Positions 1-31,238 of a stretch of DNA of 31,238 bases are shown here, piece after piece (the stretch's first letter is position 1; each line of letters opens with the position of its first letter). Under the pieces are notes generated by a model. That model saw only the letters and a list, made by a program, of their open reading frames with translations. It did no database searches and was not told the origin of the DNA. The stretch is from positions 1 through 31,238 of IMG/VR virus record IMGVR_UViG_3300036466_000415; one strand, 5' to 3'. The translations under genes were made by a program, and so were the position numbers. Source of the stretch: a virus.

Positions 1-77
1 TAGCAGAAGCCAAGGCTAAAGCAGAAGCCAAAGCTAAAGCAGAAGCAGAAGCCAAAGCAAAAGCCGCTAAGAAGTAA
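1..77 (+). CDS. C-terminal end of an Ala/Lys/Glu-rich phage protein (partial)
   Basis: The reading frame starting at base 3 is open from the window edge to TAA at 75-77. It encodes 24 residues made only of Ala, Glu and Lys, in repeats such as AEAKAK, which should form a charged helix. The next gene starts 2 bp after the stop, so it is part of the same late operon. Its place just before the head-tail connector suggests a small head-region protein or the tail of a capsid-associated protein. The body of the gene is outside the window and I do not name it. Confidence 0.6.
   Translation, partial: AEAKAKAEAKAKAEAEAKAKAAKK
3..62 (+). repeat. Short in-frame tandem repeat (about 18-bp unit)
   Basis: Units of the type GCAGAAGCCAAAGCTAAA begin at 3 and 21, with a degenerate copy from 39. 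They encode the AEAKAK repeat at the end of the upstream protein. The length is in-frame and probably varies by slippage. Confidence 0.7.
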
Positions 78-79
78 TC

Positions 80-442
80 ATGCCGTTACTGAGCATCGAA
101 CAGGCACGCGACCAGGTTAACCTGCTGCAAGATGAAACCGAGTTCGACACCTACCTGCAGCAGTTATCCTCTGCCGCCGAGGCGCATATTGCCCGCCGTC
201 TGCGTGACGACGCTGGCAATATTGCTGTGTTTGTCGACGATCAGGCCGCACTTGATGCCATGCCTGAGCCGCCAGCCAATCCAATATTGGTCACGTTCTC
301 GCCCGATCTAGTATTGGCTGCCGCGCTACTTGTTGGTCACTGGTTTAATAACCGTGAATCAGTCGCCAAAGGTGATTTAAAGCAAGTGCCGCAGGCATTT
401 GAGGCGCTAATTTTCGACTATCGCAGTCACGCTATAGGTTAG
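80..442 (+). CDS. Head-tail connector protein (HK97 gp6-like)
   Basis: A 120-residue protein that resembles the gp6-like head-tail connector family, which forms the ring below the portal and joins the head to the tail. The family pattern is visible: an N-terminal stretch that starts SIEQARDQVNL, an early helix with AAEAHIARRL, a helix containing ALLVGHWFNNRESV, and a C-terminal VPQAFEALIFDYR. Start ATG 80 lies 2 bp after the preceding stop. The size is typical for the family. It is followed by a head-closure gene after 4 bp, as expected for a late-gene connector cluster. Confidence 0.8.
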   Translation: MPLLSIEQARDQVNLLQDETEFDTYLQQLSSAAEAHIARRLRDDAGNIAVFVDDQAALDAMPEPPANPILVTFSPDLVLAAALLVGHWFNNRESVAKGDLKQVPQAFEALIFDYRSHAIG

Positions 443-446
443 TGTT

Positions 447-770
447 ATGAATGCAGGCAAGTATCGCCACAAAGTCACGGTGCAAAAGCGCGCAGTGACA
501 GGGCAAACCAGCACAGGCGCTGAGATTGCTGAGTGGATAACCGCTTTTCCTACCCGCGCAGGCTTTAGTAAATTGTCGGCTCGTGACTTTATTGCCGCTA
601 ACGCTGCTAAAAGCCAGATCATCGGCAATTTCACCATTCGTTACCGCGATATTGCAGACGGTGAATATCGCCTGTTGTGGCGCGGAAAAGCATACAAGAT
701 CATTGCGTTTTTACCTGATGAAACCAGCGGGTTCAAAGAGCTAACCCTGCCAGTATCACAAGACATCTAG
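447..770 (+). CDS. Phage head closure / head-tail adaptor protein
   Basis: A 107-residue protein that matches the head-tail adaptor family (SPP1 gp16 / HK97 gp7-like). It starts MNAGKYRHKVTVQKR, a typical beginning for the family, and has an all-beta pattern with IRYRDIADGEYRLLWRGKAYKI. This protein closes the portal channel after DNA packaging and gives the tail a docking surface. It lies 4 bp after the connector gene and 8 bp before a small ORF, all on one strand. Family call is by sequence feel and position; paralogous naming (gp7, gp16) is uncertain. Confidence 0.8.
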   Translation: MNAGKYRHKVTVQKRAVTGQTSTGAEIAEWITAFPTRAGFSKLSARDFIAANAAKSQIIGNFTIRYRDIADGEYRLLWRGKAYKIIAFLPDETSGFKELTLPVSQDI

Positions 771-778
771 GAGTTAAC

Positions 779-949
779 ATGGCTATTACAGCAAAACTGG
801 TCACCGTGACCTGTAAAGCGGCATATACCGACGGAATCACTAAAGTCACTCACACGCCTCGCAGCAAGCCTTATTCAATCAGCAAAGAACGCTTTGAACA
901 GTTAAACAAGCGCGGCTTGGTCGAAGAAGTTAAGGCTGCAAAGGCTTAG
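779..949 (+). CDS. Small phage protein of 56 residues, unknown function
   Basis: ATG 779 follows a TAGGAG ribosome-binding site that overlaps the stop of the head-closure gene, and the frame runs to TAG at 947-949. The product begins MAITAKLVTVTCKAAY and ends EEVKAAKA. It has one Cys and a basic centre and no clear domain. Its close spacing (8 bp before, 5 bp after), good start site and position in the connector cluster support it as a real gene. I do not recognise the family. Confidence 0.65.
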   Translation: MAITAKLVTVTCKAAYTDGITKVTHTPRSKPYSISKERFEQLNKRGLVEEVKAAKA

Positions 950-954
950 CTGTC

Positions 955-1482
955 ATGAACAAATTCTCCGCTGAGTTCTCTGGTGGTGAGGAGATCCGTC
1001 AACAGTTGCAGCAACTTAGCGATAAGGTCTCCAAACGTGGCATGGCCAACGCGCTGAGAAAGGCAGCTCAGTTAGTGAAAGAGGCAGCGGTAAATAAAGT
1101 CATACTTCATGACCAAGCAAGTACGCCTACAAAAATTCACCAAAACATAGCGGTCCGAGCGACAAGCGCAAAAAGGCTAAGGGGGCTAGGTGGTAATACT
1201 GAGTCTTCTGTTGGCATCAGTATTGGTGTGCTAGGTGGTGCAATGTCTTACGCTGGCAACAAAAGCAACCAGCAAAAAGGCTTAGCAGGAATGATGTATC
1301 CAACACTGGGCAGCAGTGACAACCCAGGGGGCGATACATGGTATTGGCGTTTCTTAGAGCTTGGCACAAAACATGCGCCTGCCAAACCTTTTTTACGCCC
1401 TGCCTTCGACAATCAGTCAAGCCAGTTGCTCGACACGATCGTTGCCGAACTTAACAATGAAATTGCCAAGGCGTTAAAATGA
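955..1482 (+). CDS. HK97 gp10-like tail-terminator-region protein
   Basis: A 175-residue protein of the HK97 gp10 family. The N-terminal half has the helical segment LRKAAQLVKEAAVNK, and the C-terminal half carries the family signature: an aromatic stretch WYWRFLELGTKHAPAKPFLRPAFD, which corresponds to FLEFGT...PFLRPA in relatives. The family acts at the head-tail interface of long-tailed phages. It overlaps the next gene by 4 bp (ATGA at 1479), which suggests translational coupling. Confidence 0.85.
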   Translation: MNKFSAEFSGGEEIRQQLQQLSDKVSKRGMANALRKAAQLVKEAAVNKVILHDQASTPTKIHQNIAVRATSAKRLRGLGGNTESSVGISIGVLGGAMSYAGNKSNQQKGLAGMMYPTLGSSDNPGGDTWYWRFLELGTKHAPAKPFLRPAFDNQSSQLLDTIVAELNNEIAKALK

Positions 1483-1850
1483 ATCCCATTCCACTTTTCA
1501 CTCTGTGTCAAGCCGACGGTGAAGTAAAAACAAGGTTAGGTGAAAGCCCTACACGTTGCTACTCATTCGGTCATGCGCCAAAAGATACCGCTTTACCATA
1601 TGCTGTTTGGCAGGTAGTAAGCGGAAGTCCTTATAACCAGCTGGCGGATAATGCCAGCACCGATAGCTACACAACTCAAGTAGATGTCTATGGTGAAACG
1701 GACAGCGACGCATTATTAGCAGCAAAAGCTATTATCAGCGCTACAAGCGAAGAAGCTTATGTTTTATCATACAACAGTAACGGCCGAGATAATAAAACGG
1801 GCGATTACTACTACAGCTTCGATTTAGGCTGGATAGTAACCGCCGCGTGA
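1479..1850 (+). CDS. Tail completion protein (DUF3168 / gp17-like)
   Basis: A 123-residue protein. The opening MNPIPLFTLCQADGEVKTRLG, the middle PYAVWQVVSGSPYNQLAD, and the QVDVYGETDSDALLAAKA segment are typical of DUF3168, the SPP1 gp17-like tail completion or terminator proteins that cap the tail tube. It starts inside the stop of the gp10-like gene. After it the plus-strand late operon is broken by a leftward gene, and the tail tube gene resumes only at 3808. Confidence 0.8.
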   Translation: MNPIPLFTLCQADGEVKTRLGESPTRCYSFGHAPKDTALPYAVWQVVSGSPYNQLADNASTDSYTTQVDVYGETDSDALLAAKAIISATSEEAYVLSYNSNGRDNKTGDYYYSFDLGWIVTAA

Positions 1851-1879
1851 TCAACGCAATGTATTAATGGAAGGATAGG

Positions 1880-2707
1880 CTATTGCAATTGCCATGCATC
1901 TACCATTAACTCTTCTGGTCGCTTGCATCCGCCGCCAAGGTTGTGACGCATTACAGCCAGTTCGTTATCAAGTTGTCTGCGGGCAAAATGCAGATTGTTT
2001 ATATGCTCAAAGGTGCGTGAATATAATTCAGGATTTAGCGAGGCTAGCCCATTGCAGATACCTTGGTGCCAACGGTAGTTCACCCACGCTGCGGAGTGCA
2101 TTAACACCTCCACCAGTCTGGCTTGTTCGCTCGTTAACATATAGCCTGGCTCATGACGTGTGTCTTTGCCTAGCCATTCACCATCGAGCGCCACACGATG
2201 CACATAAGCGGTGGCCTCGGCAATTTGGATGGTGTCAAGCTCGTCGATGTGTTTTACATTAAAGCGTTGATGCACTAAACCGTAAGCCTCTGGATAGTTG
2301 AGCTTCATTTTCGACACCAAAAGGTTTATTGCGTCACGCAACCCAGTACGATCGTCGGTACTGCTCTTGCGAGAGTGTTGTTTTAGTGTGGCGGCCATGG
2401 CGTTAAAGGCGTTGATATAAGCCTCTTTGATCGCCGCCGCCTTTTTGCCAGTGAAACCCATCACCAGAAACATAAAGCCGTCTTTGGTCATTTGGTATAA
2501 ATTATAAGTCTCGCCGTTTTGCTCATTGATATATGGGTGTGCTGAAAAGTTAGCAGACCTAAATTCATCTGAACAATCAAGGCTTTTAATTTTGGCTGTG
2601 ACGTTGCGATGTTGTTTACCAAATGCTTCTGCAACTTTGAGTGAAGTGGTTTTGATGTCGCCGTTATCGCTGGTAACAGCATTGTCGGGAATGATAGAAG
2701 TGATCAT
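1880..2707 (-). CDS. Rha-family phage regulator with P22 antirepressor-like C-terminal domain
   Basis: A 275-residue leftward gene. Residues about 20-105 match the Rha domain: VAEAFGKQHRNVTAKIKSL, then YNLYQMTKDGFMFLVMGFTGKKA and IKEAYINAFN. Residues about 120-180 (DAINLLVSKMKLNYPEAYGLVHQRFNVKHIDEL) resemble the C-terminal domain of P22-type antirepressors. Such proteins act in phage regulation or antirepression, and Rha interferes with growth in IHF-lacking hosts. ATG 2707 follows CGGAGCACC. The gene sits opposite to the late operon, has its own promoter and a leader of more than 200 nt, so it is an independently regulated moron. The exact target is unknown. Confidence 0.8.
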   Translation of the reverse strand: MITSIIPDNAVTSDNGDIKTTSLKVAEAFGKQHRNVTAKIKSLDCSDEFRSANFSAHPYINEQNGETYNLYQMTKDGFMFLVMGFTGKKAAAIKEAYINAFNAMAATLKQHSRKSSTDDRTGLRDAINLLVSKMKLNYPEAYGLVHQRFNVKHIDELDTIQIAEATAYVHRVALDGEWLGKDTRHEPGYMLTSEQARLVEVLMHSAAWVNYRWHQGICNGLASLNPELYSRTFEHINNLHFARRQLDNELAVMRHNLGGGCKRPEELMVDAWQLQ

Positions 2708-2930
2708 AGTGGTGCTCCGTTTCTACTCGGGTTGACCACCACACTATTATGGTGGTCGGGAGGTTAGAAACCGTGCACCCACGGCGGAGTTATTTCCCTT
2801 GCGGGTATTGTATTCCTCGCCCTCCCGACCATAAAAACTGGCTGGGTTGCCTAGCAATAGGCATAAAAAAACCACGACTATCGGGCGCGGGTGAATCCGG
2901 GGTGCAAATAGAGTTTCTACGCTCTTAGCG
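2708..2930 (-). ncRNA. Structured leader of the Rha-type gene, possible C4-like antisense RNA element
   Basis: About 220 nt separate the predicted leftward transcription start from the Rha-type ATG. On the minus strand the leader holds GGTCGGGAGG (about 2823-2832) and its complement CCTCCCGACC (2755-2764), so a long-range stem can form. The second arm continues into GACCACC, which can instead pair with GGTGGTC at 2731-2737. These two pairings exclude each other. GTAGAAAC occurs twice, near each end. This layout recalls the immI region of P1/P7/P22, where C4 antisense RNA controls ant. Identity with C4 is inference; the pairing is seen in the sequence. Confidence 0.5.
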
Positions 2931-2933
2931 CGC

Positions 2934-2963
2934 ACTATAGTCCAAAAATTATTACAAAGTCAA
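2934..2963 (-). promoter_or_regulatory. Leftward sigma70-type promoter for the Rha-type gene
   Basis: On the minus strand TTGACT (2958-2963) and TATAGT (2934-2939) are separated by 18 bp. Each differs from the consensus at one base. Transcription would start near 2927 and cover the structured leader. Confidence 0.65.
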
Positions 2964-3156
2964 TTTACTTGTCGGTTAACTGATAAGTAAATCGCCTATT
3001 CCACTAAAGCTGTATCGCCCGTATTGTGCACAAATGTTAAGTGATGTTAACATCAGCGCGCACGTTGAGTGCATTATAAAGCGTCAGTTTTTCATGTGTT
3101 TAACTCGCGCGATATTTTTGCAACATTAACCAAATAAAAATAATCAGGGAAAGAGA

Positions 3157-3636
3157 ATGAAAAAACTAATATTTATCGTGGCGATGATTAGCTTGCTGTC
3201 AGGTTGCTCTAGCATCGTAAGTAAATCTGATTATGCTGTAGCTATAGCAAGTAATCCTGAATCAGCTAATTTTACTGTTGTTAACAGATCTGGGGAAGTG
3301 GTGCATAGCGGTGTAACACCGACGACGGTTACGCTTAAATCGTCGTCAGGTTATTTTAAAGGTGAAACGTACACTATCACCTTTAACAAGGAAGGTTACC
3401 CAGATAAAGTCTACACAATGAAAAGCGGTATAGATGGATGGTATTTCGGAAACATTCTTATAGGCGGCTTGGTTGGTATTTTAATCGTCGATCCCTTAAC
3501 CGGAGCCATGTATAGCTTGCCTGAGCGCGTAGACGTGTCGCTCGACGCTAACTCGACAGAAAAAGAGCAGCTTACGGTAGCTTCTATTAGCAGCCTAACT
3601 GACGACCAGAAATCTAAGTTAGTGAGAATAAATTAG
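3157..3636 (+). CDS. Predicted outer-membrane or periplasmic lipoprotein (moron)
   Basis: A 159-residue protein with a lipoprotein signal peptide: MKK, a hydrophobic run, and a lipobox LLSGC with the lipidated Cys at 17. Residues about 35-95 look like a small beta domain of the PEGA type (ANFTVVNRSGEVVHSGVTP, YTITFNKEGYPDK). A hydrophobic segment follows at about 105-125 (FGNILIGGLVGILIVDPLTG). It has an AGGGAAAGAG ribosome-binding site and lies between a leftward regulator and two terminators, so it is probably transcribed on its own. Phage lipoproteins in such places often alter the lysogen's surface or block superinfection; that role is inferred only. Confidence 0.75.
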   Translation: MKKLIFIVAMISLLSGCSSIVSKSDYAVAIASNPESANFTVVNRSGEVVHSGVTPTTVTLKSSSGYFKGETYTITFNKEGYPDKVYTMKSGIDGWYFGNILIGGLVGILIVDPLTGAMYSLPERVDVSLDANSTEKEQLTVASISSLTDDQKSKLVRIN

Positions 3637-3722
3637 AGTGATTAATTGAGATTTATAAAAACTCGTTTATTATCTCTCTAACAGTGGGATAACTCACTCA
3701 AACAAATATTCCGATTAAATCG

Positions 3723-3750
3723 CCGCCGATGAATTTCGCGGTGGTTTTTT
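3723..3750 (+). terminator. Intrinsic terminator after the lipoprotein gene
   Basis: A six-pair stem (CCGCCG at 3723-3728 with CGGTGG at 3739-3744, one G-T pair), a 10-nt loop and six Ts. It ends the lipoprotein transcript. Confidence 0.65.
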
Positions 3751-3758
3751 GTTTTAGG

Positions 3759-3785
3759 CCTCAGCAATCTTGCTGGGGCTTTTTT
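3759..3785 (+). terminator. Second intrinsic terminator just before the tail tube gene
   Basis: CCTCAGC at 3759-3765 pairs with GCTGGGG at 3772-3778 (one T-G pair) around AATCTT, followed by six Ts. The tail tube start codon is only 22 bp downstream, so late transcription from upstream must read through it, presumably with phage antitermination. Confidence 0.7.
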
Positions 3786-3807
3786 GTATCTTAAACTGGA
3801 GGATGCC

Positions 3808-4287
3808 ATGAGCACCACGAAAAAAGTAAAAGGCACGCAACTTTATGCGATTGACCCTGCCGATGGCGGCTTATTGCTGGTCGCAAACGTCACCAGCATT
3901 GATGGCATCGATTCAACCATAGAGCAGATTGAGACCACGCCACTCGAAGCCGACGCAAGAGAGTATGAGTCAGGGCTTGCGACGCCGGGTTCGGCAACCT
4001 TTGGTATAAATACCAATCCTGATCTAACCGTACATCAACGATTGCATGAGCTAAAAACCGCTGGCGAAACATTGCAATGGTATCTCGGGTGGGGTGACGG
4101 AAAAGGTATTGAGCCTGACCTAAGCGTTCCAGACGTAATCACCTTGCCAGCCACTCGCACTTGGTTGTCGTTCAGAGGCTTCTTAAGCTCATTTCCATTT
4201 TCATTTGCACTCAACGATGTAGTTAAGTCGAGTTGCAGTATTCAGGTGTCTGGTGATCCTTTGCTGATCCCTAAAGCTGGGGCATAA
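3808..4287 (+). CDS. Major tail tube protein (lambda V-like)
   Basis: A 159-residue protein starting MSTTKKVKGTQLYAIDP. ATG 3808 is chosen over the earlier TTG 3784 because TGGAGG precedes it. The sequence has the usual tail tube order: an N-terminal beta strand region, IEQIETTPLEADAREYESGL, and a C-terminal SFRGFLSSFPFSFALNDVVKSSCSIQVSGDP. The last part matches tube proteins where a final strand plus 'G.....' loop ends the fold. It polymerises around the tape measure to form the tail tube. The next gene is the chaperone G, as in lambda (V-G-T-H). Confidence 0.85.
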   Translation: MSTTKKVKGTQLYAIDPADGGLLLVANVTSIDGIDSTIEQIETTPLEADAREYESGLATPGSATFGINTNPDLTVHQRLHELKTAGETLQWYLGWGDGKGIEPDLSVPDVITLPATRTWLSFRGFLSSFPFSFALNDVVKSSCSIQVSGDPLLIPKAGA

Positions 4288-4296
4288 GGTAACGAC

Positions 4297-4740
4297 ATGG
4301 AATTAACGTTAGCTACTATTAATGAATCATCCTCCTTCGCCCCATCAAAACCTGAAGCACGTGAGATTAGTTGGGAAAATACAAAGGGTGAGACCGTAAC
4401 CGCAACGGTATATGTGCGTCACAGCAGCTACGCAACATCAGCAGCAGTATCACTGGCATTTCGTCAGGGGTGTACCGATATCGTTGCCGCTCATCTGGTG
4501 TCAAGCATTGTTACTAGCAAAGGCGAGCCTTTGCTTACCATGGACGACATTACTGGCAACGAAAAGCACGGCCCAATGTGCCAGCAATTGGTTGATGCCA
4601 TGATGGAAGCAATCTCTAAGGTGAATCGTTGGGGTGAAGATGCCGCCCCAAAGCCGGTGACGCAGAAGACGAGCTCTGGTTCGAACTCGTCCTCGCAGGC
4701 GTCGGAGGCAGAACCGTTGCCGAAGCCAAGCAACGAGTAA
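4297..4740 (+). CDS. Tail assembly chaperone, G-like
   Basis: A 147-residue protein in the slot of lambda G, between the tube and tape measure genes. It begins MELTLATINESSSFAP, has a helical middle (SLAFRQGCTDIVAAHLVSSIV) and a Ser/Pro/Lys-rich C-terminus, as expected for a chaperone whose tail is replaced after frameshifting. G and its frameshift product GT bind the tape measure and recruit tube protein. A CCCAAAG slip site lies in frame at 4647-4653, and the overlapping T frame continues past the stop. Confidence 0.8.
   Translation: MELTLATINESSSFAPSKPEAREISWENTKGETVTATVYVRHSSYATSAAVSLAFRQGCTDIVAAHLVSSIVTSKGEPLLTMDDITGNEKHGPMCQQLVDAMMEAISKVNRWGEDAAPKPVTQKTSSGSNSSSQASEAEPLPKPSNE
4647..4653 (+). 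promoter_or_regulatory. Programmed -1 ribosomal frameshift site (CCCAAAG)
   Basis: In the G frame the codons are CCA AAG, preceded by a C, so the heptamer fits X XXY YYZ. Slipping back one base gives CCC AAA and enters an open frame that runs to 4973. Lambda uses GGGAAAG at the same place in G/T. The -1 frame is open only from 4638, so the shift must happen close to this heptamer. Confidence 0.85.
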
Positions 4741-4973
4741 GCAGCGCCGAGTTTGCTGGGTGGCTCAATTACCGTGATAAATATGGGCCACTATCTATGC
4801 AAGACCGCACCGAGTGGTATACCGCCCGGCAAATGCATCATCTCAGCCTAATTAATGGGGGCAAAGCCAACCTAAGCGACTTCATGTGTTTTTATCATGA
4901 AGATAGTGAGGAGGACGCTACCCCTGAAGACCTGCTTAACCTGCTACAAATTAGCGCTAAAACAAATCGATAA
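4650..4973 (+). CDS. T domain of the G-T tail assembly chaperone (reached by -1 frameshift)
   Basis: This -1 frame has no start of its own with a good ribosome site. It encodes AGDAEDELWFELVLAGVGG, then RTVAEAKQRVSSAEFAGWLNY and RDKYGPL, and ends LLNLLQISAKTNR at TAA 4971-4973. The 'hydrophobic helix, AGGRTV, SxxEFxxWxxY' pattern is typical of the T domain of siphophage chaperones. Frameshifting at 4647-4653 would join 119 residues of G to about 106 of T, a fusion of about 225 residues. The tape measure gene begins 11 bp after the stop. The T domain is thought to bind tube protein. Confidence 0.8.
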   Translation, partial: KAGDAEDELWFELVLAGVGGRTVAEAKQRVSSAEFAGWLNYRDKYGPLSMQDRTEWYTARQMHHLSLINGGKANLSDFMCFYHEDSEEDATPEDLLNLLQISAKTNR

Positions 4974-4984
4974 AAGGACACTAT

Positions 4985-7912
4985 ATGGGTAGCTACGGGT
5001 TGAGATCGCTTACCGTTGACTTGGTTGCCAATACAGCGAGTTTTGAGGGGGGGCTCAGTAAAGCTGAGCGTGCCATCCGCAATACCGAGAACAGTCTGAC
5101 CAAAATGGTTGAGCGCATTGACCCGGTAACAACCAAGTTAAACAACCTTGATCAAGCCTACGCAAAACTTACTAAGGAGTTTGAAGCTGGGACGATAGAT
5201 AAAAGCAAGTTCGAGCTTTATTCAAAACAAGTTAAAGAGTTTCGACATCAAGTAGAGCGTTCGCAATACGACAAGCTGTTAAATCAGCTAGACCCTATTC
5301 GCACCAAGATCAGCGACATAGCCGATCAACAAAAACGCTTAAAGGCGGGTTTTGACAAAGGACTGATCAACGAGGCTGACTATACCCGTTACAATAAAAG
5401 CTTAGAGCAGATGCGCGTTCAGCTGACGGGTAATGAAAAAGCAATAAACGGCAACGCCCTGTCAGCTAAACAGATGCAGTGGGCTATGCGTGGATTGCCA
5501 GCGCAGTTTACCGATATATTTACCTCGCTGCAGGGCGGACAAAACCCGATGACGGTGTTCATCCAGCAGGGTGGTCAAATTAAAGATATGTTTGGCGGCG
5601 TCGGCCCAGCAGCAAAAGCGATGGGAGGGTATCTGGTTGGTTTAGTAAGCCCCTTAACCCTTGCAGCTGGAGCGGCGATTGTGGCTGGGCTGGCCTATTA
5701 CCAAGGTAGCAAAGAGGCTGATGAGTTTCGTAAAGCGATCATATTGACGGGTAACGCTGCCGGAACAAGCGTTAACCAGCTAACCGATGCGGCAGCACGC
5801 ATTGATCAATATGCAGGCACCCACAGGCAGGCAGCCAAAGCCTTATCGGTTGTCGCAAATACAGGGAAATTCACCGGGAAACAACTCGAGCTGGTTGCTG
5901 CGACAGCAGTAATGATGGAAAACACTGTCGGCAAGGCTATCGATGAAACCGTCAGCGAGTTCGAAAAACTAGCCAAGGATCCTGCTAAAGCTGTTGCTGA
6001 GCTCAATGAAAAGTATCACTTTCTCACTGCAGGCGTTTATGAGCAGATCAATGCGCTTGAAAAGGCTGGCAAACAGAATGAGGCGGCAAAGTTAGCTACC
6101 GAAGCTTACGCTGACGCAATGCAAGAGCGCACCCAGCAGTTAACTGAAAATCTAGGCTATGTCGAGCGAGCATGGAAATCGGTAAAACATGCAGCTGTAG
6201 AGGGGTGGGATGCCACTTTAGGTGTTGGGCGACCGGAAACCATCACCGATCAAATTGCCAAAGCTAAAGCGGAGCTAGCTGGGTTAACAGGTTCAACCCA
6301 GTTGAAAGTGAACATTTTAGCCAACACCACCGGACTTAATACGGGCGCAATACCTGAGGCTTACAAGCCAAACCCTGACGCCGCGAATAAGCAGGCAAAA
6401 CTACTAGAGAAACAGATTGCTGATTTAGAGCTAATGCAGCAAGTGCTTAATGATACAGCCGAAGAGGAATCCCTACGCGCCAAGAACATTGCCAAATCTA
6501 TTGCTGGACAACAAAAGTTCAATGATATTCTTGAGGCTACTCTCACCAAAGAAGAAAAGCGAGTCAAAGCGCAACAGGATCTGCAACGTCACATTAGCAA
6601 TATCCGCGCCGCCGACCCCAGCAGCGCCTTAATCAATGACGCCAATATAGCTAAGGCTCAAAAATGGATTGACGATCAATATAAAGAAAAAGATAAGGCC
6701 GAGTCTGACGTAGGCCAAAAGCTGTTACGCCGCTACCAGCAGCAAGAGGCTCAGTTGCGTCAGCAACTTGAAAGCAGCGAAAAACTGAGTAAGCAGTCGC
6801 AAAATTTACTGGGGTTAGAGCAGCAAATTGCCGACCTTAAAAACAAAAAAGTGCTAACTGCTGATGAGAAAAGCCTGCTGGATTATGCTGAAAAAAATAA
6901 GGCTCAACTAGAAATAAATGCAGCGTTAGAGCAAGAGTTAACCAAGCGCGAGCAGATCCGCCGCGAAATGGCATTTCAGCAAAACCTAAGCAGTGAAACT
7001 GCCGCTATTCAACAGCAATACGCCGACGAACTTGGCGCATTTGGCAAAGGCGACCGCACCAACAAACGTCTTATTGGCCGCAACGCCATTACCCGCAGCA
7101 TTCAGGGTAAAAAAGACGACTTAACCAACCAGCTTACAGAGGGGGTAATTGGTGAAGATGAGTACAACACCAATATGCAAACCCTTGAATCTGAGCTGTC
7201 AACTCGCCTGCAAATGTATGAAAAGCATTATCAGGATATAGATGAGGCTCGTGCCAATTGGCAAAATGGTGCGAGCCGCGCGTTTGACAACTATATCGAT
7301 AGCGCCAATGATGTCGCCGCGCAGACTGAAAACCTGTTTAACAACGCCTTTGGCAGCATGGAAGACGCGATCGTGCAGTTTGCCCTCACTGGAAAAGCCT
7401 CCTTTGCCGATTTTGCTAGGGCGATTTTAGCCGATCTGGCTCGCATAATGGTTAAACAGGCTTTGGTTAAGGTGATTGGGGCTGTATTCGGCGGATATTC
7501 TGATGGTGGCGTGGTCGGTGGCTTTGGAGGCTATGACAGCGGCGGCTACACAGGCCCTGGCGGCAAGTATCAGCCCGCAGGTATCGTACACAAGGGTGAG
7601 GTGGTCTTTAGTCAAGAGGATGTAGCCCGTAACGGCGGTGTCGCCAGTGTTGAGCGCATTCGAAAGGGCTTCAAGGGATTCTCTGATGGTGGCGTGGTCG
7701 GCGGTAATTATGCTGCTTCAGCTATGCCAGCGTCAGGCGGTGTGAATATCACCCAGCACATCAGTGTTGATAGTGGTGGCGAGCAAAATATGAATGACCG
7801 CAATAAAATAGGCAAGGCGTACGCTAAAGCGGCGGATCAAGGTACCCGAATGGAAATTGCCAAGCAACTTAAGCCAGGTGGCCTCATCTGGGCTGCGATG
7901 AGGGGATATTAA
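4985..7912 (+). CDS. Tail length tape measure protein (lambda H-like)
   Basis: A 975-residue protein, the longest in the tail module except J. The N-terminal 160 residues are helical and charged, followed by MTVFIQQGGQIKDMFGG, a stretch common in lambda-like tape measures. A hydrophobic segment lies around residues 210-240 (LVGLVSPLTLAAGAAIVAGLAYY). Long coiled-coil-like Gln/Glu/Lys-rich parts fill the middle. Near the C-terminus is the Gly-rich SDGGVVGG...GGYTGPGG with HKGEVVFSQEDVARNGG, and SDGGVVGG occurs again. It sets tail length and helps DNA entry. Its stop overlaps the start of M by one base. Confidence 0.9.
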   Translation: MGSYGLRSLTVDLVANTASFEGGLSKAERAIRNTENSLTKMVERIDPVTTKLNNLDQAYAKLTKEFEAGTIDKSKFELYSKQVKEFRHQVERSQYDKLLNQLDPIRTKISDIADQQKRLKAGFDKGLINEADYTRYNKSLEQMRVQLTGNEKAINGNALSAKQMQWAMRGLPAQFTDIFTSLQGGQNPMTVFIQQGGQIKDMFGGVGPAAKAMGGYLVGLVSPLTLAAGAAIVAGLAYYQGSKEADEFRKAIILTGNAAGTSVNQLTDAAARIDQYAGTHRQAAKALSVVANTGKFTGKQLELVAATAVMMENTVGKAIDETVSEFEKLAKDPAKAVAELNEKYHFLTAGVYEQINALEKAGKQNEAAKLATEAYADAMQERTQQLTENLGYVERAWKSVKHAAVEGWDATLGVGRPETITDQIAKAKAELAGLTGSTQLKVNILANTTGLNTGAIPEAYKPNPDAANKQAKLLEKQIADLELMQQVLNDTAEEESLRAKNIAKSIAGQQKFNDILEATLTKEEKRVKAQQDLQRHISNIRAADPSSALINDANIAKAQKWIDDQYKEKDKAESDVGQKLLRRYQQQEAQLRQQLESSEKLSKQSQNLLGLEQQIADLKNKKVLTADEKSLLDYAEKNKAQLEINAALEQELTKREQIRREMAFQQNLSSETAAIQQQYADELGAFGKGDRTNKRLIGRNAITRSIQGKKDDLTNQLTEGVIGEDEYNTNMQTLESELSTRLQMYEKHYQDIDEARANWQNGASRAFDNYIDSANDVAAQTENLFNNAFGSMEDAIVQFALTGKASFADFARAILADLARIMVKQALVKVIGAVFGGYSDGGVVGGFGGYDSGGYTGPGGKYQPAGIVHKGEVVFSQEDVARNGGVASVERIRKGFKGFSDGGVVGGNYAASAMPASGGVNITQHISVDSGGEQNMNDRNKIGKAYAKAADQGTRMEIAKQLKPGGLIWAAMRGY

Positions 7913-8250
7913 TGCCATTGCAGCAATTTATTTGGGTCCCAACCGGCGAGGCGTCAGGCGATAAGTCGTTTAGTGTTCGCAAGGCTGAATTTGGTGACGG
8001 TTACAGCCAAGCGGTTGCCGATGGTTTAAATAACGAAAAGCAAAGCTGGCCACTCACTTTCACGGTAAAAAAGTCGGAGGCGGAGCTGATCCGCGACTTC
8101 TTCGACCAACATAAAGGTAGTCAATCATTTGCGTGGACTCCACCGCTAGGCACCTTGTCACTATGGACAGTGGAAAAATATGCCATCACGCCACTCGGCG
8201 CCAATATCTACCGTATCAATGCCACATTTGAACAGGCCTATCATCCTTAG
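7912..8250 (+). CDS. Minor tail protein M-like
   Basis: A 112-residue protein that matches lambda M in size and position, directly after the tape measure. It opens MPLQQFIWVPTGEASGDKSFSV and carries KAEFGDGYSQAVADGLNNEKQSW, the typical 'FGDGY.Q' motif, and ends FAWTPP...ATFEQAYHP. M takes part in building the tail tip. TAATG at 7910-7914 couples it to the tape measure gene. In lambda the next gene is L, but here a 3.2-kb retroelement cassette lies between. Confidence 0.85.
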   Translation: MPLQQFIWVPTGEASGDKSFSVRKAEFGDGYSQAVADGLNNEKQSWPLTFTVKKSEAELIRDFFDQHKGSQSFAWTPPLGTLSLWTVEKYAITPLGANIYRINATFEQAYHP

Positions 8251-8282
8251 AGCCAGCACTTCCATTACTTTTAAGGTTAACC

Positions 8283-9443
8283 ATGACAGTAGAACAAATT
8301 AACTTAGGCACCTCACCAACAGGCGGTGACGGCGATACCGCGCGCCAAGCATTCGAGAAGGTCAATAATAACTTTACTGCCGCCGAAAACGCCGCCAGTC
8401 GATTGGTCGGCGTGGATAGTCCTGAAAAACTGGTCGATAAGGCAGGATTTGAGATCCTAATCAAGGACCGACTAAGGCAAGAGGTTGAGTTTATATCCGG
8501 TGGTAAAAATACGGTGATTTATGACGCCCAAGGCAATCCAAACGTCATGGTTGTCATACCTAGATTTAATTATGAAGATCTGGGATTGCCAGATTTACAG
8601 CTTGGAACTGGTACTCCTACAGCATTTTTAACTAACGGTGCTCCACGTGGCGAAATAATGATTGCCAAATATCTGGCTAGCGCAGGAGGCTCTACATGCT
8701 CAGTTATCGGCGGTGTGCAGCCGCAGGTATACGTTAACTATGACCAAGCAAAGGCTAAATGCACTGACAAAGGCGCTGGCTGGCATTTAATGTCACATCA
8801 TGAGTGGGCCGCTATTTCACTGCTGGCATTTGGCAATGGAACTGTGCCCCGTGGAAACACTTATCATGGACGCGCGCACGATAGGCCAATAGAAACAGCG
8901 ATACGTGAAGATGATGGAGCTCCAGGCGACGCATCCGGAACAGGAAGCACGGACACAGGTAGTGGCCCAGCGACTTGGTCTCATGACCATACTGATTTTG
9001 GTGTGTGCGATTTAGTTGGTAATGTCTGGGAATGGCAAGATCAAATGAAGCTCGTTGATGGTCAGATAGTCACAACGCTAGATAACGCACCAGAACAGCT
9101 AGAATCAAGCTGGATTTCTCAGCAGGCATACTACAACGCATCTGGAGGCTTGAAACTAGACTCATCAGTAACAGTGTCTGGCTCCGTTAACGTTGAATTC
9201 AGGCAGCTTGGCAAGTCAGCGTCATATGTTCCAAATGAGCTTATGCGCCGCATTATGCTCGAGACAGCATCACCTAACACGTTAAATGGCAGGATTTACG
9301 CTGACAATCGCGGGGAAAGACTACCGATCCGCGGAGGCAGCTGGAACAACGGCTCGAGCGCCGGGCTTTCGGCTCTCATCCTCAGTTTCTCGCGTTCGTA
9401 CTCGAGCAGCACGATCGGTTTCCGTCCAGCTTATTTTTCATAA
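8283..9443 (+). CDS. DGR target: variable tail protein with FGE/C-type-lectin-like C-terminal domain
   Basis: A 386-residue protein. Residues 1-45 (MTVEQINLGTSPTGGDGDTA, then QAFEKVNNNFTAAE) are a tail fibre attachment sequence common in phages. From about residue 110 the protein looks like the formylglycine-generating-enzyme type of C-type lectin fold: GWHLMSHHEWAA, then DFGVCDLVGNVWEW, and a C-terminal LPIRGGSWNNGSSAG...IGFRPAYFS. The last 37 residues are the VR. Asn codons of the template are changed here at residues 353, 359, 366, 368, 369, 373, 375 and 377 (now S, S, I, S, F, Y, S, T). The conserved core W354, N355, N356, G379, F380, R381 and P382 is kept. It should display a variable receptor-binding surface at the tail tip. 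Confidence 0.92.
   Translation: MTVEQINLGTSPTGGDGDTARQAFEKVNNNFTAAENAASRLVGVDSPEKLVDKAGFEILIKDRLRQEVEFISGGKNTVIYDAQGNPNVMVVIPRFNYEDLGLPDLQLGTGTPTAFLTNGAPRGEIMIAKYLASAGGSTCSVIGGVQPQVYVNYDQAKAKCTDKGAGWHLMSHHEWAAISLLAFGNGTVPRGNTYHGRAHDRPIETAIREDDGAPGDASGTGSTDTGSGPATWSHDHTDFGVCDLVGNVWEWQDQMKLVDGQIVTTLDNAPEQLESSWISQQAYYNASGGLKLDSSVTVSGSVNVEFRQLGKSASYVPNELMRRIMLETASPNTLNGRIYADNRGERLPIRGGSWNNGSSAGLSALILSFSRSYSSSTIGFRPAYFS
9323..9431 (+). repeat. DGR variable repeat (VR)
   Basis: This 109-bp stretch aligns without gaps to 9904-10012. Ten positions differ. Nine are adenines in the template: G at 9340, 9358, 9385 and 9406, T at 9379, 9387, 9388 and 9399, C at 9412. The tenth is C to G at 9413. This adenine bias is the signature of mutagenic retrohoming. 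The last 18 bp (9414-9431) are identical in both and are the likely initiation-of-homing segment. Confidence 0.95.
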
Positions 9444-9462
9444 AGTTTACTGTGTTTTGTTG

Positions 9463-9480
9463 GTGGCGCGATAGCGCCAC
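9463..9480. other. DGR hairpin/cruciform downstream of VR
   Basis: GTGGCGC (9463-9469), a GATA tetraloop and GCGCCAC (9474-9480) form a perfect seven-pair GC-rich hairpin 31 bp after the end of VR. No T-run follows, so it is not a standard terminator. Size, loop and position match the target-DNA hairpin that raises homing efficiency in the Bordetella phage DGR. Confidence 0.8.
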
Positions 9481-9530
9481 GTGAAGCAAGAAAATTTAAT
9501 CCGTATACTTTTAATTAACAGGAGTTTGAG

Positions 9531-9893
9531 TTGTCAGCATTGATAATAGAAGAGAAGTGCAGAGAGATGATTTTGTTTGGCTATGCTGCAATAAAGCAGT
9601 TCCCCAAGCACGAAACTCACGTTCTTGGCGCAGAAATCAGGCTGTCAATGCTGCAAATGCAGCGCTTAATCATCACCGCGATGAAGCGCTACCACAAAAA
9701 GACCACGCTAACCGATCTCGACATTGAGATTGCGATACTAAAGCGTAGGGTAAGGCTGGCTAAAGATCTGCGGTACGTTGACATAAAACGATATCAAAGA
9801 TGGATAGTTCAAATTGTCGAAATAGGTAAAATGCTAGGAGGCTGGATAAAGTCTCTTGGTTTTCAAGACCGTCAACAGGTTGGCGCATTATGA
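9531..9893 (+). CDS. avd: DGR accessory variability determinant (Avd)
   Basis: A 120-residue basic, all-helical protein. The segment YHKKTTLTDLDIEIAILKRR, followed by VRLAKDLRYVDIKRYQRWIV and EIGKMLGGWIK, is the hallmark of the Avd four-helix-bundle family. In Bordetella phage this protein forms a pentamer, binds the RT and the template RNA, and is required for cDNA synthesis. The start is TTG at 9531, with CAGGAG at 9519-9524; no in-frame ATG gives a full-length protein. Its TGA stop (9891-9893) overlaps the ATG of the RT by 4 bp. Confidence 0.93.
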   Translation: MSALIIEEKCREMILFGYAAIKQFPKHETHVLGAEIRLSMLQMQRLIITAMKRYHKKTTLTDLDIEIAILKRRVRLAKDLRYVDIKRYQRWIVQIVEIGKMLGGWIKSLGFQDRQQVGAL

Positions 9894-11161
9894 ATACACC
9901 GGAACCGATCCGCGGAGGCAACTGGAACAACGGCTCGAACGCCGGGCTTTCGGCTCTCAACCTCAATAACTCGCGTTCGAACTCGAACAGCAACATCGGT
10001 TTCCGTCCAGCTCTTGATCACGCCAGAAGCAATAACCCTAATGGGTGTTGCCAGTGCAATAATGAAAAGGATGCGCCAACCTCGGCTATTGCCGAAACAC
10101 TCACCAAGCCTTTCGACGCGTCGAAAGGCTGCTTATTTGAGGGTATATACGCCTTTGAAAATATCCTTGCCGCAGCATATCAGTGCAGAAAAGGAAAGGC
10201 TAAATCAAATAGCACGCTAAGGTTTTTTAACGAGCTGGAGGAGAACGTCATCCAACTGCAAAATGAGTTGATGTGGGGCATGTATCAGTCATCTGCATAT
10301 CATCATTTTTACGTATTTGAGCCAAAAAGGAGGTTGATCTCCGCTCCAAACTTCAGGGATAGAGTTGTTCACAGAGCTATTTATAACATTATTGAACCAC
10401 TATTTGACAAAACATACTGCCACGACTCGTATGCTTGTAGGCACAATAAAGGGACGCATAAAGGAGCTGATAGGGCACAGCTTTTTATCAAGCGCGTGGA
10501 GCAAAAGTATGGCAAAGCTTATGCGCTTAAAGCGGATATTAGTCGTTACTTCTCAAGCATAGACCATCACATATTAAAGTCGATAATCGCTCAAAAGATA
10601 AAATGTGAACGAAGCAAGTCTCTGCTGTTTTACGTTATAGATTCAAGCCCTAGCGATGAATTTGCGGTTGGGATACCGCTTGGTAATTTAACCAGCCAGA
10701 TATTCGCCAACCTATATTTAAATGAGCTCGACAGATTTGTTAAGCACCACCTCAAAGCTAAAAACTACGTAAGGTACATGGACGACTTTGTGATTATTCA
10801 TCACGAAAAAATTCAGCTTCACGAATGGCGCAGGCAGATAGAGCTGTACCTTAATCAAAATCTAAGGTTAAAAACTAACGCCAAGACGCAGGTGTTTCCC
10901 ATTTCGCGCAACAATGGCAGAGGGCTTGATTTTCTCGGGTATAGGATCTACTCGGATCATAGGCTGTTAAGAAAATGCAGCGTGAAAAGGATAAAGTCCA
11001 AGCTTAAAAAATTTCATTTAGATTACGGCAATGGCGAGATCAACATAAGCGATATAAATCAATCAATACAATCTTGGATTGGGCACGCAAAGCATGCTAA
11101 TGCGCATGGGTTAATGACAAAGCTATTTAGTCAAGCTTTTACGAGGAACGATAATGTTTAG
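9890..11161 (+). CDS. DGR reverse transcriptase with TR-encoded N-terminus
   Basis: A 423-residue protein. The conserved RT starts near residue 82 (LFEGIYAFENILAAAYQCRK) and includes FYVFEPKRRLISAPNFRDRV, SYACRHNKGTHKG, the first catalytic Asp in LKADISRYFSSID (D216), the DGR-type GIPLGNLTSQ (261-270) and the catalytic YMDD at 296-299. It copies TR RNA with errors at adenines. The frame starts at ATG 9890, overlapping the avd stop. I find no in-frame ATG, GTG or TTG after it until about 10264, inside the conserved RT domain, so the TR must be translated unless a rare codon is used. A small phage gene overlaps its end by 8 bp. Confidence 0.93.
   Translation: MNTPEPIRGGNWNNGSNAGLSALNLNNSRSNSNSNIGFRPALDHARSNNPNGCCQCNNEKDAPTSAIAETLTKPFDASKGCLFEGIYAFENILAAAYQCRKGKAKSNSTLRFFNELEENVIQLQNELMWGMYQSSAYHHFYVFEPKRRLISAPNFRDRVVHRAIYNIIEPLFDKTYCHDSYACRHNKGTHKGADRAQLFIKRVEQKYGKAYALKADISRYFSSIDHHILKSIIAQKIKCERSKSLLFYVIDSSPSDEFAVGIPLGNLTSQIFANLYLNELDRFVKHHLKAKNYVRYMDDFVIIHHEKIQLHEWRRQIELYLNQNLRLKTNAKTQVFPISRNNGRGLDFLGYRIYSDHRLLRKCSVKRIKSKLKKFHLDYGNGEINISDINQSIQSWIGHAKHANAHGLMTKLFSQAFTRNDNV
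9904..10012 (+). repeat. DGR template repeat (TR)
   Basis: The template partner of VR, 581 bp downstream of it. It holds about 26 adenines, with ten Asn codons (nine AAC, one AAT) whose first two adenines can be mutated without creating stop codons. Eight of those codons differ in VR. It lies entirely inside the RT reading frame, in the same frame as VR, so it encodes residues 6-41 of the RT as an Asn-rich copy of the target's C-terminus. Confidence 0.95.
10107..10130. repeat. 24-nt perfect palindrome in the TR-RT spacer
   Basis: AGCCTTTCGACG is followed directly by its exact reverse complement, 94 bp after TR and just before the conserved RT domain. RNA from either strand would form a strong hairpin. 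A smaller hairpin, CGGC-TATT-GCCG, lies at 10083-10094. It also encodes RT residues 73-80. It may be part of the structured spacer RNA that DGR RTs need downstream of TR; that function is inferred. Confidence 0.8.
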
Positions 11162-11444
11162 TTACATATATAAGTCGCAGCGCCACAGCGATACTGATTT
11201 AAATTACATGAAAAACCTAGGTATGGATGAGGAGCAAATTAATTCAGTGCTTTCTCAGCGTCAATACGAGGCTGTTGACGGGGCTGTAGCAAAAAGAAAA
11301 GAGGCTTATTTAACTGAGTCAGACCCGTTATTTATAGAAGCTTCATTTGATAATGACGAAGCAAAAGTGCAAGCGTGGAGAGATAAGGTTATTGAGATAA
11401 AGGCCAGGTATCCTATCAACCATGAATTTATGGTTAATAAATAA
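11154..11444 (+). CDS. Small tail-fibre-associated protein
   Basis: A 96-residue protein. It has a helical N-terminal half (GMDEEQINSVLSQRQYEAVD) and a C-terminal ESDPLFIEASFDNDEAKVQA, then WRDKVIEIKARYP. The 'SDPLF...W..K..EIKARYP' pattern is common in short proteins encoded after phage tail fibre genes, some of them fibre chaperones. It overlaps the RT end by 8 bp, and its TAA shares a base with the ATG of L. Its location suggests it serves the variable tail protein rather than the retroelement chemistry. Confidence 0.6.
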   Translation: MFSYIYKSQRHSDTDLNYMKNLGMDEEQINSVLSQRQYEAVDGAVAKRKEAYLTESDPLFIEASFDNDEAKVQAWRDKVIEIKARYPINHEFMVNK

Positions 11445-12184
11445 TGCTCACTCATGACATACAAATCCTAGAGCCTGGCAGCGAAATTATTCTGTTCGAG
11501 GTCGACGGCAGTGACTTTGGCGCCGATATTATGCGTTTTCATGCCCATAATATCCCGCATGCGGCGGATGAAATTGCCGAGGCTGTCGCGCAGCAGTTAG
11601 ATCTACCAGCAAAGTCTATCTGGTGGCAGGGCGAAGAATACTCACCATGGCCAGTTAAAATTGAGGATGTAGAGATCAACTCAGATGGCTCACCATCTAG
11701 TCCAAAGCTCACAGTAGCTAACTTGGAAGGTACTATATCTGCGTTGTGTTTAATCTACCAAAACATGGAAAATGCCAGGGTAACTATTCATCGCACCTTA
11801 GCCAAGTATCTCGATGCGGCTAACTTTAGCGATGGCAATGCTGATGCAGATCCAACCCAAGAGAATATCGATATCTGGTTAATTGACCAAAAGACCACCG
11901 AGAATAACCAGATAATTCAGTTTCAGCTGTCTAATCCTGCGGCAGTAGGTAACTATAAAATAGGCCGCAAGATGACACCTTATTGTTTTTGGTGTCAGCG
12001 TGGTCGATATCGGGGCCCTGATTGTGGTTACACTGGGGGTGCCATGTTTGATATAGACGATAACCCCACAACAGACCCGGCCGCAGATCAATGCAGCGGC
12101 ACCATTGCTGGCTGCAAAAAGCGCTTTGGCGAAGACGCCGAACTACCTTATGGTGGCTTTGCCGCCGTGCGCATGATCAAATAG
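11444..12184 (+). CDS. Minor tail protein L-like (Cys-rich tail tip protein)
   Basis: A 246-residue protein resembling lambda L. The N-terminal part is a beta-rich tail tip domain, and the C-terminal 70 residues hold five Cys (181, 184, 194, 217, 224) in YCFWCQRGRYRGPDCGYTGG and DQCSGTIAGCKKRFG. In lambda the equivalent Cys bind an iron-sulfur cluster. The end, ELPYGGFAAVRMIK, is also typical. ATG 11444 overlaps the preceding stop. It is followed by K, I and J, which restores the lambda order after the DGR. Confidence 0.87.
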   Translation: MLTHDIQILEPGSEIILFEVDGSDFGADIMRFHAHNIPHAADEIAEAVAQQLDLPAKSIWWQGEEYSPWPVKIEDVEINSDGSPSSPKLTVANLEGTISALCLIYQNMENARVTIHRTLAKYLDAANFSDGNADADPTQENIDIWLIDQKTTENNQIIQFQLSNPAAVGNYKIGRKMTPYCFWCQRGRYRGPDCGYTGGAMFDIDDNPTTDPAADQCSGTIAGCKKRFGEDAELPYGGFAAVRMIK

Positions 12185-12207
12185 CGCCACAAATAAAAGG
12201 CCACCTT

Positions 12208-12912
12208 ATGAAACCATCCTCACTGTTGGCGTTTCGTCAGCATGCCGACCAATGCTACCCAAATGAATGCTGCGGTGTATTATTGATGGTTGGCAAGTCA
12301 GAGCAGTACCGCCCCTGTGATAACACTCACGAACAAGTTCAAGACGCCTTTCGTATCGACCCGCAGTCTTTCGCGGCGCTCGAGGACGAAGGCACTATCA
12401 TCGGTATTTGCCACAGTCACCCAGATGCCAGCAGCCAACCAAGCAGTCATGACTTGGCCATGTGTGAGGCATCAAAGCTGCCATGGCATATATTAAGCTG
12501 GCCAGAGGCTGACTTGCGTACTGTTGTGCCTACAGGCGAAATGCCACCACTGCTAAATCGGCCGTTTGTTCATGGTGTATGGGACTGCTATGCCCAAGTC
12601 AAAGATTGGTACAAACTAGAACTTGGTGTCACCCTGCCAGAATTTGAACGAACAGATGGTTGGTGGGAAGGTGACCAAGAGCTGTACCTCGATAATTATG
12701 CCAATGCAGGGTTCTCGCCAATAGCAGAAGATCAAATGCAAATAGGAGACGTCATCTTAATGCAAATCCAAGCGCCCCGCGTTAATCATGCCGCCGTGTA
12801 TATCGGTAATAACATGATCCAGCATCACCTGTATGGACGCCTGTCACGCCGTGATGTTTATGGTGGTTATTGGCAGCGCAACACCAGGTTGATCGTTAGG
12901 AAAGACCAGTAG
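12208..12912 (+). CDS. Tail assembly protein K-like: JAMM + NlpC/P60 peptidase
   Basis: A 234-residue two-domain protein. Residues 1-105 form a JAB/MPN domain with the JAMM set: E20 in NECCGVLL, H69 and H71 in CHSHPDASSQPSSHD, and D82. Residues about 118-232 are NlpC/P60-like, with Cys127 in GVWDCYAQVKDW and His194 in RVNHAAVYIG. Lambda K has the same arrangement and acts in tail tip assembly, perhaps also in cell wall cleavage. ATG 12208 is chosen because AAAAGG lies upstream and the earlier in-frame start at 12091 is inside L. A terminator follows at once. Confidence 0.88.
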   Translation: MKPSSLLAFRQHADQCYPNECCGVLLMVGKSEQYRPCDNTHEQVQDAFRIDPQSFAALEDEGTIIGICHSHPDASSQPSSHDLAMCEASKLPWHILSWPEADLRTVVPTGEMPPLLNRPFVHGVWDCYAQVKDWYKLELGVTLPEFERTDGWWEGDQELYLDNYANAGFSPIAEDQMQIGDVILMQIQAPRVNHAAVYIGNNMIQHHLYGRLSRRDVYGGYWQRNTRLIVRKDQ

Positions 12913-12924
12913 TTATTTTGACAG

Positions 12925-12944
12925 CCCGCTTAAGCGGGTTTTTT
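12925..12944 (+). terminator. Intrinsic terminator inside the tail operon
   Basis: CCCGCTTAAGCGGG (12925-12938) is a perfect palindrome followed by six Ts, 12 bp after the K stop codon and 19 bp before the start of I. It would cut J expression unless late RNA polymerase is antiterminated. Confidence 0.8.
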
Positions 12945-12963
12945 ATTGCCTGAAGGAAACCCA

Positions 12964-13560
12964 ATGCAACCAGAAACCCAGCAGAAAACCGTGATTAAGC
13001 TGTCAGGCTCACTTGCCGCCAAATTTGGCCGTTGCCATGTGCGTTACCTCGAATCTGGTAAAACATGGGAGGCGTTCTCGGCACTTAAACATACCCTGCA
13101 AGGCTTCGAGCAGTTTGTACTCGAGCAGGCTAAGCTGGGGATGCGTTACGCCATCTTTCGTAATGGCGAGAACGTGATCGAAGATGAGTTTGATTTTGAG
13201 GGCACGCGCGAGATCCGTATCGTACCAGTAATGGAAGGCCGTAAGCGTGGCGGGATACTGCAAACCATAGTGGGCGCGGTGTTAGTGGTGGTTGGGGCCG
13301 TGTTATCCGCTTATGGGTTTGGCGCTATTGGCGCTCCAATGATGCAGGCTGGTATCGGCATTATGGCAGGGGGGATATTGCAAATGCTTTCGCCGCAAAA
13401 TCTCGCCAATTCATCCAATGAAGACTCAGCCACCAGTTACGCCTTTGGTGGTGCAGTAAATACCAGTGCGCAAGGCAACCCTGTTGGTATTGGCTACGGT
13501 GAACGTTTAGTCGGTGGAGCCATTATCAGTGCTGGTATTTACGCAGAGGATCAACGTTAA
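12964..13560 (+). CDS. Tail assembly protein I-like
   Basis: A 198-residue protein in the lambda I slot. It begins MQPETQQKTVIKLSGSLAAK, continues with FGRCHVRYLESGKTWEAFSA and FEIR-type ubiquitin-like fold signs (REIRIVPVMEGRKRGGILQ), and has a Gly/Ala-rich hydrophobic segment at about 105-145 (GAVLVVVGAVLSAYGFGAIG). It ends with YGERLVGGAIISAGIYAEDQ, as in other I proteins. ATG 12964 has GAAGGA upstream; the TTG at 12946 lies within the terminator region and is less likely. TAATG couples it to J. Confidence 0.85.
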   Translation: MQPETQQKTVIKLSGSLAAKFGRCHVRYLESGKTWEAFSALKHTLQGFEQFVLEQAKLGMRYAIFRNGENVIEDEFDFEGTREIRIVPVMEGRKRGGILQTIVGAVLVVVGAVLSAYGFGAIGAPMMQAGIGIMAGGILQMLSPQNLANSSNEDSATSYAFGGAVNTSAQGNPVGIGYGERLVGGAIISAGIYAEDQR

Positions 13561-16500
13561 TGGGTATGGTTGCACCAATCACAGGCCGAAAAAGCGGCGA
13601 TGAAGGTCACACGCCTGTTGAATCACCTAATGATCTGCTTTCAACTAGCCATGCCAAGATATTGCTAGCGCTGGGTGAAGGGGAGTGGGAAGGCAGCATT
13701 GATGGCAGTATGATATACCTAAATAGCACGCCATTAATCGATAGCAATGGCAATGAAAACTTCCCGGGCACAAAGTGGGACTTTCGCCCAGGTAGTGTGC
13801 AGCAAACGTATATCAAAGGCATTCCAAGTGTAGAGAATGAACTCACCATTAACACGGAGCTGAAATCCGACAACAGTTGGGTGAGATGGCTAACCAACAG
13901 CATGCTCTCTGCTATACGCTTGCGCCTCCGCTGGCCAGCACTGCAGCAACAAAAAGAAAATGGCGATGTAGTTGGTTACAGCATCGATTATTCGGTTGAA
14001 ATTGCAACCGATGGCGGCAGCTACAAAAGTGTGCTAACAACATCAGTAACAGGCAAAACCAACACCTCTTATGAACGTAGCCATAGAATAGACTTGCCGA
14101 CAGGCAGCAGCTGGCAAATTAGAGTTCGCCGCAGCACGCCAAATCAAAATAAAAATACGGTGAGCGATGCCATGTTTATCTCTGCGATCACTGAGGTAGT
14201 TGACGCAAAGTTTAGCTATCCGAATACCGCGCTGCTATATGTCGAGTTTGACGCCAGCCAGTTTAATAATATTCCCAGCGTTGCAGTTAAAGCCAAAATG
14301 CGTAAAGTGCGCGTGCCGACTAACTATGATCCTATTTCGCGAACTTATGCCGGCATGTGGGACGGCAGCTTTAAAATTGCGTGGACCAATAACCCAGCTT
14401 GGATATCCTACGACCTAATATTAGATGATCGCTTTGGGACCGGTCAGCGAATTACCGCCAATCTAGTCGATAAATGGGAGCTCTACTTAATTGCGCAATA
14501 CTGTGATGAGCTGGTGCCAAATGGTAAAGGTGACATGGAGCCTCGCTATACCTGTGATATTTATATCCAAGAGGCTAAAGAAGCATGGCAGGTGCTGCGT
14601 GACTTGGCTGCTATTTATCGCGGCATGACCTATTGGGCAAACGGCCAAATGTATACCGTGGCAGATATGCCGCGAGATATGGACTTCCTCTATACTAATG
14701 CCAACGTTATCGCCGGTGAATTCAGCTACACTGGCACCAGCGTGCGCTCAAAATTCACTCGAGCCCTTGTGAGTTGGGACAACCCAGACAATGAATACAA
14801 CACAGATGTCACATCTACTGGTGATGTGGCGCTGCAGCGCCGCTACGGCGACAATCCAATTGAGTTAAGCGCAATAGGCTGTACCCGCGAATCAGAAGCG
14901 CAGCGGCGTGGCAAGTGGGCGATTTACACTAACAACAATAATCGCATGGTGTCGTTTTCAGTTGGACTAGATGGTCAAATCCCTTTACCTGGCGCGATTA
15001 TCGGAGTTGCCGACAAACTTATTGCCGGCAAGCGAATAGGCGGTCGTATTTCTGCTGTTGACGGGGTAAGCATTACATTAGATAAGGCGCCTGATACTGC
15101 TGTAAATGACAGGTTGATCGTCAATCTACCATCAGGCAAAGCTGAGGCGCGCACCATCACTGCAGTTGATGGCAACGTTATTACAGTATCAACCGAATAC
15201 AGCGAAACACCAGCCTCACAACTACAGTGGGCGATAGAAAGCGCTTCACTAGCGCCACAGTTATTTAGGGTGATGGCAGTAAGTAAGGCGGACTCTGATG
15301 AGATTGAGTATCAGATCAGCGGCATCGAGTACAACCCAGGTAAATTCCCAGCGATTGATAACGGCTCGCAGTTATTAGAAAGGCCAATTTCCACGCTGCC
15401 ACCAAAAACGCAGCTACCACCCGCAGAGGTAACCATAGCTCAGCGCACTTACATTGAGCAGGCTCAGTCAGTCACGGTAATGATTATCGAGTGGCCCAAG
15501 GCGGCAAATGCGATTGGATATGATGTTGAATGGCGTAAAGATAGCGGCGAATGGGTAACCGTTCCGCGCACTGGCGCGACTAGCGTCGAGATTATTGGCG
15601 TGTATACCGGCAACTATTTAGCGCGTGTCCGTGCGGTAAATTCTGTTAACGTGGCATCCATTCCTAGAGAATCAATATTAACGGCGATCACAGGCAAGCA
15701 AGGCCAGCTAGAAACGGTTAACTCGCTGACCACGGCATCGAAAGTGTTCGGCATTCAAATTGACTGGACCTTCCCGCCGGCGAGCGGTGACACGCTAAAC
15801 ACCGAAATCCGTTACTCGCTAAACGCCAACGGTAGCAATCCGGTGATCCTCGGGCAGTTTGCTTACCCACTTAACACTCATACCATGGCTGGCCTGGCCG
15901 CCGGTGCCGCTTACTTTTTCTCTGCAAGGCTGGTTGATAAATCAGGAAATGTAAGCGAGTGGTCAGAATGGGTATTAGGCCAATCGTCATCAAATGCGGA
16001 TGAAATCCTTGGATACCTCACAAATCAAATCAGTGAATCACAACTCGCGCAAGAACTGCTTGATCCAATCCAGCAAATACCAAGCATTAAATTAAATGCA
16101 GATAAGGTAAATCCGCTGCAGGCACAGGTTGATCAAGTTCAGAGCCAACTTGCAGAAATTGTAGGGGCCGGAGATTGGGATCCAGAAACTGCCTATAATA
16201 TTGATGATCTGGTTAAGTATAATGGAGCTCTATATCGCGCTAAAGTTAACGTCCCAGCCGGAACAGTACCAACAAACACTAGTTACTGGGATAAAGTTGG
16301 CGACTACTCGTCACTTGGTGAGTTCGTTACAGCCATTTCAATAAGAGTTGATGACGTTGAAACATCAATTGACGATATCACTGGAGAGCTAACCAATCAG
16401 GCGCAATCGATAGATGGCATATATGCTCAAGTCAATCCACCAATGGCTGGTGATGTAGACTGGAATGCCGGTAATAACATTGTATTAGCCGGAGTCTGGT

Positions 16501-17690
16501 CTGAGCGATATGCTAGAGCGATTAACGACGAGGCGTTAAGTAAGCGAATAGATGTTGTCTTAGCGAGTGTTAATGGCAACGCAGCATCAATTCAGCAAGA
16601 GTCTATTGCTCGTGTAAATGCTGATGAGGCGTTGGCGCAAGACATTACCACTCTTAGTGCGTCTATGAGTTCGAACGCAGCTGCAATTCAGCAAGAGTCT
16701 ATTGCTCGCGCAAATGCCGATAGCGCCTTATCGCAGCAGATCACTACGGTTCAAGCAAAAGCTAACGACAACTATTCTGCTGTTCAGCAAACATCACAAG
16801 CGCTAGCTAATTTAGATGGCGAGTTGCAGGCGATGTGGAAAGTTAGCCTCGGTGTTACCCAAGACGGCAAATATTACGCCGCAGGGTTTGGTATTAGTTA
16901 TGAAAATGGTAACCAAGGCTTACAGTCTAATTTTTATGTGTTAGCAGATCGCTTTGCAATTCTCAATAAGGCGACGGGGTCCACAACTATTACCACTCCA
17001 TTTGTTGTTGAAAATGGGCAGGTATTTATGAACTCGGCATTCATCGGTGAATTACAGAATAAAACCGTCATTCAAAGAGTTGGTGGCTCGCTACAGGTTT
17101 TCGGTGTCGGATTCGGCAATAATAATCAATTTATGGAATGGTATGGGCCAGACGTTGGCGATATAAGTAACTGCACAGAGGCGAACGCGACAACATATAG
17201 AAAAATAGATGGCAGCGCATACTACGGCGGAGCATTAAGCGCTGGGATATTGAAGACTGGGGTAACAAACCCTGATAAGAACTTTTATATTGTTAACAGC
17301 TACCCTGTTGAAATTGGGCCGTACAGTCACAACGGGAACCCAAAAAATATTGTGGTTTCATTTACACTTAGCGCGTCATACAGCAGCACTAGTCAGGTGT
17401 CCAACCCAACCCAGCCATCGCTTGGTTGGCGCCTTGAAAGGCGCATCGGTAACGGAGTGTGGGCGACTGTGAGTAGTGGCACTTTTCATGGTATTACAAC
17501 TGTATCTTACAACGCAGAGTTAAGGCGCTATACTACCGAAGAGTGGTGTGGGTCTTCATCAACATTTATAGATAATTATAGTGGCGATGATGATCTTTCA
17601 TACAGAGTGAAAGTACTAAGTTTTAGCAGATATCATTCTGTTTCTAATGTTTCGTCACAACGATTATCTCTAGTATCAACAGAAGAGTAG
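13560..17690 (+). CDS. Tail tip host specificity protein J-like
   Basis: A 1376-residue protein, near the size of lambda J. The N-terminal half is the conserved hub (LLSTSHAKILLALGEGEWEG, TYWANGQMYTVADMPRDMDF). A fibronectin-like segment lies at about 620-705. At about 870-912, WDPETAYNIDDLVKYNGALY and a Trp-ending turn look like a chitin-binding-type module. Coiled repeats follow (AASIQQESIARVNAD twice, near 1010 and 1042), then the J-type DGELQAMWKVSLGVTQDGKY and a unique C-terminus from about 1220, the usual receptor-binding part. It should contact the host receptor together with the DGR protein. After it the late operon ends. Confidence 0.9.
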   Translation: MGMVAPITGRKSGDEGHTPVESPNDLLSTSHAKILLALGEGEWEGSIDGSMIYLNSTPLIDSNGNENFPGTKWDFRPGSVQQTYIKGIPSVENELTINTELKSDNSWVRWLTNSMLSAIRLRLRWPALQQQKENGDVVGYSIDYSVEIATDGGSYKSVLTTSVTGKTNTSYERSHRIDLPTGSSWQIRVRRSTPNQNKNTVSDAMFISAITEVVDAKFSYPNTALLYVEFDASQFNNIPSVAVKAKMRKVRVPTNYDPISRTYAGMWDGSFKIAWTNNPAWISYDLILDDRFGTGQRITANLVDKWELYLIAQYCDELVPNGKGDMEPRYTCDIYIQEAKEAWQVLRDLAAIYRGMTYWANGQMYTVADMPRDMDFLYTNANVIAGEFSYTGTSVRSKFTRALVSWDNPDNEYNTDVTSTGDVALQRRYGDNPIELSAIGCTRESEAQRRGKWAIYTNNNNRMVSFSVGLDGQIPLPGAIIGVADKLIAGKRIGGRISAVDGVSITLDKAPDTAVNDRLIVNLPSGKAEARTITAVDGNVITVSTEYSETPASQLQWAIESASLAPQLFRVMAVSKADSDEIEYQISGIEYNPGKFPAIDNGSQLLERPISTLPPKTQLPPAEVTIAQRTYIEQAQSVTVMIIEWPKAANAIGYDVEWRKDSGEWVTVPRTGATSVEIIGVYTGNYLARVRAVNSVNVASIPRESILTAITGKQGQLETVNSLTTASKVFGIQIDWTFPPASGDTLNTEIRYSLNANGSNPVILGQFAYPLNTHTMAGLAAGAAYFFSARLVDKSGNVSEWSEWVLGQSSSNADEILGYLTNQISESQLAQELLDPIQQIPSIKLNADKVNPLQAQVDQVQSQLAEIVGAGDWDPETAYNIDDLVKYNGALYRAKVNVPAGTVPTNTSYWDKVGDYSSLGEFVTAISIRVDDVETSIDDITGELTNQAQSIDGIYAQVNPPMAGDVDWNAGNNIVLAGVWSERYARAINDEALSKRIDVVLASVNGNAASIQQESIARVNADEALAQDITTLSASMSSNAAAIQQESIARANADSALSQQITTVQAKANDNYSAVQQTSQALANLDGELQAMWKVSLGVTQDGKYYAAGFGISYENGNQGLQSNFYVLADRFAILNKATGSTTITTPFVVENGQVFMNSAFIGELQNKTVIQRVGGSLQVFGVGFGNNNQFMEWYGPDVGDISNCTEANATTYRKIDGSAYYGGALSAGILKTGVTNPDKNFYIVNSYPVEIGPYSHNGNPKNIVVSFTLSASYSSTSQVSNPTQPSLGWRLERRIGNGVWATVSSGTFHGITTVSYNAELRRYTTEEWCGSSSTFIDNYSGDDDLSYRVKVLSFSRYHSVSNVSSQRLSLVSTEE
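16589..16708 (+). repeat. Direct repeat within J
   Basis: The same 24 bases occur at 16589-16612 and 16685-16708, 96 bp apart, and surrounding bases are also similar. They encode two copies of a heptad-rich QQESIAR segment, part of a coiled-coil stalk. Confidence 0.75.
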
Positions 17691-17780
17691 TCAGATAAAA
17701 CGCTATATTTATGAATAAAAACTGTAGAAAATAAATGCCGCCAACACATTAAATCAAATGCTTAACTGGTGTTTTTTGGG

Positions 17781-17803
17781 TAATTGTTTTCTACAAACAA
17801 TTA
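17781..17803. repeat. AT-rich inverted repeat after J
   Basis: TAATTGTTT (17781-17789) and AAACAATTA (17795-17803) are exact complements around TCTAC. It lies between J and the tRNA-Trp fragment; there is no T-run. It could help end J transcription or bind proteins near the attachment site. The rest of 17691-17833 shows no gene. Confidence 0.55.
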
Positions 17804-17833
17804 ATAACGCTATGTTTTAAATGCAATAAAAAG

Positions 17834-17882
17834 CGGTCTCCAAAACCGATGGTTGCGGGTTCGAGTCCTGCCACCCCTGCCA
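17834..17882 (+). other. 3' fragment of tRNA-Trp: candidate attachment site (att)
   Basis: These 49 bp match the anticodon arm (loop CTCCAAA, anticodon CCA), the variable loop, the T arm (GGTTCGAGTCC) and the acceptor 3' strand ending ACCCCTGCCA of tRNA-Trp. The 5' half is missing, and the outer anticodon-stem base (G at 17833) no longer pairs, so identity with the tRNA starts exactly there. Such a 3' fragment is what a tRNA-integrating phage carries or leaves at one end. I see no complete tRNA gene in this window. Confidence 0.8.
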
Positions 17883-17890
17883 AATAAAAC

Positions 17891-17923
17891 AACGGCTTGC
17901 ATAGAAATATGCGAGCCGTTTTT
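17891..17923 (+). terminator. Intrinsic terminator after the tRNA-Trp fragment
   Basis: A 13-pair stem (one T-G pair) closes on a GAAA loop: AACGGCTTGCATA pairs with TATGCGAGCCGTT, followed by more Ts. It may be the original tRNA operon terminator carried with the fragment. Confidence 0.8.
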
Positions 17924-18003
17924 ATTTGCTGAGGAGCACGACTGGTAATCTTACTCCTTAACGAGGAGCCGCGTTAATAATGCGTGCTCAATAGCTTTTA
18001 AAG

Positions 18004-18054
18004 TCTGGGCAAAATCTGGGCAAAACCGTGGACATCTTAGTCCGCAACAGTCCT
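18004..18054. repeat. Left repeat module of the attachment region (integrase arm-type candidate)
   Basis: Two tandem copies of TCTGGGCAAAA (18004-18025) are followed by GTCCGC at 18040 and GTCC at 18050, one helical turn apart. The same module in the same order recurs at 18189-18239, inside the integrase 3' end. Read on the minus strand, this left copy resembles a decayed integrase C-terminus (FAQILPR followed soon by a stop), so it may be either an arm site or a relic of another integrase. Confidence 0.6.
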
Positions 18055-18083
18055 GCATGTAAAACATAAAACCCTTTTAAATT

Positions 18084-18100
18084 GCGGACTTGAACGGACT
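18084..18100. repeat. Inverted pair of GGACT sites next to the core
   Basis: GCGGACT (18084-18090) and ACGGACT (18094-18100) start 10 bp apart. They are the reverse complement of the GTCCGC pairs at 18040/18050 and 18224/18234. Three pairs with the same 10-bp spacing around a tRNA-like core suggest integrase or excisionase binding sites. Confidence 0.5.
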
Positions 18101-18114
18101 TAAAGGCCGTCTGA

Positions 18115-18143
18115 AAGGGTTCGACTCCCTCTCTCACCGCCAA
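18115..18143 (+). other. Second tRNA-like 3' end (Ser-type): candidate attP/attL core
   Basis: AGGG-TTCGACT-CCCT forms a T-arm, followed by a CTCTCACCG acceptor strand and CCA, as in tRNA-Ser genes whose acceptor begins GGTGAG. No matching 5' half lies upstream, so it is only a fragment. It is 25 bp from the integrase stop codon, flanked on both sides by the repeat modules described here, which makes it the better core for the adjacent integrase than the tRNA-Trp piece. The tRNA identity is tentative. Confidence 0.6.
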
Positions 18144-18167
18144 ATTAAAAGAACGGGAATCAGTAAC

Positions 18168-19460
18168 TTACTGGTTCCCGTTTTTGTTTCTGGGCAAAAT
18201 CTGGGCAAAATCTGCGTTTTCCTGTCCGCTTATGTCCGCATTAAATCCCATCATTTCAGATATACGGCTTGCCATTCTTTGCGAGTCTTTAGGTATCCAC
18301 TTGCCATAGTGCTTCTTGATCATGGTGGTGTCACTGTGACCAAGTTGGCGCGCTACCCATTCAAGCGGCACGTAGTTTGAAAGTAACTGACTGGCGAAAG
18401 TATGGCGGCATTGGTTGGGCCCACGGTGGCGTAATTTGGCGCGCTTAAGAAGCCCTGTGAACCAACGTCGAACTGAATGATCATACCAAGGCTCTCCGCT
18501 TTTCCCATTCAGAAAAACCAAACGGATGCTTTCTTTTCTGCTGGTAATATTGTCTCTTTGCTGCACTGTGTATTCAACTTGCTGGCGCATTATAGAGTAT
18601 TGCATTTGACGCTTTAGCCACACTTTTGCAGGCTCTAGCAATTCAATTACCCGTATGCGTCCGCGCTCCTTAGGTACTTTGTATTGGTTTAACACCTTGG
18701 CGCGCTGCACTTTTATGGTCCACGTTTCGGTATCGATATCCTCCCATGCCAGCGCGATGATCTCTGACAGTGACAATCCAGACCAACACCAAAACATGAT
18801 CATGTTGATATCACCTTGGCGGATCGTGTTGATGTTTTCAATTCTTAATAGTTCGTCGCGGGTAAATGGATCGGCTGTTTCCTCTAAGTTATCGCGCTCA
18901 ATATTCCTTACTCGGTCAAGTGGGTTAACTTTTATAGAGCCTTCGTGGAATGCCTCAGACCATACGCCGCGCACAATGGTAAAAATATCATTGACGGTTT
19001 TCGGTGATAACCCACCGCGTAGGAGTTCTGCTTGGAATAGCTCAAGCTCTGGCTTACTTATGTCGGCGAGTTTGCGTGTTCCCAATTTGCCGATCACATG
19101 CTTCGCTTTGACTTTATAATTTTTAAAGGTGCTTTTCGCTTTGGTCACCTCCTGTACCGATAACCATTGGTTCACCGCGTCAGCTACAGTCAACTTAGTT
19201 TTGATCATCCCAGCTAAATTTGCGGCTTTCGCCGAACAGGGGAAGTGGGCTAGGTAGTCAAAACGATTTTCAGCTATTTCGGTTAAGATGGTATTGCGCT
19301 TATTTTCTGCGTACTTTATGACTGACTTGGTGATTTTTGAATAGCCAGTTAATGGTTCTCTGCAGCGCTGGCCGTTCAGCATAAATACAATACGAACCGT
19401 GTTGTAATTGATTTCGACGCCCACAGGGAGTTTTTCAACTCCCTTTGGTAAAGTGCTCAT
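18168..19460 (-). CDS. int: Tyrosine site-specific integrase
   Basis: A 430-residue protein with an N-terminal arm-binding part (1-75), a core-binding SAM-like domain (about 90-180) and a catalytic domain (about 195-395). The catalytic R352 in CRHTFASQLL, H375 in RQLGHSDTTM and nucleophile Tyr385 in HYGKWI are present. Two positions are unusual: the first catalytic Arg (usually GLR.SE) is Ser230 in SGLSLSEIIALAWEDID, and the His three residues before R352 is Asn349. It lies next to a tRNA-like core and starts at TAATG inside the excisionase stop, with AAGGAG upstream. It catalyses phage integration and, with Xis, excision. Confidence 0.9.
   Translation of the reverse strand: MSTLPKGVEKLPVGVEINYNTVRIVFMLNGQRCREPLTGYSKITKSVIKYAENKRNTILTEIAENRFDYLAHFPCSAKAANLAGMIKTKLTVADAVNQWLSVQEVTKAKSTFKNYKVKAKHVIGKLGTRKLADISKPELELFQAELLRGGLSPKTVNDIFTIVRGVWSEAFHEGSIKVNPLDRVRNIERDNLEETADPFTRDELLRIENINTIRQGDINMIMFWCWSGLSLSEIIALAWEDIDTETWTIKVQRAKVLNQYKVPKERGRIRVIELLEPAKVWLKRQMQYSIMRQQVEYTVQQRDNITSRKESIRLVFLNGKSGEPWYDHSVRRWFTGLLKRAKLRHRGPNQCRHTFASQLLSNYVPLEWVARQLGHSDTTMIKKHYGKWIPKDSQRMASRISEMMGFNADISGQENADFAQILPRNKNGNQ
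18189..18239. repeat. Right repeat module of the attachment region
   Basis: Two copies of TCTGGGCAAAA (18189-18210) and a GTCCGC pair at 18224 and 18234. They overlap codons for the last residues of the integrase (DISGQENADFAQILPR). It is the partner of the module at 18004-18054. Confidence 0.6.
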
Positions 19461-19669
19461 TATGCTGCTCCTTCCATCCAGCGCTCTATCTCATTGACGT
19501 TGTAAACGACGCGATTAACTGGGTCATAGCGCCATTGACGACCTTCTAACCATACGCCACGTTCGCGGTATTTGCGCGCGGCCTCGGATGTTATACCAAA
19601 GACGTTAGGCAGTAAATTTCCGCGCACCCACTTGGCTGGGCTAGTTTCAACGCTTTGTTTTGCCATCAT
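19460..19669 (-). CDS. xis: Excisionase-like DNA-binding protein
   Basis: A 69-residue protein resembling the DUF1233-type excisionases. The signature is WVRGNLLPNVFGITSEAARK, then YRERGVWLEGRQWRYDP, VVYNVNEIERWMEG: a winged-helix with an aromatic-rich wing. Such proteins bend the attachment DNA and direct integrase to excision. It overlaps the gene before and the integrase after by one to four bases, so Xis and Int are made from the same early transcript. The paired 10-bp-spaced repeats in the attachment region are possible binding sites. Confidence 0.85.
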   Translation of the reverse strand: MMAKQSVETSPAKWVRGNLLPNVFGITSEAARKYRERGVWLEGRQWRYDPVNRVVYNVNEIERWMEGAA

Positions 19670-20073
19670 TCATCAACCTTATCTAACGAGTATTCATTTG
19701 CAAACGTAGCGGCGTACTCCTCTAGTTCATCTTGATTGTTGGTCCATTGCCCGTTGTCGCAATCAACTGAACAACGCTCATAACCTGTTATGAATCCATC
19801 AAAATACGCTTGCTGAATTGTTTTGCTTTTTGACTTAATATCTATTGGCGATGGTTTAGGTGGGTAACCATGCTTTATCCACGCCTGCACTTCTTGAAAG
19901 TTATACTTGTTTCTAAAGTGCGGGTTTGATGTTGGCTTGGGGAAGTCATCAAGCTTTATCAACTGATAAAGCTTTGTTGTGCCTACGCCTAATGCTCTAG
20001 CCAGTTGAGCAGGTGAATAGAACACCTGATTAACTTTAGGCTGTTTCATCGCCTCGATTTCTTGTTGAAACAT
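19666..20073 (-). CDS. HTH (AlpA/MerR-like) protein of unknown role
   Basis: A 135-residue protein. Residues about 12-60 (VFYSPAQLARALGVGTTKLY, QLIKLDDFPKPTS, FQEVQAWI) form an AlpA/MerR-type helix-turn-helix. The rest (QAYFDGFITGYERCSVDCDNGQW) has no clear family. An earlier in-frame ATG at 20091 overlaps the preceding stop, but the ATG at 20073 has a perfect GGAGG six bases upstream and is my choice. It precedes xis, so it may be a regulator of the excision module; that is inference. Confidence 0.65.
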   Translation of the reverse strand: MFQQEIEAMKQPKVNQVFYSPAQLARALGVGTTKLYQLIKLDDFPKPTSNPHFRNKYNFQEVQAWIKHGYPPKPSPIDIKSKSKTIQQAYFDGFITGYERCSVDCDNGQWTNNQDELEEYAATFANEYSLDKVDE

Positions 20074-20087
20074 CTTTGCCTCCATCC

Positions 20088-20588
20088 TCACTCATTAACC
20101 AGTTCAATTACACCGCCTGAAACGATGGCGCCAGTCACTTGATTGTCACCGTACATCACTCTATGGCCTTGGTTTTCGCATGCCTGGATGGCATCGCGCA
20201 GGTCTTCGAGTTCGTTGCCGCTAGATAGGCGTAAATCCCATATTTTTTGATTAAAATCATCGTGCTCAGTATTGGCAGGATCATAAGGGTTTCTTACTCG
20301 CAGCAGATGCTTAAACATTAACTCTGCCAAGTCCTCAGCGGTGTCGTATTGGAATATAAAGTTATCTTCCGAGTACGTGTGTTTAGAGCCTTGACGAACT
20401 ACGGTTCTCAAATTTAAAGCTTCACGGTCAACTTGCATCGCATTTACTTGGTCTTTCAATCGTTGGATTTCGGTACCTAGCTTTTGTTTTGCCTCTGTCA
20501 GTTCTGATGCTGGAACGTAAACCCCAAGGCCTTCTACGTTAATTTGGCTTGAGCCGTTGCCGTCTAAAAACACTCTGCGTTTAGTCAT
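20088..20588 (-). CDS. Hypothetical phage protein with short coiled coil
   Basis: A 166-residue acidic protein. Residues about 28-60 (ELTEAKQKLGTEIQRLKDQV) form a short coiled coil. Two other segments, SEDNFIFQYDTAEDLAELMF and YDPANTEHDDFNQKIWDLRL, show no family I know. The start overlaps the end of the ASCH-like gene by four bases (ATGA) with GAGGTGG upstream. It belongs to the early leftward operon between the ASCH-like and HTH genes. Confidence 0.7.
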   Translation of the reverse strand: MTKRRVFLDGNGSSQINVEGLGVYVPASELTEAKQKLGTEIQRLKDQVNAMQVDREALNLRTVVRQGSKHTYSEDNFIFQYDTAEDLAELMFKHLLRVRNPYDPANTEHDDFNQKIWDLRLSSGNELEDLRDAIQACENQGHRVMYGDNQVTGAIVSGGVIELVNE

Positions 20589-21130
20589 GCTGCCACCTCG
20601 CTGGTGCTAACGACTTTGAACTCTATAACCCATACCCATGGATTAGATGACCAAGAATCATCACCGTAAATAGATGTCCACACATCACTGAATTCGCCAT
20701 ATCCAGACTTACCGCCTGTTACGTCATCGTCATAACCTTCGCACCCTTCTGCCCACGCATCTTGCTCGCTAATATCCTGTAGGCGCTCAATGCGAAAACC
20801 AGTGATCTCAATTGTCGCGCAGTGATTGTCATTAGTAGCCAGTAGCCGATCGCCAATGCCGCCGTATAGCTTGCCAAGCGGAACAACTCCTTCTTCTGGA
20901 TATTCGGTGCAGTACGTAAGCCATTCTGGGCCCCAAACAGTGCCGTCGTCACTTTCCCATTCGCCATATCTAATCCCAACAAATTCAAACTCGCCAGTTT
21001 CCTCATCGCTACCACCCATAAACTCTATGTGTGAAACCAGCTCAGGTTTTACAGGTCTGCGGGTCTGGGTTTTGCTGCCATCTATAACCGCAGCCATCAT
21101 CTCTTCGTTGAACCGAATTTTATCTTTCAT
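20585..21130 (-). CDS. Phage ASCH-like protein
   Basis: A 181-residue protein starting MKDKIRFNEEMMAAVIDGSK, followed by TQTRRPVKPEL. That beginning, an early hydrophobic strand with GDRLLATNDNHCATIEITGF and RIERLQDISEQDAWAEG, and the end WVWVIEFKVV, is the pattern of phage ASCH-domain proteins, which may bind RNA or modified nucleotides. ATG 21130 is chosen because an ideal AGGAGG lies eight bases upstream; an upstream frame extension overlaps the methyltransferase gene. The function in phage is not known. Confidence 0.75.
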   Translation of the reverse strand: MKDKIRFNEEMMAAVIDGSKTQTRRPVKPELVSHIEFMGGSDEETGEFEFVGIRYGEWESDDGTVWGPEWLTYCTEYPEEGVVPLGKLYGGIGDRLLATNDNHCATIEITGFRIERLQDISEQDAWAEGCEGYDDDVTGGKSGYGEFSDVWTSIYGDDSWSSNPWVWVIEFKVVSTSEVAA

Positions 21131-21138
21131 AAATCCTC

Positions 21139-22686
21139 CTATGCTGCAGCTGCGGTTTGTGTGCAAAGCTCTGGCAGGTTTGCGCGGGTGAGTGCTTCGG
21201 CAAATTGCGGCGGTACGCTGTTGCCAACACGGGCGACTTGCTGCTTTTTGGTCGATTTACCGTTGTAGTTGTTGATGATGTAATCAGCGGTGAAACCTTG
21301 GCAGGCGAATAGCTCATGGGGTTCGAGCATGCGCATACCGATATCGATGATTTGATAGGGTTCGCCCTTGATCATCACTAGGCCAAAGCGGTCATTGGTG
21401 GTGATGGTGTGCAGTGGTTCGTTACAGGCCACGCCGTCTTGCTCGTTGCCGTAGTATTTGATGAAGAACGCGCGCACTTCGCCAAGGTGTAAGCCGCCAG
21501 CGGTAATAGTGTGTGCTGGTTCGTCCATTGGAAAGCCTAGGTTATCGCCCCGCAACTTAATCATGTGGCTGGTGATCAGTGAGTTGTGATCCACTGTTGT
21601 TACTGTCGGCAAAGGGTTGTTTAGATCATCACCTGGTCCAGTGTAGTTACCACCGTAATGCTTACAGATATTGGCAGCAGCGAGCACAGGTTGCACTACG
21701 GCAAAATGACCGCCTTTGACTGCAGCGCAGATGGTTCGCAGTGGTTCGTTAACTGCCATATTGCGTTGATTGCTGGCGTTAGCGTGCTCGGTAATAAAGG
21801 GCGCTAGCGTGACGTTTTGCGGCACAATAAACGGCTCTTTGGCATCAACCACAAAGCGCTGAATGCCTTTAGCAATACGGCGCATGGTGTTTTCAGCCAG
21901 CGGCCTTTTGCGACCAAAGATTGATTTGCATGGCAGTGACCAGTCTATGCATTCAGCAGCTGTTCGCCACGGTAGCAGCTTGCCAGATATCACCGCTTCG
22001 CTATCTGGTGCACCGTGAGTTGGCTCAGGCCAAACGATGGGTTGACCATCGCAACGGGCGATCATGAATAGACGCTTACGGATTGTTGGGGCGCCATAGT
22101 CACAGGCTCGTAGCTCGCGCCACTCGACCTTATAACCCAGCCCTTTAATCAATTTGGCAGCATCGAGCAAACCTAAGGTTTCAACACATTCGGCTAATGC
22201 AGGGTGATCTGCATCAATGCCAGTGCTTAACATGCTAACAAAGGCGTTAAAGGTTTCGCCTTTGCGGTCTTTGCATGGGTGCATTGCATCCGATTCAGGG
22301 CATTGAATTAACGGCCCCCACGTTTTAAATTCTTCGACGTTTTCGAGCATCATCACCCTAGGGCGTACCGTCATCGCCCAGCGAACGGTTACCCACGCTA
22401 AGCCGCGGATCTCTTTATTGACTGGTTTGCTGCCTTTCGCTTTTGAGAAGTGCTTGCAGTCGGGTGAGAACCACGCCAAATCAACGGGTTTACCTGCCGT
22501 CGCTTGCACTGGGTCGATATCAAATACCGACTCGCAATAGTGCAGGGTGCTAGGATGGTTTGCAGTGTGCATAGCAATAGCGTCAGGGTCGTGGTTGATA
22601 GCGATATCAACGCTGCGACCAATAGCCCAGCCCATACCAGTGGAAGCACCACCACCGCCAGCGAAGTTATCTGCAAAAATGCCCAT
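21139..22686 (-). CDS. C5-cytosine DNA methyltransferase
   Basis: A 515-residue enzyme that should add methyl groups to C5 of cytosine using S-adenosylmethionine. Motif I is DNFAGGGGASTGMGW (residues 6-20). The catalytic Cys is C77 in WFSPDCKHFSKAKG, a phage-type version of motif IV. E115-N116-V117 is motif VI. TIRKRLFMIAR (about 202-212) is motif VIII, and VGNSVPPQFAEAL near the C-terminus is motif X. The target recognition part is residues about 215-480, with several 'PL.TI' repeats (EPLRTICAA, EPAHTITAG, EPLHTITTN). There is no restriction endonuclease next to it, so it probably protects phage DNA from host restriction. Confidence 0.92.
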   Translation of the reverse strand: MGIFADNFAGGGGASTGMGWAIGRSVDIAINHDPDAIAMHTANHPSTLHYCESVFDIDPVQATAGKPVDLAWFSPDCKHFSKAKGSKPVNKEIRGLAWVTVRWAMTVRPRVMMLENVEEFKTWGPLIQCPESDAMHPCKDRKGETFNAFVSMLSTGIDADHPALAECVETLGLLDAAKLIKGLGYKVEWRELRACDYGAPTIRKRLFMIARCDGQPIVWPEPTHGAPDSEAVISGKLLPWRTAAECIDWSLPCKSIFGRKRPLAENTMRRIAKGIQRFVVDAKEPFIVPQNVTLAPFITEHANASNQRNMAVNEPLRTICAAVKGGHFAVVQPVLAAANICKHYGGNYTGPGDDLNNPLPTVTTVDHNSLITSHMIKLRGDNLGFPMDEPAHTITAGGLHLGEVRAFFIKYYGNEQDGVACNEPLHTITTNDRFGLVMIKGEPYQIIDIGMRMLEPHELFACQGFTADYIINNYNGKSTKKQQVARVGNSVPPQFAEALTRANLPELCTQTAAAA

Positions 22687-22916
22687 TATGCTGCTTCTCC
22701 ATTAAAAATGAGTTTTGATTCTGCGTTGACGGCGAACAATTCGGCGTCTTTCTGGGTGAAATTAGCGACTTTGTTGGCGTCATAGCAGCGCGATATTCCC
22801 CAGCCGCCGAGGTTGTTGTGGGTGTATTTCACTTCGACTTGCTTCTGCTCGTGATAGATAGAAGAGAAGGGCGCCGATAACGTGACTTGGCCGGTGCGAG
22901 TGGTGAAGGTGCTCAT
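22686..22916 (-). CDS. Small hypothetical early protein (76 aa)
   Basis: A 76-residue protein with a beta-rich first half (TRTGQVTLSAPFSSIYHEQK) and GGWGISRCYDANKVANFTQK, ending FNGEAA. I do not recognise a family. Its stop overlaps the methyltransferase start (TAATG), and its own ATG overlaps the upstream stop, with AGAGGA as ribosome site. Close coupling to the C5 methyltransferase is the only hint to its role. Confidence 0.7.
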   Translation of the reverse strand: MSTFTTRTGQVTLSAPFSSIYHEQKQVEVKYTHNNLGGWGISRCYDANKVANFTQKDAELFAVNAESKLIFNGEAA

Positions 22917-23257
22917 GCTAAATCCTCTACGCTAACACCGAGTTCTTTAGCTAGTTTTAGATCGGCGATGCGGCGACGAACGGCGACCTTGTCGTGATCG
23001 ACATAGGTTTTATATTTGTCACTACTGACCATTAGCGTTGCCGTGTCTTTGGTGACCTCAGTACGGTTAGGCTTTAGCGGTTGGTTAAATACCGTATGCG
23101 CAGCAGCCGATGCAGCCTTTGCAGGCTTGCTCGCTGACTTAGCTTTAGCCGTAGTCTTTTTATTGTGATATTTAGCACGCTTATCGGCACATACTTTGGC
23201 TTTGTTGCGCTGATAGTATTCGCGGTATTTGCGTTGCTTTTCGGTTAGTTCGCTCAT
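22913..23257 (-). CDS. Basic hypothetical early protein (114 aa)
   Basis: A strongly basic protein: KQRKYREYYQRNKAKVCADK at the start, an Ala/Lys-rich linker (KTTAKAKSASKPAKAASAAA), then a C-terminal helix region with DHDKVAVRRRIADLKLAKEL. The first part resembles sequences seen in small DNA- or RNA-binding phage proteins, but no family can be named. It has a perfect AGGAGG and overlaps both neighbours by 4 bp. Confidence 0.7.
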   Translation of the reverse strand: MSELTEKQRKYREYYQRNKAKVCADKRAKYHNKKTTAKAKSASKPAKAASAAAHTVFNQPLKPNRTEVTKDTATLMVSSDKYKTYVDHDKVAVRRRIADLKLAKELGVSVEDLA

Positions 23258-23529
23258 GCTGCCTCCTTGCTGATTTTTGTGCCAAAAATTGCGAGATGGA
23301 TTAACGCCGAAAACGACCCTTGTCTACCGCTGATAGCGGTGAGCTTTATTGTGCGATGCGGCAACTCTGTGACGACAGTGGTGTACTTCTTACTGACCCT
23401 GATATTGAAAAGCTTTCCAGATGCTTGCTTAGATGTGATCCCCAGCTCTTTAGCTAGCAAAGATGAGGTATAGCGTCTGCCAGTGGTCAGCATGTGCTCT
23501 GCTACTTCTGAAGTTGAATATGTGCTCAT
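23254..23529 (-). CDS. Small winged-helix-like protein (91 aa)
   Basis: Starts MSTYSTSEVAEHMLTTGRRY. Residues about 5-45 (SEVAEHMLTTGRRYTSSLLA, KELGITSKQASGKLFNI) look like a winged-helix DNA-binding domain. The start at 23529 is chosen over 23553 because its ATG overlaps the stop of the adenine methyltransferase and GGGAGAAG lies upstream. Its role is probably regulation within the early operon; not proven. Confidence 0.7.
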   Translation of the reverse strand: MSTYSTSEVAEHMLTTGRRYTSSLLAKELGITSKQASGKLFNIRVSKKYTTVVTELPHRTIKLTAISGRQGSFSALIHLAIFGTKISKEAA

Positions 23530-24689
23530 GCTGCTTCTCCCACTGGCTCGCACTTAGCTAGCATTTCGCTGAGCTCGGCGGTGATGGCTTCGACACTGGC
23601 GCTTTCTAATATGCGTTGATTAACGTGCATGCAGAGTGCGCGATGACGGTAGTTGTTGCGCTTGTCTTGTGCATCAGTAAACGCTTGCTCGACTAGCTCA
23701 AGCACCTCATTGGGCCATACTGATTTTGATGGCTCTTTTTCTGGTATTGAGCCACGCGCTATCTGTTCCTCGATATCGATTTGCTGGTCCGTCTTAACAA
23801 CCTTTTGCGCACCAATCTCTTTCATCAGCGAGATTAGCTTTGCTTCGGCTTCATCGTAGCTAACCTTACTAGCCCGTAGTTCTGTAGCCTCATCACACAA
23901 CTGGTCGCGAATGCTGCGCTTTTTATATTCAGAATGCCGAACGAGAATGCTATTTACTAAGTTAGTGACGGTAGGCGACCAACGAGCGTTATCTTCCCAC
24001 TGTTCATCTGTCTCAACTTGGTTGACTGGCTCATCTTCAGCACCAGCTGCGGTGAGCTTATTTGCTGCTGCGTCAATCATGTCGAGCATGATTTGGCCGT
24101 CACGTAGCAGGTCGTCGCGGTTGATGTAGCTCATGCGCTCACCGCGCCATGTCTTATCGAACACTGCTATGGCACAGGCGAACCCTGCACTTGATGCAGC
24201 TTGTGTTTTGTCGGCAGGTTTAAACCACTCGGGCAGGTCAAAACTTATGCGGCCGCGGATGAAGCACACATGATCTGCATCTTCTGGCCACCACACTTCT
24301 GATGTTGCCGACTTGATGAGGTAGACGAACTTAGCGCCCTTATCGCGCTCGATTAGCGATTTAGCGATGATATTGCGCATACCTGTGACAGCTTGCTTAT
24401 CTTCATAGGAGCTGCGCGAGTAAGGTGGGTTAGCAAAGGCTTTGCCGCCGGCTAAATCCTTGGTCCAGTCTTTGGTTAGCGCGTTATCTTCAACGGTGTA
24501 GAAGTTAGGGCATTTGGCGTTTTCTCCATCGCTAAACAAGTCGAGGATAAACGGGCCAAACTTGGCGAAAATGCCCCAGTACAGATCGTCTGGTGTGCGC
24601 CATTGGTCGCCCACTTCTTTGAGTAAGTGCTTTGCTTGCTGCTTAAGCGCTGCCAGCTTAGTAGCGTAATTGTTGGTTGTGGTGGTCAT
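23526..24689 (-). CDS. Phage N6-adenine DNA methyltransferase (Dam-like) with C-terminal extension
   Basis: A 387-residue protein. Residues about 28-200 are the phage Dam family: DQWRTPDDLYWGIFAKFGPF, ILDLFSDGENAKCPNFYT, the catalytic NPPY at 87-90, and KFVYLIKSATSEVWWP, FIRGRISFDLPEW. It should methylate adenine, often in GATC-like sites. Residues about 205-387 are an added helical, acidic part with no clear family. No endonuclease partner is visible nearby. It is followed by a coupled winged-helix gene. Confidence 0.9.
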   Translation of the reverse strand: MTTTTNNYATKLAALKQQAKHLLKEVGDQWRTPDDLYWGIFAKFGPFILDLFSDGENAKCPNFYTVEDNALTKDWTKDLAGGKAFANPPYSRSSYEDKQAVTGMRNIIAKSLIERDKGAKFVYLIKSATSEVWWPEDADHVCFIRGRISFDLPEWFKPADKTQAASSAGFACAIAVFDKTWRGERMSYINRDDLLRDGQIMLDMIDAAANKLTAAGAEDEPVNQVETDEQWEDNARWSPTVTNLVNSILVRHSEYKKRSIRDQLCDEATELRASKVSYDEAEAKLISLMKEIGAQKVVKTDQQIDIEEQIARGSIPEKEPSKSVWPNEVLELVEQAFTDAQDKRNNYRHRALCMHVNQRILESASVEAITAELSEMLAKCEPVGEAA

Positions 24690-24745
24690 TGGCTTTCACT
24701 CTGTTGTTTTTAATTGTCACTTAACTGATAACTGGCGGCGTGTTT

Positions 24746-25003
24746 TTAGCTCTGGTAACCAAAGCGTTGCCAGTCGATTTCTTTGATGCGCTCGATGCGG
24801 GCGGCCTCGGCTTCTAGCCGTGTCTGTGCGCGCTCGAAGTTTGATAGCTCGATTCCGAAGCGGGCGCAGGCACGACTCGCCGGCATGCCGTTGACATAGT
24901 GATCGAGCAGGGCGCCAATTTGCGCTTTTGAGGTCATGTTGGTGCCGTCAATGATAAGGTTCATGCGTTCAAGCGGCTCGTGACCTGGCAAGAGGAAATT
25001 CAT
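24746..25003 (-). CDS. PapB-like small DNA-binding regulator
   Basis: An 85-residue protein. The central stretch, AQIGALLDHYVNGMPASRAC and ARFGIELSNFERAQTRLEAE, is similar to PapB-family adhesin regulators, in which a helix-turn-helix (a 'Y..NG.S...AC....V') binds DNA cooperatively. The start overlaps the stop of the zinc-ribbon gene with GGTGAG upstream; a later start at MTSKAQ is possible. 56 bp with no gene separate it from the adenine methyltransferase. Confidence 0.65.
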   Translation of the reverse strand: MNFLLPGHEPLERMNLIIDGTNMTSKAQIGALLDHYVNGMPASRACARFGIELSNFERAQTRLEAEAARIERIKEIDWQRFGYQS

Positions 25004-25536
25004 GCTTGCTCACCCGCATCAATAATAGGTAGCTTGGCAGCTGCTTCACGTGCGGCGGTTCTGGCTTCTGTGCCGTAGCCCCAAATGTCACCGTGTTCAG
25101 GATTGATGCGGATAGGCGCAATCCAAGCTATTGGCAACTGTTTGCCTTTGGTGATGTAATCACGCATGGCGCAGACTAAATCTCGCAACGTTCCTCCGTG
25201 ATTAAACCCTTTCCACTCACGGCGATTGTGAGTGTAAATACGCGCTTTTGTGTATTCGTCTACAAGCCAAACTTTGCCGTTTTTATCGAGCTCCATCGTT
25301 GCTATTGCGCCTTTATGTTCGAAAAATTTGTGGCCATGACTAGCAATCACTTTTATCAATGCGTTGGCGTGTTCTACACGCTCTGTGATAATGGGCTCTG
25401 GTAGGGCGTAGAAAGAGTCGCAACCACAGCTAGGGCAGATATCTGTAACCCATATATCATCTTGACGCTTACCTGCTGTTAAATAAGTGCCTGTCCAGCG
25501 ACAAGCGCGGCGGCTACATTCGATACGTTGACTCAT
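25000..25536 (-). CDS. Zinc-ribbon hypothetical protein
   Basis: A 178-residue protein. The N-terminal 45 residues have four or more Cys in CSRRACRW and CPSCGCDSFY, a zinc-ribbon-like arrangement. The rest (ALIKVIASHGHKFFEHKGAI, WLVDEYTKARIYTH, LPIAWIAPIRINPEHGDIWGYG) is a mixed alpha/beta domain of unknown family. ATGA overlap with the next upstream gene and a GAGGTG site support the start. Many siphophages carry such early zinc-ribbon proteins; no function can be given. Confidence 0.7.
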   Translation of the reverse strand: MSQRIECSRRACRWTGTYLTAGKRQDDIWVTDICPSCGCDSFYALPEPIITERVEHANALIKVIASHGHKFFEHKGAIATMELDKNGKVWLVDEYTKARIYTHNRREWKGFNHGGTLRDLVCAMRDYITKGKQLPIAWIAPIRINPEHGDIWGYGTEARTAAREAAAKLPIIDAGEQA

Positions 25537-25895
25537 ACTGCACCTCTATATGGTTGAAATTTCATTACTGGCTCTTTGGTTCTTGGGTTTATTCGGCCTT
25601 TTACTGGCTGGCGCTGATAAATCCGAAGCGCTGCGACCATCGATGTTTTTTTTGCTAGAGCAATAAAGTCTTTTGCTGCATTTGGGGTGGTCATGTTTCC
25701 AGATATCTGCACTGGCACTTTTTTACCTGTGGCATAGTCTTCAAAAAGCTTTTCGGCATAGGTTTGCACCGCTTCTTCCCACTCTGCTTGAGTGAGTTGC
25801 TGCAGGTTTTTACCAAACCCTTTGGTCATTTTGACTTTCTTTCTGGCTGTCTTAAGGCAGAAGTCCATAGACGCACCAAACACTGCAAAGCTCAT
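25533..25895 (-). CDS. Hypothetical early protein (120 aa)
   Basis: A basic protein starting MSFAVFGASMDFCLKTARKK, with a helical middle (TQAEWEEAVQTYAEKLFEDY), then a possible nucleic-acid-contact end (RIYQRQPVKGRINPRTKEPV). No family recognised. A perfect AGGAGG five bases before ATG 25895 supports the start, and ATGA couples it to the zinc-ribbon gene. Confidence 0.65.
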   Translation of the reverse strand: MSFAVFGASMDFCLKTARKKVKMTKGFGKNLQQLTQAEWEEAVQTYAEKLFEDYATGKKVPVQISGNMTTPNAAKDFIALAKKTSMVAALRIYQRQPVKGRINPRTKEPVMKFQPYRGAV

Positions 25896-25904
25896 GATCG
25901 CCTC

Positions 25905-26111
25905 CTACAGCTCTAGTTGCTTGTTGAGTTCGCGATCATCGTGAATCGCTTCGATACGGCGACGACACTCACCGCGCTGGCGCAGCACTTCGGCTGTTAA
26001 CTTGCTGCGGCCAAGCACTGGGTTAGCTGCTGGGTTAGTTGCAGGCTTCATGCTGTCGGCTAGCATGTCTGCTAGTTGTGACGCGGTAGCATTTGCAGTT
26101 GTTAATGGCAT
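25905..26111 (-). CDS. Small hypothetical protein (68 aa)
   Basis: Starts MPLTTANATASQLADMLADS and ends with a charged helix (LRQRGECRRRIEAIHDDREL). ATG 26111 is selected because GGAGG sits five bases upstream; an earlier ATG at 26123 is part of that ribosome site. No family known. It is 9 bp from the next gene. Confidence 0.65.
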   Translation of the reverse strand: MPLTTANATASQLADMLADSMKPATNPAANPVLGRSKLTAEVLRQRGECRRRIEAIHDDRELNKQLEL

Positions 26112-26210
26112 GTCAGCCTCCATATCTTGTTGAAAAGTCTTGTTGAAAAGGTTTCAAAGAATTTTGCTAGCATCTCGAGTAGCAGATCGATGGCGTCACT
26201 CGCTTGCGTA

Positions 26211-26573
26211 TTAGTGATTTGCAGCATGACGGTCACCAATGAGGGTAATGACGTTTTTAGGTTGGCAGCTGGCGCGCACTATGCTGGCATGACAGTCAGA
26301 ATCGATACTCAGCAGCACGCCGCTACAAATTTCACTGTGGCCACACATATAGCGCTGATAGAACGCTTGGCTTGGCTGGTGGTAATTAACGTATTGCTCG
26401 ATATCTTTAAGTCGTGTTTGCACATTAACGCTTGCCGACAAGCTGTCGCCACGAGCAACAAGGCAAGCCATACGCAAGTTCATTAATAGCGCAAACTCTG
26501 TTTTGCCTTTTGGGGTCACAAACGTCTTAGCGAGTGACTCTGTGTGAGTATGTGTTTGAGTATTCGTGATCAT
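26211..26573 (-). CDS. Hypothetical early protein (120 aa)
   Basis: Starts MITNTQTHTHTESLAKTFVT and has a middle part with FALLMNLRMACLVARGDSLS, and a Cys/His-containing C-terminus (YMCGHSEICSGVLLSIDSDC). No family recognised. The ACGGAGCAACAAGG before ATG 26573 is nearly the same as the leader of the 27115 gene, which favours this strand. An opposite ORF of similar size (26127-26486) overlaps it and is judged a shadow. Confidence 0.6.
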   Translation of the reverse strand: MITNTQTHTHTESLAKTFVTPKGKTEFALLMNLRMACLVARGDSLSASVNVQTRLKDIEQYVNYHQPSQAFYQRYMCGHSEICSGVLLSIDSDCHASIVRASCQPKNVITLIGDRHAANH

Positions 26574-26683
26574 CCTTGTTGCTCCGTAATTGTTTGTTAA
26601 CTTTATTGAATTTGTGCCCGTTTTTTCACCACGTTGGGCCTCGTGGTACGATGGACGTTCCTACACATCCAATCGAAAAAACC

Positions 26684-27031
26684 ATGCTTAAAAAACTTAA
26701 ACTGTTATGGCGCCATGTGTCTCGGCGGTACCGTTATTCTCTGCTTGCCTTTAGCTTGCTGTGTCTCAATTACAAACTCAGCGATGTGCTACTTAATGCT
26801 GGTGACATCTACCTTGTTTACCTGCTCGTCATTCTGAGCGGGATATCTGCCACGCTTATGGTATTGGCGATCCGCCAAGATAAAGCCGTAACTAAAGAAC
26901 GCATCACCCAAAAGAAAGAGTATCGCTATCAGAAGAACCAGATCCGACGCGCTGAGCGAGAGTGTCAGCGGCGCAAAGCTGAACTGGGCGATAACGATGT
27001 CTGCAATGCACCAGACAAGCCAGAAGATTAA
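26684..27031 (+). CDS. Antisense candidate membrane protein (uncertain)
   Basis: A plus-strand frame from ATG 26684 encodes MLKKLKLLWRHVSRRYRYSL, then two hydrophobic helices (LVYLLVILSGISATLMVLAI is the second) and a long charged helix rich in Lys, Arg and Glu (KKEYRYQKNQIRRAERECQR). The pattern is protein-like, but no ribosome site precedes it, though an in-frame ATG at 26651 also exists. It lies opposite the 26789-27115 gene. Only one of the two may be real. Confidence 0.35.
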   Translation: MLKKLKLLWRHVSRRYRYSLLAFSLLCLNYKLSDVLLNAGDIYLVYLLVILSGISATLMVLAIRQDKAVTKERITQKKEYRYQKNQIRRAERECQRRKAELGDNDVCNAPDKPED

Positions 27032-27115
27032 GGTGGCTTTGAATGACATAAAGAATGACGCCACGGGTGTAGTCCCAACCTTTATGTAACCCTGTTGCTT
27101 AATACTGTTTGTCAT
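26789..27115 (-). CDS. Small membrane protein, first gene of the P_L operon
   Basis: A 108-residue protein with two predicted membrane helices: about 24-46 (ATLIFWLVWCIADIVIAQFS) and about 56-78 (DLVLLIAILFLLGDAFFSYG), and a charged tail. ATG 27115 has ACGGAG upstream and lies about 35 bp after the predicted P_L -10, so it is the first gene of the early operon, where lambda has N. It is not N-like. Role unknown; an opposite, also protein-like, ORF overlaps it. Confidence 0.6.
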   Translation of the reverse strand: MTNSIKQQGYIKVGTTPVASFFMSFKATLIFWLVWCIADIVIAQFSFAPLTLSLSASDLVLLIAILFLLGDAFFSYGFILADRQYHKRGRYPAQNDEQVNKVDVTSIK

Positions 27116-27149
27116 CTTGTTGCTCCGTTATGTATTGCTGATGCAATTA

Positions 27150-27191
27150 ATATTACATAATGGAATTTAAATGTAAATTACAAAATGGAAT
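27150..27191 (-). promoter_or_regulatory. P_L promoter with two repressor operators (O_L)
   Basis: Operators ATTACATAATGGAAT (27152-27166) and ATTACAAAATGGAAT (27177-27191) differ by one base, 25 bp centre to centre. On the minus strand TTTACA (27172-27177) and TAATAT (27150-27155) form a promoter with 16-bp spacing. The first operator covers the -10 and the second abuts the -35, so repressor bound here would stop the leftward early operon. The same 15-bp motif occurs near cI and cro. Confidence 0.75.
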
Positions 27192-27209
27192 TATTTTATT
27201 TGGGGCAAT

Positions 27210-27231
27210 AAAAAACCCGCCGAAGCGGGTT
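27210..27231 (-). terminator. Leftward intrinsic terminator of the cI operon
   Basis: On the minus strand AACCCGC-TTCG-GCGGGTT is followed by six Ts. It lies 38 bp after the D12 methyltransferase stop and before P_L, so the cI operon ends here. Confidence 0.85.
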
Positions 27232-27268
27232 AATTTGATTTAAAAGTGATTATGGTTTACATGTTGAA

Positions 27269-28129
27269 CTAAGCGACGTCATCCAATTCTAGGGTTGGAC
27301 AAATGCCAATGTTTTTACTTGTGATAAGCAACTCGGTTCCTTTGCGTTTCTTAGCTGCAAAATAGTTCAGGCTAAATTTATACTGAGGGTGGGACTCGTA
27401 TAAGTTTTGAATTTGCTCTGCATCGTCGTAGGTGAGTATCCATGAATGGTTTAGGCTCATGATTAAATCAGCCAGCTGCTGATGATCTTCCGGGTTATAA
27501 AAATTAGTATACAGAGTTGATCCTTTAACAAAATAAGGAGGGTCAATACAGAATAAGCTATTACTTGATAATGTTGAGTCCAGCTTTTTAATAAAGTCAA
27601 TCGCATCAAGGTTATAAAGTTTGATTCTATGTCTATACTCACTAACTCTGGTTATGCGCTCTATGAGGCCTTCCTTGTTGTACCTGCAATCAAGTTTGTA
27701 TTTGCCATCTTGATTTAAGCCGCCAATAACGCCTGCTTTCAGTATGATTCCTGAACGGTTGGTGCGGTTTAGAAAGAATGATGAGAAAGCCAGCTCAAAA
27801 TCAGGAAACATATCCTTGTTTTGTTGAATATGTCGTTGTTTATGCCATTCATCCATAGTGACTTCAGTTGTGCGGATTTTTTCTATAAAGGCTTCTGTGT
27901 GATTCAGCACCGCATCCCAAAAACACCAAATCGAGCGATCTAAATCGTTCAGATGAATGGTACTAACTAAGTCATTGAATAAAAGCGTTAACGCAAGCCC
28001 TGCGCCACCGGCATAGGGCTCGGCATAATCTCCATCTTCTAAACCATTGTCGACAATGATTTTAGAGACCATATCGAAGATTGCTGCTTTCCCGCCTGGA
28101 TAGCGTAATGGCGATGGGGCTGTAGACAT
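27269..28129 (-). CDS. D12-class N6-adenine DNA methyltransferase (Dam family)
   Basis: A 286-residue enzyme. YPGGK (10-14) is motif X, AEPYAGGAGLA (36-46) is the S-adenosylmethionine motif I, and IDPPYF (DPPY at 196-199) is the catalytic motif IV. The size and order (X-I-...-IV) fit the D12/Dam class, which methylates adenine in short sites. FLNRTNRSGIILKAGVIGG is typical of this class. It is the last gene of the cI operon and its upstream neighbour is the ParB-like gene. No nuclease of classical type is adjacent. It is the third methyltransferase of the window. Confidence 0.9.
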   Translation of the reverse strand: MSTAPSPLRYPGGKAAIFDMVSKIIVDNGLEDGDYAEPYAGGAGLALTLLFNDLVSTIHLNDLDRSIWCFWDAVLNHTEAFIEKIRTTEVTMDEWHKQRHIQQNKDMFPDFELAFSSFFLNRTNRSGIILKAGVIGGLNQDGKYKLDCRYNKEGLIERITRVSEYRHRIKLYNLDAIDFIKKLDSTLSSNSLFCIDPPYFVKGSTLYTNFYNPEDHQQLADLIMSLNHSWILTYDDAEQIQNLYESHPQYKFSLNYFAAKKRKGTELLITSKNIGICPTLELDDVA

Positions 28130-28178
28130 ATAGGGTCTCTTCTCTTTATAAAATTTGAGGCGATTCTAACAGATACCT

Positions 28179-29516
28179 TTAAGCTTGGCCATCATCTGGT
28201 AAATAGATTTTGTTAAGCATGTACGAAACAATCAGGGATATGTTATCCCACTCTGCTTTTAACTCTGTTGCCTTTGGATAATAGGCACCGTGAGCGTTAG
28301 CACCCAACGCTTTAGGATTAAACACGTTTCCTTTTGAGCTTCCTACCATTCGTAGTGCAGCCAGTGAATTTCTCTGTAACTTTGTCAGGTTCTGATCTGC
28401 GTCTATTAGGTCAGAAATTTTTGAAATTCTTTTATGTGTTTCCATTTCATTGTGACAACCAATCATTGAAAAATGAAATCTTTCGTACACGTTCTCGAGA
28501 AAAACACGACAAACTAAAGAAGCAGACAGAGGATGTTCGTCCACCTTGATAGCTTTTAACTCGCCATAGATCCTTCTTAAAATGTCGTTATTAAACCGAG
28601 CCGTAAACGTAATTGGGATAACGCTTTTTCTGCTATCTGGGTGGGATGAATCTTTTTTGTTGCCAGAATTGTTGGTCGTTACATCAAGAACAGCAGCAGT
28701 GGTTGTTTTTTCAATTGTATGCTCGCTGACTCTTGTTGTAGGGGCTAGGTTTTGATTCACCATTTCTTTGGCATAGGCTTCAATGTGCTTTGAGTTATGC
28801 CGAGATGAAATTTTGTCGCCAGCTTCAATATCTTCACAGAACTTTTGGAGTACCGTATCAAATTGTTCGGTTGGGACATCCAATTCGATGACGTTATTAG
28901 AGCTTTTAGAGCGGATCCCAAAAGTGTTTCTCAAATAGGGGTTGCTTACATATCGAGTAACTGTTGTTAGTACCTTTATGGTGTCAGCAGAGAAAAAGCC
29001 TTTTTCAGTTGCATAATCCAAGATGGTTTGTGCTAATGCATTAGCGTCTGACTTTCCTCTTCGAGTATTAAAACGAGTTTTTTGCTCTGAATCCCATGCA
29101 GAGGTGCCCCGTCCATCTTGTTCGCCAGAGTGTTTGCGTTCAATCCAGATATCAGCTTGTTGACGATTATCGAAAATCAAGCATTCAACTTCTTTCGGAA
29201 CCTTTGTGCTTCCCTCTTTGAGTCTTTTAAAGTATCTGCTGTCAGTTTTGCTTTTATTGGGTCTGTTCAATAAAGTAAGGGCACAAACTCTGCGGTTGCC
29301 TTCAACAACGGTGAATCGACCTTTTTCATTTTCAACTAGAGCAATTAAGTCAATTGGGCTAATGCCATTGTCGGCAATATCCTTGGCAAGCTTTTTGATT
29401 TTATCGTTTTCAACTAGGTGGCTAATTATTTTCTCTTGAGTGTTAATACTTGAATCATGCCGAGGATTTAAAATATCAAGATCAATCTTAGTGACAGGAA
29501 TTAGCTTTGGTTTCAT
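28179..29516 (-). CDS. ParB/Srx-like domain protein of 445 residues
   Basis: The N-terminal 130 residues look like a ParB/sulfiredoxin-like domain: PVTKIDLDILNPRHDSS, KKLAKDIADNGISPIDLIAL, and the phosphate-binding EGNRRVCAL at 72-80, the equivalent of the ParB box GxRR. In partner-less proteins this fold can hydrolyse NTP or cut DNA. Residues about 150-445 are a unique part, with a polar linker near 270-300 and an end domain (RISKISDLIDADQNLTKLQR). It lies between a lipoprotein gene and the D12 methyltransferase behind cI, so the pair could act as a modification-linked nuclease/regulator. This role is inference. Confidence 0.75.
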   Translation of the reverse strand: MKPKLIPVTKIDLDILNPRHDSSINTQEKIISHLVENDKIKKLAKDIADNGISPIDLIALVENEKGRFTVVEGNRRVCALTLLNRPNKSKTDSRYFKRLKEGSTKVPKEVECLIFDNRQQADIWIERKHSGEQDGRGTSAWDSEQKTRFNTRRGKSDANALAQTILDYATEKGFFSADTIKVLTTVTRYVSNPYLRNTFGIRSKSSNNVIELDVPTEQFDTVLQKFCEDIEAGDKISSRHNSKHIEAYAKEMVNQNLAPTTRVSEHTIEKTTTAAVLDVTTNNSGNKKDSSHPDSRKSVIPITFTARFNNDILRRIYGELKAIKVDEHPLSASLVCRVFLENVYERFHFSMIGCHNEMETHKRISKISDLIDADQNLTKLQRNSLAALRMVGSSKGNVFNPKALGANAHGAYYPKATELKAEWDNISLIVSYMLNKIYLPDDGQA

Positions 29517-29564
29517 TGTTTTATCCGTAAAATTTATTATTAGAAAAGATGTTGTATTCTGACT

Positions 29565-29975
29565 TTATGATTTGCTGACTGGGATAATTACTGGTTCTGA
29601 GCCGTAGCCTATGTACATTCGATATACGCCGTGCTCACCTGACTTCAATTGGGTTTCTGTGCTCAACACTTGCCCAAATGAACATAGCCCATCACCAGAT
29701 GGGCTAACTCCGAGTATTGTCGTACCAGAAGTTACGTTAAAAGTGGCTTTTTCTTCTGAGTCAAATATGGCGGCCTTGCTGCCGTTGATAAGTAGTTGCA
29801 TGTAACAGGCTGAGCCTAGGTGGCCATTATCACGAGTTACGGTTATTTGTGCATCACCACTGCCTTGATAGAAGATTCGTTCTGCGGGTACTTGCTTGGC
29901 CTTTTCCGGCGGCACAAAGGTGGTTGAGCACCCAGATATTGCTAGCAGTAAGGTTGTTGCCAAAAGCTTTTTCAC
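29565..29975 (-). CDS. Lysogen-expressed lipoprotein
   Basis: A 136-residue protein with signal peptide MKKLLATTLLLAISGC and the lipidated Cys at 16. The mature part is beta-rich with two further Cys (CYMQLLING, GLCSFGQVL), possibly a disulfide: DAQITVTRDNGHLGSACYMQ, TFNVTSGTTILGVSPSG. It lies 27 bp after the cI stop on the same strand. Expression along with the repressor and export to the envelope suggest superinfection exclusion at the cell surface; this is inferred. Confidence 0.75.
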   Translation of the reverse strand: MKKLLATTLLLAISGCSTTFVPPEKAKQVPAERIFYQGSGDAQITVTRDNGHLGSACYMQLLINGSKAAIFDSEEKATFNVTSGTTILGVSPSGDGLCSFGQVLSTETQLKSGEHGVYRMYIGYGSEPVIIPVSKS

Positions 29976-30002
29976 GGTGACTCCTTGTCTTGCTTGTAAT
30001 TG

Positions 30003-30668
30003 TTAATACAGTTTAAGTTTGGCGTCGACCACAACACCTATAACTTTACAGTTACCGTTAATGCTTATCGTGGGGTATGTCGGGTTAAGTGGCTTTAAAA
30101 ACTTAGTGCCAGCATCTACAACCAGCTTTTTAAATGTAGCTTCATTTACGTCGGTGAGCTTGGCGACGACAAAGGAGCCGTTTTGATGCTCTTTTTGGGT
30201 GTCAACTAATACTAATGTGCCCTCAGGAAAGCTGGGGCCGTGAGGCGAAATCATGGAATCGCCAACGACTTTTAGCCAGAAGCACTGATCGCTAGTTCGC
30301 TCAGTGGTCTCATACCACTCGTCTGATATAGAGGCCTGAATAGGTTCAACCGCCTCGGTCCACTCACCCGCTTGCACAAAGCTTATGACGGGAAATGTTC
30401 TTCTATATGTTAGCTGCTTACCTACCTCTGCGGTATTAGCTACAGAGCTATCTTGATATTCAACTAGTCCGTCAGAGTTCAATACAACGTTATCAATACC
30501 AACTATTCTAAGTATTTCAGCTATTTCTTCGATTGACGGCTTTCTGTTGCCACCAAGCCAATGAGCTATAGCACTTTGAGATTTTTCCATCTTTTCGGCG
30601 AGTACAGCTTGAGTTATACCGATAGATTTCATTCTGGCCTTAACCAGTTCATTCCATATCATTTTCAT
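30003..30668 (-). CDS. cI: CI-type repressor with LexA-like self-cleavage domain
   Basis: A 221-residue protein. Residues 5-65 hold a helix-turn-helix (GITQAVLAEKMEKSQSAIAHWL). The linker has an Ala100-Gly101 bond (ISFVQAGEW), the expected cleavage site. Residues about 125-221 form the S24 domain with catalytic Ser138 in VVGDSMISP and Lys180/181 in ATFKKLV. The protein should hold the lysogenic state and be cleaved in the SOS response. ATG 30668 is chosen over the longer frame to 30875, which would run through the operators and cro start. No ribosome site precedes it, but a -10 ends just upstream, so the mRNA may be leaderless as in lambda. Confidence 0.9.
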   Translation of the reverse strand: MKMIWNELVKARMKSIGITQAVLAEKMEKSQSAIAHWLGGNRKPSIEEIAEILRIVGIDNVVLNSDGLVEYQDSSVANTAEVGKQLTYRRTFPVISFVQAGEWTEAVEPIQASISDEWYETTERTSDQCFWLKVVGDSMISPHGPSFPEGTLVLVDTQKEHQNGSFVVAKLTDVNEATFKKLVVDAGTKFLKPLNPTYPTISINGNCKVIGVVVDAKLKLY

Positions 30669-30675
30669 ACAATGA

Positions 30676-30764
30676 TTATTACTCAATGTAATCACCCTTT
30701 GAATATCCATTATGTAATTAACGGTTGCGCTTGATGATTCCAATATGTAATATCCATGTGTAAT
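30676..30764. promoter_or_regulatory. O_R: operator cluster between cI and cro, with P_RM
   Basis: Four 15-bp sites related to ATTCCATTATGTAAT lie here: ATTACTCAATGTAAT (30678-30692), TATCCATTATGTAAT (30704-30718), ATTCCAATATGTAAT (30737-30751), and a weaker ATATCCATGTGTAAT (30750-30764). The leftward P_RM can be read as TTCAAA (30698-30703), 16 bp, TAATAA (30676-30681) on the minus strand, with a start at about the cI ATG. Sites should bind CI and Cro in a lambda-like switch. Confidence 0.7.
30725..30753 (+). promoter_or_regulatory. P_R promoter for cro
   Basis: TTGCGC (30725-30730), 17-bp spacing and TAATAT (30748-30753). Two operators overlap the spacer and -10, so repressor would block it. 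The -10 and the bases before it (ATGTAATAT) are the same as in P_L. Confidence 0.65.
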
Positions 30765-30782
30765 ATTATTAACGGAGTCAAC

Positions 30783-31037
30783 ATGCCAAACATCAACACG
30801 ATTTTGAAGAGCATAAAAAAATCTCAGGAGGACTTGGCAAAAAAAGTCGGTTGCTCCCAAGGATCTATTAATCACTACGCTAATGGCAACAGAACACCAA
30901 GCTATGAGATGGCTTGGAAGGTTGTGGATGCGTTGAACTCATTGGGTGCCAACTGCACTTTCTATGATGTCTTCCCCAATCCAGTGGAAACGTCATCAAA
31001 AGATGAGCAAACCACTCAACCCGTGATCACAGGATAG
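30783..31037 (+). CDS. cro: Cro-like repressor
   Basis: An 84-residue protein with a helix-turn-helix of the Cro/C1 type: ILKSIKKSQEDLAKKVGCSQ, then GSINHYANGNRTPSYEMAWK. ATG 30783 has CGGAG six bases upstream; an earlier frame start at 30756 lies within the operators. It is read rightward from P_R, opposite to cI, which makes the lytic arm of the switch. The C-terminal 25 residues are polar and probably disordered. The next gene starts 6 bp after its stop. Confidence 0.85.
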   Translation: MPNINTILKSIKKSQEDLAKKVGCSQGSINHYANGNRTPSYEMAWKVVDALNSLGANCTFYDVFPNPVETSSKDEQTTQPVITG

Positions 31038-31042
31038 TCATT

Positions 31043-31238
31043 ATGGATAAACGACGCTCATTAAAACAACATTTGGCTTCATGTAGTGACCCCATGCAGG
31101 CTGCTCATGAATTTGGTCAGCATCATGGGGTGCCAGAGCTGGCTAGCAAGCTCAACACGCCTCCTGCTGTGCTGTACAACAAATTAAACCCTTACAACGA
31201 ATCAAATCACTTACAACTGCGTGAGGCGGTGTTTCTCA
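31043..31238 (+). CDS. Phage CII-like regulatory protein (partial)
   Basis: ATG 31043 starts a frame that is open to the window end, 65 residues. It reads MDKRRSLKQHLASCSDPMQA, AHEFGQHHGVPELASKLNTP, PAVLYNKLNPYNESNHLQLR, EAVFL. The 'N..VL.NKLNP......L.L.EA' motif is the hallmark of the phage CP76/CII family of regulators. It follows cro by 6 bp and should be co-transcribed from P_R. The C-terminus is outside the window. Confidence 0.8.
   Translation, partial: MDKRRSLKQHLASCSDPMQAAHEFGQHHGVPELASKLNTPPAVLYNKLNPYNESNHLQLREAVFL

Follow-up and report, generated by a model that had tools for sequence, protein, structure and literature searches.

What kind of element lies between the M-like and L-like minor tail genes of this lambda-like phage, is it still at work, and what does its placement mean for the tail that carries it? 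Our analysis covers the whole 31,238-base viral record (hereafter, the window). We give a probability of roughly 0.9 to the reading that the element is an intact diversity-generating retroelement (DGR) of the type known from the phages VHML, VP58.5 and ACA, that it sits in a fibre slot between M and L of a temperate lambda-like phage, and that it diversifies a receptor-binding protein.

Cassette and tail operon

A complete DGR occupies positions 8283-11161 of the window on the plus strand, with a target that carries a C-type-lectin domain, a variable repeat (VR), a hairpin with a GATA loop, avd, a template repeat (TR) and a DGR-type reverse transcriptase (RT). The tail operon around it has the lambda-like gene order H, M, L, K, I, J, with a Pfam and a PHROG match for each gene. 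Upstream lies a lambda M-like minor tail gene (7912-8250; PF05939, E 1.3e-31; phrog_14) and downstream a lambda L-like one (11444-12184; PF05100, E 5.9e-71), followed by K, I and J. The original prediction of a DGR with all its parts, inserted between M and L and with gene order resuming after it, is thus borne out, with two corrections. The parts follow the predicted order overall, except that TR, instead of separating avd from RT, is part of the RT reading frame (9890-11161); and the product is indeed a variable protein, but not the neighbour of J that had been proposed, since L, K and I intervene. That reading also missed the arrangement of TR within the RT gene, a structured RNA and a partner ORF (11154-11444, 96 aa; phrog_5714), which is part of the module and extends it beyond 11161 to 11444.

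The target gene (8283-9443) encodes 386 residues, comprising an N-terminal fibre adaptor (coding sequence 8283-8425) and an FGE-sulfatase-type lectin domain (PF03781), and belongs to phrog_2889 (E 1e-127). The 109-nt VR (9323-9431) ends 12 nt short of the final base of the target and is followed by the hairpin (9463-9480) and by avd (accessory variability determinant, 9531-9893), which has a TTG start with AGGAG upstream and matches bAvd (PF22296, E 1.6e-29) and phrog_3206, Avd of DGR. The RT matches PF00078, phrog_1423 over residues 2-419 (E 1.6e-166) and, by profile, the Bordetella DGR RT structure 8ub7 (E 7.8e-61); its catalytic YMDD lies at 10775-10786, and the LGxxxSQ motif is present as LGNLTSQ.

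Homologues of the partner ORF follow RT in the close clade and come straight after the target in contigs without avd and RT (L004, L171, L173, L180 and others), which assigns the ORF to the target rather than to the retroelement. ACA1 has a homologue, gp45. No Pfam family fits the protein, and its model, of predicted helical fold, gave no match at E <= 0.001 in a fold search; going by its neighbourhood in these sequences, our guess is that it helps in fibre assembly. Relatives with target and partner and without RT (L003, L171, L173, L180, L182, L188, L189, L191-L193 and L203) mostly lack the hairpin too, and they suggest that the retroelement half was lost or gained more than once.

Elsewhere in the window, a minus-strand arm at 18168-30875 encodes an integrase, an S24 repressor and, by prediction, three DNA methyltransferases (cytosine-5, 21139-22686; Dam-type, 23526-24689; and a third at 27269-28129); the phage is thus temperate. 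A pRha-type regulatory gene (1880-2707) is embedded in the plus-strand structural operon but encoded on the minus strand, and the J protein (13560-17690) has a weak match, just under the cut-off, to a CBM_5_12 chitin-binding module at residues 873-910.

VR, TR and the RNA elements of the cassette

VR and TR (9904-10012) align without gaps over 109 positions at 91% identity, and 9 of the 10 mismatches fall on the 26 adenines of TR (hypergeometric p = 6.2e-6). The sole other difference, C to G at 9413, lies just upstream of the terminal 18 nt of VR (9414-9431), which are identical to TR and form an IMH-like end; comparison of the VR and TR ends gave no clear IMH/IMH* difference. No further TR-like copy or second target was found in the 31,238-base record. 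Of the 13 codons that can change in TR, ten are AAY and none can yield a stop, which allows about 3.7e13 possible proteins.

The same adenine-biased pattern recurs in about 75 related loci. Between cassettes of 93-99% identity, differences usually affect 40-80% of the VR positions that are adenine in TR, compared with 0-3 of about 80-92 other positions, and the M–L cassettes L038, L043 and L079, compared pairwise, differ at 12-14 of 25 TR-adenine positions and at 0 of 81-82 others. The original prediction would have been undermined by relatives with the same target and an invariant VR and TR; the M–L relatives do vary, and only at TR-adenine positions. A few cassette pairs have identical VRs, for example L036 and L037, and these may be one phage sampled twice. 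ACA phages likewise differ mainly in VR (PMC10612066). The window phage is represented by a single VR sequence, and the retrohoming that we infer for it has indirect support from the divergence of near-identical relatives at TR-adenine positions of VR. In one related locus (L087, 7712-8937), a 669-nt repeat includes avd, and the stretch from VR to TR is apparently duplicated.

The hairpin begins 31 nt past VR and has a 7-bp GC-rich stem (arms 9463-9469 and 9474-9480) around a GATA loop that fits the GRNA consensus; the stretch has a folding z-score of -4.4. A hairpin with a 6-9-bp stem and a GATA, GGTA or GAAA loop lies 28-34 nt past VR in 35 of the 36 close-clade loci with a mapped VR, and is absent from 9 of the 11 target relatives that lack RT; the two that retain it include L003, which also has an avd remnant. 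Guo et al. 2011 described the same element in phage DGRs, including those of VHML and Shewanella sp. W3-18-1, with the GRNA loop consensus, and the hairpin is required for BPP-1 homing (PMC3240598).

The ATG of RT overlaps the avd stop codon (ATGA), and the RT frame traverses TR in the target's own frame, so that about 41 N-terminal residues of RT are encoded by the TR region. All 37 close-clade loci examined, including the window, have TR in the RT frame and the ATG overlapping the avd stop, and in the window and about a dozen other loci the start codon before TR is the only one found ahead of the RT domain; more distant relatives mostly have a stop codon between TR and RT. The arrangement is not new: TR as a translated N-terminal extension of RT has been published for ACA1 (PMC10612066).

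A conserved structured RNA follows TR within the RT coding sequence (10011-10130), with hairpins at 10029-10051, 10083-10094 and 10108-10129. Its consensus, from 31 distinct sequences, has 34 pairs, 14 of which show changes on both sides. The cells of the alignment are paired in 97.1% of cases, compared with 88.9% in shuffles and with 27-49% in slid versions, over which the structure is favoured because it was derived from the same alignment; helices 5 and 7 have many double changes, and none of 500 shuffles equalled the RNA on any of five measures. The Rfam model RT-14 (RF02921) matches over its full length (1-144) from the last 2 nt of TR, at 37.0 bits, and hits L031 and L047 at the corresponding position. 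With 37-44.7 bits, the three matches stay below the gathering threshold of 48.1, and we therefore call the element RT-14-like only. A literature search for a paper on RT-14 found none. By position and homology, the RNA in the window would act as a spacer RNA like that of BPP-1, which lies 3' of TR, recruits RT-Avd and primes cDNA synthesis (PMC12875486). In the linker after TR, variation at third codon positions is 0.36, lower than the 0.57-0.58 of the RT domain, whereas amino acids vary more, a pattern that looks like constraint on RNA. We also considered a function for the TR-encoded N-terminus of RT as a peptide; the codon pattern of the linker points to the RNA instead.

Target protein and the M–L slot

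The closest solved structure to the target is that of TaqVP, the variable protein of a DGR in a Thermus aquaticus prophage (PDB 5vf4, PMC6328139). The target family profile matches it at E 1e-115, and the predicted model of the target (mean pLDDT 76) matches it in Foldseek at E 2.7e-32 with a TM score of about 0.75; the next Foldseek matches are weak, to Mtd. TaqVP lacks the adaptor region, and its profile match to the target starts only past the adaptor, which corresponds to about residues 1-48. The first 60 or so residues of the target are modelled at low confidence, with a pLDDT of 31-48 for the adaptor, so that docking through the adaptor has no structural support from the model.

The argument for docking comes from the company the adaptor keeps. 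It matches the proteins encoded between M and L in L092, L094, L095 and L097 at their N-termini only (63-66% identity over 41 residues), and it also occurs in the tail fibre encoded between M-like and L-like genes of the cultured Acinetobacter siphophage vB_AbaS_qsb1; it is common to tail fibres of Acinetobacter and Xanthomonas phages. Six contigs have proteins other than the target between M and L, namely the fibres of 850-920 aa in L092, L094, L095 and L097 and the proteins of L143 and L170, and all six start with an adaptor of the type INLG...GGDTAR.AF.KVN.NF. The fibres of vB_AbaS_qsb1 and of L092, L094, L095 and L097 share position and adaptor with the target but have other bodies and no DGR; no TR or RT match was found in the 46-kb record of L092. 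These adaptor-bearing fibres in relatives identify the M–L interval as a general fibre slot whose adaptor the DGR target uses. From the sequence and the model together, we infer that the target is a variable receptor-binding protein, with a lectin body for receptor binding and the adaptor as its docking site.

In most relatives the slot is nearly empty: the gap between the M and L matches is 5-20 nt in about 70 of the 77 relatives by L with M in the same contig. The full arrangement of M, cassette and L occurs in the window, L043 and L079, and part of it in L038, L096 and L197. Its placement had been put forward as worth describing, and the literature searched, most subscription journals excepted, describes no DGR in this interval. 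The claim to novelty is narrowed by the recurrence of the placement in at least three other contigs, or five if partial ones are included, by the generality of the slot and by a cassette family already known from VHML, VP58.5 and ACA. The element belongs to a known DGR type, and the lambda-like tail slot is its new context. The K–I interval holds about 2.6-3.5 kb of extra DNA in L043, L079, L092 and L057/L091, which is absent in the window, L094 and L097, and is possibly a second insertion slot; in L038, the minus strand of this interval (5677-5742) resembles the antisense sar RNA of phage P22 at a score below threshold.

How firmly does this exclude a cassette that only resembles a working one? 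A decayed or silent DGR would still have readable parts, with a target no longer mutated and VR a frozen relic, and loss is common in the family: many relatives keep target and partner without avd and RT, L003 has its remnant of avd, and the RT of prophage proACA1-A is frameshifted (PMC10612066). In the window, however, no ORF is interrupted, TR, the covarying RNA and the motifs of RT are all preserved, as is the hairpin, which most RT-less relatives have lost, and nine of the ten differences lie at adenines; we regard decay as very unlikely and this complete DGR as probably working. A second account takes VR and TR as an ordinary gene-fragment duplicate that diverged neutrally, and two direct 109-nt copies do present a superficially similar picture. 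We rejected it, leaving it a negligible probability, because the differences lie on the adenines of one copy only (p = 6e-6), an asymmetry repeated in about 75 loci; moreover, avd, RT and hairpin adjoin the repeats.

The remaining doubt concerns the target itself, which might be a moron, for example a lectin made from the tail operon but secreted or placed on a surface, rather than a receptor-binding protein of the tail. TaqVP-like proteins can be single-domain monomers (PMC6328139), and position in an operon is by itself no proof of incorporation into the virion. A free lectin is nevertheless highly improbable given an adaptor that M–L fibres of other phages share, as do tail fibres of Acinetobacter and Xanthomonas phages, and that is replaced by a different fibre N-terminus where the cassette follows J.

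For an intact DGR that diversifies a tail receptor, we propose the following working. Target, avd, TR and RT would share one transcript. The RT-Avd complex would bind the folded RNA just 3' of TR and copy TR, misreading adenines. With the GRNA-loop hairpin and the identical IMH-like end as guides, the cDNA would then take the place of VR at the target's 3' end. Retrohoming would thereby alter the lectin binding surface at up to 13 codons, for about 4e13 possible proteins, while the N-terminal adaptor would join the protein to the tail, perhaps with help from the 96-aa partner.

Exchange between tail types

The DGRs of VHML and VP58.5 (Vibrio) and of ACA1 and ACA2 (Pseudoalteromonas; PMC10612066) have the order target, avd, TR/RT and partner, as in the window, with RTs 50-73% and targets 53-58% identical to those of the window; in VP58.5 and ACA1, too, TR is translated as the RT N-terminus. 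Unlike the window phage, these phages have contractile tails, the cassette follows a P2-like tail-fibre gene, and the targets have a coiled-coil-like N-terminus in place of the M–L adaptor. Bordetella phage BPP-1 (mtd, avd, TR, brt) shares the parts, their order, the adenine-specific VR/TR differences and the GRNA-loop hairpin, and its RT is homologous (37% identity). Its TR, in contrast, lies between avd and brt and not in the RT ORF, and Mtd, whose N-terminal domains are different, matches the target structure only weakly.

The cassette is not tied to one tail type. Contig 3300031260_000127 (loci L057 and L091) is a close relative of the window phage by its tail genes (M 68%, L 78% and J 67% identity), yet its M–L gap is 8 nt and its cassette follows J. 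The target there has a different N-terminus, of a kind seen in other tail fibres, and the cassette shares about 90-95% identity with its counterparts in the VHML-like contigs L001 and L040-L042. The cassettes of L041, with contractile-tail genes downstream, and L078, with J upstream, are 95.7% identical. On these comparisons the module moves between siphophage-like and myophage-like contigs with a change of adaptor, and cassettes so nearly identical in both point to recent transfer. In the RT tree, the after-J cassettes lie among the VP58.5-like ones (support 100/99) and the M–L cassettes elsewhere, with Shewanella and other elements; the M–L cassettes may derive from one or more acquisitions, the tree being compatible with both.

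With TR and the spacer RNA in the RT frame, the question arises how a single RNA can be both translated and reverse transcribed. We speculate, while considering it unlikely, that the RNA must act either as RT message or as template and that RT-Avd, by binding its own message, would block translation, a self-limiting switch from enzyme production to target mutation; together with the adaptor swaps, this would make the clade a self-regulated, plug-in mutagenic receptor module of contractile and non-contractile phages. More generally, one mutagenic receptor module has entered at least three tail contexts (between M and L of lambda-like tails, after J of lambda-like tails, and in contractile tails), the lectin body being kept and only the N-terminal docking part changed. 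The M–L interval appears to be a swappable slot where a self-mutating receptor competes with fixed ones, so that the costs and benefits of a DGR could be compared between close relatives.

Follow-up and report, generated by a model that had tools for sequence, protein, structure and literature searches.

A DGR in a lambda-type phage tail operon with its template repeat and predicted spacer RNA inside the reverse transcriptase reading frame

Organization of the locus

The window (the whole stretch of DNA analysed here, 31,238 nucleotides) carries tail genes in the order tape measure, M, a gene we term T, avd, a template repeat (TR) situated inside a reverse transcriptase (RT) ORF, a small ORF, and then L, K and J. 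The cassette inserted between M and L reads as a diversity-generating retroelement (DGR), one of a known class of systems in which a template is copied with its adenines scrambled so that a tail protein varies, and has the following features:

7912-8250, plus strand: homologue of minor tail protein M (PF05939 at 1.3e-31); upstream border of the cassette slot.
8283-9443, plus strand: target gene T, 386 aa, with a tail-fibre-type N-terminus and an FGE-type C-type-lectin C-terminal domain ending in the variable repeat.
9323-9431, plus strand: variable repeat (VR), in frame at the C-terminus of T, from a de novo repeat search.
9417-9431, plus strand: IMH-like 3' end of the VR, the same in TR and VR; its TR counterpart, IMH*, is at 9998-10012.
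9463-9480, plus strand: target-recognition hairpin GTGGCGC-GATA-GCGCCAC, with a 7-bp stem, 31 nt 3' of the VR.
9531-9893, plus strand: avd, accessory variability determinant, with a TTG start (PF22296 at 1.6e-29; NF033474).
9890-11161, plus strand: RT ORF, 423 aa, with residues 1-80 from TR and spacer and the core from residue 82.
9904-10012, plus strand: TR, in frame within the RT ORF (codons 5-41), from the same de novo search.
10005-10139, plus strand: structured spacer RNA (TR 3' end and spacer), from RNAalifold, pair counts and the covariance model R1.
11154-11444, plus strand: small ORF, 96 aa (phrog_5714), which travels with T.
11444-12184, plus strand: homologue of minor tail protein L (PF05100 at 5.9e-71); downstream border of the slot.

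In 71 relatives without the cassette, M and L are separated by 6-21 nt; a DGR cassette between them is seen in the window and in three other loci (L016, L052 and L117). In L157, a related phage, the corresponding slot is instead filled by an ordinary fibre of 857 aa that shares the N-terminal motif of T (L157:1111-3684), together with a 231-aa neighbour, and three further loci (L159, L160 and L162) have an M-L spacing similar to that of L157. Hence, the slot appears to exchange receptor-binding cassettes, with T occupying the place of a fibre.

Elsewhere in the window, a Rha-type regulatory gene (1880-2707, minus strand) breaks the strand order of the tail genes, and it adjoins a match to the Rfam family sRNA-Xcc1 (RF02221; 2746-2830, minus strand; 73.9 bits against a cut-off of 53). 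One early region contains three DNA methyltransferase genes of the C5-cytosine, Dam-type and D12 classes (21139-22686, 23526-24689 and 27269-28129, minus strand).

Protein and DNA components of the cassette

Profile searches match T to PF03781 (1.6e-6), phrog_2889 (1e-127) and 5VF4 (1.2e-56), the last being TaqVP, the DGR variable protein of Thermus aquaticus (PMC6328139). The model of T has pLDDT values that mostly exceed 70 starting near residue 62, and it is closest to the same protein (39% identity over 327 residues, Z 44.4), followed by TvpA (Z 13.1) and Mtd (Z 11.8). The predicted structure is thus that of a C-type-lectin-fold DGR target with the VR at its C-terminus. The product of avd scores 102 bits against the NCBIfam equivalog cut-off of 80 for NF033474, identifying it as the accessory protein that many, though not all, DGRs possess. 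The RT matches phrog_1423 (1.6e-166) and, as its best solved structure, bRT (8UB7; 7.8e-61 over residues 82-413), and has the catalytic YMDD of DGR-type RTs at residues 296-299.

The small ORF is a homologue of ACA1 gp45 (function unknown); it has no match in Pfam or among solved structures and no similarity to BPP-1 bbp4. As it follows T, directly 3' of it, even in loci lacking avd, TR and RT, it is more likely a fibre partner or chaperone of T than a DGR component.

Phage DGRs are marked by hairpins with GC-rich stems of 7-10 bp and a GRNA loop, 4-34 bp from the VR (PMC3240598). The hairpin of the window, which folds as DNA at -9.8 kcal/mol (z -3.3), falls within these bounds in stem length, loop and distance. 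In nearly all relatives with RTs at least 67% identical to that of the window, its stem varies, the loop reads GATA or GGTA, and it lies 31-34 nt from the VR. By analogy with BPP-1, the segment 9417-9431 would be the IMH; among the 12 relatives whose final Pro codon contains an adenine, none has it changed.

Mismatches between the template and variable repeats

The two repeats are 91% identical and differ at 10 of 109 positions: nine of the 26 template adenines and one of the 83 other bases (hypergeometric P = 6.2e-6 for at least nine of ten mismatches on A). A position-by-position comparison agrees with the original prediction, which had counted nine adenine differences and one among about 83 other bases: there are four A>G (9340, 9358, 9385, 9406), four A>T (9379, 9387, 9388, 9399) and one A>C (9412). 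The sole non-adenine difference, C>G at 9413, affects the third base of an AAC codon that is already altered and is a rare extra change; we considered it as an IMH/IMH* difference and rejected this, since it is absent from other relatives. Eight of the ten Asn codons of the TR are altered in the VR (S353, S359, I366, S368, F369, Y373, S375 and T377), reproducing the residues claimed earlier. The same comparison confirms that both Asn codons after W354 (N355 and N356) are unaltered. Because the adenines of these two codons are changed in 48-70% of cases among 27 relatives, their intact state in the window reads as a chance draw, and a selective reason for their sparing was rejected on the same ground.

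RT-based scans for relatives recovered 61 viral and 25 genome loci. Within this family, TRs and VRs were paired by protein motif, a procedure blind to the type of mismatch, giving 32 distinct pairs in which 377 of 746 TR adenines (50.5%) differ as against 9 of 2422 other bases (0.37%). The corresponding Fisher P value of 5e-261 overstates independence, since near relatives are pooled and near-copies counted as independent. A first family count (815 of 1658 adenines and 42 of 5945 other bases) was set aside, as its pair finder and filter favoured adenine mismatches.

The original prediction had proposed comparing the VRs of sister strains, and among the relatives two such pairs differ mainly at adenines: L013 and L015 have no differences over 2484 bases outside the VR and 14 over 116 bases inside it, 13 of these 14 at TR adenines, while L054 and L055 differ at 18 of 22 adenines and at 2 of 85 other bases. 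In another relative a 669-base near-identical direct repeat with a spacing of 557 bases (L060:3712-4380) shows 16 mismatches between its copies, 15 of them where the second copy has an adenine.

It might be supposed that the VR arose by ordinary tandem duplication of the gene end, followed by drift or by positive selection on surface residues, given that the eight codons altered by the VR changes lie in the predicted ligand face. Neither drift nor selection would be expected to leave 82 of the 83 non-adenine bases untouched when 9 of the 26 adenines have changed, or to produce a pair such as L013 and L015, which match throughout 2484 bases but have 13 VR differences at TR adenines, and we regard this origin as hardly credible. 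Adenine-specific mutagenic homing is supported as the only reading that accounts at once for where the mismatches fall, for the intact state of avd and RT and for the relatives. For a dependence of this homing on the RT, the VRs of the sister phages give indirect support.

Past homing and present activity

The adenine bias had been taken as strong evidence of past activity and against a fossil. The first part stands: the bias proves past homing, and one homing event could account for all nine adenine changes. It does not by itself prove present activity, as is illustrated by an orphan target. Locus L091 (L091:6933-7343) comprises a T gene with VR and the small ORF on a 34-kb contig that lacks avd, TR and RT; when this VR is compared over 109 bases with the TR of L161:462-570, from another contig of the same metagenome, all 13 differences are at adenines. 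Therefore, an adenine-biased VR can persist after its machinery is gone or be produced in trans, and L091 reflects either recent enzyme loss or the action in trans of another phage's element. For at least ten T homologues, some of them on short fragments, avd, TR and RT are missing from the contig and the small ORF comes directly 3' of T (L091, L093, L101, L103, L110, L111, L113, L115, L116 and L126). In addition, L106 has only a remnant of the RT (its end), and both L113 and L106 retain the recognition hairpin, a pattern suggesting that avd-TR-RT was lost from the interval separating T and the small ORF.

These orphans, with the RT remnant of L106 and the purely adenine-directed differences that L091 still displays, are what would be expected if homing had made the VR of the window once and the element were now dead. 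Full-length T, Avd and RT, the last with its YMDD, are present in the window, and both the hairpin and the spacer helices pair; furthermore, protein conservation of the RT core is ordinary for the clade, when a dead element should drift. It is thus the integrity of T, Avd, RT, hairpin and spacer, rather than the mismatch pattern, that makes a fossil unlikely. Neither megablast against phages nor a scan of viral contigs for exact 48-mers found a near-identical copy of the window phage, and among 129 genomes searched from L064's genus the single match was the genome of L064 itself rather than a sister of the window phage; hence, we infer the activity of the window element itself.

A reading frame through the template repeat and spacer

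The ATG of the RT overlaps the avd stop codon (ATGA) 14 nt before the TR, and the frame remains open through TR and spacer. This overlap is found in all 28 of 28 loci of the clade with RTs at least 67% identical to that of the window (support 100/99). In 22 of 30 clade loci, including the window and the public records, there is no in-frame ATG, GTG or TTG between TR and the RT core.

The competing view is that the RT starts downstream of the TR, from a non-AUG codon or by internal entry, and that the open frame across the TR is incidental. Downstream starts are usual in DGRs less than 55% identical, most of whose RTs begin about 130-215 nt after the TR; eight members of the clade have a candidate in-frame start in the spacer, at positions that are not conserved; and the AlphaFold model of the RT has pLDDT below 50 for residues 1-71 and 76-78, rising above 90 from about residue 81, where similarity to bRT sets in (residue 82). 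The invariant ATGA overlap, the lack of start codons in the spacer of the window and most other clade members, and the alignment of coding spacers, in which gaps are of 3 or 6 columns only, all point the other way and render a downstream start very improbable. We infer that in this clade the RT is translated through TR and spacer, and the approximately 80 residues so encoded, predicted to be disordered, are probably a tolerated tail. The RT frame of VHML (L152:4101-4236) has a break close to the third spacer helix, and in the deposited record the RT is annotated as starting further downstream.

A structured spacer RNA within the coding sequence

Directly 3' of the TR lies a structured spacer of about 130 nt, as in BPP-1-type RNAs. 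Its four helices pair 10010-10015 with 10068-10074, 10029-10038 with 10043-10051, 10082-10086 with 10091-10095, and 10107-10116 with 10121-10130. RNAalifold on 21 coding spacers returned 31 pairs, of which 11 have changed on both sides; 95.9% of cells are paired, and covariation scores 0.308, compared with 0.146 for shuffled and at most 0.075 for slid alignments. The first helix, which contains the last three bases of the TR, lacks covariation support of its own because it hardly varies.

Synonymous conservation follows the same stretch: identity at fourfold sites among 14 representatives is 0.63 in codons 1-42 and 0.61 in codons 43-86 of the RT, then 0.30-0.35, and codons 43-86 have the lowest protein identity (0.64) despite this raised conservation. 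Judged from these patterns, the nucleotides of TR and spacer are constrained as RNA as well as coding for the RT. The last 12 codons of avd also show raised synonymous conservation (0.80, against about 0.35-0.63 across the rest of the gene); in BPP-1, avd carries at its 3' end a motif that brings reverse transcription to a halt (PMC12875486).

The covariance model R1, built from the coding spacers, also matches noncoding spacers located directly after the TR in more distant loci (L041 at 4.7e-11, L031 at 7e-10, L034 at 3e-8, L054 at 3e-5, and others). Even at E values as high as 10 it fails to find the BPP-1 spacer (L154), which is too diverged for the model. Rfam holds no model for the structured spacer.

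Discussion

Taken together, the locus is almost certainly a complete DGR that belongs to the tail operon of a lambda-type temperate phage (prophage) and diversifies the receptor-binding C-terminus of the tail-fibre-type protein T. Its membership in the DGRs is clear, with mismatches of the TR/VR pair concentrated at TR adenines, and this adenine signature is textbook. The BPP-1 DGR (mtd-avd-TR-brt) resembles it in gene order, Avd, RT, a C-terminal lectin-fold target, post-VR hairpin and adenine mutagenesis. The two differ in that 144 nt of noncoding spacer separate TR from brt in BPP-1, whereas in the window both TR and spacer are coding sequence, and in that T is only distantly like the BPP-1 target Mtd and is instead TaqVP-like; with the T. 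aquaticus prophage DGR the locus shares this target fold. The Pseudoalteromonas phages ACA1 and ACA2 and the Vibrio phages VP58.5 and VHML, with RTs 50-72% identical to that of the window, belong to the same clade or are its nearest kin and have the same order of T, avd, TR/RT and small ORF; their DGRs are, however, in P2-like contractile tails, unlike the position between M and L of a lambda-type tail seen here.

In BPP-1, the spacer folds and draws in bRT-Avd, and cDNA synthesis at the TR 3' end starts from an internal adenine that serves as primer (PMC12875486). By extension, the Avd-RT complex of the window would bind the spacer, whose helices at 10010-10130 may act like the BPP-1 spacer, and cDNA would be primed from an internal spacer adenine at the 3' end of the TR; as R1 fails to match the BPP-1 spacer, this priming mechanism is carried over by analogy. 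Misincorporation opposite template adenines would follow, the cDNA would replace the VR at the site marked by the IMH and hairpin, and the replacement would change which host surface ligand is bound by T. With the RT read from the ATG at the avd stop through TR and spacer, a single stretch at about 9855-10150 would have three roles: template, priming and binding RNA, and 5' coding part of the RT.

Some of this arrangement is already known, having been noted in passing: structural group 3 of the DiGReF survey consists of DGRs whose TR runs into the RT ORF at its 5' or 3' end (PMC3521204), and the ACA paper describes the TR as translated into an N-terminal extension of the RT, with no description there of a spacer RNA in the ORF (PMC10612066). 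The 5' overlap of group 3 is like that of the window, but the survey infers separate TR and RT RNAs (PMC3521204) where the window has one frame. In the literature searched, which left most subscription papers outside its scope, we found no description of a structured spacer inside the RT coding sequence or of its fixation across a clade. The new point is that the spacer RNA appears to double as RT mRNA.

When BPP-1 was reconstituted in E. coli, adding a ribosome-binding site before brt raised activity 100-fold and separate expression of the TR-RNA a further 35-fold (PMC12875486), which argues that the balance of RNA and RT limits function. With the whole DGR RNA (avd 3' end, TR and spacer) nested in coding sequence, Avd-RT and ribosomes might compete on the enzyme's own mRNA, resulting in autogenous control. 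We offer this tentatively, as a possibility with the odds against it; if true, template supply and enzyme synthesis would be automatically balanced. It makes the sharing of one RNA between ribosomes and RT a testable question in a DGR, and the phages that keep the target without avd-TR-RT provide natural frozen variants for comparison. More generally, an RNA element with comparable helices in coding and noncoding contexts offers evolutionary evidence for a conserved spacer structure among DGRs of phages distant from BPP-1.

Follow-up and report, generated by a model that had tools for sequence, protein, structure and literature searches.

An RT reading frame that probably runs through the template repeat and spacer RNA in one clade of DGRs

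In the DGR of Bordetella phage BPP-1, the spacer that follows the template repeat (TR) folds, recruits RT-Avd and primes cDNA synthesis at TR, and the native RT gene, brt, has no clear ribosome-binding site; when one was added, activity in E. coli rose about 100-fold (PMC12875486). A priming spacer RNA of DGRs is hard to define by sequence alone. In BPP-1, brt starts at its own ATG after the spacer, 144 nt past TR, and both TR and spacer lie outside the gene. A class in which 'TR overlaps RT ORF' was defined in 2012 as DiGReF structural group 3; the definition is by position only, and the relevant passages of that paper do not discuss frame, start codons or RNA constraint (PMC3521204). Later on, in 2023, one descriptive sentence on the Pseudoalteromonas phages ACA1 and ACA2 stated that TR is translated there as an N-terminal extension of RT, in passages that do not cover selection, RNA structure or distribution (PMC10612066). 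In Vibrio phage VP58.5 (Vhmlvirus), gp20 is likewise annotated from the same ATG as in the locus described here, with TR inside.

The locus lies in a virus record of 31,238 bp, the whole of which was analysed and is referred to as the window, and the DGR sits between lambda-type minor tail genes. It shares with BPP-1 a homologous RT and the order VR target, avd, TR, spacer and RT, but a separate RT start downstream of the spacer, as in BPP-1, is not found in the window: the 5' end of the RT reading frame instead contains TR, which is the fused TR-RT variant (ACA1-type, DiGReF group 3). ACA1 and ACA2 belong to the same clade, with an RT about 70% identical and the same avd-ATGA-TR-RT fused frame, although they are P2-like phages whereas the window has lambda-type tail genes. 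The RT of VP58.5 and of phage VHML is 72% identical to that of the window; the VHML record differs by a +1 frameshift after TR and has its RT annotated from a later ATG. Phage phiWae15 presents a split version of the fused arrangement. The initial annotation of the window took this organization as new, which the 2012 class and the statement on ACA1/ACA2 contradict. The arrangement itself is known; what is added here is the clade-wide test, the loss of the start codon and the evidence for dual coding, none of which was found in the DGR literature surveyed, and earlier remarks on the arrangement may exist.

The window contains a TR/VR pair that is nearly identical and differs chiefly at TR adenines, an Avd recognized by PF22296 and NF033474, and an RT of DGR type, with YMDD (the YxDD motif) at residues 296-299 and the BPP-1 RT as its best solved relative (Table 1). 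The variable repeat (VR) occupies the C-terminus of the target, ending 9 nt before the stop codon, and the FGE-sulfatase match predicts a C-type-lectin-like fold for this protein. The TR peptide is similar to the Mtd C-terminus. Across relatives, differences between TR and VR are A-biased, a pattern that touches on mutagenic retrohoming indirectly and would be consistent with it. Hairpins of phage DGRs have been described as a 7-10 bp stem with a GRNA loop (PMC3240598), and one of this form lies downstream of VR. Beyond the RT, a 96-aa ORF (11154-11441, + strand) overlaps the RT stop and matches phrog_5714, a family of unknown function; almost every fused locus and several of the sister DGRs keep this ORF directly after RT, and it is likely to be a fifth gene of the cassette.

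Table 1. Features of the DGR locus, in window coordinates
Feature	Position	Strand	Evidence
DGR target gene, 386 aa, FGE-sulfatase / C-type-lectin-like tail protein	8283..9443	+	PF03781 1.6e-6; phrog_2889 1e-127
Variable repeat (VR)	9323..9431	+	99/109 identical to TR; 9/10 mismatches at TR adenines
Hairpin/cruciform downstream of VR, GTGGCGC-GATA-GCGCCAC	9463..9480	+	Sequence; fits phage DGR description (PMC3240598)
avd	9531..9893	+	PF22296 1.6e-29; NF033474 1.6e-29
ATGA, RT start codon overlapping avd stop (TGA 9891-9893)	9890..9893	+	In 31/31 fused loci
RT reading frame including N-terminal extension, 423 aa	9890..11161	+	RVT_1 5.1e-20; 8ub7 E 7.8e-61 over residues 82-413
Template repeat (TR), in frame as residues 6-41	9904..10012	+	Frame = VR frame
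Spacer, residues 42-82, putative dual-coding segment (protein + RNA)	10013..10135	+	pN/pS 0.43; synonymous O/E 0.52
RNA helix P1	10010-10015/10068-10074	+	RNAalifold, pair counts
RNA helix P2	10022-10023/10056-10057	+	RNAalifold, pair counts
RNA helix P3	10029-10038/10043-10051	+	RNAalifold, pair counts
RNA hairpin P4	10083..10094	+	RNAalifold, pair counts
RNA hairpin P5, within 24-bp palindrome 10107-10130	10108..10129	+	6/9 pairs with both-side changes
Codon homologous to sister-phage RT start ATG; here TTA	10133..10135	+	0/15 fused lineages with ATG/GTG/TTG

The initial annotation placed the RT start at an ATG overlapping the avd stop and noted that TR is read from there in the same frame as VR. 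Both points agree with our comparison of frames, and its coordinates are correct to within a few bases. It had also seen no further ATG, GTG or TTG in frame until about 10264; early ones are indeed absent, but the next is TTG 10268, followed by ATG 10271, and before TTG 10268 the frame offers only codons of rare type (ATT 10088, ATA 10145, ATC, CTG). Since homology to the solved BPP-1 RT (PDB 8ub7) begins at residue 82, a start at 10268 would drop part of the conserved protein. A start at ATG 9890 would give an RT protein that carries TR-encoded residues, with an Asn-rich N-terminus that resembles the C-terminus of the target because TR and VR are copies; the mimicry of the target seen in it by the initial annotation would, as a function, be speculative. 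The PHROG RT profile phrog_1423 already matches the RT N-terminus including the extension. Shine-Dalgarno pairing ahead of ATG 9890 is weak (-4.4 kcal/mol), and a consensus scan of 9400-10559, which is weak evidence, found no internal promoter before TR. Across the fused clade, the stretch 9876-9895 (AACAGG....GCATTATGA) that precedes the RT start is strongly conserved. GCATTA stands ahead of TR in the sister phage 1F273_PE002 too, where it is not a start; besides marking the start, the conserved stretch may act as an RNA signal.

RT homologues were gathered from viral contigs, bacterial genomes and phage records, and the fused set was defined by two properties, an intact start and an RT core of at least 68% identity; 31 loci, the window included, belong to it and represent 15 lineages. 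All 31 have the ATGA overlap with avd and a frame open from the ATG through TR into RT, a comparison of N-termini across homologous DGRs that favors the start proposed initially. A TR/VR pair was detected in 30 of the fused loci, and in each of them TR, VR and RT share one frame, free of stops. In a comparison set of 46 loci, either more distant or excluded, the offsets are spread over the frames (19/21/6), and 34 contain stops. The distance from TR to the RT core is 211, 214 or 217 nt in the fused loci (210 nt in two, in which the TR match is longer by one base), and its phase is therefore constant, whereas outside the fused clade the spacing varies in phase. The RTs of the 46 comparison loci mostly begin at a codon about 90-123 nt ahead of the core anchor, and the RTs of sister DGRs with A-biased TR/VR pairs start after TR. 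In the tree the fused loci fall within one 33-row clade (support 100/99), and they count accordingly as one evolutionary origin. Four rows of this clade were not scored as fused, namely two edge-cut contigs, L013, whose TR is altered, and VHML, where one base is inserted; some fused loci bear the label 'open with internal start' on account of incidental internal start codons.

In the sister phages 1F273_PE002, phiWae15, phiARM81mr and L061, the ATG of RT corresponds in the alignment to residue 82 of the fused protein. The 15 fused lineages have ACT, TCT, TTA, ATT, ACA, TCA or ACG at this codon, and never ATG, GTG or TTG. No canonical start exists between TR and residue 126 in 13 of the 31 fused loci, and in the remaining ones ATG, GTG or TTG appears at scattered positions (residues 53-121). 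The openness of TR was not used as proof of translation, because its role in supplying VR keeps it open; the test was made instead on the spacer (residues 42-82), since it is without a VR counterpart. Its pN/pS in the RT frame is 0.43, against 0.80 (sd 0.15) in a null of shuffled columns that reached this value in 0 of 1000 cases, and the two remaining forward frames give values near 1. The RT frame over the spacer holds no in-frame stop in 15 lineages, whereas shuffles of alignment columns gave 29 stops on average and never zero in 1000, and each of the other five frames is interrupted by stops in 9-15 of the 15 lineages. Spacer indels are multiples of three. Judged by these comparisons, the spacer is under selection of protein type in the RT frame. 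Together, the ATGA in 31/31 loci, the lack of a conserved downstream start, the codon-type selection in the spacer and the loss of the sister start argue that RT carries the translated TR as an N-terminal extension, as initially proposed.

The same segment is constrained as RNA. Synonymous change over residues 42-82 is 0.52 of expected, compared with 0.91-1.07 in all 41-codon windows of the core, and this constraint ends near residue 82. A common fold could be drawn for 23 spacers; 29 pairs were counted, with a standard pair in 96.9% of cells, and 11 of the 29 changed on both sides, giving a covariation score of 0.306 versus at most 0.085 when the partners were slid. The 3' border of the spacer RNA thus becomes visible in this clade as the end of synonymous constraint, next to helices that covary. 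The covariance model also matches directly 3' of TR in relatives with a separate RT start (L093, L094, L042, L032, L067 and L095), with E-values of 5e-13 in phiARM81mr, 2.7e-11 in phiWae15, 3.3e-10 in L042 and 3.5e-4 in 1F273_PE002. Because the RNA element is common to unfused relatives, it is probably the RT frame that was extended, in the 5' direction, over an older element. The BPP-1 spacer gave no match to the model, so the identity of the spacer described here with the one studied in BPP-1 rests on position and role. An Rfam search matched no DGR RNA family; outside the DGR, it returned RF02221 (sRNA-Xcc1; 73.9 bits) at 2746-2830 on the - strand. The 24-bp palindrome was considered as a terminator and rejected: terminator-like matches numbered 1 versus 2.1 expected by chance, its tail is not T-rich, and it corresponds to P5.

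Very probably, then, the window holds a DGR whose RT frame starts at ATG 9890 and extends over TR and the spacer RNA, the spacer being read both as codons and as a fold. Most likely, ribosomes ending avd would re-initiate at the ATGA, since Shine-Dalgarno pairing is weak yet the overlap is invariant, and would traverse TR, the spacer and then the RT domain. On untranslated RNA the spacer would fold, recruit RT-Avd and prime the mutagenic copying of TR, a role assigned to it by analogy to BPP-1, and the same RNA would be used by ribosomes and by RT at different times. The view of the initial annotation that one stretch of RNA is both template and message is supported to this extent by the sequences. 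A benefit could be that RT is made only after Avd and that no ribosome-binding site is needed within the spacer. More tentatively, and with a chance that we consider small but real, the template may regulate itself: translation through TR and spacer would unfold the priming RNA, so that a transcript would act as message first and as template later, switching once ribosomes have cleared and RT-Avd has accumulated, possibly with a preference in cis for its own product. The clade constitutes a natural test of whether one RNA can be a DGR template that is both translated and copied, and it also lets the link of RT dosage to Avd be examined. RT starts annotated after TR in the fused group are probably wrong.

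It could be argued that RT has a ribosome site of its own within the spacer and is initiated there at a rare codon, such as ATT 10088 or ATA 10145, in which case the open frame ahead of it would be incidental. Sister RTs do begin at about residue 82, AAGGAT precedes ATT 10088, the VR frame alone predicts an open TR and the spacer is short; but the fused lineages do not agree on any rare start at a plausible place, residue 82 itself varying among the codons listed above, and AAGGAT lies 15 nt from ATT 10088 and is paired in P1. Moreover, the spacer shows codon-type selection and no stops despite having no VR counterpart, and the TR-to-core phase is constant in the fused clade and variable outside it, all of which makes such a start improbable. 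Still less credible is a separate short ORF over TR and spacer with RT reached by a second re-initiation. This is how phiWae15 is built, where a 92-aa ORF (L094:2223-2498) covers TR and spacer and ends in TGA-GT-ATG at the RT start, but the window and its clade have neither stop nor start at that place, and the uninterrupted frame rules out a separate TR mini-ORF for the window.

Compatible with the extended RT frame is the idea that selection acts on the TR peptide for a role of its own, for example in binding the target, Avd or RNA, or in acting in cis on the nascent template. The residues encoded by the spacer are under purifying selection and G52, C54 and E59-K60-D61 are invariant in the clade, but much of this invariance falls on invariant RNA, GAAAAGGAT being fixed at base level and pairing in P1, while TR residues are conserved anyway for VR. 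The extension is absent from sister RTs, and the AlphaFold model, poor overall (mean pLDDT 55.8), offers no confident fold for residues 1-90 (pLDDT about 26-40), so that a peptide function appears rather unlikely. The reduced synonymous change of the spacer could in principle reflect a gene that overlaps it in another frame in place of an RNA fold, and the window does contain a 68-aa ORF (10014-10220) and an antisense ORF (9760-9996). However, the base pairs covary and unfused relatives also yield matches to the RNA model; with stops in the five other frames in 9-15 of 15 lineages, this candidate was rejected and is extremely improbable.

Two members of the clade deserve separate mention. The VHML record (L091:3205-3220) has one extra T relative to VP58.5 just past the loop of the spacer hairpin; its avd contains an N. 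This one-base insertion splits TR from RT; either the record is wrong or an unfused RT exists within the clade, and the annotated RT start of VHML may stem from a sequencing error. In L013 (313-430), about 18 changes separate TR from that of L090, its near-identical relative; almost all of them fall on TR adenines, and the TR flanks do not match the VR flanks. This TR is either a cDNA that homed into TR itself or an assembly chimera.
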